Source: Candidatus Zipacnadia bacterium
Lineage (GTDB): Bacteria; Armatimonadota; Zipacnadia; Zipacnadales; Zipacnadaceae
Reading direction: 5' to 3'
DNA: 43,734 nt
NCBI GenBank assembly: GCA_029820565.1
Contig: JALGUR010000013.1
Location: 1 to 43,734, forward strand
In this document: one piece after another, positions 1 to 43,734 of the stretch
How positions within the stretch are numbered: position 1 is the first letter of the stretch
Layout of the letters: each line of letters starts with the position of its first letter
Notes under the pieces: generated by a model
Told to the model about the DNA's origin: nothing
Databases searched by the model: none
What the model saw: the letters and a program-made list of their open reading frames with translations, nothing else
Program-made: the position numbers and the translations under genes

Positions 1-115
1 CGCCGGCCTCGACCTGGCGGCGGGCCAGGTCCTGAATTACGCTCTCGTCGTGGTCAGCAATAGCCTGACCGACTTCCTTAAACATACCGTTGATTCTTTC
101 AGCTATGACAAGCAC
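1..115 (-). CDS. acsE: AcsE-like methyltetrahydrofolate:corrinoid/iron-sulfur protein methyltransferase, 5' end only
   Basis: Only the first 38 codons are inside the window; the rest lies beyond the left edge. Reading from a GTG at 115 gives an N-terminus with the pattern VIAERINGMF, then AIADHDESVIQDLARRQ, then VEAG. This matches the start of AcsE/pterin-binding (DHPS-fold) methyltransferases, which open with a GERINGMF-like strand and a WARRQxExG helix. A strong AGGAGG (129-124) lies 8 nt before the GTG, and an ATG at 85 would cut off the conserved strand, so the GTG is preferred. The family moves the methyl group of methyl-H4folate to the cobalt of the corrinoid protein AcsC/AcsD, whose genes lie just upstream in the same direction. 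The fold assignment rests on a short piece but agrees with the operon context. Confidence 0.8.
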   Translation of the reverse strand, partial: MLVIAERINGMFKEVGQAIADHDESVIQDLARRQVEAG

Positions 116-161
116 AGCGCACGCCTCCTTTGGGATAACACTTCTTGGACAAGTGTGGAGA

Positions 162-230
162 TCGGGGCAAGGATGCCCCTCCTACAATAGTCTGTGTTAA
201 GGGATGGCCCTCCTACAATAGTCTGTGTTA
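162..230. repeat. Dispersed intergenic repeat with a tandem 21-bp unit
   Basis: Between acsD and acsE lies TCGGGGCAAGGATGCCCC, itself a short palindrome, followed by CTCCTACAATAGTCTGTGTTA twice (179-199 and 210-230, period 31). The same TCGGGGCAAGGATGCCCC core recurs near 21693-21712 after nadA, and a related form is near 25965-25995. This looks like a member of a genome-wide short palindromic repeat family. Confidence 0.7.
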
Positions 231-242
231 CTGGATATTCGA

Positions 243-1139
243 CTAAGATACGGCCATCAAGTCGGCCAGTAGGGCGCGGATGTGCTGGACGGCTTCGGGG
301 TGCCACATTACCAGGATGTCGGTGCCGCCGTGTAGGAACACGGTGGCAGTAGCCGCTTCCCAGAGAATCTCTGAGCCGACGATGGAGAGCATCGGCATAG
401 AGAGCATAGCATCGCCGCCCAACGCGGCCAGTCGGGTGCGCTCCAGGATGGAATAAGCATACTCCACGCCATAGCCCACAGCACCGGTAACCTGGTACAT
501 AATGATTCGGTCGCGGGGCAGCCCCATCTCACTGAGCAGGATATTGACCTGTTTCTGGATACTTATATCCAGGGGCGATTCGCCGATGACCAGATGATCG
601 TCAGCCAGTGCAGAGGCAGCGATGGTTTTGTAATTATCCTCCACCGCCGAGGCCAGTAGACAGCGCTCACCGGCGGCGGCTTGACTACAGACCGGGATGA
701 CTTCATTATCTTTATCGTAGTCGCCGCAGCCCCAAATAATCAGCGGTACGCCCACGGCCTCTAAAATCGCCCGGACATTCTCAGCGCACTGGTCAGGACT
801 GGCATCAGTGCCGAAGGGGTCAGCGCTGTCCAGGCGCAGGACAATCAACTCAGCGTCGTATTCCTCTACACACTTTTGGGCCCAGGCGGCGGGGTCGCCC
901 AGGACATCGGCAAAGGGCTCCATCAGCGGCTCCGGCCAGCCCTTGGGGGCTTCATCCAATACTTCCATCGCCAGGACTGGAGGATGAGGCATCTGGCCTT
1001 CGAAATGGAGAAAAGGAAGGGTGGTCTCGCCCCCTACTGTTACCTTACTGGTGCGGGTACCGCCTTCCTCGGCAGTTGCGCCGATAGTGGCTGTGTTGAC
1101 CTGGGCCGGCCACTGTTTGGTGGGAAGTTCGAAACTCAT
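243..1139 (-). CDS. acsD: Corrinoid/iron-sulfur protein small subunit (CODH/ACS delta subunit)
   Basis: 298 aa, close to the usual length (about 300-320) of the CFeSP small subunit. With AcsC it forms the B12- and Fe4S4-containing methyl carrier that takes a methyl group from AcsE and hands it to the A-cluster of acetyl-CoA synthase. The TIM-barrel family signature is visible in the stretch with PHPPVLAMEVLD (about 51-62), the LIVLRLDSADP strand (about 98-108) and a later GVGYGVEYAYS-type segment. The start is the ATG at 1139, preceded by GGAGG at 9 nt. It lies between acsV and acsE in one minus-strand operon. The 76-nt gap to acsV is AT-rich. No cofactor-binding cysteines are expected in this subunit. 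Confidence 0.93.
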   Translation of the reverse strand: MSFELPTKQWPAQVNTATIGATAEEGGTRTSKVTVGGETTLPFLHFEGQMPHPPVLAMEVLDEAPKGWPEPLMEPFADVLGDPAAWAQKCVEEYDAELIVLRLDSADPFGTDASPDQCAENVRAILEAVGVPLIIWGCGDYDKDNEVIPVCSQAAAGERCLLASAVEDNYKTIAASALADDHLVIGESPLDISIQKQVNILLSEMGLPRDRIIMYQVTGAVGYGVEYAYSILERTRLAALGGDAMLSMPMLSIVGSEILWEAATATVFLHGGTDILVMWHPEAVQHIRALLADLMAVS

Positions 1140-1215
1140 TGACTCTAACCTCCGTGCTGATATCGTACAACTTTTGTCTTTGTTTATAATTTATTTGCAA
1201 ACGGTGGCCATAGGG

Positions 1216-3132
1216 TCAGCCTTGGACAATGTTGGTTTTGTCATTAACTGTGTCCGCTGAGGGAAAGCGGCTCAAATCGGTATGCGGTAAGAACATACTG
1301 GCAATGAACTCATCCATGAATTGCGGGGCAGCACTTAAGTCTATGTAAGTCAGTCCCGCCACGACATTAGCGGCCCGCTCGCGGGCGGGTCGGGCCAACA
1401 GGGCTAAGTAGGCTCCCGCCAGGGAAGTATTGCCCACCGCCGCGACTCGCGGGGTGGGAATATCGGGAATTATGCCCAGCGTGATAGCATCGGTAATGTT
1501 CAGGTGGCTGCCAAAGGCCCCGGCCAGGTAGATTTGCTCAATATCTGCGACAGGGATCTGGACTTGGTCGAGCAAAGTGGTGATACCGGCATATATGGCC
1601 GCCTTGGAACGCAGCAGGTTCTCGATGTCGGCCTGCTGGAGGGCCAAATCACGGCCGGTGGCATTCTCGGTGCTCCATAGTATTACAAACTCGGGCTGGC
1701 CGTCGCGCTCCCGCATCCGGGGAGAGTCCAATTCTTCATTGAATTTGCCACCCCGGTCAATTACCCCGGCGCGCCACAGAGTGGCTAAAAGCTCCAATAG
1801 TCCGCTGCCGCATAATCCCACCGGGCCTGTCTGGCCGATAGTAACAAATGTGAAACAGTCGTCTTCGGGATCGTAGTCAATATTTTGGATAGCCCCGGAA
1901 GTGGCGTGGACGGCGCAGTCTATGCCTGCGCCTTCAAAGGCCGGGCCAGCCGAGCAGGAGGCGCACATCATCCAGTCCTTATTGCCCACTACAATCTCCC
2001 CATTAGTCCCTACATCTACCAGCAGGGACAGTTTGTCCGTGGCGAATAGACCCATGGCCAGTATGCCGGCGGTGATGTCGCCGCCGACATAGCCACTGAC
2101 GGCCGGCATGCAAAAAATCGGCGCCTGGGGATGGATGGGCAGGCCTACTTGATGGGCAGACAACACTGGCACGTGTTCGGCGGCGTGGATGTGCGGCGCA
2201 TGGCGGATAGGATCGGGAGGGATCTGCAACAGCAGACTTATCATAGTAGCGTTGCCGGCGCAGCAGGCGGTCATAATTTGCTCGGGCTCAATTGAACACT
2301 GCTGGCAGAGGTCCTGTAGCAGTTCGGCGATTGTATCAATAATTGCCTGATGCAGTTGCTCAAGTCCGTCGGAATGTTCCTGGGACCAGATGATGCGGGT
2401 AATGACATCGGCACCATAGCGGAATTGCTGGTTGGGCAAACCGGCGGCGGCCACAATCGCTCCAGAGCCCAGATTCACAATCTCGGCGGCCAATGTACTG
2501 GTCCCAATATCTAAGGCTAACCCATACAGGGGACGGTCGTGAGCAGCGTTAGTCTGGATTATCCGGTGGCTGTGGCCTTCGTCAGCAACCGTGACACTGG
2601 CGTGGAAGTCAGCGTCGCGCAAGGTGAGGGGTAACCGCCGCAGAGCAGGCAGGTCAATGGTGAGCGGGCTCCAGTCGGGCTGTTGCTGGAGGATGGCTCG
2701 GTTTAGCCTTTCCCGGTCCGGCTCAGGATCATCGGCGGTCGGGGAGGGCATCTTTACTGTAGCGGTCTGAACCAGTGGACTGAGGGGCGAGGCCAGCAGC
2801 GCGGCGGCCGGCGGAGACAAGGAAGCGGCGATGGCCTCGGCGAAATCAGCCACGCGTGACTCGACAGGGACCTGGACTACGATGTCACCGGCTACCTGAG
2901 TCTGACAGGCGAGCACCTCCCGGGGGGTATCAGTGATTTCAATGATCTCGTCCTGATCTCGGGGTCTTATTCGGCCCTGCTGGACTATTACACGGCACAA
3001 GTGACACACGCCATGGCCGCCACACTCACTGGCGATACTCAGACCTGCCCGGTCGGCGACGGCCAGTAGTAGTTCCCCGTCGCCGGCCTCGGTTGAAATG
3101 TCGTCAGGTTGAAAGACGACCTGGTAGGCCAT
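1216..3132 (-). CDS. acsV: RACo-type ferredoxin/ASKHA ATPase, reductive activator of the corrinoid protein
   Basis: 638 aa, the normal size for RACo (DUF4445 family). The protein uses ATP to drive an electron from its 2Fe-2S cluster onto inactive Co(II) in the corrinoid protein. Residues 1-90 form a plant-type 2Fe-2S domain with C37, C43, C46 and C76 (CGGHGVCHLC then LACQTQ). The ASKHA ATPase part begins with the phosphate-1 motif LALDIGTSTLAAEI near 205-218 and has a second nucleotide-binding motif LLVDVGTNGEIVV near 372-384, followed by CSAGPAFEGAGI. It starts 8 nt after the acsC stop, so the two are almost certainly co-translated, as expected for an activator and its substrate. Symbol by family; acsV is one of several names in use. 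Confidence 0.92.
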   Translation of the reverse strand: MAYQVVFQPDDISTEAGDGELLLAVADRAGLSIASECGGHGVCHLCRVIVQQGRIRPRDQDEIIEITDTPREVLACQTQVAGDIVVQVPVESRVADFAEAIAASLSPPAAALLASPLSPLVQTATVKMPSPTADDPEPDRERLNRAILQQQPDWSPLTIDLPALRRLPLTLRDADFHASVTVADEGHSHRIIQTNAAHDRPLYGLALDIGTSTLAAEIVNLGSGAIVAAAGLPNQQFRYGADVITRIIWSQEHSDGLEQLHQAIIDTIAELLQDLCQQCSIEPEQIMTACCAGNATMISLLLQIPPDPIRHAPHIHAAEHVPVLSAHQVGLPIHPQAPIFCMPAVSGYVGGDITAGILAMGLFATDKLSLLVDVGTNGEIVVGNKDWMMCASCSAGPAFEGAGIDCAVHATSGAIQNIDYDPEDDCFTFVTIGQTGPVGLCGSGLLELLATLWRAGVIDRGGKFNEELDSPRMRERDGQPEFVILWSTENATGRDLALQQADIENLLRSKAAIYAGITTLLDQVQIPVADIEQIYLAGAFGSHLNITDAITLGIIPDIPTPRVAAVGNTSLAGAYLALLARPARERAANVVAGLTYIDLSAAPQFMDEFIASMFLPHTDLSRFPSADTVNDKTNIVQG

Positions 3133-3140
3133 TTATCTAC

Positions 3141-4481
3141 TTAAGCTCCTTTGCGCCGCTCGCGGAAGAATTGAGGAATGCCGGAAGACTCGCGCGGCCC
3201 AACCGCCACCTGCCAGCCTGACTCCTGCTCTAACTTGCCCTGCAACACCGCCACGCCGCCGGGCAGAATAACCTCGCGATGGGCGACAATGTCCTCCAGT
3301 CCAGTGTCAACTATAGCCTTAGCGATGATTTCAGGAGTGAAATCTCCCGCGGCCCACGCGGTGAGCACCGAAGTACCATCGGTATTTACTGGCAATATGT
3401 AGGCGTCAATCTTGCCGGCGCTAACGTCCCCCTCTACGGAGTAGTAAGTAAGGGAGAAGTTGGTAGTAATCAGGACAGGTGAGTTTTCGTCGGGCTCGCC
3501 CACTTCAGAGACACGCTGTTCGACTTGCAGCGGTTTCTGGGGGTCAGTGTAGATGTTCAAGCGCGCAGTAATGATAGGCAGTAATAACTCGGGCCGCAGA
3601 GTGTCCACAATTATCACCGAGGCGTACTTGGCCACTGCCGTGCAAACCTGCAAGAAGCCCAAAGGCTTTTCACTGTCAACTGCAGGGGCCACGATGGTGG
3701 GATATCTCAGCGCCTTGGTGCTCTGATCAAGGGTAGCCCGGCGAATGGCAGTTTGATGGACCAACAGCTGCGAGGTGCTCTGAGGCGTGCTGTCAAGCAG
3801 TAGGTCTTTCGCTCCCGCTTGGCCGGCCTGCTCGCTCATGTCAACAAGTTCGTCAAGGCCATCCGCCCGCAGGGATAGGGGACAGTCATATTTGGTGGCC
3901 AGTTCCACCATCGCCTCTAAATTGTCCCCGGCAGCCCCGTAGATGAGCGGCTTGGTCTCGCCGCAGACTTCCAAGGCCCGCCCGGTTGTCTCAGGGGCGG
4001 TACTCATTAGCACCAGGGGTAGATTGGTGGTCTGCGTGGCCAGTTCGGCGGCCCGAGCCAATCGGCCCTCACCGCTGTCCCGCAGAGCAATAAGGTCAAT
4101 GCCCAAAGTCATCCCTACCCGGTCAAATTCGATGGCATCTATCTGCTGGACGCATTGGGTAATCTCGTCGTCCGACAAAGAGCAGTCCACGGCAATGGCT
4201 ATTGCGCAGGGATGATAGAAAGTCTCCTCATGACGGAAAGCCACGGTCTCGCCCCCCACTTCTATGGCATGGTCGTCAGTGCCGATAGTGACGGTCGCCA
4301 TCGGCGGGGCAGAGGCTTCGCCTAATGCAGCCTTGGCCTCGTCACTGACATGAGGACAGTCATCCAGGGAAGCCTGTTTCTGGGCTATTTTCATAGCAAA
4401 TGCCAGACAGGTGGGCACGCCGCAATCGCCACAGTTAGTCTGGGGCAATAGTTTATAGATTTCAATGGCGCTGAGTGCCAC
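3141..4481 (-). CDS. acsC: Corrinoid/iron-sulfur protein large subunit (CODH/ACS gamma subunit)
   Basis: 446 aa, typical for AcsC. The N-terminal domain carries the low-potential 4Fe-4S cluster ligands C17, C20, C25 and C42 (TNCGDCGVPTC then DDCPH), the C-X2-C-X4-C-X16-C pattern of this family. A TIM barrel follows, and the last 120 residues should hold the B12-binding domain. Translation starts at a GTG (4481) with GGAGG 7 nt upstream; there is no better ATG nearby. The protein carries the methyl group on cobalt between AcsE and AcsB. Its neighbours acsB (upstream), acsV (8 nt downstream) and acsD fit this role. The 99-nt gap from acsB holds a paired-hairpin repeat. Confidence 0.94.
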   Translation of the reverse strand: MALSAIEIYKLLPQTNCGDCGVPTCLAFAMKIAQKQASLDDCPHVSDEAKAALGEASAPPMATVTIGTDDHAIEVGGETVAFRHEETFYHPCAIAIAVDCSLSDDEITQCVQQIDAIEFDRVGMTLGIDLIALRDSGEGRLARAAELATQTTNLPLVLMSTAPETTGRALEVCGETKPLIYGAAGDNLEAMVELATKYDCPLSLRADGLDELVDMSEQAGQAGAKDLLLDSTPQSTSQLLVHQTAIRRATLDQSTKALRYPTIVAPAVDSEKPLGFLQVCTAVAKYASVIIVDTLRPELLLPIITARLNIYTDPQKPLQVEQRVSEVGEPDENSPVLITTNFSLTYYSVEGDVSAGKIDAYILPVNTDGTSVLTAWAAGDFTPEIIAKAIVDTGLEDIVAHREVILPGGVAVLQGKLEQESGWQVAVGPRESSGIPQFFRERRKGA

Positions 4482-4510
4482 GTTCTTTCCTCCTTCACAA
4501 AATCCCGGTG

Positions 4511-4559
4511 CGACGGGCGTCTCGCCCGTCGGGGATAGGGACAGGCGAGACGCCTGTCC
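4511..4559. repeat. Paired hairpins with complementary loops between acsB and acsC
   Basis: Two perfect 8-bp stems lie side by side: CGACGGGC/GCCCGTCG (4511-4518, 4524-4531, loop GTCTC) and GGACAGGC/GCCTGTCC (4539-4546, 4552-4559, loop GAGAC). The loops are reverse complements, and the segment GGCGTCTCGCC in the first equals the reverse complement of GGCGAGACGCC in the second, so alternative long pairing is possible. No T-run follows on the minus strand. It may be a dispersed repeat lodged in the operon, or an mRNA processing or stability element. Confidence 0.75.
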
Positions 4560-4580
4560 TACCGAATATACGTTGTATAG

Positions 4581-6785
4581 TTACATCAGTGGTTCCATCT
4601 CCAGGGCGGGGTGCTTTACTTGTTGGAGATAGGCCATCAGTTCTTCGGTAGTAGTCGCGTCATCTTCGTCGGCTATTTGGTTGGGCAAGTCGGGCATACC
4701 GAGTTCTTCGGCGCGCTTCTGGAGACCCTCAGCCAGGTCTTCTTTCATCTCTTTGGTCATCCACACCAGTCGGGGCAGGCCGCCGTCGCCTCGGATAAAC
4801 TTCTTACTTATCACATACCGGCGTCCCACCCCCAGAAATCCAGGGGTCTGATGGCCGCCACCGACCGTTCCGGCCAGGGTACTGAACGGCATCCCGCAGG
4901 GGGTCATATCGACAAATTCGCGGTTAACAATCATAAAGCCGTTAGCCTCAGGCAGCACCGCCAGGATTGCCTCAAAGCAGCCGCAGGAAGTCATCGGGAC
5001 CTCCATAATAGAATATAGGCTGACCCGATCTACGGTTTGATGGGATTCGCGGTAGACGAACTCATTAACCTTCTCAAATTCCCCTATCTCCTCATCAATG
5101 CACTCGCCCTTTTCCACCGGCTGGTTCGGGCCGTGCGGATTCATCTCAAAGGCAGCCCGGGCATCCAGCCAGTTATAGGCACCGCACAGTCCCAGCCGCT
5201 CGGGGCTGATAACGCAGACGTGATCGGGAGCGTAGGACTGGCACAGAGTGCAGGAGTAGAACAAGTCCACACTTTCATCGGTCATCCCCGCGACTCGCTC
5301 ATCGCGGATGCGATAGGCTTCCTTGGCCACAGGTGTCCATTGGTCCATTAGGTCCTCATCAGTTGTCACGGTCACCTGAACCTTGTCGACGATAGCACCC
5401 CATTCGTTCTTAAGTTCGGCGACAATAACTTTGCCAAAATGCTCCAGCCGCCAGCCGGCGTTGAACGCCTCCTTGCTAATGCGGATCCACGGGATGTCGC
5501 GCTGGCCCATATGGAATATGCCATGGGCGTGGTTGAGGGCGGTGTGGGTGCGGCGCTCCAGGATGGACTCATAGATCTCCTGCATCTTGCGGCCGGCCAC
5601 CTCCATAAATATGCCGACGGGATGGGAAGAGCCCTCTTCCACGGTATCTACATCTGGGCCGACCACGGTGACTTTGCCGTCTTCAATCTCGTCCATATCG
5701 CGCATTGTCAGGTATTCGATGGCATGCGAGTACTTGCCCCCGAATTCAACCTGCATATCCTCGCGCCTAATTATTTCTCCCTCAAAAGCGGCGGCGACCG
5801 GCACGGGCACATCAACCTCACGTACTGTCACCTTCACTCCCCGCACATCTATACACCTCTGTACTATATTTTGGTGGTCCAACTCCCGAACTAATTCCTC
5901 GTAAGTGCACACACCGGTGGGCCGTATTTCGGGGATTTCGGTATCACAGATAACTGAGAAGCCCATATTTATAGCCCCGGCCCCGCTGGCGAACTTCAAA
6001 TCATCAATCGTGCCCAGGCCCAGGCCAAAGGCAAAGATATGAGCGCGAGTGTAATCCAGGCAGCCCTTCCAGTCGCCCTTCTGGAGGCCGCCAAAGGTCA
6101 AGGCGCCGCGGATGGCCCAGTTGAGGGCGTAAATTATTGATTCGGTATCTGGGCCCAGCGGCACAATGTAAATGTCCCAGCCCGAAGCGGGGTCTTCCAC
6201 TATACTCTGATCCAGCACACCGGCTTCCAGCAACTGGTCACGCATCGTCTTGCCGTTATGGTTGCCGATTAAAAAGGTGAGGATGTTGCGCTTCTGCAAT
6301 TCGCGGATGATATATTCGGCAGTCTCCAGATCGGGCGCGGCCCCCACCACCGCGGCGAAGCCTGGCATCCGACCGTCCACTAACTGGATGCCCAGGCTGC
6401 GCAGGATCGTATCGGAGATGAATCCGTGCCAGCCCTCCTGAGGTTCGGTGCCTTCCAGGTAGTCCAGGGCCTTGAGCATCTCTTCGGATAGCATCGTGGC
6501 AATACCCGCGTCCAAAGTCCCGCTGAGGTAAGGCAGCCAGACTGAGTCACTGGGCTCGTCGGTCAGCAAGGTCTTGGTGTATTCCAACACGTCCTGCATC
6601 TGCCCCAGGTTCTCCACTTCCTCCCCTAACAGGGCGCAGGCCATAGGCAGGTAAAAAGCGGTCTCAGGGAACCCTACGTGCTCTTCGGCCCCGTGGTTTT
6701 CGATCGCGGCCTGTAGTGCTTCGTCAATCTGGGCAACTTTGCCGTGTGAAGCTCTAATAGCCGCAGCGGCAACTTCTTTAGACAT
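4581..6785 (-). CDS. acsB: Acetyl-CoA synthase, ACS subunit of CODH/ACS
   Basis: 734 aa, full bacterial length (Moorella about 729), including the N-terminal CODH-binding domain that archaeal homologues lack. It condenses CO, a methyl group from the corrinoid protein and CoA at the nickel-iron A-cluster. The A-cluster ligands are all present: C512, C515, C524 and C534 in the segment FYSCTLCQSYAPDHVC...GLCGAYN, and C601 and C603 in TSCGCFEAI. Every one is shifted by exactly +6 from the Moorella positions (506, 509, 518, 528, 595, 597), so there is no net insertion or deletion across this region. The glycine-rich GTVGGGHQTPGFLG segment (about 639-652) is also typical. The start ATG has AAGGAGG 10 nt upstream. 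It lies between the zinc-ribbon gene and acsC. Confidence 0.97.
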   Translation of the reverse strand: MSKEVAAAAIRASHGKVAQIDEALQAAIENHGAEEHVGFPETAFYLPMACALLGEEVENLGQMQDVLEYTKTLLTDEPSDSVWLPYLSGTLDAGIATMLSEEMLKALDYLEGTEPQEGWHGFISDTILRSLGIQLVDGRMPGFAAVVGAAPDLETAEYIIRELQKRNILTFLIGNHNGKTMRDQLLEAGVLDQSIVEDPASGWDIYIVPLGPDTESIIYALNWAIRGALTFGGLQKGDWKGCLDYTRAHIFAFGLGLGTIDDLKFASGAGAINMGFSVICDTEIPEIRPTGVCTYEELVRELDHQNIVQRCIDVRGVKVTVREVDVPVPVAAAFEGEIIRREDMQVEFGGKYSHAIEYLTMRDMDEIEDGKVTVVGPDVDTVEEGSSHPVGIFMEVAGRKMQEIYESILERRTHTALNHAHGIFHMGQRDIPWIRISKEAFNAGWRLEHFGKVIVAELKNEWGAIVDKVQVTVTTDEDLMDQWTPVAKEAYRIRDERVAGMTDESVDLFYSCTLCQSYAPDHVCVISPERLGLCGAYNWLDARAAFEMNPHGPNQPVEKGECIDEEIGEFEKVNEFVYRESHQTVDRVSLYSIMEVPMTSCGCFEAILAVLPEANGFMIVNREFVDMTPCGMPFSTLAGTVGGGHQTPGFLGVGRRYVISKKFIRGDGGLPRLVWMTKEMKEDLAEGLQKRAEELGMPDLPNQIADEDDATTTEELMAYLQQVKHPALEMEPLM

Positions 6786-6873
6786 CTGTTGTAAGCCTCC
6801 TTGACGATGTCAAATCCACTATTGCTGGATCCATCTGTGGCGGGCAGCCGTTTTGTTGATGTCCCCCGTGAAG

Positions 6874-7038
6874 CTAGCTTGCTTCTAAATCGCGTAGAAC
6901 TTCGGCATATTTCTTGCGTCGGCACCGCGGGCAGATGTGGAGCCGCTCAGCGCCGATCTCCAACTTGTCAGCCAGCCGCTGGATCCGGCGCGCTGGGGCA
7001 ATTGATTCGCCGCAGATTTTGCATTGTACTGCTGCCAT
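6874..7038 (-). CDS. 54-aa two-CxxC zinc-ribbon protein inside the acs operon
   Basis: A short gene between the ferredoxin and acsB. It starts with ATG at 7038, 7 nt after a perfect AGGAGG (7051-7046), and ends with TAG at 6876-6874. The product starts MAAVQCKICGES and contains two knuckles, C6-x-x-C9 and C36-P-x-C39, separated by a charged helix-like segment, with a basic tail RRKKYAEVLRDLEAS. This is the layout of a single-zinc (or iron) ribbon. No family name is recognised. Position and strong ribosome-binding site argue for a real gene co-expressed with CODH and ACS. A role in assembly, metal delivery or regulation is possible but is inference. Confidence 0.75.
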   Translation of the reverse strand: MAAVQCKICGESIAPARRIQRLADKLEIGAERLHICPRCRRKKYAEVLRDLEAS

Positions 7039-7092
7039 TCATACGCCTCCTGGGAGATCGAGCACGCGGGCAGTGCCGATCATACCGCTATC

Positions 7093-7629
7093 CTATCTGG
7101 TTGCCGCCTGCTGATATTCTTCCTTCAAGGCTGTCTCCATAGCCTCCAGTGTCCGCTGTTGAATTTCAGCGGTCAGCTCTGCATCCTCGACCAGTTCTAA
7201 TGCTCCAGTAGGACACGCCTCCACGCAAGCCGGCGGCTGGCCTGCTTGTTGCCGGTCGATACACATATCACACTTGAGCGCCGTCTCGCCGTCAGCACTC
7301 ATCCTGATCATACCGAACGGGCAGGCAATAACGCAACTTCCACAACCGACACACAGCTCCTCGTCCAGTATCACCGGCCCATCGGGATCGGGCCTCTGTA
7401 TGGCATGTTGGGGGCATACGCTTGCGCAAGGCGGGTCCTCGCAGTGCTGGCAATGCAGGGGAACTGCCGCTTCTCCGATCGCGACTATAGCCATGCGCGG
7501 CTCGGGAGGCTGCTCCTGCTGGATTGCTTCGTAGAGCGTCGGCGAAGCTCCATGCGCCACAGCACAGGCTACCTCACAACTGTGACAACCCATGCATTTG
7601 GCAACATCTACAGTGATCACTTGCGGCAT
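7093..7629 (-). CDS. CooF/HycB-type polyferredoxin with four 4Fe-4S clusters
   Basis: 178 aa. Sixteen cysteines fall in four groups: C12/15/18/22 (CMGCHSCEVAC), C60/63/68/72 (CQHCEDPPCASVC), C93/96/99/103 (CVGCGSCVIAC) and C120/123/135/139 (CDMC...CVEAC). This is the pattern of CooF, HycB and DMSO-reductase B-type electron-transfer subunits, each binding four 4Fe-4S clusters. It lies 24 nt after the CODH gene, so it is the likely electron partner that feeds or drains CODH. No signal peptide is seen, so it should be cytoplasmic. The ribosome-binding site is AAGGGAAA. I leave the symbol blank because cooF is only the nearest named example. Confidence 0.9.
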   Translation of the reverse strand: MPQVITVDVAKCMGCHSCEVACAVAHGASPTLYEAIQQEQPPEPRMAIVAIGEAAVPLHCQHCEDPPCASVCPQHAIQRPDPDGPVILDEELCVGCGSCVIACPFGMIRMSADGETALKCDMCIDRQQAGQPPACVEACPTGALELVEDAELTAEIQQRTLEAMETALKEEYQQAATR

Positions 7630-7653
7630 AGAATTTCCCTTCTGCGTTTATCA

Positions 7654-9600
7654 TTAGCTGGCAGCTACTGGTTCCGGCTCCTGGGCCTCTGACTCATACA
7701 TCATTGGCCCCAATCGCAGCTCTTCCCGCTTGCGATTTATATGCTCAATCATCAGATGGGCGGCCTTGATGGGATCAGGCTCAAAGTCAAATCGGGCTCC
7801 CACTAATTGCTCAATTCCTTCCCCAGTTATAAAGTCGCGCACTGCCGGCGCACCCATAACCGGCTGTGGGGTGCCAAAGACGGTGTATATCCCTGAGCCT
7901 ACTACATAATAGCCAATGGAGATAGCCTTTTCCGACATCCATTCGGGCGCCGCCCCGGCCACGGGCAGGTCGCTGATATCCTGACCCAGACCACCTTCTT
8001 TCAGTACCTCGCAGCAGGCAATCAGTATGCGGGTATTATCCACACAGGAACCGACATTTAGCACCGGAGGCATCCCCACGGTCTCACAGACCTCCCGCAG
8101 GCCCTTACCAGCATATTTGAAGGCCGCCTCGGGCACCATCAGCCCGGCGCGGGCATCAGATAGAGCCGAACATCCTCCCGCCAGCACTAATACATCATTC
8201 TTAATGAGTTCCTTAGCTATACCCACATGGCAACTGCCCTGGGGCAACTCGGGATTCTCGCAACCAACGACCCCGGCTACTCCACGGATTCGTCCCGAGA
8301 TTATCGCATCGTTGAGGGGGCGGTAGGAGGGCCGGAACCGCCCGCCCAGCAAGGTGTAGACATACTCAGCAGTGAAGCCGCCAACTAATTCAGTCTCTTC
8401 CTCAGGTATTTGTACGCGCTGAGGCTGTCTATTAGCAAAATTCTCCACCCCGAGGCGGATTATGCGCTTAGCTACCTCGTAGGCGTGGTGTTCGTCAAAC
8501 TCAATGTGCTCAACGCCGGGCATCTTAGCCTTTGGGGAGGTCGTAATTACCTTGGTATGCCAACAGTCGGCCAGTTCGGCAACCGCGGGCATAATGCACT
8601 GAACATCTACAATCATAAGGTCAACAGCCCCGGTCATTATCGCTAACTCCTGGTGGAGGAAGCTCCCGGCGGCCGGGACGCCCTTGCGCATTAGTATCTC
8701 CAGACCCGTACAGCACATCCCGGCCAGATTGATGCCCGTCGCGCCGACTTCTTCGGCCCGCTTTAGTAATTCGGGGTCGCGAGCGGCTTCCACAATCATC
8801 TCTGAGAGAGCCGGCTCGTGGCCGTGAACCACAATATTGACTTTGTCTTCCTTAAGCACTCCCAGGTTAATTTTGGATCGCACCGGCTCCGGTGAACCAA
8901 ATAGTATATCTTGCAGGTCGGTAGCAATCATTGACCCGCCCCAACCATCGCTCAGTGCGGCCCGTAGGCCCTGCTTGAGGATGTTGCGGTAATCAGCATC
9001 CACCCCGATATGTGTTTGATGCATTATCTGAACAATCTCGCGGTCAATACCCCGGGGCATCAGGCCCGTTTCTCGCCACCGCTGGATCCGGGCCTCTGGT
9101 GCCCGGTGCGACATCACTAACTCGCCGTCTTGCTGACCAAATTCAGCTAGCGCTTTCTCCCCCAGTTCTACGGCCACTTCTTGTATGGGCCGACTATCTA
9201 CTTCAATATCGTACTCTTCAGCCAGGGCAAGCAATTTGTCTTGGTCTTTCAGTTCGTAATCGCTATCCGGGTTGCACGCCGCCTGCAGGAAAACGTGGGC
9301 TATATCGCGGCCGTGGTCGGAGTGGGCGGCGGCTCCGGCGGCGACCATGCGGATCAAGTTCCGGGCGGCTATGACATCAGCAGTAGCTCCGCAAACGCCC
9401 CTCTGAGGGCCGTTGCCAAAGGGGTCAATGCGGCAGGGTCCCATATGGCAATTGCGACAACAAATCCCCAGTTGGCCAAAGCCACACTGGGGCTGCATTG
9501 CTTCATAGCGGTCCCATGCCAGGTCAATTTGTTCGTCTGCGGCCCGTTGTATCATCTGTTGAGCGGCCGGGTCAATAGACCGCTGCTTAGGGTCAACCAT
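7654..9600 (-). CDS. acsA: Ni-Fe carbon monoxide dehydrogenase catalytic subunit
   Basis: 648 aa (family about 630-680). It interconverts CO2 and CO, the carbonyl branch of the Wood-Ljungdahl pathway. D- and B-cluster ligands C39, C47, C48, C51, C56 and C70 have exactly the Moorella AcsA spacing (offset 20). The C-cluster ligands can be read as H261 (VVHGHEPA), C297 (GMCCTGLE), C335 (VDVQCIMPA), C447 (VVGCENPE), C477 (AGGCSALS) and C519 (GSCVDN). The interval between the last two is 42 residues, about eight shorter than in the monofunctional CooS enzymes I remember, so a loop seems trimmed. It is the first gene of the operon, 166 nt downstream of a consensus promoter. It could equally be labelled cooS; the acsB neighbour favours the acetyl-CoA role. 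Confidence 0.95.
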   Translation of the reverse strand: MVDPKQRSIDPAAQQMIQRAADEQIDLAWDRYEAMQPQCGFGQLGICCRNCHMGPCRIDPFGNGPQRGVCGATADVIAARNLIRMVAAGAAAHSDHGRDIAHVFLQAACNPDSDYELKDQDKLLALAEEYDIEVDSRPIQEVAVELGEKALAEFGQQDGELVMSHRAPEARIQRWRETGLMPRGIDREIVQIMHQTHIGVDADYRNILKQGLRAALSDGWGGSMIATDLQDILFGSPEPVRSKINLGVLKEDKVNIVVHGHEPALSEMIVEAARDPELLKRAEEVGATGINLAGMCCTGLEILMRKGVPAAGSFLHQELAIMTGAVDLMIVDVQCIMPAVAELADCWHTKVITTSPKAKMPGVEHIEFDEHHAYEVAKRIIRLGVENFANRQPQRVQIPEEETELVGGFTAEYVYTLLGGRFRPSYRPLNDAIISGRIRGVAGVVGCENPELPQGSCHVGIAKELIKNDVLVLAGGCSALSDARAGLMVPEAAFKYAGKGLREVCETVGMPPVLNVGSCVDNTRILIACCEVLKEGGLGQDISDLPVAGAAPEWMSEKAISIGYYVVGSGIYTVFGTPQPVMGAPAVRDFITGEGIEQLVGARFDFEPDPIKAAHLMIEHINRKREELRLGPMMYESEAQEPEPVAAS

Positions 9601-9726
9601 TGCGTTCCCTACTTTCTGGTTATCACGCTCGTTTACCCGCTATCGGGCACCAGTCTACACGTTCCTGCGTCGGGGGCTTAAGGATAGCCTCTCGCCTTGG
9701 GGGTAACTCTGCTAAGCATTATTAAA

Positions 9727-9747
9727 GGCCGGCTCCGACAGCCGGCC
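9727..9747 (-). other. Perfect hairpin near the 5' end of the CODH/ACS leader
   Basis: GGCCGGCT-N5-AGCCGGCC, an 8-bp perfect stem with a 5-nt loop, lies about 13-33 nt into the predicted transcript that starts near 9759. On the minus strand it is followed by TTTAATAAT, a weak T-rich tail. It could act as a 5' stability hairpin, an attenuator, or the terminator of the barrel-protein gene that ends at 9989. Confidence 0.6.
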
Positions 9748-9765
9748 GCGCTGTCTACAATTGGT

Positions 9766-9795
9766 ATTATAAAACAATTACATATTGCTTGTCAA
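9766..9795 (-). promoter_or_regulatory. Consensus sigma70 promoter of the CODH/ACS operon
   Basis: On the minus strand TTGACA (9795-9790), an 18-nt spacer and TATAAT (9771-9766) match both consensus boxes 6/6. Transcription should begin near 9759 and give a leader of about 160 nt before the CODH ATG at 9600. The region 9601-9726 in the leader holds no gene; a partly paired segment (GCTTAGC...CTTAAGC) is visible but fits no riboswitch class I can name. Plus-strand 9772-9988 shows nothing else recognisable. Confidence 0.85.
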
Positions 9796-9988
9796 GGCAA
9801 CAGACATTGCAAATCGGGACATTGTTGGCTGGCTGGAGCTGCCTACCACAGCGCGGCTCACTGCGACGCGGGGCAGATGCTGCCAACCTATCTACCATTC
9901 GTCTGATCCAGTGATTAGAGCCATTCAGTGCGCATTCGTCTCAGTTCTAATCTCATGCGTGTACCTCTGATAGCGTCTCGGCCCGGTG

Positions 9989-12013
9989 TCACTTATATAC
10001 CCATTTTGACTTGACGGCCAGCCGTGCCTTTGTATGGTCAGCATTAGGGTCGCCCAGGATGACAAACAAGTCTGTGCCCCGGCGTACTGCCTGGCGATAA
10101 CTCATATAGAAGTTTGTGCCCAGAGTGCCACTGAGCAGACGGCCGCCGAGGGTCTTCTCGGGGGTGAAGTCATAGTTGAAAGAAACCGTGGTCCGGCGGA
10201 TGCGCTCGTCGTCAGCATTGTCGGGATAGTCGCTTTCGCGGTACTCGTGGCCAATGTGGCAGCGGAGTTTATTGCTTACCTTTAGGCCCTGCCCCATACT
10301 GTAAAACAGGTAATCCGCGCCGTCGCTTTTGCCCCACCGTAGACTTGCCCCGCCGCCTTGATGGAGTTTTTTGGAGTTCCAGCCGAGGTCAACTCCGCAG
10401 GTATGATCCACATTAGGGGGTCGGTCGGAGTGGCTCCAACTCACATTCCAGGAGGTCCCGTCGCGGTAGTTAATCCAGTATCCGGCGCTCACGTCATTGT
10501 GATAGCGCGTTCCATCAGTACGGTCAAAACTGCCAAAACTCAGCGAGTAGCCGTGGGCTTCGGTGCGGCGGTTCTGGAAACTGTCATAAAGGTTGATGCC
10601 GGCCGAGAGTCCTTCTAAGTCAGTGTCAGGGGCGAAGCCGTTCCAGGGATCAAAGGTGGGATCCACACGTCGGTAGTTGGCCCAGAACCCGGGCTTGGCT
10701 TTCCCGCGCCGACGGCGAAGGCTAACTCGCCAGGAAGTCCCCGTGTTGCCGCCTTCGGTGTGGCTCTGGAAAAGGCGACCGTCCAGGCGAAAACTCCCCT
10801 GTCCCAGCCGCTTGGAATAGCGCGCTCGTCCGTAGTAGGTCTGGTTGTCCCCGTCGGGCTGATCAGTGCGGACGTAGCCGAGAGAGAGCCGATTGTACTT
10901 GGCAATCTTTTGACGCACCTGGAAAGCCAGATCATTGCGGCCCCCAAAGGTCCAGGTATCCAGCAGTCCGAGGCTGGTGCGGTCAATGGTACCGAATGCC
11001 TTCAGCCCCAGGTCGAAGTCGGGAATGCGCCGGCTGTAGAACATGTCTCCGGGAGGCATGTAGCCGCCACCCTCTACGAAGAACGGGCGACGGTCGGAAT
11101 ACCAGCGTTCGGTGTATGAGAAATCAATGCTTTCCACTTCATCCTCAATGTTGCGGAAGTCGGGCATCCAAGATGCCACGCCCGTCAGGCCGCTGGGGTG
11201 GGGGTACTTGGCGTCCAGAGCGATATTGGTGCGGAAGTGCCCGGCGCCCAACTCGGTTTGGATGTTAGGCATGATGATAGGCTGGACTGAAATAGTGGGC
11301 AGTTTCAGCTCCCTAATCTCCGCAATCTCGTGATTGTCCCACCTTTCGGGCTGGGGTGGCCAGTTCCACCAATCCTCACTGCGGCCATGGCGGCGCGCGA
11401 CGCTCACCCCCCACACCGATTGCCGAGCGGGATAGCGCAAGATTTCAAAGGGGATCCTGACCTCTACTATCCAGCCGTCGCCCACAGTATTGGCGGCGGC
11501 CGACCAGTCGCCCCGCCACTCAATCTTGGCATCGCTGCCTCCTGGGATTTCTTCGTTTTGGGTCCCCTTGGCTGTGACCTGAAATCTGTAGAGCCGGTCG
11601 CCGGTGTGATCAGCATCTATGCCGACGGAGATGAAGTCGTCATTCCAAATGTCACCGCCCCGTTTGGTCTCCTGGCATTTGATGGATTCGGGTTGATTGT
11701 CATAGGCGTAAACTGCTACATAAAACGCTGACTCATCCACGCACAGCCATGCCTCAGTGCGTTCGGTAGGGGCACACTGGTCGTCGGTGTTCCAGAATTC
11801 GTCGGTGTGGTAGACCTGCGGCCAGCAAGGGTCGTCCAGCACACCGTCTATGATGGGCGCTTCCTCGCAGACGGGGGCCTCAATCACAGGCCGATGATAC
11901 GCCTTGACCTGCGCTGGCTCCTGGGAGGACGAGGAGGCAGGGGCGGATAGTACTGCTGCGCACAGAACACAGACAGCCACTACGGCAATGGATACTGGCC
12001 TCACAAATCGCAT
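9989..12013 (-). CDS. Secreted CBM9-like domain plus DUF5916-type outer-membrane beta-barrel protein
   Basis: 674 aa with a signal peptide (MRFVRPVSIAVVAVCVLCAA, cleavage probably near residues 24-30). Residues about 45-240 form a CBM9-type domain: APIIDGVLDDPCW opens it, followed by TEAWLCVDESAFYVAVYAYD and GWIVEVRIPFEIL. The remainder has alternating polar and aromatic strands (YSLSFGSFDRTDG, SWNVSWSHSDRP) as expected of an outer-membrane barrel of the DUF5916 type. This supports a cell with an outer membrane. The protein may bind or pass glycans at the surface, but substrate is unknown. Its 58-nt gap from the upstream isocitrate dehydrogenase gene contains AGGCAGG as a ribosome-binding site, so the two may share a transcript. 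Confidence 0.8.
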   Translation of the reverse strand: MRFVRPVSIAVVAVCVLCAAVLSAPASSSSQEPAQVKAYHRPVIEAPVCEEAPIIDGVLDDPCWPQVYHTDEFWNTDDQCAPTERTEAWLCVDESAFYVAVYAYDNQPESIKCQETKRGGDIWNDDFISVGIDADHTGDRLYRFQVTAKGTQNEEIPGGSDAKIEWRGDWSAAANTVGDGWIVEVRIPFEILRYPARQSVWGVSVARRHGRSEDWWNWPPQPERWDNHEIAEIRELKLPTISVQPIIMPNIQTELGAGHFRTNIALDAKYPHPSGLTGVASWMPDFRNIEDEVESIDFSYTERWYSDRRPFFVEGGGYMPPGDMFYSRRIPDFDLGLKAFGTIDRTSLGLLDTWTFGGRNDLAFQVRQKIAKYNRLSLGYVRTDQPDGDNQTYYGRARYSKRLGQGSFRLDGRLFQSHTEGGNTGTSWRVSLRRRRGKAKPGFWANYRRVDPTFDPWNGFAPDTDLEGLSAGINLYDSFQNRRTEAHGYSLSFGSFDRTDGTRYHNDVSAGYWINYRDGTSWNVSWSHSDRPPNVDHTCGVDLGWNSKKLHQGGGASLRWGKSDGADYLFYSMGQGLKVSNKLRCHIGHEYRESDYPDNADDERIRRTTVSFNYDFTPEKTLGGRLLSGTLGTNFYMSYRQAVRRGTDLFVILGDPNADHTKARLAVKSKWVYK

Positions 12014-12071
12014 TGAGTTTGCCTGCCTTATATATTGAAAGGTGTGACCGCGCCGGGGGTTGCTGCGCTAT

Positions 12072-13160
12072 CTAACCAGCCGCTACGGCGGCACAGATAG
12101 CGTCGGCCATCTGGCTGGTGCCGACGGCGGTGGGATCGTCGCGGTGCAGCTTCAGATCGTAGGTTACCTTCTCCCCTGCCCGGATTACTTCGGCCACTGC
12201 CTGCTCTAACCGATCGGCGGCGGCTGACTCGCCCAGATGACGCAGCATCATCACCCCGCTCAATATGGTGGCCGTAGGGTTGACTTTGTTCTGGCCTTTA
12301 TATTTGGGCGCGCTGCCGTGAGTGGGTTCAAAGACGGCAATGTCGTCGCCGAGGTTGGCCCCGGGGGCTACCCCCAGGCCGCCGACCAGCCCGCAGGCCA
12401 AGTCACTAATGATGTCACCATAGAGGTTAGGTAATACCAGAACATCATACAGTTCGGGCTTCTGGACCAGTTGCATACACATATTATCTACAATGCGGTC
12501 TTCAAATTCAATGCCACTGTCAGCATATTCCTCAGCGACTTGGCGAGCGGTCTCCAGGAACAGCCCATCACTGTACTTCATTATATTGGCCTTATGCACG
12601 GCGGTGACCTTGCGGCGGCCGTTGCCGATAGCGTAGTCAAAGGCAAAGCGGACAATGCGAGCGGAGGCATATTCGGATATCGGCTTGATACTTATGCCCG
12701 AATCCGGACGGATAGCAGCCCCGGACAGTTGCTGAATGTGCTGAATAATCTCGGCGCACTCAGGGCTGCCCTGCTCGAATTCTATTCCGGCATAGAGGTC
12801 TTCGGTATTTTCGCGCACTATCACCAAATCCGCCTCAGGATACCGCGACTTGACGCCTTCGTAGTATTTGTAGGGCCGCAGGCAGGTGTACAGGTCGAGC
12901 CGCTGGCGCAAGGCCACATTGACGCTGCGGAAGCCGGTGCCCACCGGAGTGGTGATAGGACCTTTTATGGCGACTTTGTTGCGCCGAATGGACTCTAACA
13001 CTTGGTCAGGTAGGGGGGTACCCTGTTGGTCTATAACGTCCAGGCCAGCGTGTTGGACATCCCAGTGAATCTGGACCCCGGTGGCTGCCACGCACTGACG
13101 CATAGCCTCGGCCACTTCCGGACCAGTGCCGTCACCGGGAATGAAGGTCACCGTGTGCAT
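12072..13160 (-). CDS. NAD-type isocitrate dehydrogenase (IDH/IMDH family)
   Basis: 362 aa. The N-terminus ([13 protein letters not shown]) and the substrate loop ([16 protein letters not shown], near 83-98) are those of beta-decarboxylating dehydrogenases. A Ser-x-Asn at the loop start and a following LRPYKYY with [14 protein letters not shown] point to the isocitrate branch rather than 3-isopropylmalate or homoisocitrate. The conserved [12 protein letters not shown] and [16 protein letters not shown] carry the metal-binding aspartates, and GSAPKYKG and NPTATILS are present near the C-terminus. It would supply 2-oxoglutarate from acetyl-CoA-derived citrate. It starts at ATG 13160 with AAGGAG 7 nt upstream. 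The exact cofactor (NAD or NADP) is inferred from the subfamily only. Confidence 0.88.
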
Positions 13161-13185
13161 ATCATAACTCCTTCGCGAGTTGGGC

Positions 13186-13238
13186 TTGACAGAATAACCT
13201 GCAACGGCTAAAGTGATATACAGTCTAAAAAGTTAGAC
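13186..13238 (+). promoter_or_regulatory. Candidate promoter and palindrome in the divergent icd/ICMT intergenic region
   Basis: Plus strand TTGACA (13186-13191), 17-nt spacer, TAAAGT (13209-13214, 4/6) could serve the methyltransferase at 13291. Just downstream lies GTCTAA-AAAG-TTAGAC (13223-13238), a perfect 6-bp-arm palindrome positioned near the predicted start of transcription. It might be an operator for one or both divergent genes. Confidence 0.45.
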
Positions 13239-13290
13239 GTCGCCAATTTGCGCATGCACTAAGTACAAATACCAGCCAATACTTAAAGCA

Positions 13291-13932
13291 ATGTCTATTG
13301 CAACTGAACGAGAACCCGCGGCTGCCCCTGATCATATTGACCTACCTATTCCCGTTCCTGAGCAAGTGCTCCAGTTCGAGAAGCCGTTATATCGGGTTCT
13401 ACGCGAGCATCGCGGTAAACTGCATCTTATTGCCTTCCTGGGAGCGGTGATCCTGGCTACTCCGCGTCTTCCCCAGGTATTGTGGGGGCTGCCCCTGATA
13501 GCGGTAGGTATAGTTGTGCGTACCTGGGCCGCTGGTTATATTGCCAAAGACTACCGGCTCTGCACCGAGGGTCCTTACGCCTACTGCCGCCATCCGATGT
13601 ATCTGGGCAATTTCGTGGTGCTCATTGGCCTATGCATTTGTGCGGGTAATATGTATCTGGCCGCTGCAGCGCTGGTAACTGGCAGTGTACTGTACTACTA
13701 TGCCATCCGCCGCGAAGAGAACCTACTGCATCGGCTGTTTGGCGAAGAGTTTGAGCAATATCGGCACCGCACTCCCGCCCTTGTGCCTGATTTGGCCAAT
13801 CTCAGGCTGACCTCTGGCGCCCTGCGTAACTTCCGATGGTATCTGGCCACATACAACGGCGCCTGGGAGCAGTCGGGCGCGGTGGCCCTGCTCGTTATTC
13901 TATTTGTCGCCAAGGCAGTCTGGTTCTCTTAG
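13291..13932 (+). CDS. ICMT/PEMT-like membrane methyltransferase
   Basis: 213 aa integral membrane protein with hydrophobic stretches near 44-58, 65-80, 105-135. It contains GPYAYCRHPMYLGNF (94-108) and later REENLL (141-146) and EFEQYRHRTPALVP (153-166), the signature of isoprenylcysteine/phospholipid methyltransferase-like proteins, where the HP and distal E/R residues bind S-adenosylmethionine. The methyl acceptor cannot be told from sequence; bacterial members act on varied lipids or are uncharacterised. It is the only plus-strand gene in this part. Its TAG stop (13930-13932) overlaps the TAA stop (13931-13929) of the convergent aminotransferase gene. Confidence 0.8.
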   Translation: MSIATEREPAAAPDHIDLPIPVPEQVLQFEKPLYRVLREHRGKLHLIAFLGAVILATPRLPQVLWGLPLIAVGIVVRTWAAGYIAKDYRLCTEGPYAYCRHPMYLGNFVVLIGLCICAGNMYLAAAALVTGSVLYYYAIRREENLLHRLFGEEFEQYRHRTPALVPDLANLRLTSGALRNFRWYLATYNGAWEQSGAVALLVILFVAKAVWFS

Positions 13933-15122
13933 CCCTCCAGGGCTTGGTGCAGGCGCTGGACTCCCTCACGAAGATTATCCAGCGAACAAGCGAAACTGAG
14001 TCGCAGATAGCCCTCCGCCCCAAATGCTGATCCGGGGACAGTGCTGATATGGGCCTGGGTGAGGAGATACTCGGCCAGTTGCAGAGAATTGTCAATCCGC
14101 TGCCCGGCTAATTCGGTGCCCAGGTGAGCGGTTACTTCGGGAAACACATAGAAAGCGCCGGCGGGCTTGGGGCAGCGCAGACCCGCTATCTGCTGGAGGG
14201 CGGGCACCAAGTAGTCGCGGCGTCGTTGGAACTGCTCGCGCATCTGGCCGACGCAATCCTGGGGGCCGGTCAGGGCGGCCAGAGCGGCATATTGGGCGAT
14301 AGAATTGGGGTTAGAGGTCTGATGGCTCTGGATGCTACTGACCTTGCTGACAAATTCGTCTGGCCCTATCAGCCAGCCTATCCGCCAGCCCGTCATTGAA
14401 TAGGTCTTGGATACTCCGTCCACAATTATGGTAGCCTGCTTGACTTCGTCACTGAGCATCGCCGGACCAAAGTGCTGTCCGTCGTCATAAATTAGATTCT
14501 TGTATATTTCGTCGGAGATAATGGTCAGGTTATGGTCCAGGGCGATTCGCGCCAGTCCCTCAATCGTCCGTCGGGTATAGACAGCGCCGGTGGGATTGCA
14601 GGGACTGCCTATGAGCATGGCTACCGTACGGTCGCTCACCGTGGCCCGTACTTCGTCAAGGTCCGGCTGAAAATTACTATCAGCATCAGTCATCACTACT
14701 GTGGACTGCCCACCGACGATCTTTATCTGCTCGGTATAACTAACCCAGTAGGGAGCAAAGACAATTACCTCGTCGCCCGGGTCCAGTAGAGCCTGCCAGA
14801 TGTTCATCAAGGCATGTTTGCCGCCGTTGCAGACGCAAACCCCACTGGGATCATAAGTCAGTCCAAACTCCTGCTGCATACTCTGGACTATGGCCTCCTT
14901 CAGTTCGGCAATGCCGGAGGCCGGAGTGTACTTTGTATGGCCGTCGGCCATGGCCTGCCGCGCCGCTTCACAGATATGGTCAGGAGTAGGAAAATCCGGC
15001 TCCCCGACGGCGAAGGAGATGACATCAATGCCGTCGCGTTGCATCTGTTTGGCCCGCGCGGCCATTCCGATAGTCGGCGAGGGGGCAATCTGCTGAGTAC
15101 GTTGCGAAATCTTCATTATCAA
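13929..15122 (-). CDS. Aspartate-type aminotransferase, PLP class I
   Basis: 397 aa. The order of motifs is that of bacterial Ib aspartate aminotransferases: VGEPDFPTP (39-47), HTKYTPASG (62-70), GGKHALMN, SPCNPTGA (173-180, N177), ISDEIYKNLIYD (D204, Y207), and the PLP lysine K239 in GVSKTYSMTGWRIGW. An arginine in YLRLSFA near the end should bind the substrate carboxylate. The product interconverts aspartate/2-oxoglutarate with oxaloacetate/glutamate. The reading frame may begin at a TTG (15122), whose last bases overlap the TGA of the upstream TPR gene, or at an ATG two codons later; GAGGTG precedes both. Overlap suggests translational coupling. Closely related aminotransferases cannot be excluded. 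Confidence 0.88.
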   Translation of the reverse strand: MIMKISQRTQQIAPSPTIGMAARAKQMQRDGIDVISFAVGEPDFPTPDHICEAARQAMADGHTKYTPASGIAELKEAIVQSMQQEFGLTYDPSGVCVCNGGKHALMNIWQALLDPGDEVIVFAPYWVSYTEQIKIVGGQSTVVMTDADSNFQPDLDEVRATVSDRTVAMLIGSPCNPTGAVYTRRTIEGLARIALDHNLTIISDEIYKNLIYDDGQHFGPAMLSDEVKQATIIVDGVSKTYSMTGWRIGWLIGPDEFVSKVSSIQSHQTSNPNSIAQYAALAALTGPQDCVGQMREQFQRRRDYLVPALQQIAGLRCPKPAGAFYVFPEVTAHLGTELAGQRIDNSLQLAEYLLTQAHISTVPGSAFGAEGYLRLSFACSLDNLREGVQRLHQALEG

Positions 15123-16060
15123 TTTGGCACCTCACTTAGAATACTTGGGTCTTTGATCCTGCCGCGCATAGCCAGGCAGCTACCAGGCGCGTCGTAAACA
15201 GAAGTCAAAGGCTTAAGGCGCGCTTGCCAGGACGGAGATAGTTGTTGGTACAACTGGCGGAGTTCATTTAGGGCCTCAGGGTAGTGGGGCCGCAGTTGTA
15301 AGGCACGCTGCAGTTGCTCGCGGGCCATAGTCAGATGGTGCTGGTGAGCGTAGGTTACACCCAGGTGATAATATATTTCGGCATTAGGGTGGTCTAATGA
15401 CTGGCGCACCGCTCTTTCCAGATAGAAAGCAGCATTGTGGTAGTCACCCTGGCGAAAGTAGGCCCATCCCAGGCTATCAATGAAACTAGGTGTGAGCGGA
15501 GCCAGGCGTACGGCTTGGGCAATTAGCCGTTTGGCGCGGGGTAGTTTGATCCCGGCGTCAGCATAGGTATAACCAACATTGTTAAGGACCATGGCATAAT
15601 CCAGAGCACCGAGTTGTCGCTGCTGGTAGTGGTACTGGATTAGGCGGACCGCCTGTTCCAAAGAGGCAATGCCGCGAGCCGTGTCGCCGGATCGCAGATA
15701 ACATGTGCCCAGTTCATAGTAATAAGTCTGTCCGGTAGTACGCTGGGCCTTTAGCAGTACTGGTATGGCTCGCTGATAGGCTTCGGCTACCATATAAAGA
15801 CGGCCGGCTCGCGCCACTACCAGAGGGTGATCAGGCGCCAGCGCCATGGCGCGGTCGAGACTATTGACAATCTTGGCAAAATCGGCTGGCTGACCGGTGG
15901 CGGCGTCTTCAGCCACTTTCAGGTAGCGCAAGGCCAGAAAGTCAGTTCTTGCCCGACCTATAGACTGGGGCACCTGACAGCCGCAGATTAGCACGATTGC
16001 CCCCAGTGCCGTGATTGCCAGACTTGTTATGAATGTAGGGGCGGATGTGCGCAGCCCCAT
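15119..16060 (-). CDS. TPR-repeat lipoprotein
   Basis: 313 aa from the ATG at 16060. The N-terminus has a short hydrophobic segment (SLAITALGAIVLICGC) ending in a lipobox-like ICGC, so it is probably a lipoprotein. The body is made of tetratricopeptide repeats, seen as PLVVARAGRLYMVAEAYQRA, YYELGTCYLRSGDTARG, PSFIDSLGWAYFRQGDYHNA and IYYHLGVTYAHQHHLTMA. TPR lipoproteins act as scaffolds in envelope assembly or secretion; no partner can be named. A longer frame back to 16195 would overlap the STAND gene and run through a dispersed repeat, so it is rejected. The chosen start codon itself lies in that repeat. Confidence 0.8.
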   Translation of the reverse strand: MGLRTSAPTFITSLAITALGAIVLICGCQVPQSIGRARTDFLALRYLKVAEDAATGQPADFAKIVNSLDRAMALAPDHPLVVARAGRLYMVAEAYQRAIPVLLKAQRTTGQTYYYELGTCYLRSGDTARGIASLEQAVRLIQYHYQQRQLGALDYAMVLNNVGYTYADAGIKLPRAKRLIAQAVRLAPLTPSFIDSLGWAYFRQGDYHNAAFYLERAVRQSLDHPNAEIYYHLGVTYAHQHHLTMAREQLQRALQLRPHYPEALNELRQLYQQLSPSWQARLKPLTSVYDAPGSCLAMRGRIKDPSILSEVPN

Positions 16061-16139
16061 CCGCCCGCACAGGTGCGGATGGGTCACGGCGGGCGGAAGG
16101 TGCTGCGCCGCTGGCGCACCACTTTCGCCCCTACAGGTC
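16034..16139. repeat. Dispersed GTAGGGGCGGATG...CCGCCC repeat at the start of the TPR gene
   Basis: A compound palindromic repeat opens with GTAGGGGCGGATGTGCGCAG, runs through CCCCATCCGCCCGCAC and GGGCGGAAGGTGCTGCGCCG, and closes with CGCCCCTACA. Parts recur at about 25875-25905, 27253, 27409, 27480 and 29675-29705. It fills the gap between the STAND gene stop and the TPR gene. Confidence 0.7.
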
Positions 16140-16151
16140 ATAGGTGGGTGA

Positions 16152-19100
16152 TTATGCCTGGCTGAAGGCGGCCACATCGTAGTAGGCAATCCCAATGAAT
16201 AGAGTACCCTCGGCTACCGCCGGCGAAGAATATATTCCGTAGGGAGTACGGTAGTGCCACCGGCTCTCCCCAGTCTCCATATCCAGGGCATACAACGCAC
16301 CGTCTTTAGAGCCAATATAGACGATGTCGCCGGTAATCACTGCTGAGGCCAGTACCTCTTCGGCGGTCTCGGCCTTCCAGACTATCTCACCAGTGGTCTT
16401 GTCCAGACAGTAGACGAACCCGTCGGTACAGCCGGTGACCACTCGGTCTTCACTAACGGCTGGTGAGGAGCGTATTCGGCCCCCCAGCGGTGTCTGCCAA
16501 ACAATCTGCCCGCCGGTCAAGTCAATGGCGTACATCATAGAGTCATCCGAGCCGCAAAATACCTTGCCCTCGCTTATGGCCGGGGAGGAAGAGACTGGCC
16601 CGTTGGTATCTATCCGCCAGCAGAGTTGGCCATCGGCGATGTGATATGCATAAAGGCTGTTGTCCCAGGAGCCTATGATTACCAACCCCTGGGCTACTGC
16701 CGGTGCGGCCAATATCTGATCCTGAGTTGGCACTCGCCAAATGACTTCACCGCTGGTCGGATCAATGGCCCACAGAGTGCCGGCCTCATCGCCAATAAAT
16801 ATGCGATTATCAGCCACATTGGGGGCTGACCTAATAGGGCCGGCTAACTGGCGGCGCCAGCCCTCGCGACCGGACGCCGCGTGTAGAGCATACAGATTCC
16901 CGTCAGTTGAGCCGAAGACGACGAAGTCTTCGGCTACTGCGGCAGTGGCTTCTATGTGGTTGTCGGTAGTAACGGTAAAACGGACTGTGCCCCGCTGGCT
17001 ATCCAGAGCATAGAAGTTGTTATCGCGTGAGCCGACGTATACCAGTCCGTCAGCGACCACGGGTGAGGCGATGATCGGCCCGCCGGTGCGGGTTGTCCAT
17101 ATCTGCTTTAGTGGCGGATGTAGAGTCTGGGGAAGATAGGCACAATGCTGCGGACTACCCCCGAACATCAACCAGCAGTCCGTCCCAGTAGTTGCTTGTT
17201 GTTGACTGGCCACCAGTTCCTGTTGGGCATGCTGCACATATCGGCGGCCGATGGCAGAAGTAGTGGTTTCCAAGGCTCGTTGGAGGTTGGCTTGTGCTTG
17301 GTCGAACTCACGGCGCAGCCCTTGGGCCAGGCCCAGAGCATACATCACAGACGGGGTCGCCCGGTCACTCTGAGCAGCCTTGGTCAATCTACCCAGAGCC
17401 TCGTCTGAGACCGACAGTTGGCCGAGGGCATAGGCTACGGCCCAGGCTTGGTCAGGCTGGGCCCCCAGTCGTTTGAGCAGCGTCTGGGCGCTGTCCTCCT
17501 CTCCCAATTGGCGCAGCGAGTCGGTGATTGTCTCGGTCAATTGCTCGTCCTGGTCAGTCAAAGCCTCAATTAATGGTCGTTCGCAGTGCCGGGAACCAAT
17601 CTGCCCCAATCCCGCCGCCGCCACTTGCTGCTGGTCGCTGGGACCAGTCTGAAGTAATCTGGTCAGTTCGCCCTGCAAGGTCTCCAGATAGTCGCGGGCC
17701 TGTCGTCGTACAGACGGTACTTCATCATTGAGACCCTCAACCAAAGCCGGTATCAACTCGCGGTGGAGGTGTTTGCTCAGATGCTTATAGGTAGTTTCCC
17801 GCACGGTCTGCGAGGAGTTGGTGAGCAGAGAGGCCAGCACTGAGTAATGGGCGTCAGCCAATTCGGTGGCGCGGGAAAACCAATATTCAGCGTCAACCCG
17901 GCCAGCGGCGGCGCTGCGAATTATGAGGTCCAATTCTTCGGGAGATATGCGCAACTCCCGGCGATGCTCGCCGATGATGCGCAACTCCTCAGCACCCATA
18001 AGCAGACTAAATTTCTGGAAATTATTCAGTTCGCGAGTAAGCAGGTCCTGGACGTCCTTGAGTTTGATTTCCTCCTCGGACATCCAGTCATCTACCTTCT
18101 CGGCTACATATTCGTGAACTAACTCATAGTTGCGCCGCTTATCCCGCTGGACGCTGCGCAGCAGCCGGTAGTCCACCAACTTGGCCAGGACTCGTTCAAC
18201 GGTCTCCTGACTTTGACCTAATTCCTGAGCGATGCGTTCCCGGGGCCGGGCCGCCTTCAGTTCGGAGGAGGCCACCATATCTTTAAGAATAGCCCGCGCC
18301 AGGCGCCGCTCGCCCAGGGTCAACTGGCCCAGAACATAGTCAAGATAGTCGGCCAGTATCTTTTCGGCTTTGCCTAAGCGCTGGTAAGTATGCTGGGTGA
18401 TGGTATGTGAGCCCGGGGAAAGGGCCTCGTAGAGGCGGTGACAAACAATTTGGAGTTGGGCAGGCTCCACTCCCTCCCGGGAAAGGTCTTCTACTATCTG
18501 ATCCGCCAAGTCTCTCTCCACCTGGATGCCGAAGTTCACCGCTGGCTTGAGAATAGCGCTGTGAGCCTGGTGGTGGTCGAGTTTGGGCAGCCGGTAGACA
18601 TTTTGCATTATATCCGGCAGTCGGTCGCGTAGTTCGTACAATTCACCGACAAAATCCTCACGTAGGACCAAGACCAAGTGCGGGTCAGGCTGGTCCATAT
18701 CCAGGTAATCTTGGATTTGACTGATAAAGTTGTCACGGACTTTCTGCCCCAACTTGACGAAAAATTCCTCGAACTGATCCAGGAAAACCACTACGTCCTG
18801 GCCGGTAATTTCAGCGGTCTGGGCCAACAGTTCGCCCAAAGGGACCTCGGCCAGTTCCTCAGGCAGTTCATAGCCCGCCTGGCCAATGGCTTCTATGGTC
18901 GCCTGGCGTATACTGGCAGTGGGGTCGTCCTCGCAGTGGGCATAAACCGGTAGCCACACCTCGTCAGCGCCGGGCGTCTCATCTTCGACTACACCGAGCA
19001 GGCGGGCCATTACTCCGGCTTTAATCAGAGAGGTCTTGCCAATACCCGAACGGCCAAATATCACGGTCAATGGATGGGAACGTATCAGGTCAAGGACTTC

Positions 19101-20093
19101 CTGTATCTCTCGGTCGCGGCCGAAGAAGAAATCAGTGTCCTGGACGTCGAAATAGTCTAAGAAGCGATAGGGCCCGCCGCGCAGGACAGTGAGTTCTTTG
19201 CGCCGCCGCGAGCGTCGGGTGTGGCGGTGAGTAAACCAGTCAACCAGCTTCCCGGAGAATTCGTTGAATTCTCCTGCTTCGCGCACCAGCATATGTCGGG
19301 CGGACTGGCGAGATTGCAGCAGTCTGACTACCTCTGGCTGCAGCGAATGATACTCGACGCTGGACGGGCTTTCTAACTTCAACTCGGTGTATTTCTGCTT
19401 ATCACTGACTGGCACCAAGGAATTGACCCAGAATATCTTGCCCCCTTCGGCCGGGACATAATTCAGCAACGGCCGGTCGCGGTCAGTGTAGGCAGTGAAG
19501 ATAACCACCACGCTAAAGGCGTCAGTGATGATCTTACCGAGCGGCTGAAGTCCGGCCTCTATCTCGGCAGGGATAAGGGGGAGGTATTTACTCGCGAGGT
19601 CTCCTCCACACTTAACGACAACCAGCCGCGTCGAGTCTTCCAGGGCCAACGAGATGGTTTCTGGCTCATCCACCCCTGCTACTAACAGATGATAACCCGT
19701 GTCAGGCTCCAAATGTTGAGTATGCAAAGCCCGCTCCAACAGGTCATCCGGCTCCATAGTAAAAATAGTGGGGAAATAGCCGTCCTTGACCAGGCGAGAT
19801 AGTTGAGTGTGCCCCTCAGCCGGGCGAGCGGCAGATAACTTTTCTCGGAGCAATTGGCAGCGCTCGGCGTGGTCGGGGACTTTTTGGGCAAATGCTTCCA
19901 GGGCTGCGGTCCCGCGCCGCTCAGCGGCCAGTTCTTGGAAAGAATGTCCCGCCTGCTCGGTGGCCAGTTGCTCCAGTAGAGTACTGAGCCTAATGTCTTG
20001 GGGTGGCAGTTTGACGCTACTGCCAATAAACAGTACGTGCTGGCCGAGTCGGTGGCGGCGGCCTTTGATGTAGTCAGCAATGACTTTAAGCAT
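16152..20093 (-). CDS. Giant STAND ATPase with degenerate SIR2-like N-terminus, helical repeats and PQQ/BamB-like propeller
   Basis: 1313 aa from the ATG at 20093 (GGGTGA upstream). Residues about 20-300 look SIR2-like: LFIGSS at the start, then YFPTIFTMEPDDLLERAL and LVVVKCGGDL where active enzymes have TTNYDxLLE and a catalytic HG, so catalysis is doubtful. An nSTAND1-type ATPase follows: FFGRDREIQEVL, Walker A GRSGIGKTSL (347-356), Walker B VVVFLDQFEEFF (434-445) and VLVLREDF (475-482). A winged-helix-like part and HEAT-like repeats occupy about 640-940. The last 300 residues form seven to eight PQQ-type blades (SSPAV...VYxGSxDG.LYALD.TG). Similar architectures occur in bacterial defence and signalling proteins, but no antiphage role is shown here. 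It follows a tRNA gene on the same strand. Confidence 0.85.
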   Translation of the reverse strand: MLKVIADYIKGRRHRLGQHVLFIGSSVKLPPQDIRLSTLLEQLATEQAGHSFQELAAERRGTAALEAFAQKVPDHAERCQLLREKLSAARPAEGHTQLSRLVKDGYFPTIFTMEPDDLLERALHTQHLEPDTGYHLLVAGVDEPETISLALEDSTRLVVVKCGGDLASKYLPLIPAEIEAGLQPLGKIITDAFSVVVIFTAYTDRDRPLLNYVPAEGGKIFWVNSLVPVSDKQKYTELKLESPSSVEYHSLQPEVVRLLQSRQSARHMLVREAGEFNEFSGKLVDWFTHRHTRRSRRRKELTVLRGGPYRFLDYFDVQDTDFFFGRDREIQEVLDLIRSHPLTVIFGRSGIGKTSLIKAGVMARLLGVVEDETPGADEVWLPVYAHCEDDPTASIRQATIEAIGQAGYELPEELAEVPLGELLAQTAEITGQDVVVFLDQFEEFFVKLGQKVRDNFISQIQDYLDMDQPDPHLVLVLREDFVGELYELRDRLPDIMQNVYRLPKLDHHQAHSAILKPAVNFGIQVERDLADQIVEDLSREGVEPAQLQIVCHRLYEALSPGSHTITQHTYQRLGKAEKILADYLDYVLGQLTLGERRLARAILKDMVASSELKAARPRERIAQELGQSQETVERVLAKLVDYRLLRSVQRDKRRNYELVHEYVAEKVDDWMSEEEIKLKDVQDLLTRELNNFQKFSLLMGAEELRIIGEHRRELRISPEELDLIIRSAAAGRVDAEYWFSRATELADAHYSVLASLLTNSSQTVRETTYKHLSKHLHRELIPALVEGLNDEVPSVRRQARDYLETLQGELTRLLQTGPSDQQQVAAAGLGQIGSRHCERPLIEALTDQDEQLTETITDSLRQLGEEDSAQTLLKRLGAQPDQAWAVAYALGQLSVSDEALGRLTKAAQSDRATPSVMYALGLAQGLRREFDQAQANLQRALETTTSAIGRRYVQHAQQELVASQQQATTGTDCWLMFGGSPQHCAYLPQTLHPPLKQIWTTRTGGPIIASPVVADGLVYVGSRDNNFYALDSQRGTVRFTVTTDNHIEATAAVAEDFVVFGSTDGNLYALHAASGREGWRRQLAGPIRSAPNVADNRIFIGDEAGTLWAIDPTSGEVIWRVPTQDQILAAPAVAQGLVIIGSWDNSLYAYHIADGQLCWRIDTNGPVSSSPAISEGKVFCGSDDSMMYAIDLTGGQIVWQTPLGGRIRSSPAVSEDRVVTGCTDGFVYCLDKTTGEIVWKAETAEEVLASAVITGDIVYIGSKDGALYALDMETGESRWHYRTPYGIYSSPAVAEGTLFIGIAYYDVAAFSQA

Positions 20094-20135
20094 CGTCTTC
20101 ACCCGACAATTGGGCGACTTTATGGCCCTTGCGAA

Positions 20136-20179
20136 CAGACCACTCCCGCCCAGTAGCATCTGTAGCCTGGAGTGGTCTG
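20136..20179. repeat. 11-bp inverted repeat between tRNA and STAND gene
   Basis: CAGACCACTCC (20136-20146) and GGAGTGGTCTG (20169-20179) are perfect inverted copies separated by 22 nt. It is 20 nt downstream of the tRNA CCA end and 43 nt upstream of the STAND ATG. There is no T-run after it on the minus strand, so a plain intrinsic terminator is not supported; it may be an operator, processing site or termination structure. Confidence 0.6.
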
Positions 20180-20198
20180 CCCATATAGTGTCTGATTA

Positions 20199-20273
20199 TG
20201 GTGGGCCCGGGCGGATTCGAACCACCGACCGATCGGTTATGAGCCGACTGCTCTGCCGCTGAGCTACGGGCCC
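20199..20273 (-). tRNA. tRNA with CAT anticodon (Met elongator or Ile2)
   Basis: 75 nt including an encoded CCA. A full cloverleaf folds: acceptor GGGCCCG/CGGGCCC, D stem GCTC/GAGC, anticodon stem GTCGG/CCGAT around loop CTCATAA, variable loop CGGTC, T stem GGTGG/CCGCC with loop TTCGAAT. The anticodon is CAT at 20241-20239. Base pairs C4-G69 and C5-G68 are those reported as TilS lysidine determinants in E. coli tRNA-Ile2, so Ile(AUA) is as likely as elongator Met. It is not an initiator on acceptor grounds, since positions 1-72 are paired. Confidence 0.93.
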
Positions 20274-20298
20274 CCGGTTACATTATGATTATTATACT

Positions 20299-20327
20299 AT
20301 TATATCCCACTAATCGCCAGTCTACAA
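20299..20327 (-). promoter_or_regulatory. Candidate tRNA promoter
   Basis: Minus strand TATAAT (20304-20299) has a 17-nt spacer to TTGTAG (20327-20322, 3/6). Transcription would begin about 18 nt before the tRNA 5' end. Two more TATAAT boxes lie nearby (20296-20291 and 20340-20335) and a TTGACA at 20334-20329 is badly spaced, so the exact promoter is uncertain. Confidence 0.5.
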
Positions 20328-20340
20328 TTGTCAAATTATA

Positions 20341-20545
20341 ACACAATATCACCCTCAAGTCCAGAGCGTTTTTTCAGGGGACGGAGAACTGGGAACTGCA
20401 GCAATGGCAGCGAACTGACAGGGGACAGGGTAGTGGGAACTGCAACGGCCAACGGCATAGATATTCTTGCCGTAGGAGCGGCATCTCTGCCGCGACCGGG
20501 GCGGTGACGTAGAAGGACAATCGCGACAGGACGCCGGTCCCACGA
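20341..20545. repeat. Gene-free stretch with dispersed repeats upstream of nadA
   Basis: No gene is supported. The stretch holds GGGGACGGAGAACTGGGAAC-like and GGGACAGGGTAGTGGGAACT-like direct repeats (about 20378 and 20422), then GTAGGAGCGGCATCTCTGCC and ATCGCGACAGGACGCCGGTC, which look like short palindromic repeat units. Confidence 0.55.
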
Positions 20546-20613
20546 CGGTGAGTAGTGAGCCCGGCTTGTCTTATCCGGGCAAAGGTGATACCATCTACTT
20601 AGGAATAACGGAT

Positions 20614-21558
20614 ATGGCACAGACCCTTCGCAAGCAGGTGTTCACTATGGCTGACCAGTCCGAACTTGTAGAAGAAATCAATGAACTTAAAAGCCAGCGC
20701 CACGCGATAATCCTGGCCCATAACTACCAGTTGCCCGAAATCCAGGACATTGCTGACGCTCTGGGCGACTCGCTGGGCCTGTCCCGTCAGGCCGCCGCTA
20801 CCGATGCCGAGACGATCGTCTTCTGTGGCGTGCACTTTATGGCTGAGAGCGCCAAACTCCTCTGTCCTGACAAGACTGTCCTGATGCCCGATACTGGTGC
20901 CGGCTGCCCGATGGCGGATATGATTACGGCCGACCAACTCAGGGAGTTTAAGGCTCAGCACCCGGGCGCGCCGGTAGTGGCCTATGTGAATACTACGGCC
21001 GCAGTGAAGGCTGAGTCCGATATTTGCTGCACCTCGTCCAATAGTGTGCAGGTGGTGCGCTCGCTGCCCGAGGAGACCATTCTGTTCGTGCCCGACATCA
21101 ATTTAGGCGATTGGACCCAGGAGCAAGTGCCCGAGAAGAATATCATCCGCTATCCCGGCCACTGCGCCCCTCATCTCAACATCCGTCCCGAGTTTATTCG
21201 CCGGCTGAAGGAAGAACATCCCGAGGCGGTAGTGATGGCGCACCCGGAGTGCGTCAAACAGGTCAGAGACCTGGCCGATGTGATCACCTCTACTGGCGGA
21301 ATGGTGAAATTCGCCGCCGAGACCGACGCCAAAGAGATGATCGTGGGGACCGAACAAGGGCTGGTCTACCGGCTCCAGCAGGAAAACCCCGACAAGACCT
21401 TCTACCCAATTCAGCAGGCCCTGTGCCCTAATATGAAGAAGACCACGCTGCCCAAGGTGTTGGGTGCCCTAAAGAATATGACCGGGGAGATAACCATAGC
21501 GCCGGAGGTCGCGGACAAAGCCCGGCGCAGCGTAGAACGGATGATTGAATTGGGGTAG
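20614..21558 (+). CDS. nadA: Quinolinate synthase A
   Basis: 314 aa from ATG 20614 (AGGA 9 nt upstream); an ATG at 20647 is a possible alternative and a frame back to 20548 adds a non-conserved tail. It condenses iminoaspartate with dihydroxyacetone phosphate to quinolinate for NAD synthesis. The 4Fe-4S ligands are C84 (KLLCP), C184 (YPGHCAPH) and C271 (ALCPNM). Other family marks are LAHNYQ (34-39), GDSLGLSR (51-58), MADMI, VAYVNTTAAVKA (122-133) and VMAHPEC (207-213). Neither nadB nor nadC lies nearby, so it is an isolated biosynthetic gene. It is transcribed away from the tRNA gene. Confidence 0.96.
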   Translation: MAQTLRKQVFTMADQSELVEEINELKSQRHAIILAHNYQLPEIQDIADALGDSLGLSRQAAATDAETIVFCGVHFMAESAKLLCPDKTVLMPDTGAGCPMADMITADQLREFKAQHPGAPVVAYVNTTAAVKAESDICCTSSNSVQVVRSLPEETILFVPDINLGDWTQEQVPEKNIIRYPGHCAPHLNIRPEFIRRLKEEHPEAVVMAHPECVKQVRDLADVITSTGGMVKFAAETDAKEMIVGTEQGLVYRLQQENPDKTFYPIQQALCPNMKKTTLPKVLGALKNMTGEITIAPEVADKARRSVERMIELG

Positions 21559-21573
21559 GGCATGAAGGGCGAG

Positions 21574-21609
21574 CGGGGAACCCGCTTTTTGAAAAAAGCC
21601 GGTTCCCCG
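21574..21609. terminator. Long hairpin after nadA
   Basis: CGGGGAACCCGCTTTTT pairs with AAAAAGCCGGTTCCCCG around a minimal turn, 16 of 17 pairs with one C-C mismatch. It is 15 nt after the nadA stop. The T-run lies inside the stem rather than after it, so it may be a terminator or a dispersed hairpin repeat. Confidence 0.55.
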
Positions 21610-21639
21610 TACCCCTCCGGCAAAAACTTTTAAAACTGT

Positions 21640-21720
21640 AGGAGGGCCGTCCTCGGCCCGATTGGTATCGTAGCGACAGACAACGACGATCGGGGCAAGG
21701 ATGCCCCTCCCACAGTCGGC
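21640..21720. repeat. Dispersed palindromic repeats between nadA and the prepilin-like gene
   Basis: Contains TGTAGGAGGGCCGTCCTCGG and then GATCGGGGCAAGGATGCCCC. The second unit is the same as that at 161-180. Each is a short palindrome. Confidence 0.65.
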
Positions 21721-21728
21721 AGCATTAG

Positions 21729-22505
21729 CTACGGCGGCTGATGTAACTGCTCAAGTGTTGATACGTGCCCGTCCACATATAACACATTAAACTCGCCGGC
21801 GTGGGGCCCAGTTGTTAGGTCACCAGGCCCAGGGGCATCCCACGCCATTGGTTCCTCCATCGGATTGCTAACCTCTTCAATATTCTGGCCGGCCAGTGCT
21901 TCGTTGAAGACATACTGTTCCCCAGTGCTCGGACACGTGTAGAGCTCCTCGGCCTCCAGGTACGGCTTGAGGGCCTGCCGCCAGGAGTCGGTAGGCGGAA
22001 GCAAGTTGTCATTGTCCACGGCGTACACCCGAAGGGCAACGCCGATCTGCTGCAGGTTAGACATACAAGAGACTTGCTGGGCTTTGTACTGGGCGCGGGC
22101 AAAGACGGGAACGAGAATGGCTGCCACGATAGCCAATACTGCCAGTAGTACAAAGGCAGCGCCGGCGACTACCAGGATTATGACCAGAGCATTAGATTTA
22201 CGAGGCACGGCGGCTTGCGAGGTGGGAGGCGCTGAGACCGGCGTTGGCGGTGCGGTCGGCTGGGGGATAGCAGCTTTGGCCCCAAAGATCTCACTGGCCG
22301 CCAGCCAGGGCTCATCGCGGCCCAATTTGACAGAATCATCGGCCACTACGCGCCCATCCCGCCAGCAGAACTGTAGTGTCTGCCAGTCATAGGGGCCATA
22401 CACCTCCCCACCGCGGCTCGTCCACCAACTAATATCGCCGCCACAGTCGGGGCAGGTTAGACCAGTCTCCGTCACCGGCGCATCACATGTCGGGCAATTC
22501 GGCAT
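21729..22505 (-). CDS. Zinc-ribbon/GYF-like/transmembrane/prepilin-like fusion with DG-H motif
   Basis: 258 aa from ATG 22505 (AGGAG 9 nt upstream; the ATG three codons earlier abuts that site). Order of parts: a zinc ribbon (CPTC...CPDC, about 4-20), a GYF_2-like domain (EVYGPYDWQTLQFCWRDGRV then LGRDEPW), a Pro-rich linker, a transmembrane helix (ALVIILVVAGAAFVLLAVLA), then PVFARAQYKAQQVSCMSNLQ and QIGVALRVYAVDNDNLLP, ending with FNVLYVDGHVSTL. The second half is the DUF1559/H-X9-DG prepilin-like type, but the normal N-terminal class III leader (RRGFTLIELL) is absent, so it is not processed as a pilin. It is probably a membrane-anchored cytoplasm-sensing protein. Function unknown. Confidence 0.8.
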   Translation of the reverse strand: MPNCPTCDAPVTETGLTCPDCGGDISWWTSRGGEVYGPYDWQTLQFCWRDGRVVADDSVKLGRDEPWLAASEIFGAKAAIPQPTAPPTPVSAPPTSQAAVPRKSNALVIILVVAGAAFVLLAVLAIVAAILVPVFARAQYKAQQVSCMSNLQQIGVALRVYAVDNDNLLPPTDSWRQALKPYLEAEELYTCPSTGEQYVFNEALAGQNIEEVSNPMEEPMAWDAPGPGDLTTGPHAGEFNVLYVDGHVSTLEQLHQPP

Positions 22506-22582
22506 TGCGGCCATCTCCTATTTGTGCGACCCGTCAGGTTAGGGTAGCTGCGTCAAGATAGCAGCTCCGCGCACACACTTGT

Positions 22583-23632
22583 CTATCCCTCGCGCTGCTC
22601 CAGCAATGCCTGGAGAGCGTCAATGTCCTGGTCGGCCACGGGAGTGCCGTACTCCCACGGCTGGCCGGTCAGGGAGGACTTGCACATACCCATCAGCGTC
22701 CGGAAGCCGCGCATGGAGTGCTCCAGGCTGCACTCGTGCTCCGCGGCCGGGTCTTCTATCCATTTGCCCACCGCCCGCGTGAACTCTACCTGGGCTTGCT
22801 CATTGTCGTCCCACCACGAGGTCGGTCCTCCGACAGGCTCAGCCATTCCCCGGCGCTGGTAGCCCCAGCCCTCATTCTGAGTATGCCAGGCATAGCCCTC
22901 AGTGCCCCAGACATTGAACTCCAGGTGCATATAGCAGGTGCTCTCGCCCAGGGTGTTGACGCCGTCCTGGCTGTGGACCCACAGGACCTCCAGGGGGCCG
23001 GGGAAGAGAATCCGGGCCAGGGTCTGACGCGGAGCATAGTGCTCTATGGGGCTTTGGAAGCCTTCGGCTCCGGCGGACGTGGCCCAGACCGCCATGGGGT
23101 CGGCTTCCTGGAGAATCATCAGTAACAGGTCCATCATGTGGCCGCCCATCTCCAGAAGAGTCCGGGAGAAGGTGGCGGCCCGGATGAACTTAATCTCTCC
23201 GATGCAGCCATCGGCCAGCGACTGGCGGAATTCCTGCCAATGGGGCATATAGCGGCGCTGGTGGTTGACCGCCATCAGGCAGCCCGTCTCGGCCGAGGCG
23301 GCGGCCAGGGCCTCTCCTTCAGAGGGGCGCAAGGCCATGGGCTTTTCCATAGTCAGCGCCTTGACGCCCGCCTGCGCGCACTTAACGGCGGGCTCTACAC
23401 GGACTGTCGGGTGGGTCATAATGTAGGCTATGTCGGGCGGCTGGTCGGCTAACATAGCGTCCACGTCGGTGTACCGAGCCGTGACGCCAAAGCGCTTGCC
23501 GAACTCCTGTAATTTGTCGCTGTCAATGTCGCACAGAGCCGCCAGTTCCATCTCCGGTATGCGCTGGAGCATCTCGGCCTGATGGGTACCCCGGGCTCCG
23601 CATCCGATAATCGCACAGTCGTATTTAGCCAA
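22583..23632 (-). CDS. Gfo/Idh/MocA-family oxidoreductase (first copy)
   Basis: 349 aa when started at a TTG (23632) with GAGAGGTG 8 nt upstream; the longer frame to 23731 adds a tail lacking conserved features. The N-terminal Rossmann motif is CAIIGCGARGTHQAEML with the acidic ADP-ribose residue at LAALCDIDSDK. The family's EKPMAL segment carries the catalytic lysine, and MAVNHQRRYMPHW follows. The C-terminal half is the mixed alpha/beta substrate domain. Such enzymes oxidise or reduce sugars, inositols or aldoses with NAD(P). It lies 122 nt downstream of an isomerase-like gene and with a second Gfo/Idh forms a three-gene sugar cluster. Substrate unknown. Confidence 0.88.
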   Translation of the reverse strand: MAKYDCAIIGCGARGTHQAEMLQRIPEMELAALCDIDSDKLQEFGKRFGVTARYTDVDAMLADQPPDIAYIMTHPTVRVEPAVKCAQAGVKALTMEKPMALRPSEGEALAAASAETGCLMAVNHQRRYMPHWQEFRQSLADGCIGEIKFIRAATFSRTLLEMGGHMMDLLLMILQEADPMAVWATSAGAEGFQSPIEHYAPRQTLARILFPGPLEVLWVHSQDGVNTLGESTCYMHLEFNVWGTEGYAWHTQNEGWGYQRRGMAEPVGGPTSWWDDNEQAQVEFTRAVGKWIEDPAAEHECSLEHSMRGFRTLMGMCKSSLTGQPWEYGTPVADQDIDALQALLEQREG

Positions 23633-23753
23633 CGCTAATGCACCTCTCTTTTGTGTATTGTCAAAGGAATTCGGACTGCCCCGCGAGCCCGCTGACGTGT
23701 AAGGGCCTGTGGCATTGCCGTCACCTGCCACAGATTGGCCTGGGCGAGCTACC

Positions 23754-24581
23754 TCAGCACAGCGGGTCCAGGATGGCCATGGCGCGTTTAATGTCCTCTA
23801 CTTGCTGAGGGCCGCTGATTTCGCGCTCAATGGCCAATACGCCCCGGAAGCCCTTGTCCTTCAGTTTAGGCACTAACACGGGGAAGTTGACCCGGCCTTC
23901 GCCCATAGGTTTCTCCACGCCCAGGTGAGTCCCGTCAGTGGGATACTCGCCGTCCTTCGCGTGTACGCCACGCACATACTGGCCGAAGACATCCACAGCA
24001 TCAATGGGGTTAGCCTTGCCATACATCAGCAAGTTGGCGGGGTCCAGGTTAATCCCCAGGTTATCCGTACCTACGTCCTCAATGAGCCGCAGGAGGGTAA
24101 CAGGTGTCTCCTGGCCGGTCTCAAACCAGAACTCAATGCCCTCGCTCTGGCAGACCTGGGCGATGCTCCTTACCGCATGGACTGTGCCGAAATAGTCTTC
24201 ATCACCGGGAAACTCAGGGATAAATCCCAGGTGAGTGGTAATGGATGGCACACCGATCGCCCCCGCCACGCGGGCGGCGTTCTCCATAGTCGCGGTGCGC
24301 ATACTGCGGGTAGCCGGCGGGACCAGGCCGATGGTGGTCGGGCCCTGGACAAAGTCCCAGACCATCCGGCCCGGGGGCATTGCCCAGAGCGTGACAATGG
24401 TGACGCCGCACTTGTCAGCGGCCTGGCGCAGCGCCTGGCCGTCCTCCAGGGCAGTCTCGGCGGCCCAGTGGACTTGACAGTGTTTGAGGCCCAGGTCCGC
24501 GACTTTAGCCATAGGTTCCTCAAAGTCGCGATGCCCGTGGGCCGAAAGCATTACGCCGATTTGTAATTTGTCATTAGTCAT
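23754..24581 (-). CDS. Sugar phosphate isomerase/epimerase (xylose-isomerase-like TIM barrel)
   Basis: 275 aa from ATG 24581, 7 nt after GAGGTG. The barrel family is seen from strands KLQIGVMLSAHG, CQVHWAAE, VPSITTHLGFIP (metal-proximal His), EFWFETGQE (Glu), LGINLDPANLLM (Asp), RGVHAKDGEYP (His, Asp) and GVLAIERE near the end. These residues form the divalent-metal centre of the AP-endonuclease-2-like family. It lies between two Gfo/Idh/MocA oxidoreductases, a pairing common in catabolism of sugars or inositol-like compounds. Substrate is unknown. Confidence 0.88.
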   Translation of the reverse strand: MTNDKLQIGVMLSAHGHRDFEEPMAKVADLGLKHCQVHWAAETALEDGQALRQAADKCGVTIVTLWAMPPGRMVWDFVQGPTTIGLVPPATRSMRTATMENAARVAGAIGVPSITTHLGFIPEFPGDEDYFGTVHAVRSIAQVCQSEGIEFWFETGQETPVTLLRLIEDVGTDNLGINLDPANLLMYGKANPIDAVDVFGQYVRGVHAKDGEYPTDGTHLGVEKPMGEGRVNFPVLVPKLKDKGFRGVLAIEREISGPQQVEDIKRAMAILDPLC

Positions 24582-24603
24582 CAAATACACCTCACATAGT
24601 ATT

Positions 24604-24798
24604 TAGCAACGACAGCAAAGACAGCAAGGGCAGCAAGGACAGCAACGACAGTAACGGCAGACAACAACAGATAACGGCAGATAACGGCTCCTGTGGACGT
24701 TACGGCTAATTTAGAGCTTTTGTTGCTAATAGTCCTTGTTGGTGGTTCTATTTTCCTTGCTGTCCTTGCTTTCGTTGCTGTTGTGGCTTTTGTTGCTA
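24604..24798. repeat. Large imperfect inverted repeat of AGCAAGGACAGCAA units
   Basis: The left arm (about 24604-24650) is built from CAGCAA/ACAGCAAGG units; the right arm (about 24752-24798) is their reverse complement, and both outer ends are TAGCAAC/GTTGCTA. The centre holds AGATAACGGC twice. The same GGCAGACAA...GGCAGATAACG text appears near 29711-29770. No gene is present. Confidence 0.65.
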
Positions 24799-24810
24799 AT
24801 GCCCTTCCGC

Positions 24811-25851
24811 TTACGGCAGCGCCATCTCCGATATCTTGACTGGACGGCCTTCGGCCAGTGATTTCTCAATGGCGAACAGCACTCGGTGGGTTTTGAAAGC
24901 CTCGGCGAAATTGATACGCGAATCGCGGTCGCTCAGTAGACACTGGGCGAACTCATCCACCTGTGGCGGGTAAGGATGATCCAGTACATCGCCGGATTCG
25001 GCGCGGGTGGTGGGCAGGTCGGCCCACTGGTCGGGCCGCAGTCCCGCCAGGCGGGTAGACCAGAAGCGGTCATTCCACAGCGTGCCTTCGCTGCCGACCA
25101 GGCGGATATTAAACAGGTATGGCTGGCGGCAGTCAATACTGGAGGTACACTTGCCACAGGTGGCGTCGGCGAAGTTCAAAATGGCCACCGAGGTACTGTC
25201 ATACTCATACGGCTTAGCCCAGTCGGCGGCGGACTTGGTGGAGTAGGCGAATACTTCCTCCACTTGGCGGTCGGCAAAGTACAGCAGGGCGTCCAGACCG
25301 TGGCAACCGGCACTAAGCAGGGCGCTGCCGGCCATCTGCTTCTTTACGTTCCATTCAAACTGGACATACCAGGGGCCGATGCCGTGGTAGTAATCTACCT
25401 CAAAATAGTGGACATCGCCCAGCAGCCCCTCGGCCATAGTGGCCTTGACCAAGTCAAAATGCGGGATAAAGCGCAGTTCGAAGTAGACGGTGGATTTGAC
25501 ACCGGCCTTATTGATAGCCTCGCGCATCGCCAGCAGACTGTCATAATCAAGGGTCAGCGGCTTTTCAATCATCAGATCCTTGCCGGCCTGGGCGGCCTTG
25601 ATGGTCTGCTCGGCATGGATGTAAGGCGGTGTACAGATATCCACGATGTCCAGACCTGGGTGCTGGAGGAACTCGTCATAGTCGTGATAGAGGACAGCGT
25701 CGCAGCCGCAGAACTCACGAATCTGCTCCGGGGTCCACTGCTTGCTGGAGCACAGGGCCACCACCTCCGTCTCGGGGTTAGCCCGAAAAGCCTGGATATG
25801 GCCACTGGCGGCCCATCCTATTCCCACCATACCCACATTAAGTGATGCCAT
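24811..25851 (-). CDS. Gfo/Idh/MocA-family oxidoreductase (second copy)
   Basis: 346 aa, starting 7 nt after a perfect AGGAGGT. The Rossmann motif is VGMVGIGWAASGHIQAF with EVVALCSSK; DICTPPYIHAEQ and IEKPLTL (the catalytic-lysine segment) follow, then VYFELRFIPHF. The C-terminal domain includes GCHGLDALLYFADR, where the His is usual in this family. It differs clearly from the copy at 22583, so the two are not recent duplicates and probably act on different positions or intermediates. The isomerase-like gene lies downstream across the 230-nt inverted-repeat gap. Confidence 0.88.
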   Translation of the reverse strand: MASLNVGMVGIGWAASGHIQAFRANPETEVVALCSSKQWTPEQIREFCGCDAVLYHDYDEFLQHPGLDIVDICTPPYIHAEQTIKAAQAGKDLMIEKPLTLDYDSLLAMREAINKAGVKSTVYFELRFIPHFDLVKATMAEGLLGDVHYFEVDYYHGIGPWYVQFEWNVKKQMAGSALLSAGCHGLDALLYFADRQVEEVFAYSTKSAADWAKPYEYDSTSVAILNFADATCGKCTSSIDCRQPYLFNIRLVGSEGTLWNDRFWSTRLAGLRPDQWADLPTTRAESGDVLDHPYPPQVDEFAQCLLSDRDSRINFAEAFKTHRVLFAIEKSLAEGRPVKISEMALP

Positions 25852-25867
25852 AGTAGTTACCTCCTTT

Positions 25868-26012
25868 GTCGTCTGTAGGGACGGAAGGGCGCAGCATCCT
25901 CCGCCCGCTATTGCTCACCTCCGCGCCGTAATGGGGCGAGGTTGGAGAACCTCGCCTACGCGACAAGCGCGGGATGCTTGCCCCGACACCAGTCGGGTTA
26001 TGTAAGTTGGGT
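25868..26012. repeat. Cluster of dispersed palindromic repeats
   Basis: Holds CTGTAGGGACGGAAGGGCGC, GGCGAGGTTGGAGAACCTCG (a near-perfect palindrome followed by CCTACGCG) and CGGGATGCTTGCCCCGACAC. The second unit recurs near 27163, 27317 and 29600. No gene fits. Confidence 0.65.
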
Positions 26013-26021
26013 ATTCGTCGC

Positions 26022-27047
26022 TCAGCATTCATAGTCCTTCTCCAGGGTAGGAGGAAAATCGGCGGACAACGAGCGGCGCAGACAATGGCTTGCCTCCATA
26101 TCCAGTTCAGCACCCTGCCCCATACGCTCAATCCATTGCTGACGCCACTGAGGGTCGGTGAGCGCGTCAGTGGCCAGAGCGTCAAATACCGGGGGAGTGC
26201 GGGTCTCCAGCAGGTCAACCAGTTCGGTGTAGCAGTCGGCGGCTCGCCGTAGCCAAGCAGCCGGAATAGGCGGAAATAGGTCGGCGCTGGTCTGCAGGAA
26301 ATCAATAGCGGCGGCGCGGCTGTCAATCAAGGTAGCAATCAGGGTTTCGTGGGCGCTGATGGCGGCGTCGGCGGTAGGACCGTGGAAGAGAGGCTCATCA
26401 GTTAGCAGAGCCAGCAGGTTGTGATAGGCCGCCGGGCCGGTGTCGGGCGGCGGATTGCTCCACAGATCCGCGGCGCGAACGATGACTTCCCTGACAGCCT
26501 CAGGCGGCGGCACAGGTGAAGCGGCTTTCCCCAGGCATACTATCAGGTCAGCATGGGCGGAAGCCTCGTGGAGGGGCTGGGGCTCGGCGGCCAGTAAATA
26601 TCCATGCAGCGAAGCGTGGGAGCGGCTATAGCCAGTTATCAGCGCCCAGCCCGGCGGCGCGGGTCCCCAACCGTGGATGATAACAGGCCGCCCGGCGTCA
26701 ATCTCCGCGCTAACCATTGCTACCACTTGTTCCGGAGGTAGGGCGGGTGTGTCTGGTATAATCTGACCTTCATAACCCAGCGCTCGCAGGGCGGCTGTGA
26801 CGTGATTGAAGGGCACCGGGAGCGGGGCTTGTTCGGCAAAACTGTCAGCGTGACTGATGGCAAAGGCCAGTCCGGTCAGACCCATAATGAAACTATACTC
26901 AACCCTCTGACCACAATAGGAAAGAGCTGCCGTCAGCGCCTGGGCCAGCCCACAGCGGCGATAGTCAGGCAGAGAGGGGGGCGGGACGTCAGATAGTATC
27001 TGCCGGTCATCATTATGCGGCCGGGTTACTTGGAAGCGCACAGGCAT
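26022..27047 (-). CDS. BtrH/C39-peptidase-like protein of unknown function
   Basis: 341 aa from the ATG at 27047, with AGGAAG 9 nt upstream; a longer frame back to 27209 only reads through a dispersed repeat. It opens with a C39-like layout: CGLAQALTAALSYCGQ near residues 33-48, where a cysteine papain-like nucleophile or its relic would lie, and GRPVIIHGWGPAPPGWALITGY with a possible distal His/Trp segment. This resembles BtrH_N/C39_2-type domains often met in hypothetical proteins. The second half is helical and shows no known motif. No signal peptide is seen. The catalytic state is not certain and the function is unknown. Confidence 0.55.
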   Translation of the reverse strand: MPVRFQVTRPHNDDRQILSDVPPPSLPDYRRCGLAQALTAALSYCGQRVEYSFIMGLTGLAFAISHADSFAEQAPLPVPFNHVTAALRALGYEGQIIPDTPALPPEQVVAMVSAEIDAGRPVIIHGWGPAPPGWALITGYSRSHASLHGYLLAAEPQPLHEASAHADLIVCLGKAASPVPPPEAVREVIVRAADLWSNPPPDTGPAAYHNLLALLTDEPLFHGPTADAAISAHETLIATLIDSRAAAIDFLQTSADLFPPIPAAWLRRAADCYTELVDLLETRTPPVFDALATDALTDPQWRQQWIERMGQGAELDMEASHCLRRSLSADFPPTLEKDYEC

Positions 27048-27147
27048 AGGATAATACTTCCTGCTGGGGGTAGCAAAATCCTGCCGGGGAGGCAAATGTA
27101 GAGGTGAATGCGGGCCACTACATCCGCCCGAGGTGGCGGGCAGTGGA

Positions 27148-27438
27148 TACTTCATCTGTCGCGTAGGCGAGGTTCTCCGACCTGACCCTACTGGATTGAG
27201 ATAGCACACACCAATCGCGACAAGAATGTCGCTCCTACGAGGTTCTAACAGAATGTAGGGGCGGGCCGGGCTCGCTTCGCTCGAGGTGGTGAGGGCGTGG
27301 GTACTTCATCTGTCGCGTAGGCGAGGTTCTCCGACCTGACCCTACTGGATTGAGATAGTACGTACCAATCGCGACAAGAATGTCGCTCCTACGAGGTTCT
27401 AACAGAATGTAGGGGCGGGCCGGGCTCGCTTCGCTCGA
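27148..27438. repeat. Tandem direct repeat, two 137-bp copies, period 154
   Basis: Copy 1 is 27148-27284 and copy 2 is 27302-27438. They differ at only a few bases (for example ATAGCACACACC against ATAGTACGTACC). Each copy is a string of dispersed units: GCGTAGGCGAGGTTCTCCGA, ATCGCGACAAGAATGTCGCT and AATGTAGGGGCGGGCCGGGC. The whole stretch 27048-27530 holds no supported gene. Confidence 0.85.
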
Positions 27439-27530
27439 CGCGGCCCCTCCGCACGGCCCGTTGACACTCTCAGGATACGGTGGGCGGCAGTTGCCAGCAA
27501 CTTCCGCCCGTACAATTCAAGTGGTACGAC

Positions 27531-29306
27531 TTATGATTTGCGGCGCAGGCGGCGATAGCCGGCTAATCCGCCTAAGCCCAGTAGCATCATAGTAATCGTG
27601 GCCGGCTCAGGGATATGCGCGTCGGCATAAAGGATAGCATTGTACGCGTCCAGCCGCCCGTAGCCATACTCGATGTGGGGGACGGAGTGGCCCAGGTCAT
27701 CCGCCGAGTTCTGGATATACTCGCGGAACTGCTGGTAGGTTATGCCCGGGTAGCGCGACTTGAGCAGCCCGGCGAAGCCGGAGACGATAGGGGCAGAAAA
27801 CGAGGTGCCGCCGAAAGCAAAGTCCAGCAGATCGTCGCCGAGCTCGTATTCCCCGGGCAGGAGCAATTCAAGCCACGCCCATGTGGACATGTCTATCGTA
27901 CTGATAGTAAACATTAGATCGCCTGGTGCTACTATGTCTAAGACGTCGCCGGAGGCGGCGTAGTTCGAGTACACGGAACGCTCACCGGTCCAGTCCACGG
28001 CGCCTACCGAGATGACCTCGGTCATATCAGCGGGAAAGTCTATACCACCGGGGTAGCCGGTCGCGTCTCCCGAGTTACCCGCGGCGCCAACGATTATGCA
28101 GCCCTGGGAGATGGCGTGCTGAATCGCCTCCTCCATCATTTGAATAGTCGCTGCCGGGATGGGCGGATAGCTGCCGAAGCCTTCCCGCAGGCCGAAGCTG
28201 AAGCTCATATTGATTACATCAGCGCCCTGATCAGCGGCGTACCGGATAGCGGCGGCGGCATCCTGGTCCCACCCCCACCCTTCGGGATTCACTACGCGCA
28301 CCGTCATTAGGCTGCAATTCCAGGCCATCCCCGCGATGTCCCCGCCAATAGGGTCAGTGTCGTCGTAATTGTTGGTGATGGCTCCGGCAATGCCCGCCAC
28401 CATAGTGCCGTGAGTCACGCCTGCGTCGGGCGCCCCGTCAGAATTATCATCCTCCGCGTTGCCGATGGCCGGGTCACTGCTATACGGATACTCTTCCTGC
28501 CACCAATCTGGATCCCAGATGGTAGGATATTCATCGTCACGAGGCATATAAGTGGCCTCATTGGCGGCCTCCGCAGCAGAGCCTATGTTGTCGCCTACAA
28601 AATCCCAGCCCCAGTAATCATCTATGAAGAGGTTTCCATCGTTGTCTATGCCATCATTAGGTATCTCCCCGGGATTATGCCAGATATTGCCACTTATCCC
28701 GTCGGAGGTGCCCATATCCTCGTGATAGATGCTAATGCCGCTGTCAATGATGGCAATCGTCGTGTCCGGGCTGCCGTGCTGCAGATACCAGGCCTCGGGA
28801 GCGTTGACATCAAAGAGGTAGTACTGGCCATAGTCCGTCTCAGGGTCCGCATCAATGCAGTACTCGTCGTTAGGGATATCCTGGGGGGGGGCATCGCAGA
28901 TGTAGAAGCGGCCGTGCCGGGAGGCTACTTCCGCCAGGGAGCTGTCGTTGATCTGCTGGAGAACTTGGTCAGTGGTAAAGCCGTAGGGCACACGAACAGT
29001 GGTCCAGCCCGGTACTTTGGAGTAGGCTTCAACAGTCACGCCGAGCTGAGTGGAGAGTTGCGTGGCGACGTCCTCAGTAGTCAACCCGGGATTAGGGCGC
29101 AGCAACACAGGATCAGTGGGCCGGGGCGCCAGAACCTGCGCCCTGGCCCTGCTCTGCTGCATTAGAAACTGTTCGCGCCAGCCAGCCAATGCGGTATGTG
29201 TACCGACGGTTACGTCAGCCTGCGCCGGCCCACAAGTCCCAACAGCGACAATAGCAAATAATATGATAGCGATAGTTATATTTGGTCTCAAACCCCTACT
29301 CGGCAT
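27531..29306 (-). CDS. Secreted subtilisin-like (S8) protease with PEP-CTERM tail
   Basis: 591 aa. Signal peptide in residues 1-30 (ITIAIILFAIVAV...AQA), then an inhibitor-type propeptide region up to about 150. The catalytic triad is complete: D188 (TIAIIDSG), H299 (THGTMVAG) and S502 (GGTSFSAP), with the oxyanion Asn near 411 (AAGNSG). A Ca-binding-like acidic insertion lies between 200 and 295. The C-terminus is a PEP-CTERM signal: IPEPAT (565-570), a hydrophobic helix and RRLRRKS. The protein should be exported and sorted to the surface by an exosortase, which is not in this window. A good promoter lies upstream. The substrate is unknown. Confidence 0.93.
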   Translation of the reverse strand: MPSRGLRPNITIAIILFAIVAVGTCGPAQADVTVGTHTALAGWREQFLMQQSRARAQVLAPRPTDPVLLRPNPGLTTEDVATQLSTQLGVTVEAYSKVPGWTTVRVPYGFTTDQVLQQINDSSLAEVASRHGRFYICDAPPQDIPNDEYCIDADPETDYGQYYLFDVNAPEAWYLQHGSPDTTIAIIDSGISIYHEDMGTSDGISGNIWHNPGEIPNDGIDNDGNLFIDDYWGWDFVGDNIGSAAEAANEATYMPRDDEYPTIWDPDWWQEEYPYSSDPAIGNAEDDNSDGAPDAGVTHGTMVAGIAGAITNNYDDTDPIGGDIAGMAWNCSLMTVRVVNPEGWGWDQDAAAAIRYAADQGADVINMSFSFGLREGFGSYPPIPAATIQMMEEAIQHAISQGCIIVGAAGNSGDATGYPGGIDFPADMTEVISVGAVDWTGERSVYSNYAASGDVLDIVAPGDLMFTISTIDMSTWAWLELLLPGEYELGDDLLDFAFGGTSFSAPIVSGFAGLLKSRYPGITYQQFREYIQNSADDLGHSVPHIEYGYGRLDAYNAILYADAHIPEPATITMMLLGLGGLAGYRRLRRKS

Positions 29307-29377
29307 TAGTCATGTTCCATCCCTCTGCCCCCGGAATTATTTCTTCGTTCAGTAGTCTCTCCCTCCCTTCAATGTGT

Positions 29378-29406
29378 AGTATACCATATTTTGACACGGT
29401 TGGCAA
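29378..29406 (-). promoter_or_regulatory. Promoter of the PEP-CTERM protease
   Basis: Minus strand TTGCCA (29406-29401, 5/6), 17-nt spacer, TATACT (29383-29378, 5/6). The predicted transcript starts near 29371, about 65 nt before the ATG at 29306. Confidence 0.65.
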
Positions 29407-29800
29407 GGCTCTGGCGAGATAATTTTCAGCGTGAATCCGGGCGGGCCGCTGGGAGGTCTCTTCAGTGGGAAGACGGCTCCAAATGCGTCCTATGGGTAAT
29501 TCTCTTCGCGGTGTTCGCGCGAGGATGGGAGAAGGTTGGGTCGGCCAATTGCTGGAGTAACTTCAAGCATAGTTGGGGCGAGGATACGCCACTTGTCGCG
29601 TAGGCGAGGTTCTCCAACCTCGCCTTATTAGATCGCGCAGGTTGAGAACCTGCGCTACGCGAGTGTCAGGAACGGCGGGCGGAAGGTGCTCCGCACATCC
29701 GTCCCTGAATTTAACGGCAGACAATGGCAGATAACGCCCTTAGAGGCCGGGTTCGGCAGACAACGGCTCGACTCAGCTCGCCGAAGTCCGGCCCCGCCAG
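29407..29800. repeat. Gene-free stretch with dispersed repeats
   Basis: No gene is supported between the protease promoter and the BNR/LamG gene. It holds CGTAGGCGAGGTTCTCCAAC (about 29599), GGTTGAGAACCTGCGCTACG (about 29641), CGGGCGGAAGGTGCTCCGCA (29676) and two AACGGCAGACAA/GGCAGATAACG units near 29711-29770. Confidence 0.6.
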
Positions 29801-31906
29801 TTAGCGGACGCTCCAGTCATGCAGGATGGGAGTTTGGCTTGGCTCCTGGGTGGTCAATTCGGCGATTAGATGAATGGCCTCTGCGGTCAGCGCGGAGAGG
29901 TCGGCGCCAGGCTGAATGGAGTCGAGCAAGACCTGGCCGTCAGCGTCAGTGACCGAGAACTTGATACCGGTGCCGTGCGGCTGGGTGGTTGCCGCCTGGA
30001 AGATGCCCCACTTGGCGTCGGCTGGCTTGGTGATTCTTGCCGAGACGACGCGGCCCGAGTCCTGGTATGTGCGCTGCATCCGCTGGCGGATCTGCTCCTC
30101 AGTCTGGGACAGGCTATAATTCATATAGTCGGCGAGGGGCCCACTGTGAATGGCTACCTCGTCAATCAGACCCATAAAAGGGTAGGAGCCCCAATCTTTG
30201 CTAATGCCGATGGCCAAAGCGTCAACGCGCTGGTCATTGGGCTGATAGTACTCCCGGTACTGCGGGCCCACATCCAGCCGCATATCACTCCGCAGCAAGG
30301 CGTCAAGATAGTCCACGTGGGTATTATGGGAGATACTGTGCACTTCGCCATCGCGTTGGCCGTTGATGTAGAAACTCACCCGGGAATACTCGCGCTGCGG
30401 CCAAACTACTACCGCGATGTGATACCACTGATTGGAGTCCAATACTTGCTCGCCAGCAAAAGTTATGGTGCCGGTGTGAAAAATGAGTTTGCCCTCGTGC
30501 AGGCCCAAATAGTAAGGCCCGCCCTTGTCAATTATGGTCTGCTCGCGGGAGGCATCGTCGGTGTTGATCCAGGCCTCCAGGGTATAATAGCGCGGGACGC
30601 GCAGGATGTCACAGTCAATGACCATCACATAGTCGTCCTCACCATCAAACCGCAAGGCCCGGCCTACCTTGCCCGGCACGCGCTGGGCGCCGGAGATTTT
30701 GCCGTAGTTGTAACGGGCCGGGTCATTAGCAATGGGACCGTCGGCCTCATCAAAGCTCCAGTAGGCGACGCAATTCTCGCCCATCGGCGATGCGCTGTCC
30801 GCCAGTCGCACTCCTCCGTAGACATCCTTGAAAGAACGCGCATCCAGGAAGTTGCCGTATACCTTGTTGCTGGCGTACCAGACCGCTAACAGCCGGCTAT
30901 CATCCACCTGGCAGGCTTGTGGGTAACTGAAGTCGCCGTGCATCAAGTCATAATTGTCGCAGATCACCAGTTTATGGTGGGTGTCCCAGGTCTCACCGTG
31001 GTCGAAACTGGCGATAGCCATGACCCGGTTGTTCTGGCGCTCGCCGTAAGTACACACCACAGTGCCGTCATCCATCGTCATTAGCAGGGGACGGCTCTGA
31101 TTAGGCGAATGCCAGATGGACGAGGGCCGCGCCGGCGTGAAAGTGCGCCCGTAATCGGTGGAGATGCCCGTGTAATAATACTCGCCCATGTTCTGCTCGC
31201 GCATCATCGTCACCAGCCGGCCAGGCACGGCAGTTATCGCCATATACCATTCATCAGAAGAATTGCGCCTCAGGTTGGGCTGAACGAAATCCTCGAATTT
31301 GAGGCTGCCCTCCTCGATGCCCTGCAGAACGCCGGTGCCTCGGCCGCCCCGGGTCCAGATGAACTCGCCATTATCCATCAACCCTACTGGGTAGGTACCG
31401 CCCTTGATCGGCTCGGACCAGGTCCGACCGTTGTCATCGGAGTATATTGCGTGGCCACCGGCCGCACCCATCCACACTCGGCCATCGGGTGTCTGGCACA
31501 GGATAGGGTCGCGGTCGTCAACGCCCGGCACGTCAATGGCTAAAATCTCGTCGCTCCAGGTCTGCCCGCCGTCGGTTGAGTAGCACACCATATCCCGACC
31601 ATGCTCGGGGTTCACCCCATGCGTAGGCTCATGGAATGCACACAGCAGGTCGCCATTAGCGAGCCCGATAACAGTGGGGAACAGTGCTTCGCCGCTTCTG
31701 TCTATCCGCACATCCGGCTCCAGCGGTATCCGGGCGCACTGCTGGACCAAGTCCAGATCCGAGGCGTCGGTAGTGGCGTCCAGATTGGCAAATCCGTCCT
31801 CAAATATCGGTGCCTGTGCAGCGGCGGGTGAACTCAGACCTAACCCAATAGCCACTACAGCAACCAAGGCTAATGAAGTCAGCAGGGGATTGATATTAGT
31901 AAGCAT
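29801..31906 (-). CDS. Secreted BNR/sialidase-like plus LamG-like protein
   Basis: 701 aa with a signal peptide (LLTSLALVAVVAIGLGL...PAAA). Residues about 60-370 form an Asp-box propeller: CYSTDGGQTWS, IYSDDNGRTWS, GISTDYGRTF and ASFDHGETWD each fit the S-x-D-x-G-x-x-(W/F) box. Residues about 380-600 form a concanavalin/LamG-like jelly roll (CVAYWSFDEADGP, ALRFDGEDDYVMV, YTLEAWINTDDAS, WYHIAVV). A short C-terminal tail follows. The type is common in glycan-degrading bacteria as putative exo-sialidase or other glycoside-binding protein; enzyme activity is not shown by sequence alone. It starts 7 nt after GGAGG. It faces the paralogous array from the other strand across a 221-nt gap. Confidence 0.87.
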   Translation of the reverse strand: MLTNINPLLTSLALVAVVAIGLGLSSPAAAQAPIFEDGFANLDATTDASDLDLVQQCARIPLEPDVRIDRSGEALFPTVIGLANGDLLCAFHEPTHGVNPEHGRDMVCYSTDGGQTWSDEILAIDVPGVDDRDPILCQTPDGRVWMGAAGGHAIYSDDNGRTWSEPIKGGTYPVGLMDNGEFIWTRGGRGTGVLQGIEEGSLKFEDFVQPNLRRNSSDEWYMAITAVPGRLVTMMREQNMGEYYYTGISTDYGRTFTPARPSSIWHSPNQSRPLLMTMDDGTVVCTYGERQNNRVMAIASFDHGETWDTHHKLVICDNYDLMHGDFSYPQACQVDDSRLLAVWYASNKVYGNFLDARSFKDVYGGVRLADSASPMGENCVAYWSFDEADGPIANDPARYNYGKISGAQRVPGKVGRALRFDGEDDYVMVIDCDILRVPRYYTLEAWINTDDASREQTIIDKGGPYYLGLHEGKLIFHTGTITFAGEQVLDSNQWYHIAVVVWPQREYSRVSFYINGQRDGEVHSISHNTHVDYLDALLRSDMRLDVGPQYREYYQPNDQRVDALAIGISKDWGSYPFMGLIDEVAIHSGPLADYMNYSLSQTEEQIRQRMQRTYQDSGRVVSARITKPADAKWGIFQAATTQPHGTGIKFSVTDADGQVLLDSIQPGADLSALTAEAIHLIAELTTQEPSQTPILHDWSVR

Positions 31907-31954
31907 GTGAATTACCTCCGTTGGGAGTGCAGCCTTAAGAGCGACGACAAGGCT

Positions 31955-31982
31955 ATTATAACCCTCAAGATAGTATTGTCAA
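31955..31982 (-). promoter_or_regulatory. Consensus sigma70 promoter of the BNR/LamG gene
   Basis: Minus strand TTGACA (31982-31977) and TATAAT (31960-31955), both 6/6 matches, with a 16-nt spacer. Transcription should start near 31948, about 42 nt before the ATG at 31906. Confidence 0.8.
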
Positions 31983-32067
31983 GGTTGTTGATTAACCAGG
32001 AAGTGAAGCAGAAGGGAGGACAATGGAGATGCTTGGAGAATAGAGTATGAGTTGCAGCCCTCTGGAG

Positions 32068-32097
32068 TCTGGGCATCAGAGTTGGGAGGGATATAAT
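32068..32097 (+). promoter_or_regulatory. Leader of array gene 1: TCTG-N5-CAGA repeat and TATAAT
   Basis: TCTGGGCATCAGA (32068-32080) is a short inverted repeat that resembles the TCTGG...TCAGA element before later array genes. TATAAT (32092-32097) lies 12 nt after it and about 30 nt before the ATG; no good -35 box is seen. Confidence 0.45.
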
Positions 32098-32127
32098 CAA
32101 TTTAGTCTGAAGAAAGAGGTGAGTAGT

Positions 32128-33387
32128 ATGTATAGTGTGCGTTGCTTGGTGTGGGTATTAGCAGTGGTGTTGGTGGTAAGTTCGGCTGAGGCAAAACCGG
32201 TCTTCCGCACGCCGCCGGAGGGCGTGGTGGAAGTCACGGGAGTGCCCTATGGGCCGATTCTGGAGAGGGAGGATGGCTCAATAATGATGGCTAATGGGAC
32301 CGGGTATCGGATTTCCACTGATGGGGGTGTGCACTGGGGCGAAGAGCAGCCGCTGAACTGCGAAGGGCTCACCAGTGTGGACGGGCTTATTCGTCTGAAT
32401 TCCGGCGCTCTGTGTATGACCTTCAGCGGTCCGAAGGGGCTGTCCGTGGCTGTATCGGAGGACGAGGGAGAAACCTGGAGCGAAGGGTACCCAATCGAGA
32501 AGTTCGGCGGCACGCGAGCCGATTCTCTGATCGAGCTGGAAAGTGGCCGGCTGGTATATCCAGCGCGGCAGTGTTTCAGCAACAATAAGCACCCTGAACT
32601 GCTCTACGAGGACGTAATGTGCTATGGCAGTTGGCGGGGGATGAAGGTAGGACTGGAGGGGCACTACCATTATCCCGAACTGGACATCGCCGCGGTCAGT
32701 TACTCTGATGACCTGGGCAAGACCTGGGGGAGGTCGGGGTACTTGATGGGATGGTTTGACCACGACGGGGTGCCCAATGGTAAGGGTGGGATGACCGCCT
32801 GTGACGAACCCCAGGTGGTTGAATGTGCTGACGGACGGGTGGTATTTATGGCCCGCTCGACGGTGGGGCGGCTGGTACACTGCTATAGCAGCGATGGGGG
32901 CGCTACCTGGTCGGCCGTGCGGCCCACCGATTTGGCCGCTTGCTACTCGCCGTGCCGCTTGGCGCGCGTTCCCGGGACTGGTGACTTGCTGCTGGTGTGG
33001 AATCAGGTCAACAGTGCCGAGATTCGCCGCGGCTACCGCCGGGGGCGGCTGTCGGCGGCCATCTCCACAGATAGCGGGGCTACCTGGAAGAACTTCAAGA
33101 CTATTGAAGTCAGTGCCGGGCTGGACGATGTGCCCCGCGTCATTTGTGAGCAGGAGATTAAGCCAGTAGTGGGCATGCCCTGGGTAGGCCGAATACCCGA
33201 TGACTACGCCCGGTTCTACTACCCGTACCTGGACATCGCTGCGGGCAAGGTCTTTATCCGCTATGGGCGAGGCTGGTATGAGGAAGTAGAAGGCGAAGCC
33301 GTAGGCCCGGGCGAGAGGGCCCTGGAAGTAAAAGGCTCGGGCGAGCGGGTGATGCGCATCTACCCGCTGGAATACTTTTATGAGTAG
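32128..33387 (+). CDS. Array gene 1: secreted Asp-box (BNR/sialidase-like) protein
   Basis: 419 aa from ATG 32128, directly after AGAGGTGAGTAGT; a frame back to 32047 has no ribosome-binding site. Signal peptide MYSVRCLVWVLAVVLVVSSA with cleavage near AEA-KP. Five Asp boxes: STDGGVHW, SEDEGETW, SDDLGKTW, SSDGGATW, STDSGATW. Family marks shared with the other six copies are VVEVTGV near the N-terminus, GRLVYPAR, MGWFDHDGVPNG, CDEPQVVE, GRLVHCYSSDGG and MRIYPLEYFYE at the end. It ends YFYE, unlike the YFYQ of most copies, and has an extended C-terminal insertion (EEVEGEAVGPGE). Possible glycan-binding or hydrolytic role at the cell surface; no substrate can be named. Confidence 0.88.
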   Translation: MYSVRCLVWVLAVVLVVSSAEAKPVFRTPPEGVVEVTGVPYGPILEREDGSIMMANGTGYRISTDGGVHWGEEQPLNCEGLTSVDGLIRLNSGALCMTFSGPKGLSVAVSEDEGETWSEGYPIEKFGGTRADSLIELESGRLVYPARQCFSNNKHPELLYEDVMCYGSWRGMKVGLEGHYHYPELDIAAVSYSDDLGKTWGRSGYLMGWFDHDGVPNGKGGMTACDEPQVVECADGRVVFMARSTVGRLVHCYSSDGGATWSAVRPTDLAACYSPCRLARVPGTGDLLLVWNQVNSAEIRRGYRRGRLSAAISTDSGATWKNFKTIEVSAGLDDVPRVICEQEIKPVVGMPWVGRIPDDYARFYYPYLDIAAGKVFIRYGRGWYEEVEGEAVGPGERALEVKGSGERVMRIYPLEYFYE

Positions 33388-33427
33388 GCCAGCCGGGCGC
33401 GGGCCCAAGCGCATCACAACTTAGTAG

Positions 33428-33452
33428 TTTTCTGGCGCAGGGGTCAGCAAAA
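33428..33452 (+). promoter_or_regulatory. Conserved leader element before array gene 2
   Basis: TTTTCTGGCGCAGGGGTCAG followed by CAAAA. It is the TTTCTGGC-N6-GTCAGAAA element seen at 37429 and 42357, here with one inserted C in the right arm. It ends about 36 nt before the gene-2 ATG. Confidence 0.6.
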
Positions 33453-33488
33453 GTCCATTGTAACCACATTAGAAGAGAGGTGAGTAGT

Positions 33489-34745
33489 ATGGCTATACGA
33501 CTGGTATCGTCGGTACTGGTGTTAGTGGTGGTGCTTGTGGTGGGCAGTAGTGGGTCCGGGGCCGCTAAGCCGGTCTTCCGCAAGCCGCCGCCGGAGGGAG
33601 TCGTGGAAGTCGTGGGGGTTGCGGGGACGGGCAGCAGCCTGGTGGAGTTGAAGGACGGATCGGTGATGGTGGTCGGGGGGAGCAGCTATCGCATCTCCAC
33701 TGACGGCGGCGTGACCTGGGGGGAGGGCCAGTCCTTTAGTGGCGGGGCCGGTGGTGATGGCATCATCCGCCTGCAGTCGGGCGCTTTAGCGCTAATGAAC
33801 CGCGTCGCCACGGGCGGGAACCTGGAACGGGGCTGGCTGGGCGCCGAAATCCGGTTCTCTGAAGACGAGGGTCAGACGTGGGGAGAGCCTTTGCCCGTCA
33901 GGATGATGGGCACTCCCTATTATGACACGCTGATTCAACTCAGCACAGGGCGGCTGCTTTATCCGAGCCGTACCTGCTTCGGCAACCCCCAACATCCAGA
34001 CGTGGGCTACGGTGGCCATAGCACCTATCCGGAATTGGACATTGCCGCGGTGAGCCACTCTGATGACCTGGGCAAGACCTGGTACATCGGCATGAAAGAG
34101 CCGAAACTGGGCTGGGGACTCGACCAGTACGCCTCCAGCGTCCTGATGGGCTGGTTTGGTCCCGATGGGGAGCCCAATGGACAATTAGGCATAACCGCGT
34201 GTGACGAGCCCAGCGTGGCCGAGACCAAGGATGGTCGGGTGCTGTTCTTTGGCCGTTCCGCCGTAGGCCGGATTGTGTACAGTTATAGCAGCGACGGAGG
34301 CGAAGTCTGGGACGCGGTGCGGCCCACTGAGTTGGTGAGCTGCTATTCTCCCAATCGGCTACGGGCTATCCCGGCCACGGGCGACTTGATCTGCGTATGG
34401 AATCAGGTTTCGCCTGAAGAGAATGAGTACGGTTGGCGACGACGGCGCTTGTCGGCCGCTATCTCACAGGACAGCGGGGAGACCTGGGGCCACTTCAAGA
34501 CCCTGGAGCTCAGCACGGGACTGGAGGATATTGACCGCATCGAGCCCACACTGCCAATTTACTGGACAAGAGTGGGCAGCCAGCCGAAGCCGGTGCCGCC
34601 CGATGCGGCTCTGTTTCATTATCCCAATGTGAAGTTCGCCGGGGACAAAGTGTACATCATGTATGCGCGGGTTGGCGTGGTGGAAGGTAAATCGCAGAAC
34701 CAAGCAGTGATGCGCATCTACCCGCTGGAGTACTTCTACCAGTAG
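33489..34745 (+). CDS. Array gene 2: secreted Asp-box (BNR/sialidase-like) protein
   Basis: 418 aa from ATG 33489, after AGAGGTGAGTAGT. The signal peptide (MAIRLVSSVLVLVVVLVVGS) is followed by KPVFRKPPPEGVVEVVGV. Five Asp boxes: STDGGVTW, SEDEGQTW, SDDLGKTW, SSDGGEVW, SQDSGETW. It carries the NEYGWRRRRLSAAIS variant and VGSQPKPVPPDAA near the C-terminus, both shared with genes 5 and 7, so these three form a subgroup. Compared with gene 1 it has a different middle (PKLGWGLDQYASSVLMGWF). It ends MRIYPLEYFYQ. Substrate unknown; cell-surface glycan binding or cleavage is the best family-level guess. Confidence 0.88.
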   Translation: MAIRLVSSVLVLVVVLVVGSSGSGAAKPVFRKPPPEGVVEVVGVAGTGSSLVELKDGSVMVVGGSSYRISTDGGVTWGEGQSFSGGAGGDGIIRLQSGALALMNRVATGGNLERGWLGAEIRFSEDEGQTWGEPLPVRMMGTPYYDTLIQLSTGRLLYPSRTCFGNPQHPDVGYGGHSTYPELDIAAVSHSDDLGKTWYIGMKEPKLGWGLDQYASSVLMGWFGPDGEPNGQLGITACDEPSVAETKDGRVLFFGRSAVGRIVYSYSSDGGEVWDAVRPTELVSCYSPNRLRAIPATGDLICVWNQVSPEENEYGWRRRRLSAAISQDSGETWGHFKTLELSTGLEDIDRIEPTLPIYWTRVGSQPKPVPPDAALFHYPNVKFAGDKVYIMYARVGVVEGKSQNQAVMRIYPLEYFYQ

Positions 34746-34845
34746 CCCAGCCGCCGCCAGCGCACAATTGGATAATGCCCGAGCGTCTTACAGGTGCCGG
34801 GGTCGTATAAGCATGCCTTTACACTTTTGGAAAGTAGGTAACAGC

Positions 34846-36060
34846 ATGCGATTATTTTGCTTGGTAATGGTGTCGCTATTGATGGGTGTCGCCATACTGA
34901 CCAGCTCGGGACGCGCGGCACCGCAAGACCTGTTCCCGCCTAAAGTGCTGCCCAACGGGGTCGTAGAGGTTGTGGGTCTGGGCTGCCGGAGTTTGATTGA
35001 ACTCAAGGATGGCTCACTGTTAGCCAGCAATGGGCGAGTGTCCGCTGATGGTGGCCTGACCTGGACCGAGCCGCGTCCATTCGCCGCTGAAGGGGCCGAG
35101 GACATAAGTCCCTACGGCACGAGTCTCCTCCGGCTCAACTCCGGGGCCTTGGCGCTGGTATATAGAGGACAGGGTGACACGGACGCTACCGGGGCTAAAA
35201 TGTGGCTATCAGAAGATGAAAGTAACACCTGGGGGCCGCCACGCTCCATCAAACTACAGGGTGGCCCCTACCACGACACTATGATCCAACTTAGTAGCGG
35301 CCGTCTGTTGTACCCCAGTCGTATCGCCTATAGCGGCTCCCACCACACCGACCTCAAATCCAGTGGACATACCACTATCCCGGAGATGTGCGTTAGTTCC
35401 ATCCATTATTCGGATGACTTGGGGCAGAGGTGGAAAAGGGCACCGGGTTATCTGATTGGCTGGTTTGACTACCTGGGCACACCCAACGGCGATGCAGGAA
35501 TGACCGCCTGCGATGAGCCGTGTGTGGCGGAAACTGCCGATGGGCGGGTTTTGTTCTTCGCCCGCTCCCAGGCGGGGCGAGTTGTGTACAGTTATAGTAG
35601 CGATGAAGGAGAGCGGTGGACGGCAGTACGACCCACTGAGTTGGCTTCTTCGTTTTCGCCCTCTCGGCTACGGCGCATCCCGGCGACTGGCGACTTGATA
35701 TGCGTGTGGAATCAGGTCTCAGCCGAAGAGATCGAGCGCCGCGATTGGCGGGGGCGCCTGTCGGTGGCTATCTCCCAGGACAGTGGGGAGACCTGGGGGC
35801 ACTTTAAGACTATTGAGCTTGCCCCGGGCATGGCGGATATGGCCCACATCACCCCGGAGTTGCCGATTAAGTGGCGCCGTATTGACCAGCGCGAGGGCAA
35901 GCGCTCCAGCGATTATTTTTGTTACGCCAACGTGCGCTTTGTCGGCGATAAAGTGTACGTCATCTACAAGCGTGGTCGGCATGAGAAGAAAGAGGGTAAA
36001 ACGGTGCTCCGCCGAGAGATGCCGCTGCGCATCAACCCGCTGGAGTGGTTCTATGAATAG
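34846..36060 (+). CDS. Array gene 3: secreted Asp-box (BNR/sialidase-like) protein, divergent member
   Basis: 404 aa from ATG 34846 (GTAGGT 6 nt upstream). The leader lacks the TTTCTGGC element and the AGAGGTGA ribosome-binding site of its neighbours, and the signal peptide (MRLFCLVMVSLLMGVAILTSS) is unrelated to theirs. The mature start is PQDLFPPKVLPNGVVEVVGLG rather than KPVFRKPPP. Asp boxes: SADGGLTW, SEDESNTW (glycine lost), SDDLGQRW, SSDEGERW, SQDSGETW. The family end is changed to LRINPLEWFYE. It is the most diverged copy after gene 6 and perhaps the oldest or an independently acquired one. Confidence 0.87.
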   Translation: MRLFCLVMVSLLMGVAILTSSGRAAPQDLFPPKVLPNGVVEVVGLGCRSLIELKDGSLLASNGRVSADGGLTWTEPRPFAAEGAEDISPYGTSLLRLNSGALALVYRGQGDTDATGAKMWLSEDESNTWGPPRSIKLQGGPYHDTMIQLSSGRLLYPSRIAYSGSHHTDLKSSGHTTIPEMCVSSIHYSDDLGQRWKRAPGYLIGWFDYLGTPNGDAGMTACDEPCVAETADGRVLFFARSQAGRVVYSYSSDEGERWTAVRPTELASSFSPSRLRRIPATGDLICVWNQVSAEEIERRDWRGRLSVAISQDSGETWGHFKTIELAPGMADMAHITPELPIKWRRIDQREGKRSSDYFCYANVRFVGDKVYVIYKRGRHEKKEGKTVLRREMPLRINPLEWFYE

Positions 36061-36099
36061 TACAGCCACGCTATGAGATAGGGCGATCACAAGTTGGCA

Positions 36100-36125
36100 T
36101 TTTCTGGTACTAAGGTCAGAGAAAG
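36100..36125 (+). promoter_or_regulatory. Conserved leader element before array gene 4
   Basis: TTTTCTGGTACTAAGGTCAG followed by AGAAAG. The TCTGG and TCAGA arms are kept while the centre differs from the other copies. It ends about 33 nt before the ATG at 36159. Confidence 0.55.
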
Positions 36126-36158
36126 TCTGTATCTGCAATCGAAAAAGAGGTGAGTAGT

Positions 36159-37391
36159 ATGTATGATGCACGTTTGCTGTGGCCGGTGGCGGTATTGATG
36201 ACAATGTTTTTGGTGTCTGCTCGTGGACCAGCAGTAGCCAAACCGGTCTTCCGCAAGCCACCCCCGGAGGGTGTAATAGAGGTGTTGGCTGGCATTGGTC
36301 GCAGTTGGAGCCTTGTGGAACTGCAGGATGGCTCGCTAATGGCCGTGGGAGGAAGTAATTACAGAATCTCAACCGATGGGGGCCAGAGCTGGGGTGATTC
36401 GCAGGCACTGGGTGAGGGCGTCTCGGGTAATGGTATCATCCGGCTCAACTCCGGGGCCTTGGCCTTGACCGATGGGAAGAGACTATGGTTATCCGAGGAT
36501 GACGGAAAGACATGGGGACAGCCGCGGGACATTAGCATGCTCGGCTCCCCCTACTATGATACTCTGATTCAACTCAGCAGCGGTCGCCTGCTTGTCCCCA
36601 GCCGCACCTGCTATTCGTGTAAGCCGCCGGACTTAGCGTGCCAACCGCAGTCCCGGGGCACCTGGCATGGCCGCAGCGTAGCTGTGGAAGGCCACGGCCA
36701 CGCGCCTGAGTTAGATGTTGCCGCTGTCAGTCGTTCTGGTGATCTGGGCAAAACCTGGGAGCGCTCTGGTTATCTGATGGGCTGGTTTGACGAGGAAGGC
36801 ATCCCCAACGGCTATGGGGCCCACACCTCCTGTGATGAGCCGGGTGTGGCCGAAACTGCCGATGGCCGGGTGCTGTTCTTGGCTCGCTCGCAGGTCGGAC
36901 GGCTGGTGTACAGTTACAGCAGCGATGGTGGCGAGTCCTGGACGGCAGTGCGGCCTACTGAACTGGCCTCCTCCTACTCGCCGCCGCGTCTGCGGAGCAT
37001 ACCGCAGACCGGCGACTTGATATGTGTGTGGAACGAAGTCTCGGGCGAAGAGATTCGCCGCGGCTATCGACGGGGGCGACTGTCGGTAGCCATCTCGGAG
37101 GATAGCGGTGAGAGTTGGGGACACTTCAAGACCATTGAAGTGAGTGAGGGCTTGGAGGATGTGGAGCCTGTCGAGCCCGACGCGGCGATCAAGTGGGTGC
37201 GCGGGCGCGACGACGTCGGTGAACTACCCGAGGGTTTTTCGGTATTCCGCTATGCCAATGTGTGCTTCGCAGGGGATAAGGTCTACATATTGTACGCCCG
37301 CGAATGGCTGGAGGAGCGCGGCGAAGACGAAGCAGGTATGGCCCGAGAGCAAGTCCTGCGCATCTATCCGATAGAGTACTTCTATCAGTAG
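36159..37391 (+). CDS. Array gene 4: secreted Asp-box (BNR/sialidase-like) protein
   Basis: 410 aa from ATG 36159 after AAGAGGTGAGTAGT. Signal peptide MYDARLLWPVAVLMTMFLVS, then KPVFRKPPPEGVIEVLAGIG. Asp boxes: STDGGQSW, SEDDGKTW, SGDLGKTW, SSDGGESW, SEDSGESW. The segment SRGTWHGRSVAVEGHGHAPE near residues 165-184 is also present in genes 1 and 6 (GSWRGMKVGLEGHYHYPE, GTWKGQRYDVEGHGHTPE), and it has RRGYRRGRLS like them, so these form the second subgroup. Ends LRIYPIEYFYQ. Molecular function as for the other copies. Confidence 0.88.
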   Translation: MYDARLLWPVAVLMTMFLVSARGPAVAKPVFRKPPPEGVIEVLAGIGRSWSLVELQDGSLMAVGGSNYRISTDGGQSWGDSQALGEGVSGNGIIRLNSGALALTDGKRLWLSEDDGKTWGQPRDISMLGSPYYDTLIQLSSGRLLVPSRTCYSCKPPDLACQPQSRGTWHGRSVAVEGHGHAPELDVAAVSRSGDLGKTWERSGYLMGWFDEEGIPNGYGAHTSCDEPGVAETADGRVLFLARSQVGRLVYSYSSDGGESWTAVRPTELASSYSPPRLRSIPQTGDLICVWNEVSGEEIRRGYRRGRLSVAISEDSGESWGHFKTIEVSEGLEDVEPVEPDAAIKWVRGRDDVGELPEGFSVFRYANVCFAGDKVYILYAREWLEERGEDEAGMAREQVLRIYPIEYFYQ

Positions 37392-37428
37392 CCCAAGTGG
37401 GCCGGGCAAGCATATCACAAGTCGGTGG

Positions 37429-37450
37429 TTTCTGGCGTTAGGGTCAGAAA
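37429..37450 (+). promoter_or_regulatory. Conserved leader element before array gene 5
   Basis: TTTCTGGC (37429-37436), GTTAGG, GTCAGAAA (37443-37450). The arms pair over 8 bp with one G-T wobble, so the element may be an RNA hairpin or a protein-binding site. It ends 38 nt before the ATG. Confidence 0.65.
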
Positions 37451-37488
37451 GAGTATGTTGTAGCAATCTTAGAAGAGAGGTGAATATT

Positions 37489-38724
37489 ATGTATGTACGG
37501 ATGGTATTGTCGGCATTGGTGTTGGTGGCGGTGTTTGTGGTGAGCAGCAGTGGACCTGGAGTAGCTAAACCCGTCTGGCGCAAGCCGCCGCCGGAGGGGG
37601 TGGTGGAGTTAGTGGGCGTCGCGGGGTCAAAAGGTACTCTGGTAGAATTGCAGGATGGCTCGGTGATGCTGGTTCAGGGCGGCAGCTATCGCATCTCCAC
37701 TGATGGGGGGCTGACCTGGGGCGATTCCCAGTCGCTAGGTGAAGGTGTCTCGGGTAAGGGCATCATCCGCCTGCAGTCCGGAGCTCTGGCGCTGACGGGT
37801 GGGCAAAATATGTGGTTATCTGAAGACGAGGGTAAGACCTGGGGACCGGCCCTACCGCTCAGGACGATAGAGGGCCACGATGCCTGGAAGGACAACATGA
37901 TTCAGCTCAGTACTGGCCGACTGGTGCTGCCCAGTCACTACTGCTTCAGGAACCCTCAGCATCCTGATGTCGGCTATAGGGGACACAGCACTTACCCGGA
38001 GATTCTCGTTTCTCTGATTGCCTACTCCGACGACGAGGGGCAAACCTGGCACGTCGGCCCAGCGGAGTTGAAGCCCAACGTTTCCTGGGTCAAGGATATT
38101 GACGCATGGTCGGCGGGCATCCTCATGGGCTGGTTTGACTACGAGGGCACTCCCAACGGTGAGGGCGGGGTAACGGAGTGTTCCGAGCCCAATGTGGCCG
38201 AGACTAAAGACGGTCGGGTGCTGTTCTTCGCTCGCTCGCCAACGGGGCGGATAGTCTACAGCTACAGCAGTGATGGCGGCGAGACTTGGCTGGCGGTGCG
38301 GCCCACCGAACTGAACAGCTCTTCCTCACCGAATCGGCTCCGGCGTATCCCGCAGACCGGGGATTTCCTCTGTGTATGGAACCAGGTCTCGCCGGAAGAG
38401 AATGAGTACGGCTGGCGGCGCAATCGGTTGTCGGCGGCTATCTCGCGGGACGATGGCGCCACCTGGGAGAACTTCAAGACTCTGGAGCTGAGCGCGGGCC
38501 TGGACGACATTGAGCACCTTGAGCCCACGCTGCCGATAAAGTGGAGCCGAGTGGGCAGTAATCCCAAGCCGCTGCCAGCTGACTCGGCCATCTTCACCTA
38601 TCCCAATGTGTGCTTTGCCGGCGATAAAGTCTACATTATGTATCACCGCGCCTGGCACGAGGAGGACGGACGGAAGGTGGAGCAGGTAATGCGCATCTAC
38701 CCGGTAGAGTACTTCTATCAGTAG
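37489..38724 (+). CDS. Array gene 5: secreted Asp-box (BNR/sialidase-like) protein, near-twin of gene 7
   Basis: 411 aa from ATG 37489, after AGAGGTGAATATT. Signal peptide MYVRMVLSALVLVAVFVVSS, then KPVWRKPPPEGVVELVGVAG. Asp boxes: STDGGLTW, SEDEGKTW, SDDEGQTW, SSDGGETW, SRDDGATW. The stretch 37915-38170 is almost the same as 42865-43100 in gene 7 at the DNA level. The C-terminus stops at YFYQ where gene 7 and gene 6 have YFYQE, and the sequence after the stop is unrelated to theirs, so the 3' end lies at a rearrangement junction. Confidence 0.88.
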   Translation: MYVRMVLSALVLVAVFVVSSSGPGVAKPVWRKPPPEGVVELVGVAGSKGTLVELQDGSVMLVQGGSYRISTDGGLTWGDSQSLGEGVSGKGIIRLQSGALALTGGQNMWLSEDEGKTWGPALPLRTIEGHDAWKDNMIQLSTGRLVLPSHYCFRNPQHPDVGYRGHSTYPEILVSLIAYSDDEGQTWHVGPAELKPNVSWVKDIDAWSAGILMGWFDYEGTPNGEGGVTECSEPNVAETKDGRVLFFARSPTGRIVYSYSSDGGETWLAVRPTELNSSSSPNRLRRIPQTGDFLCVWNQVSPEENEYGWRRNRLSAAISRDDGATWENFKTLELSAGLDDIEHLEPTLPIKWSRVGSNPKPLPADSAIFTYPNVCFAGDKVYIMYHRAWHEEDGRKVEQVMRIYPVEYFYQ

Positions 38725-38745
38725 AGACTGTTGCAGAGGCCCCGC

Positions 38746-38775
38746 TTGACATTTTAGGGGGGCGGGGGTTATTAA
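38746..38775 (+). promoter_or_regulatory. Possible promoter downstream of array gene 5
   Basis: TTGACA (38746-38751), 18-nt spacer, TATTAA (38770-38775, 4/6). It would read toward the inserted gene at 39151 with a leader of about 370 nt. Weak evidence. Confidence 0.35.
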
Positions 38776-39132
38776 GATGGGGTAGTTGCAGCCAGTTGCG
38801 CCACTGCGGGCTGGTCCGAGTCACTATTCAGGTGCTGATTACTTGTATCGTGGTCAACTGCAAGCGGGTGGTGAGGCTCCTGGAAGCAGGCTGTGGCCCG
38901 CCCCGAGCAGTACTGTGCCTGGCGGGCCGGAAAGCGAGGTGAGAGAAGGCAGGAGGGGAAAAACTGAGCAAGGTCTGTGCCCTGTGCGGGTGCGAGTAGC
39001 CAAAATGGGTGACGCAGACCCCAGCAACCCAATAGCCGTTGACGCTCCAACCGGGATCTTTTCAAACTCCGAACGTGCCCTCTCCTTGAGGAGAGGTAAC
39101 TTTGCCAATACTCTCACCAAAGGGGGACATAC
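38776..39132. other. Gene-free stretch before the inserted gene, with a hairpin
   Basis: No supported gene. It contains CCTCTCC-TTGA-GGAGAGG (39079-39096), a perfect 7-bp stem with a tetraloop, about 55 nt upstream of the next gene. The rest has no similarity that I can see to the array spacers. A minus-strand open frame through it shows no conserved motif. Confidence 0.45.
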
Positions 39133-39150
39133 TTGAAGGAAGCGCTTCAT

Positions 39151-40971
39151 ATGCAGTTGTACACAGTATTGGCCACAGCCGCATGTCTGGTGTGTCTGGC
39201 TGTCGCCGGGCCATCGCAGGCCGCAGACGTGAGAGTGCTCAACAACCTGGTCTCAGAACTGCTGAACATCGAGGACCCGTCAGCAGGAGATACCCACACA
39301 TTTCTCAATCCCCGCGAGGGTTTTGTGTTCGTGCGGGTCGAGGGCGCCCAGGACCCCCCCGTCAGCATTGATGGCGAGACGGTGGTCATGCGCCAGGTCG
39401 GGCCCAGCCATGAGGGGATGTTGCACCGTCCGGAGGGCGAGCACGCCATCACGGTGGGAGGTCAAACCTCCTCGCGGTTGATTGTCCGTGCCGTCGGGGA
39501 ACTGTTCTACGACGTATACTCACTGTCGGCCAACCCCTATTGCCCGGAGATCGGCATACCGGGACGCGGCACCTACGACTGGCAGTGGCTGCGTGAGCAC
39601 GTCCTGGATCATTATAACTGCATCATCGCACACGACAATACACTTGGCCGCTGGGAGGAGATGCGCGAGTGGACATCGGAAGGCAAATGGTGGATGAGCC
39701 GAACGAACCTGAAATTCTATACCATGAAACATTTCGGAGGAGATGTATACGAGCAAAACGTTGACGCTCAATACGAGCACTTTTTCCAGAGCCCAGGTGT
39801 ATGGCATCCGCTGATGAAAGGCTTCTGGATAGACGAGTTCGGCACCGGCCATCCGAGCGACCTGTGGCCCATCTGGTGTGAGGCCATCCGGCGGATCAAG
39901 GCTACCCCGGAGTTCGAGGGCAGGCGGTGCTATGCCTATACTGATTCTGGCGGTGGTGATGCAGAACTCATACAGACGATTGTGGAGAGGGGCGGCAGAA
40001 TGGCCCGCGAATGGTACCTGGGCGAGCTAAGGCCCGCAAGCAGAGGCGAACCTGCGGCAGTCCTGATCAACGAGAATTGGGAGATGGAGCGTAGGCGTGC
40101 TTGGGAGGCAGCGGCTCCCGGGGCCCATTCCACAAACCTCATAGTGGTCCTGGGAACCTTCTCCTCACCTCCCGGAAGCCAGGACCTTTATCCTGATTAC
40201 GACTACAACGTCTTCCTGGACATGCAGATGCAGTTCGTCGCCACATCTCCCGTCTTTGAGGGCGCCGCCGGCGTCGTGGGCTACTACTCTCCCTACATGG
40301 CAGAGGAGCAGATGAGGCTCCTGGCTCGCCTGGTCCGCCACTACGCCATTGAGGGCCGCACGGACCGGTTTCTCGACGATTCCTATGAGCTTGATCATCT
40401 GACGAACCCCGACTTCCGCGATGGAACGAATGGTTGGGCATTAACGCCGGCCGAGCCGGACGCCATCGGTGCGGTGGTCGCCAAGGGCTTCGGAATTCTG
40501 CAGGGCAGATCGCAAGCACACATAGGCCATCCTGAACCGGCACATGGCGATACAGGGCTGCTGACCCGCCGCAGCAAAGCCGGCCCGAATCGCTTTGCGC
40601 AGGAGTTGCGCAACCTCCAACCAGGCAGGCTCTACTCGCTGCGTTTCTTCACCGGCAACTACCGCGATCTGATGGACGGTCGCTCGCGCGAGTATAAGCA
40701 CGCCTTGGGCGTTCAGGTCGAGGAAGGTGAGTTACAGACGGAATTGCAGTATGATGTCTATTCGGCGCTGGCATGGACGGCAAAGGTCGTTGGCCCGTTC
40801 GGGCCGAAGAATCCGTACGGGTGGAATTATCATCAGAGAGTTTTCCGCGCGACATCGGACACGGCGCTGCTGAGCTGCTCTGACTGGGCTGCTCCTAATG
40901 AGCCGGGCGGCGAGGCCGGTGAAGAGCTGATCTGGAATTTCATACAAGTGCAGCCGTACTTTGAGGGTTAA
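39151..40971 (+). CDS. Secreted protein of unknown function inserted in the array (glycoside-hydrolase-like plus C-terminal jelly roll)
   Basis: 606 aa from ATG 39151 (AAGGAAG 8 nt upstream); a TTG at 39133 after AGGGGG is possible. Signal peptide MQLYTVLATAACLVCLAVAG, cleavage near SQA-AD. Residues about 130-390 contain TIM-barrel-like segments (YDWQWLREHVLDHYNCIIAH, GFWIDEFGTGHPSDLW, AVLINENWEMERR) with acidic residues at strand ends that could be catalytic, as in glycoside hydrolases. Residues about 415-600 begin HLTNPDFRDGTNGWALTP, the opening of CBM_4_9-like carbohydrate-binding jelly rolls. No Asp boxes. It splits array genes 5 and 6. Glycan processing is inference. Confidence 0.72.
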   Translation: MQLYTVLATAACLVCLAVAGPSQAADVRVLNNLVSELLNIEDPSAGDTHTFLNPREGFVFVRVEGAQDPPVSIDGETVVMRQVGPSHEGMLHRPEGEHAITVGGQTSSRLIVRAVGELFYDVYSLSANPYCPEIGIPGRGTYDWQWLREHVLDHYNCIIAHDNTLGRWEEMREWTSEGKWWMSRTNLKFYTMKHFGGDVYEQNVDAQYEHFFQSPGVWHPLMKGFWIDEFGTGHPSDLWPIWCEAIRRIKATPEFEGRRCYAYTDSGGGDAELIQTIVERGGRMAREWYLGELRPASRGEPAAVLINENWEMERRRAWEAAAPGAHSTNLIVVLGTFSSPPGSQDLYPDYDYNVFLDMQMQFVATSPVFEGAAGVVGYYSPYMAEEQMRLLARLVRHYAIEGRTDRFLDDSYELDHLTNPDFRDGTNGWALTPAEPDAIGAVVAKGFGILQGRSQAHIGHPEPAHGDTGLLTRRSKAGPNRFAQELRNLQPGRLYSLRFFTGNYRDLMDGRSREYKHALGVQVEEGELQTELQYDVYSALAWTAKVVGPFGPKNPYGWNYHQRVFRATSDTALLSCSDWAAPNEPGGEAGEELIWNFIQVQPYFEG

Positions 40972-41039
40972 GGATGTACCCTCTCTTTTTTGAGAAGTGA
41001 GTTTGGCAACAGTCTGTGTCTAAGAAAGAGGTGAGCAGT

Positions 41040-42317
41040 ATGCATGCGAATGAGTTGGTGCTGATGTTAGTGGGAATAGGTATGATTATGTTGGCGACGG
41101 GTCGGGCGGCGGCGGCGGAGGGCTCAGTCGTCAGCACACCCCTGCCCGCCGGGGTAGTGGAACTGGTCGGAGTGGCGGGGATGAGCAATGGCCTGGTGGA
41201 ACTGAAGGATGGATCGCTATTGATGAACGATGGACGAATCTCCACCGACGGCGGTCTAACCTGGGGGGAAGGGCGGTCCTTTGGCGAAGGGATATCCGGC
41301 TCGGGCCTGCTGCGGCTGCAGTCCGGCGCTCTGGCCCTCACCCAGAGTGTGGGGTATGGCAAAGGAATGATGTGGGTATCCGCTGATGAGGCTCAGACCT
41401 GGGAGCCCTGTTCTCCCGTCAAGACACCGGGCGGGCCTGATTATGCTATGGCGGACGTGATGATTCAACTGAACAGCGGTCGGCTACTGTATCCCTGGGA
41501 CTGCGATTATGTGGGCGAGCACCCGGAGATGATGTATAAAGATATGCTGGCCTGGGGAACCTGGAAGGGTCAACGGTATGACGTTGAAGGTCACGGACAC
41601 ACGCCGGAATACTTCGCCACCGGCATCAGCTACTCCGATGACCAGGGCACAACCTGGCACTTGGACCGTCGCTTCGGCGGCGGCTGTCCGCTGGTGTTAA
41701 TGGGCTGGTTTGATTTCGAAGGAAACCCTAACGGCATGTGTGGCATCACGCCGTGCGGCGAGTCCAGCGTGGCCGAGACTAACGATGGCCGCGTGCTGAT
41801 GTTTGGCCGCTCAACCGTGGGGCGCATTGTCCACAGTTATAGCAATGACGATGGCAAGAGTTGGTCGGCGGTCTTACCTACCGAATTAGCGGCCTCCAAT
41901 TCCCCGCCGCGACTGCGGCGCATCCCTAAGACCGGCGACCTGCTATGCGTATGGAACCAGGTCTCGGGCGAAGAGATTCGCCGCGGCTATCGGCGGGGGC
42001 GGCTCTCGGCGGCCATCTCCAAAGACAGTGGCGCCACCTGGGAGAACTTCAAGACCATTGAGGTCAGCGAGGGCTTGGAGGATGGGCCTCGGGTCTATCC
42101 CGACCCGGAGAGCAGAATGGTGCGCGCCCGTCAGGATGTCGGTGAACTGCCTGATGGCTGGGCCTACTTTCACTACTGCAATGTGTGTTTTGCCGGCGAT
42201 AAAGTGTATATCATGTACGCTCGGGGCAGCCCCCTGTTAGGTATCGCCGAGCAGAACCTGCACAAGCAGGAGAGTGTTGTGCGCATCTACCCGGTAGAGT
42301 ACTTCTATCAGGAGTAA
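41040..42317 (+). CDS. Array gene 6: secreted Asp-box (BNR/sialidase-like) protein
   Basis: 425 aa from ATG 41040 after AAGAGGTGAGCAGT. Signal peptide MHANELVLMLVGIGMIMLAT then EGSVVSTPLPAGVVELVGVAG, so the KPVWRKPPP start is absent. Asp boxes: STDGGLTW, SADEAQTW (glycine replaced), SDDQGTTW, SNDDGKSW, SKDSGATW. Middle of the GTWKGQRYDVEGHGHTPE subgroup (genes 1 and 4). Ends VRIYPVEYFYQE. Its leader lacks a clear TTTCTGGC element; instead CAGTCTGTGTCTAAGAAAGA precedes the ribosome-binding site. Downstream sequence (GACCTGCGCCGGGGG) is repeated after gene 7. Confidence 0.87.
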   Translation: MHANELVLMLVGIGMIMLATGRAAAAEGSVVSTPLPAGVVELVGVAGMSNGLVELKDGSLLMNDGRISTDGGLTWGEGRSFGEGISGSGLLRLQSGALALTQSVGYGKGMMWVSADEAQTWEPCSPVKTPGGPDYAMADVMIQLNSGRLLYPWDCDYVGEHPEMMYKDMLAWGTWKGQRYDVEGHGHTPEYFATGISYSDDQGTTWHLDRRFGGGCPLVLMGWFDFEGNPNGMCGITPCGESSVAETNDGRVLMFGRSTVGRIVHSYSNDDGKSWSAVLPTELAASNSPPRLRRIPKTGDLLCVWNQVSGEEIRRGYRRGRLSAAISKDSGATWENFKTIEVSEGLEDGPRVYPDPESRMVRARQDVGELPDGWAYFHYCNVCFAGDKVYIMYARGSPLLGIAEQNLHKQESVVRIYPVEYFYQE

Positions 42318-42356
42318 GACCTGCGCCGGGGGCGAATTGTATGACAAGTTAGTATT

Positions 42357-42378
42357 TTTCTGGCGTTAGGGTCAGAAA
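42357..42378 (+). promoter_or_regulatory. Conserved leader element before array gene 7
   Basis: TTTCTGGC (42357-42364), GTTAGG, GTCAGAAA (42371-42378), identical to the gene-5 element. It ends 39 nt before the ATG at 42418. Confidence 0.65.
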
Positions 42379-42417
42379 GAATCTGTTCGTACCAATCTCA
42401 AGAAAGAGGTGAGTAAT

Positions 42418-43671
42418 ATGTATGTACGAATGCTATGGTCGGTATTGGTGTTAGTGGCGGTGCTTGTGGTGGGCAGCAGTGGACCTGGGGTAGCTAAGCC
42501 TGTGTGGCGCAAACCGCCGCCGGAGGGTGTGGTGGAGTTAGTGGGCGTCGCGGGGTCAGGGAGCAGTCTGGTAGAGTTGAACGATGGCTCAATAATGCTG
42601 GTGAAGGGCGGCAGCTATCGCATCTCTACCGATGGGGGCTTGACCTGGGGTGATTCCCAATCCCTGGGTGAGGGCGTCTCGGGCAATGGTATCATTCGCC
42701 TGCAGTCGGGGGCTCTGGCGCTGACGGGGGGCCTAAATATGTGGTTATCCCACGACGAAGGCAAGACCTGGGGACCGGCCTTGCCGCTCAGAACGATAAA
42801 GGGCACCGGGGTCGGCGGCCAACCATACTATCATGACAGCATGATTCAACTCAGTACTGGGCGACTGGTGCTGCCCAGTCACTACTGCTTCAGGAACCCT
42901 CAGCACCCTGATGTCGGCTATGCGGGACACAGCACGTACCCGGAGCTTCTCGTTTCTCTGATTGCCTACTCCGACGACGAGGGGCAAACCTGGCACGTCG
43001 GCCCAGCGGAGTTGAAGCCTAATGTTTCCTGGGTCAAGGATATTGACGAATGGTCAGCCGGCATCCTCATGGGCTGGTTTGACTACGAAGGTACTCCCAA
43101 CGGCGAGGGCGGGGTAACGGAGTGTTCGGAGCCCCATGTGGCCGAGACCAAAGATGGTCGAGTACTGTTCTTTGCTCGCTCGCCGACGGGGCGGATAGTC
43201 TACAGCTACAGCAGTGATGGCGGCGAGTTGTGGCTGGCGGTGCGGCCGACCGAACTGAACAGTTCTTCCTCACCGAATGTACTCCGGCGCATCCCGCAGA
43301 CCGGAGATTTGCTATGTGTATGGAACCAGGTCTCGCCGGAAGAGAATGAGTACGGCTGGCGGCGCAATCGCTTCTCAGCGGCTATCTCCCGGGACGATGG
43401 CGCCACCTGGGAGAACTTCAAGACTCTCGAGCTGAGCGCGGGACTGGACGACATTGACCGCCTTGAGCCTACGCTGCCGATTAAGTGGAGCCGAGTGGGC
43501 AGTAATTCCAAGCCGCTGCCACCTGACCGGGCCATCTTCACCTATCCCAATGTGTGCTTTGCCGGCGATAAAGTCTACATTATGTATCACCGCGCCTGGT
43601 ACGAGGAGGACGGACGGAAGGTGGAGCAGGTGATGCGCATCTACCCGGTAGAGTACTTCTATCAGGAGTAA
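42418..43671 (+). CDS. Array gene 7: secreted Asp-box (BNR/sialidase-like) protein, near-twin of gene 5
   Basis: 417 aa from ATG 42418 after AAGAGGTGAGTAAT. Signal peptide MYVRMLWSVLVLVAVLVVGS then KPVWRKPPPEGVVELVGVAG. Asp boxes: STDGGLTW, SHDEGKTW, SDDEGQTW, SSDGGELW, SRDDGATW. It differs from gene 5 by a six-residue insertion (KGTGVGGQPYYHD against EGHDAWKD) and scattered substitutions, and ends YFYQE. The neighbourhood around its stop matches the end of gene 6. A surface-exposed or secreted glycan-binding role is inferred only from family. Confidence 0.88.
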   Translation: MYVRMLWSVLVLVAVLVVGSSGPGVAKPVWRKPPPEGVVELVGVAGSGSSLVELNDGSIMLVKGGSYRISTDGGLTWGDSQSLGEGVSGNGIIRLQSGALALTGGLNMWLSHDEGKTWGPALPLRTIKGTGVGGQPYYHDSMIQLSTGRLVLPSHYCFRNPQHPDVGYAGHSTYPELLVSLIAYSDDEGQTWHVGPAELKPNVSWVKDIDEWSAGILMGWFDYEGTPNGEGGVTECSEPHVAETKDGRVLFFARSPTGRIVYSYSSDGGELWLAVRPTELNSSSSPNVLRRIPQTGDLLCVWNQVSPEENEYGWRRNRFSAAISRDDGATWENFKTLELSAGLDDIDRLEPTLPIKWSRVGSNSKPLPPDRAIFTYPNVCFAGDKVYIMYHRAWYEEDGRKVEQVMRIYPVEYFYQE

Positions 43672-43734
43672 GACCTGCGCCGGGGGCCAATTGTATCACA
43701 AATTAGTACTTTTCTGGCGTTAGGGTCAGAAAGA
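43672..43734 (+). repeat. Start of another array spacer at the right edge
   Basis: GACCTGCGCCGGGGG..., then TTTCTGGC-GTTAGG-GTCAGAAA (43711-43732), the same leader as before gene 7. The window ends inside this spacer. Another array gene is therefore expected beyond the edge. Confidence 0.75.

Follow-up and report, generated by a model that had tools for sequence, protein, structure and literature searches.

A mosaic cluster of probably secreted Asp-box propeller proteins, with a conserved candidate pocket, in a Zipacnadia bacterium

Among the proteins of solved structure, the nearest described counterpart of the family reported here is the GH181 sialidase Amuc_1547 (Am1547) of Akkermansia muciniphila, a six-bladed Asp-box propeller in which Glu218, Arg234 and Arg305 have been named as catalytic or carboxylate-binding (PMC10067855, PMC12018670). 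In GH181, His349-Gln350 replaces the tyrosine of GH33, and Gln367, a B domain and a CBM-like domain are further hallmarks (PMC10067855). The GH33 sialidases (NanI, NanA, the Micromonospora sialidase, Neu2) belong to the same fold superfamily and have the Asp boxes as well as the Glu and two Arg positions. By domain family the closest proteins are the Pfam BNR_2 (PF13088) members of Armatimonadota, Planctomycetota, Lentisphaerota and others; homologs 40-70% identical to ours occur in a few genomes of these phyla, with one or two copies per site. The PL24/PL25 ulvan lyases likewise are BNR-type propeller enzymes acting on polysaccharides, using His, Tyr and Arg (PMC13193363); compared by description only, they differ in being seven-bladed BNR_4 (PF15892) proteins, a family to which ours have no match. 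Finally, the bacterial class in question, Zipacnadia, has been described as acetogenic and nearly devoid of extracellular CAZymes, only one extracellular CAZyme family being reported for it and sialidases going unmentioned in the main text (PMC10290634).

How does the present locus compare? The window, that is, the whole 43,734-nucleotide stretch of Candidatus Zipacnadia (Armatimonadota) DNA that was analysed, ends in an array of paralogous genes on the plus strand, g1 to g7 (Table 1), with an eighth copy, g8, just beyond its edge. In contrast to the one or two BNR_2 copies per site seen elsewhere, this is an eight-copy mosaic array in a genome with at least three other BNR arrays. The seven paralogs of 404-425 aa and the signal peptides listed in the initial annotation were borne out: all genes are complete, read from the ATG at their left coordinate, begin with a hydrophobic, signal-peptide-like leader, and pass the Pfam BNR_2 cut-off (E 4e-27 to 2e-18). 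Some of its details required amendment. The paralogs do adjoin, but the tandem run is broken by an unrelated 612-aa gene in the 2.3-kb interval that separates g6 from g5; the five strict S-x-D-x-G-x-x-W boxes ascribed to every copy are present in g1, g2, g4, g5 and g7, but g3 and g6 have four, their fifth being degenerate; and the C-terminus said to be common to all, RIYPxEYFYQ, is indeed conserved throughout, in the looser form RI(Y/N)PxE(Y/W)FY. As shuffled sequences yield only 0.004-0.016 strict boxes per protein, the boxes in g1-g7 are not due to chance. Might the copies be assembly duplicates, as the annotation had allowed for? At 47-91% amino acid identity they are too divergent, and the contig (C58) is not a contaminant either, since its NadA is 83% identical to that of a congeneric genome; artefact and contamination are thereby ruled out.

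Table 1. Features of the array and its surroundings, in window positions.
Feature	Position	Strand	Remark
Divergent neighbour, secreted BNR_2 + laminin-G-like (LamG_3) protein, 701 aa	29801..31906	-	outside array family
g1, secreted BNR_2 propeller protein, 419 aa	32128..33387	+	nearest relative G014_C196, another genus of the family
Conserved spacer, TTTCTGGY-N6-GTCAG at 33429, with AGAGAGGTGAGTAGT ribosome-binding region	33388..33488	+	before g2
g2, secreted BNR_2 protein, 418 aa	33489..34745	+	array-specific clade, NEYGWRR
g3, secreted BNR_2 protein, 404 aa	34846..36060	+	base of array-specific clade; four strict Asp boxes
Spacer with TTTCTGGY-N6-GTCAG element at 36101	36061..36158	+	before g4
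g4, secreted BNR_2 protein, 410 aa	36159..37391	+	body groups with G014_C240/C241 and G006
Spacer with TTTCTGGY-N6-GTCAG element at 37429	37392..37488	+	before g5
g5, secreted BNR_2 protein, 411 aa	37489..38724	+	recent duplicate of g7 (91% aa, dS 0.28)
612-aa protein, N-terminal signal-like segment, no Pfam family	39133..40971	+	directly upstream of g6
g6, secreted BNR_2 protein, 425 aa	41040..42317	+	groups with Planctomycetota homolog (100/100)
Spacer with TTTCTGGY-N6-GTCAG element at 42357	42318..42417	+	before g7
g7, secreted BNR_2 protein, 417 aa	42418..43671	+	array-specific clade
114-bp g7 tail + spacer	43621..43734	+	exact repeat after 19-N gap just outside window

The array does run past the window, as had been proposed. 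Contig C58 extends 497 bp further, with a 19-N scaffold gap (43735-43753) on either side of which the same 114 bp occur (43621-43734 = 43754-43867); the 114 bp at the edge of the window are the tail of g7 with its spacer, and copy 8 starts near 43899, beyond the gap. Contig C157 matches, at its end, the final 114 bp of C58; it contains the remainder of copy 8 and, a few bp beyond, a fragment covering the C-terminal part of an MTTB (trimethylamine methyltransferase) gene. In copy 8, C157 differs from C58 by some substitutions and a 49-bp deletion, so that this copy exists in two sequence versions. In the simplest reading, with the join deduced from exact overlaps, the array would comprise eight copies and then end.

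Each copy has a ribosome-binding region, usually AAGAGAGGTGAGTAGT, directly before its ATG. Upstream of g2, g4, g5, g7 and g8 lies the element TTTCTGGY-N6-GTCAG, of which this genome has no other mismatch-free site. As an RNA element the conserved spacer was rejected: Rfam gave no match, folding was no better than in shuffles, and pair counting revealed no covariation (96% of cells pair, without change on both sides). It is treated here as a sequence element only.

What can be said about the fold and the candidate pocket? An AF2 model of mature g4, computed with 19 sequences (pLDDT 89, pTM 0.90), found almost exclusively sialidases as its best Foldseek matches (E 4e-11), on which its global superposition is weak (TMq 0.35-0.58, rmsd 7-18). 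A profile search of PDB sequences had GH181 Am1547 as top match (E 5.5e-14), with GH33 next. In the profile alignment, g4 residues E230, R246 and R308 (counted from the GTG at 36150) pair with Am1547 chain positions 195, 211 and 282, which, with an offset of 23, are E218, R234 and R305 of the published GH181 numbering, and none of the three varies among the 32 homologs compared. Tyr368 is kept in 31 of the 32, being Gln only in the Lentisphaeria homolog, and His182, R384 and R404 are kept in most. His182 lies 48 residues before E230, much as GH181 His171, reported as substrate-binding, lies 47 before the catalytic Glu, a likeness in sequence that is suggestive only. A profile search with the C-terminal part aligned neither Tyr368 nor a third Arg to sialidase residues, R384 or R404 near the C-terminus being possible substitutes for the latter. 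In contrast to GH33, neither the N-terminal RIP-type Arg (comparing the 32 homologs) nor, in the short segment ahead of the first Asp box, an Asp following that motif is conserved at the sequence level. In contrast to GH181, the proteins of about 410 aa end with propeller strands, leaving no room for the B and C-terminal CBM-like domains, and have Tyr368 in a stretch that may correspond to that of His349-Gln350. With the Glu and two Arg matched and the RIP Arg not conserved, we place them in the sialidase superfamily, but in neither GH33 nor GH181. The earlier call of a BNR/sialidase-type propeller is thus right as to fold superfamily, with Pfam scores above the gathering threshold, multiple Asp boxes and six blades, but the sialidase signature is incomplete.

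The subfamilies differ around a near-invariant GHxxxPE motif. In g1, g4, g6 and most homologs outside the array, it is preceded by a loop of about 17 aa (YEDxxxxGTWRGxxxxVEGH-like), which is absent from g2, g3, g5, g7 and g8; in g2, g5, g7 and g8, up to about 20 residues are inserted instead behind the Asp box that follows GHxxxPE. Taken together, we consider it reasonably probable that the locus is a mosaic cluster of eight secreted six-bladed Asp-box propeller enzymes that trim terminal residues off environmental glycans. Each protein, predicted from its leader to be exported, would have a pocket, formed by the invariant Glu/Arg/Arg and probably joined by Tyr368 and His182, for cleaving off a terminal sugar of acidic or amino type, and the subfamilies would differ in specificity by virtue of the loop swap, which may thus control the choice of substrate. 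Some homologs outside the array have no signal peptide, so that secretion is not a trait of the family as a whole.

A classic sialic-acid substrate is not favoured. That the proteins are genuine sialidases, or ulosonic acid hydrolases of the KDN/Kdo type, which differ slightly in the linkages they prefer, is unlikely, although their nearest solved relatives are all sialidases, the Glu has its counterpart, as do two of the three Arg that bind the carboxylate, and R384 or R404 near the C-terminus could supply the third, much as Q367 serves in GH181 from the C-terminal side. The published account of the class makes no mention of sialidases in its main text (PMC10290634), and this genome yielded in a search no convincing NanE-type gene of sialic-acid catabolism but only weak, partial TIM-barrel matches. 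Together with the lack of a conserved RIP-type Arg near the N-terminus, this argues that plain sialidases are probably not what the array encodes.

Asp-box propellers can also do without catalysis, as those of the sortilin type do. Secreted, lectin-like glycan-binding propellers would agree with the fact that we found no homolog with measured activity; the strict invariance of Glu, Arg and Arg at the catalytic positions of GH181 and GH33, however, makes this quite improbable, and the enzyme reading remains the preferred one.

What does the ancestry of the copies imply for their diversity? In a tree of 32 homologs, g1 groups with G014_C196 (support 100/100), g4 with copies from genomes G014 and G006 (100/98), and g6 with a copy from Planctomycetota (100/100); the nearest kin of these three are thus in other genera or phyla. 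The remaining copies, g2, g3, g5, g7 and g8, form a clade confined to the array (96/94). A test of the whole array as one clade is rejected (dlnL 295, p 8e-5), and the array is not the product of a single tandem amplification. Plain amplification of one enzyme for dosage has in its favour that g5, g7 and g8 are 83-91% identical in amino acid sequence and have their spacers in common, but given the rejected monophyly, and with most pairs only 47-68% identical at dS > 1, it has little chance of explaining the whole. The two subgroups originally drawn from an internal segment fared unequally: NEYGWRR marks a true clade, g2, g5, g7 and also g8, but RRGYRRGRL, seen in g1, g4 and g6, is common to most homologs outside the array and is therefore ancestral. 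With dN/dS at 0.16-0.31 throughout, and at 0.18 in the youngest pair, g5/g7, all copies are under purifying selection.

A special case is g4, which combines an array-type spacer and leader with a body from another subfamily. For its N-terminal part, grouping with the array clade is not rejected (p 0.26), while its body rejects it (p 0.0002); homogenisation of the 5' end by gene conversion is suggested by this pattern, not proven. Generally, we envisage that several old subfamilies were gathered at one site, partly across species, after which one of them (g2/g5/g7/g8) would have duplicated locally, together with its shared spacer and 5' leader. Of the two interpretations offered by the initial annotation, substrate diversification in glycan breakdown is the better supported, resting on old subfamilies side by side, purifying selection, the invariant Glu/Arg/Arg, the loop swap and glycan-degradation neighbours: most likely, old subfamilies and a few recent duplicates at one site cut different sugars off natural glycans. 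The other, a repertoire for surface or antigenic variation, with the cell's exterior altered by recombination between copies, could draw on the tandem paralogs with their conserved ends and spacers and more variable interior, on a local surplus of identity shared by g4 and g7 towards the 5' end and on the two versions of copy 8, but is highly improbable, as the dN/dS values are low, several copies represent old subfamilies conserved across genera and phyla, no anchor domain, phase-variation repeat or invertible element was seen, neither diversifying selection at the gene level nor an expression-site/silent-copy layout was found, and every copy is equipped with a start and a ribosome-binding region of its own and is thus no silent cassette.

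The genome as a whole is rich in such propellers: about 74 distinct BNR_2 frames were counted over 3.4 Mb. Three more tandem BNR_2 arrays are found in it (genome G000), at C115:17-31 kb (L044, 9 genes), C64:7.6-17.9 kb (L045, 8) and C2:3-12.5 kb (L046, 6), each of its own family, some genes being double-length (750-790 aa, as with some in C115) or having LamG. Identity is about 22-32% between the BNR arrays of the genome and mostly 30-78% within them. Matches are far fewer (1-37) in most relatives from the class, the other rich genome being G014; the counts for the richest genomes are to be read as at least that many. The array family itself is rare, with a match at E 1e-60 in 12 of 251 Armatimonadota genomes and no close copies in the two congeneric ones. 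The genome falls into the GTDB family of one Guaymas Basin Zipacnadia MAG, and its family-level relatives include the Ca. Zipacnadia MAG Meg22_1012_Bin_125 (class Zipacnadia, Armatimonadota). The array bacterium, which is uncultured, is probably acetogenic; the window has, at 243-9600 on the minus strand, a CODH/acetyl-CoA synthase cluster of the Wood-Ljungdahl pathway, ACS and CODH being confirmed by Pfam, in line with the acetogenic lifestyle of the class (PMC10290634). Also on the minus strand are a 1335-aa protein with an nSTAND1 NTPase, HEAT repeats and a PQQ-type propeller (16152-20159) and a secreted S8 subtilase with a C-terminal PEP-CTERM sorting motif (27531-29306). The cluster is real, unusual and mosaic, and its propeller enzymes are probably secreted; CAZy-type annotation may overlook such proteins. 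If they are enzymes, these bacteria play a larger part in the turnover of sediment glycans than has been recognised, and a natural series of paralogs is at hand for mapping specificity in the sialidase fold.

Homologs in other genomes are found near GH3, DUF4838 with a GH67 N-terminus, GH29 fucosidase, ThuA, sulfatase and a partial GH2 domain, and in the present genome a PIG-L deacetylase lies between two copies on C74. A search of 41 related genomes found homologs of the 612-aa protein in 23, most of them encoded by longer frames (850-1080 aa); a similar gene followed by a BNR homolog also occurs in the congeneric genome G001, and at L049:2931-7014, in a congeneric genome, a longer relative is situated directly upstream of a BNR-family gene. 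A PDB search with it gave no match, and its single-sequence model (pLDDT 30) is meaningless.

MTTB genes are few in this genome, with seven loci. Besides the fragment after copy 8, an MTTB gene lies 1.5 kb from one copy on C143, another follows G014_C196 at a distance of about 0.1 kb, and a further one is 0.6 kb away from the G006 copy; by a rough, post hoc hand estimate from locus counts over the 15 loci considered in three genomes, four neighbours within 2 kb compare with about 0.2 expected, which we regard as a lead only. It would be a long shot that the proteins are a new propeller glycosidase family, expanded into mosaic clusters in acetogenic bacteria, which releases methylated sugars, amino sugars or quaternary-amine conjugates, the methyl groups passing into the Wood-Ljungdahl pathway via neighbouring MTTB-type methyltransferases. 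MTTB genes or fragments beside, or a few kb from, BNR-family genes are located at L013:10646-10999, L037:2652-4028, L042:8996-10516, L040:6619-8976 and L010:6031-7502, and class III aminotransferases are likewise met repeatedly, as are methyltransferases of the URO-D type. At L010:1-1190 (C15), a family copy without signal peptide is split into two frames at the contig edge, being either a damaged copy or an assembly error. Two-copy sites of the family exist in G016 (L041:8605-11252), where the copies come from different subfamilies, and in a marine Pirellulales MAG (L022:3052-4356 and 7252-8565), where they adjoin a sulfatase.
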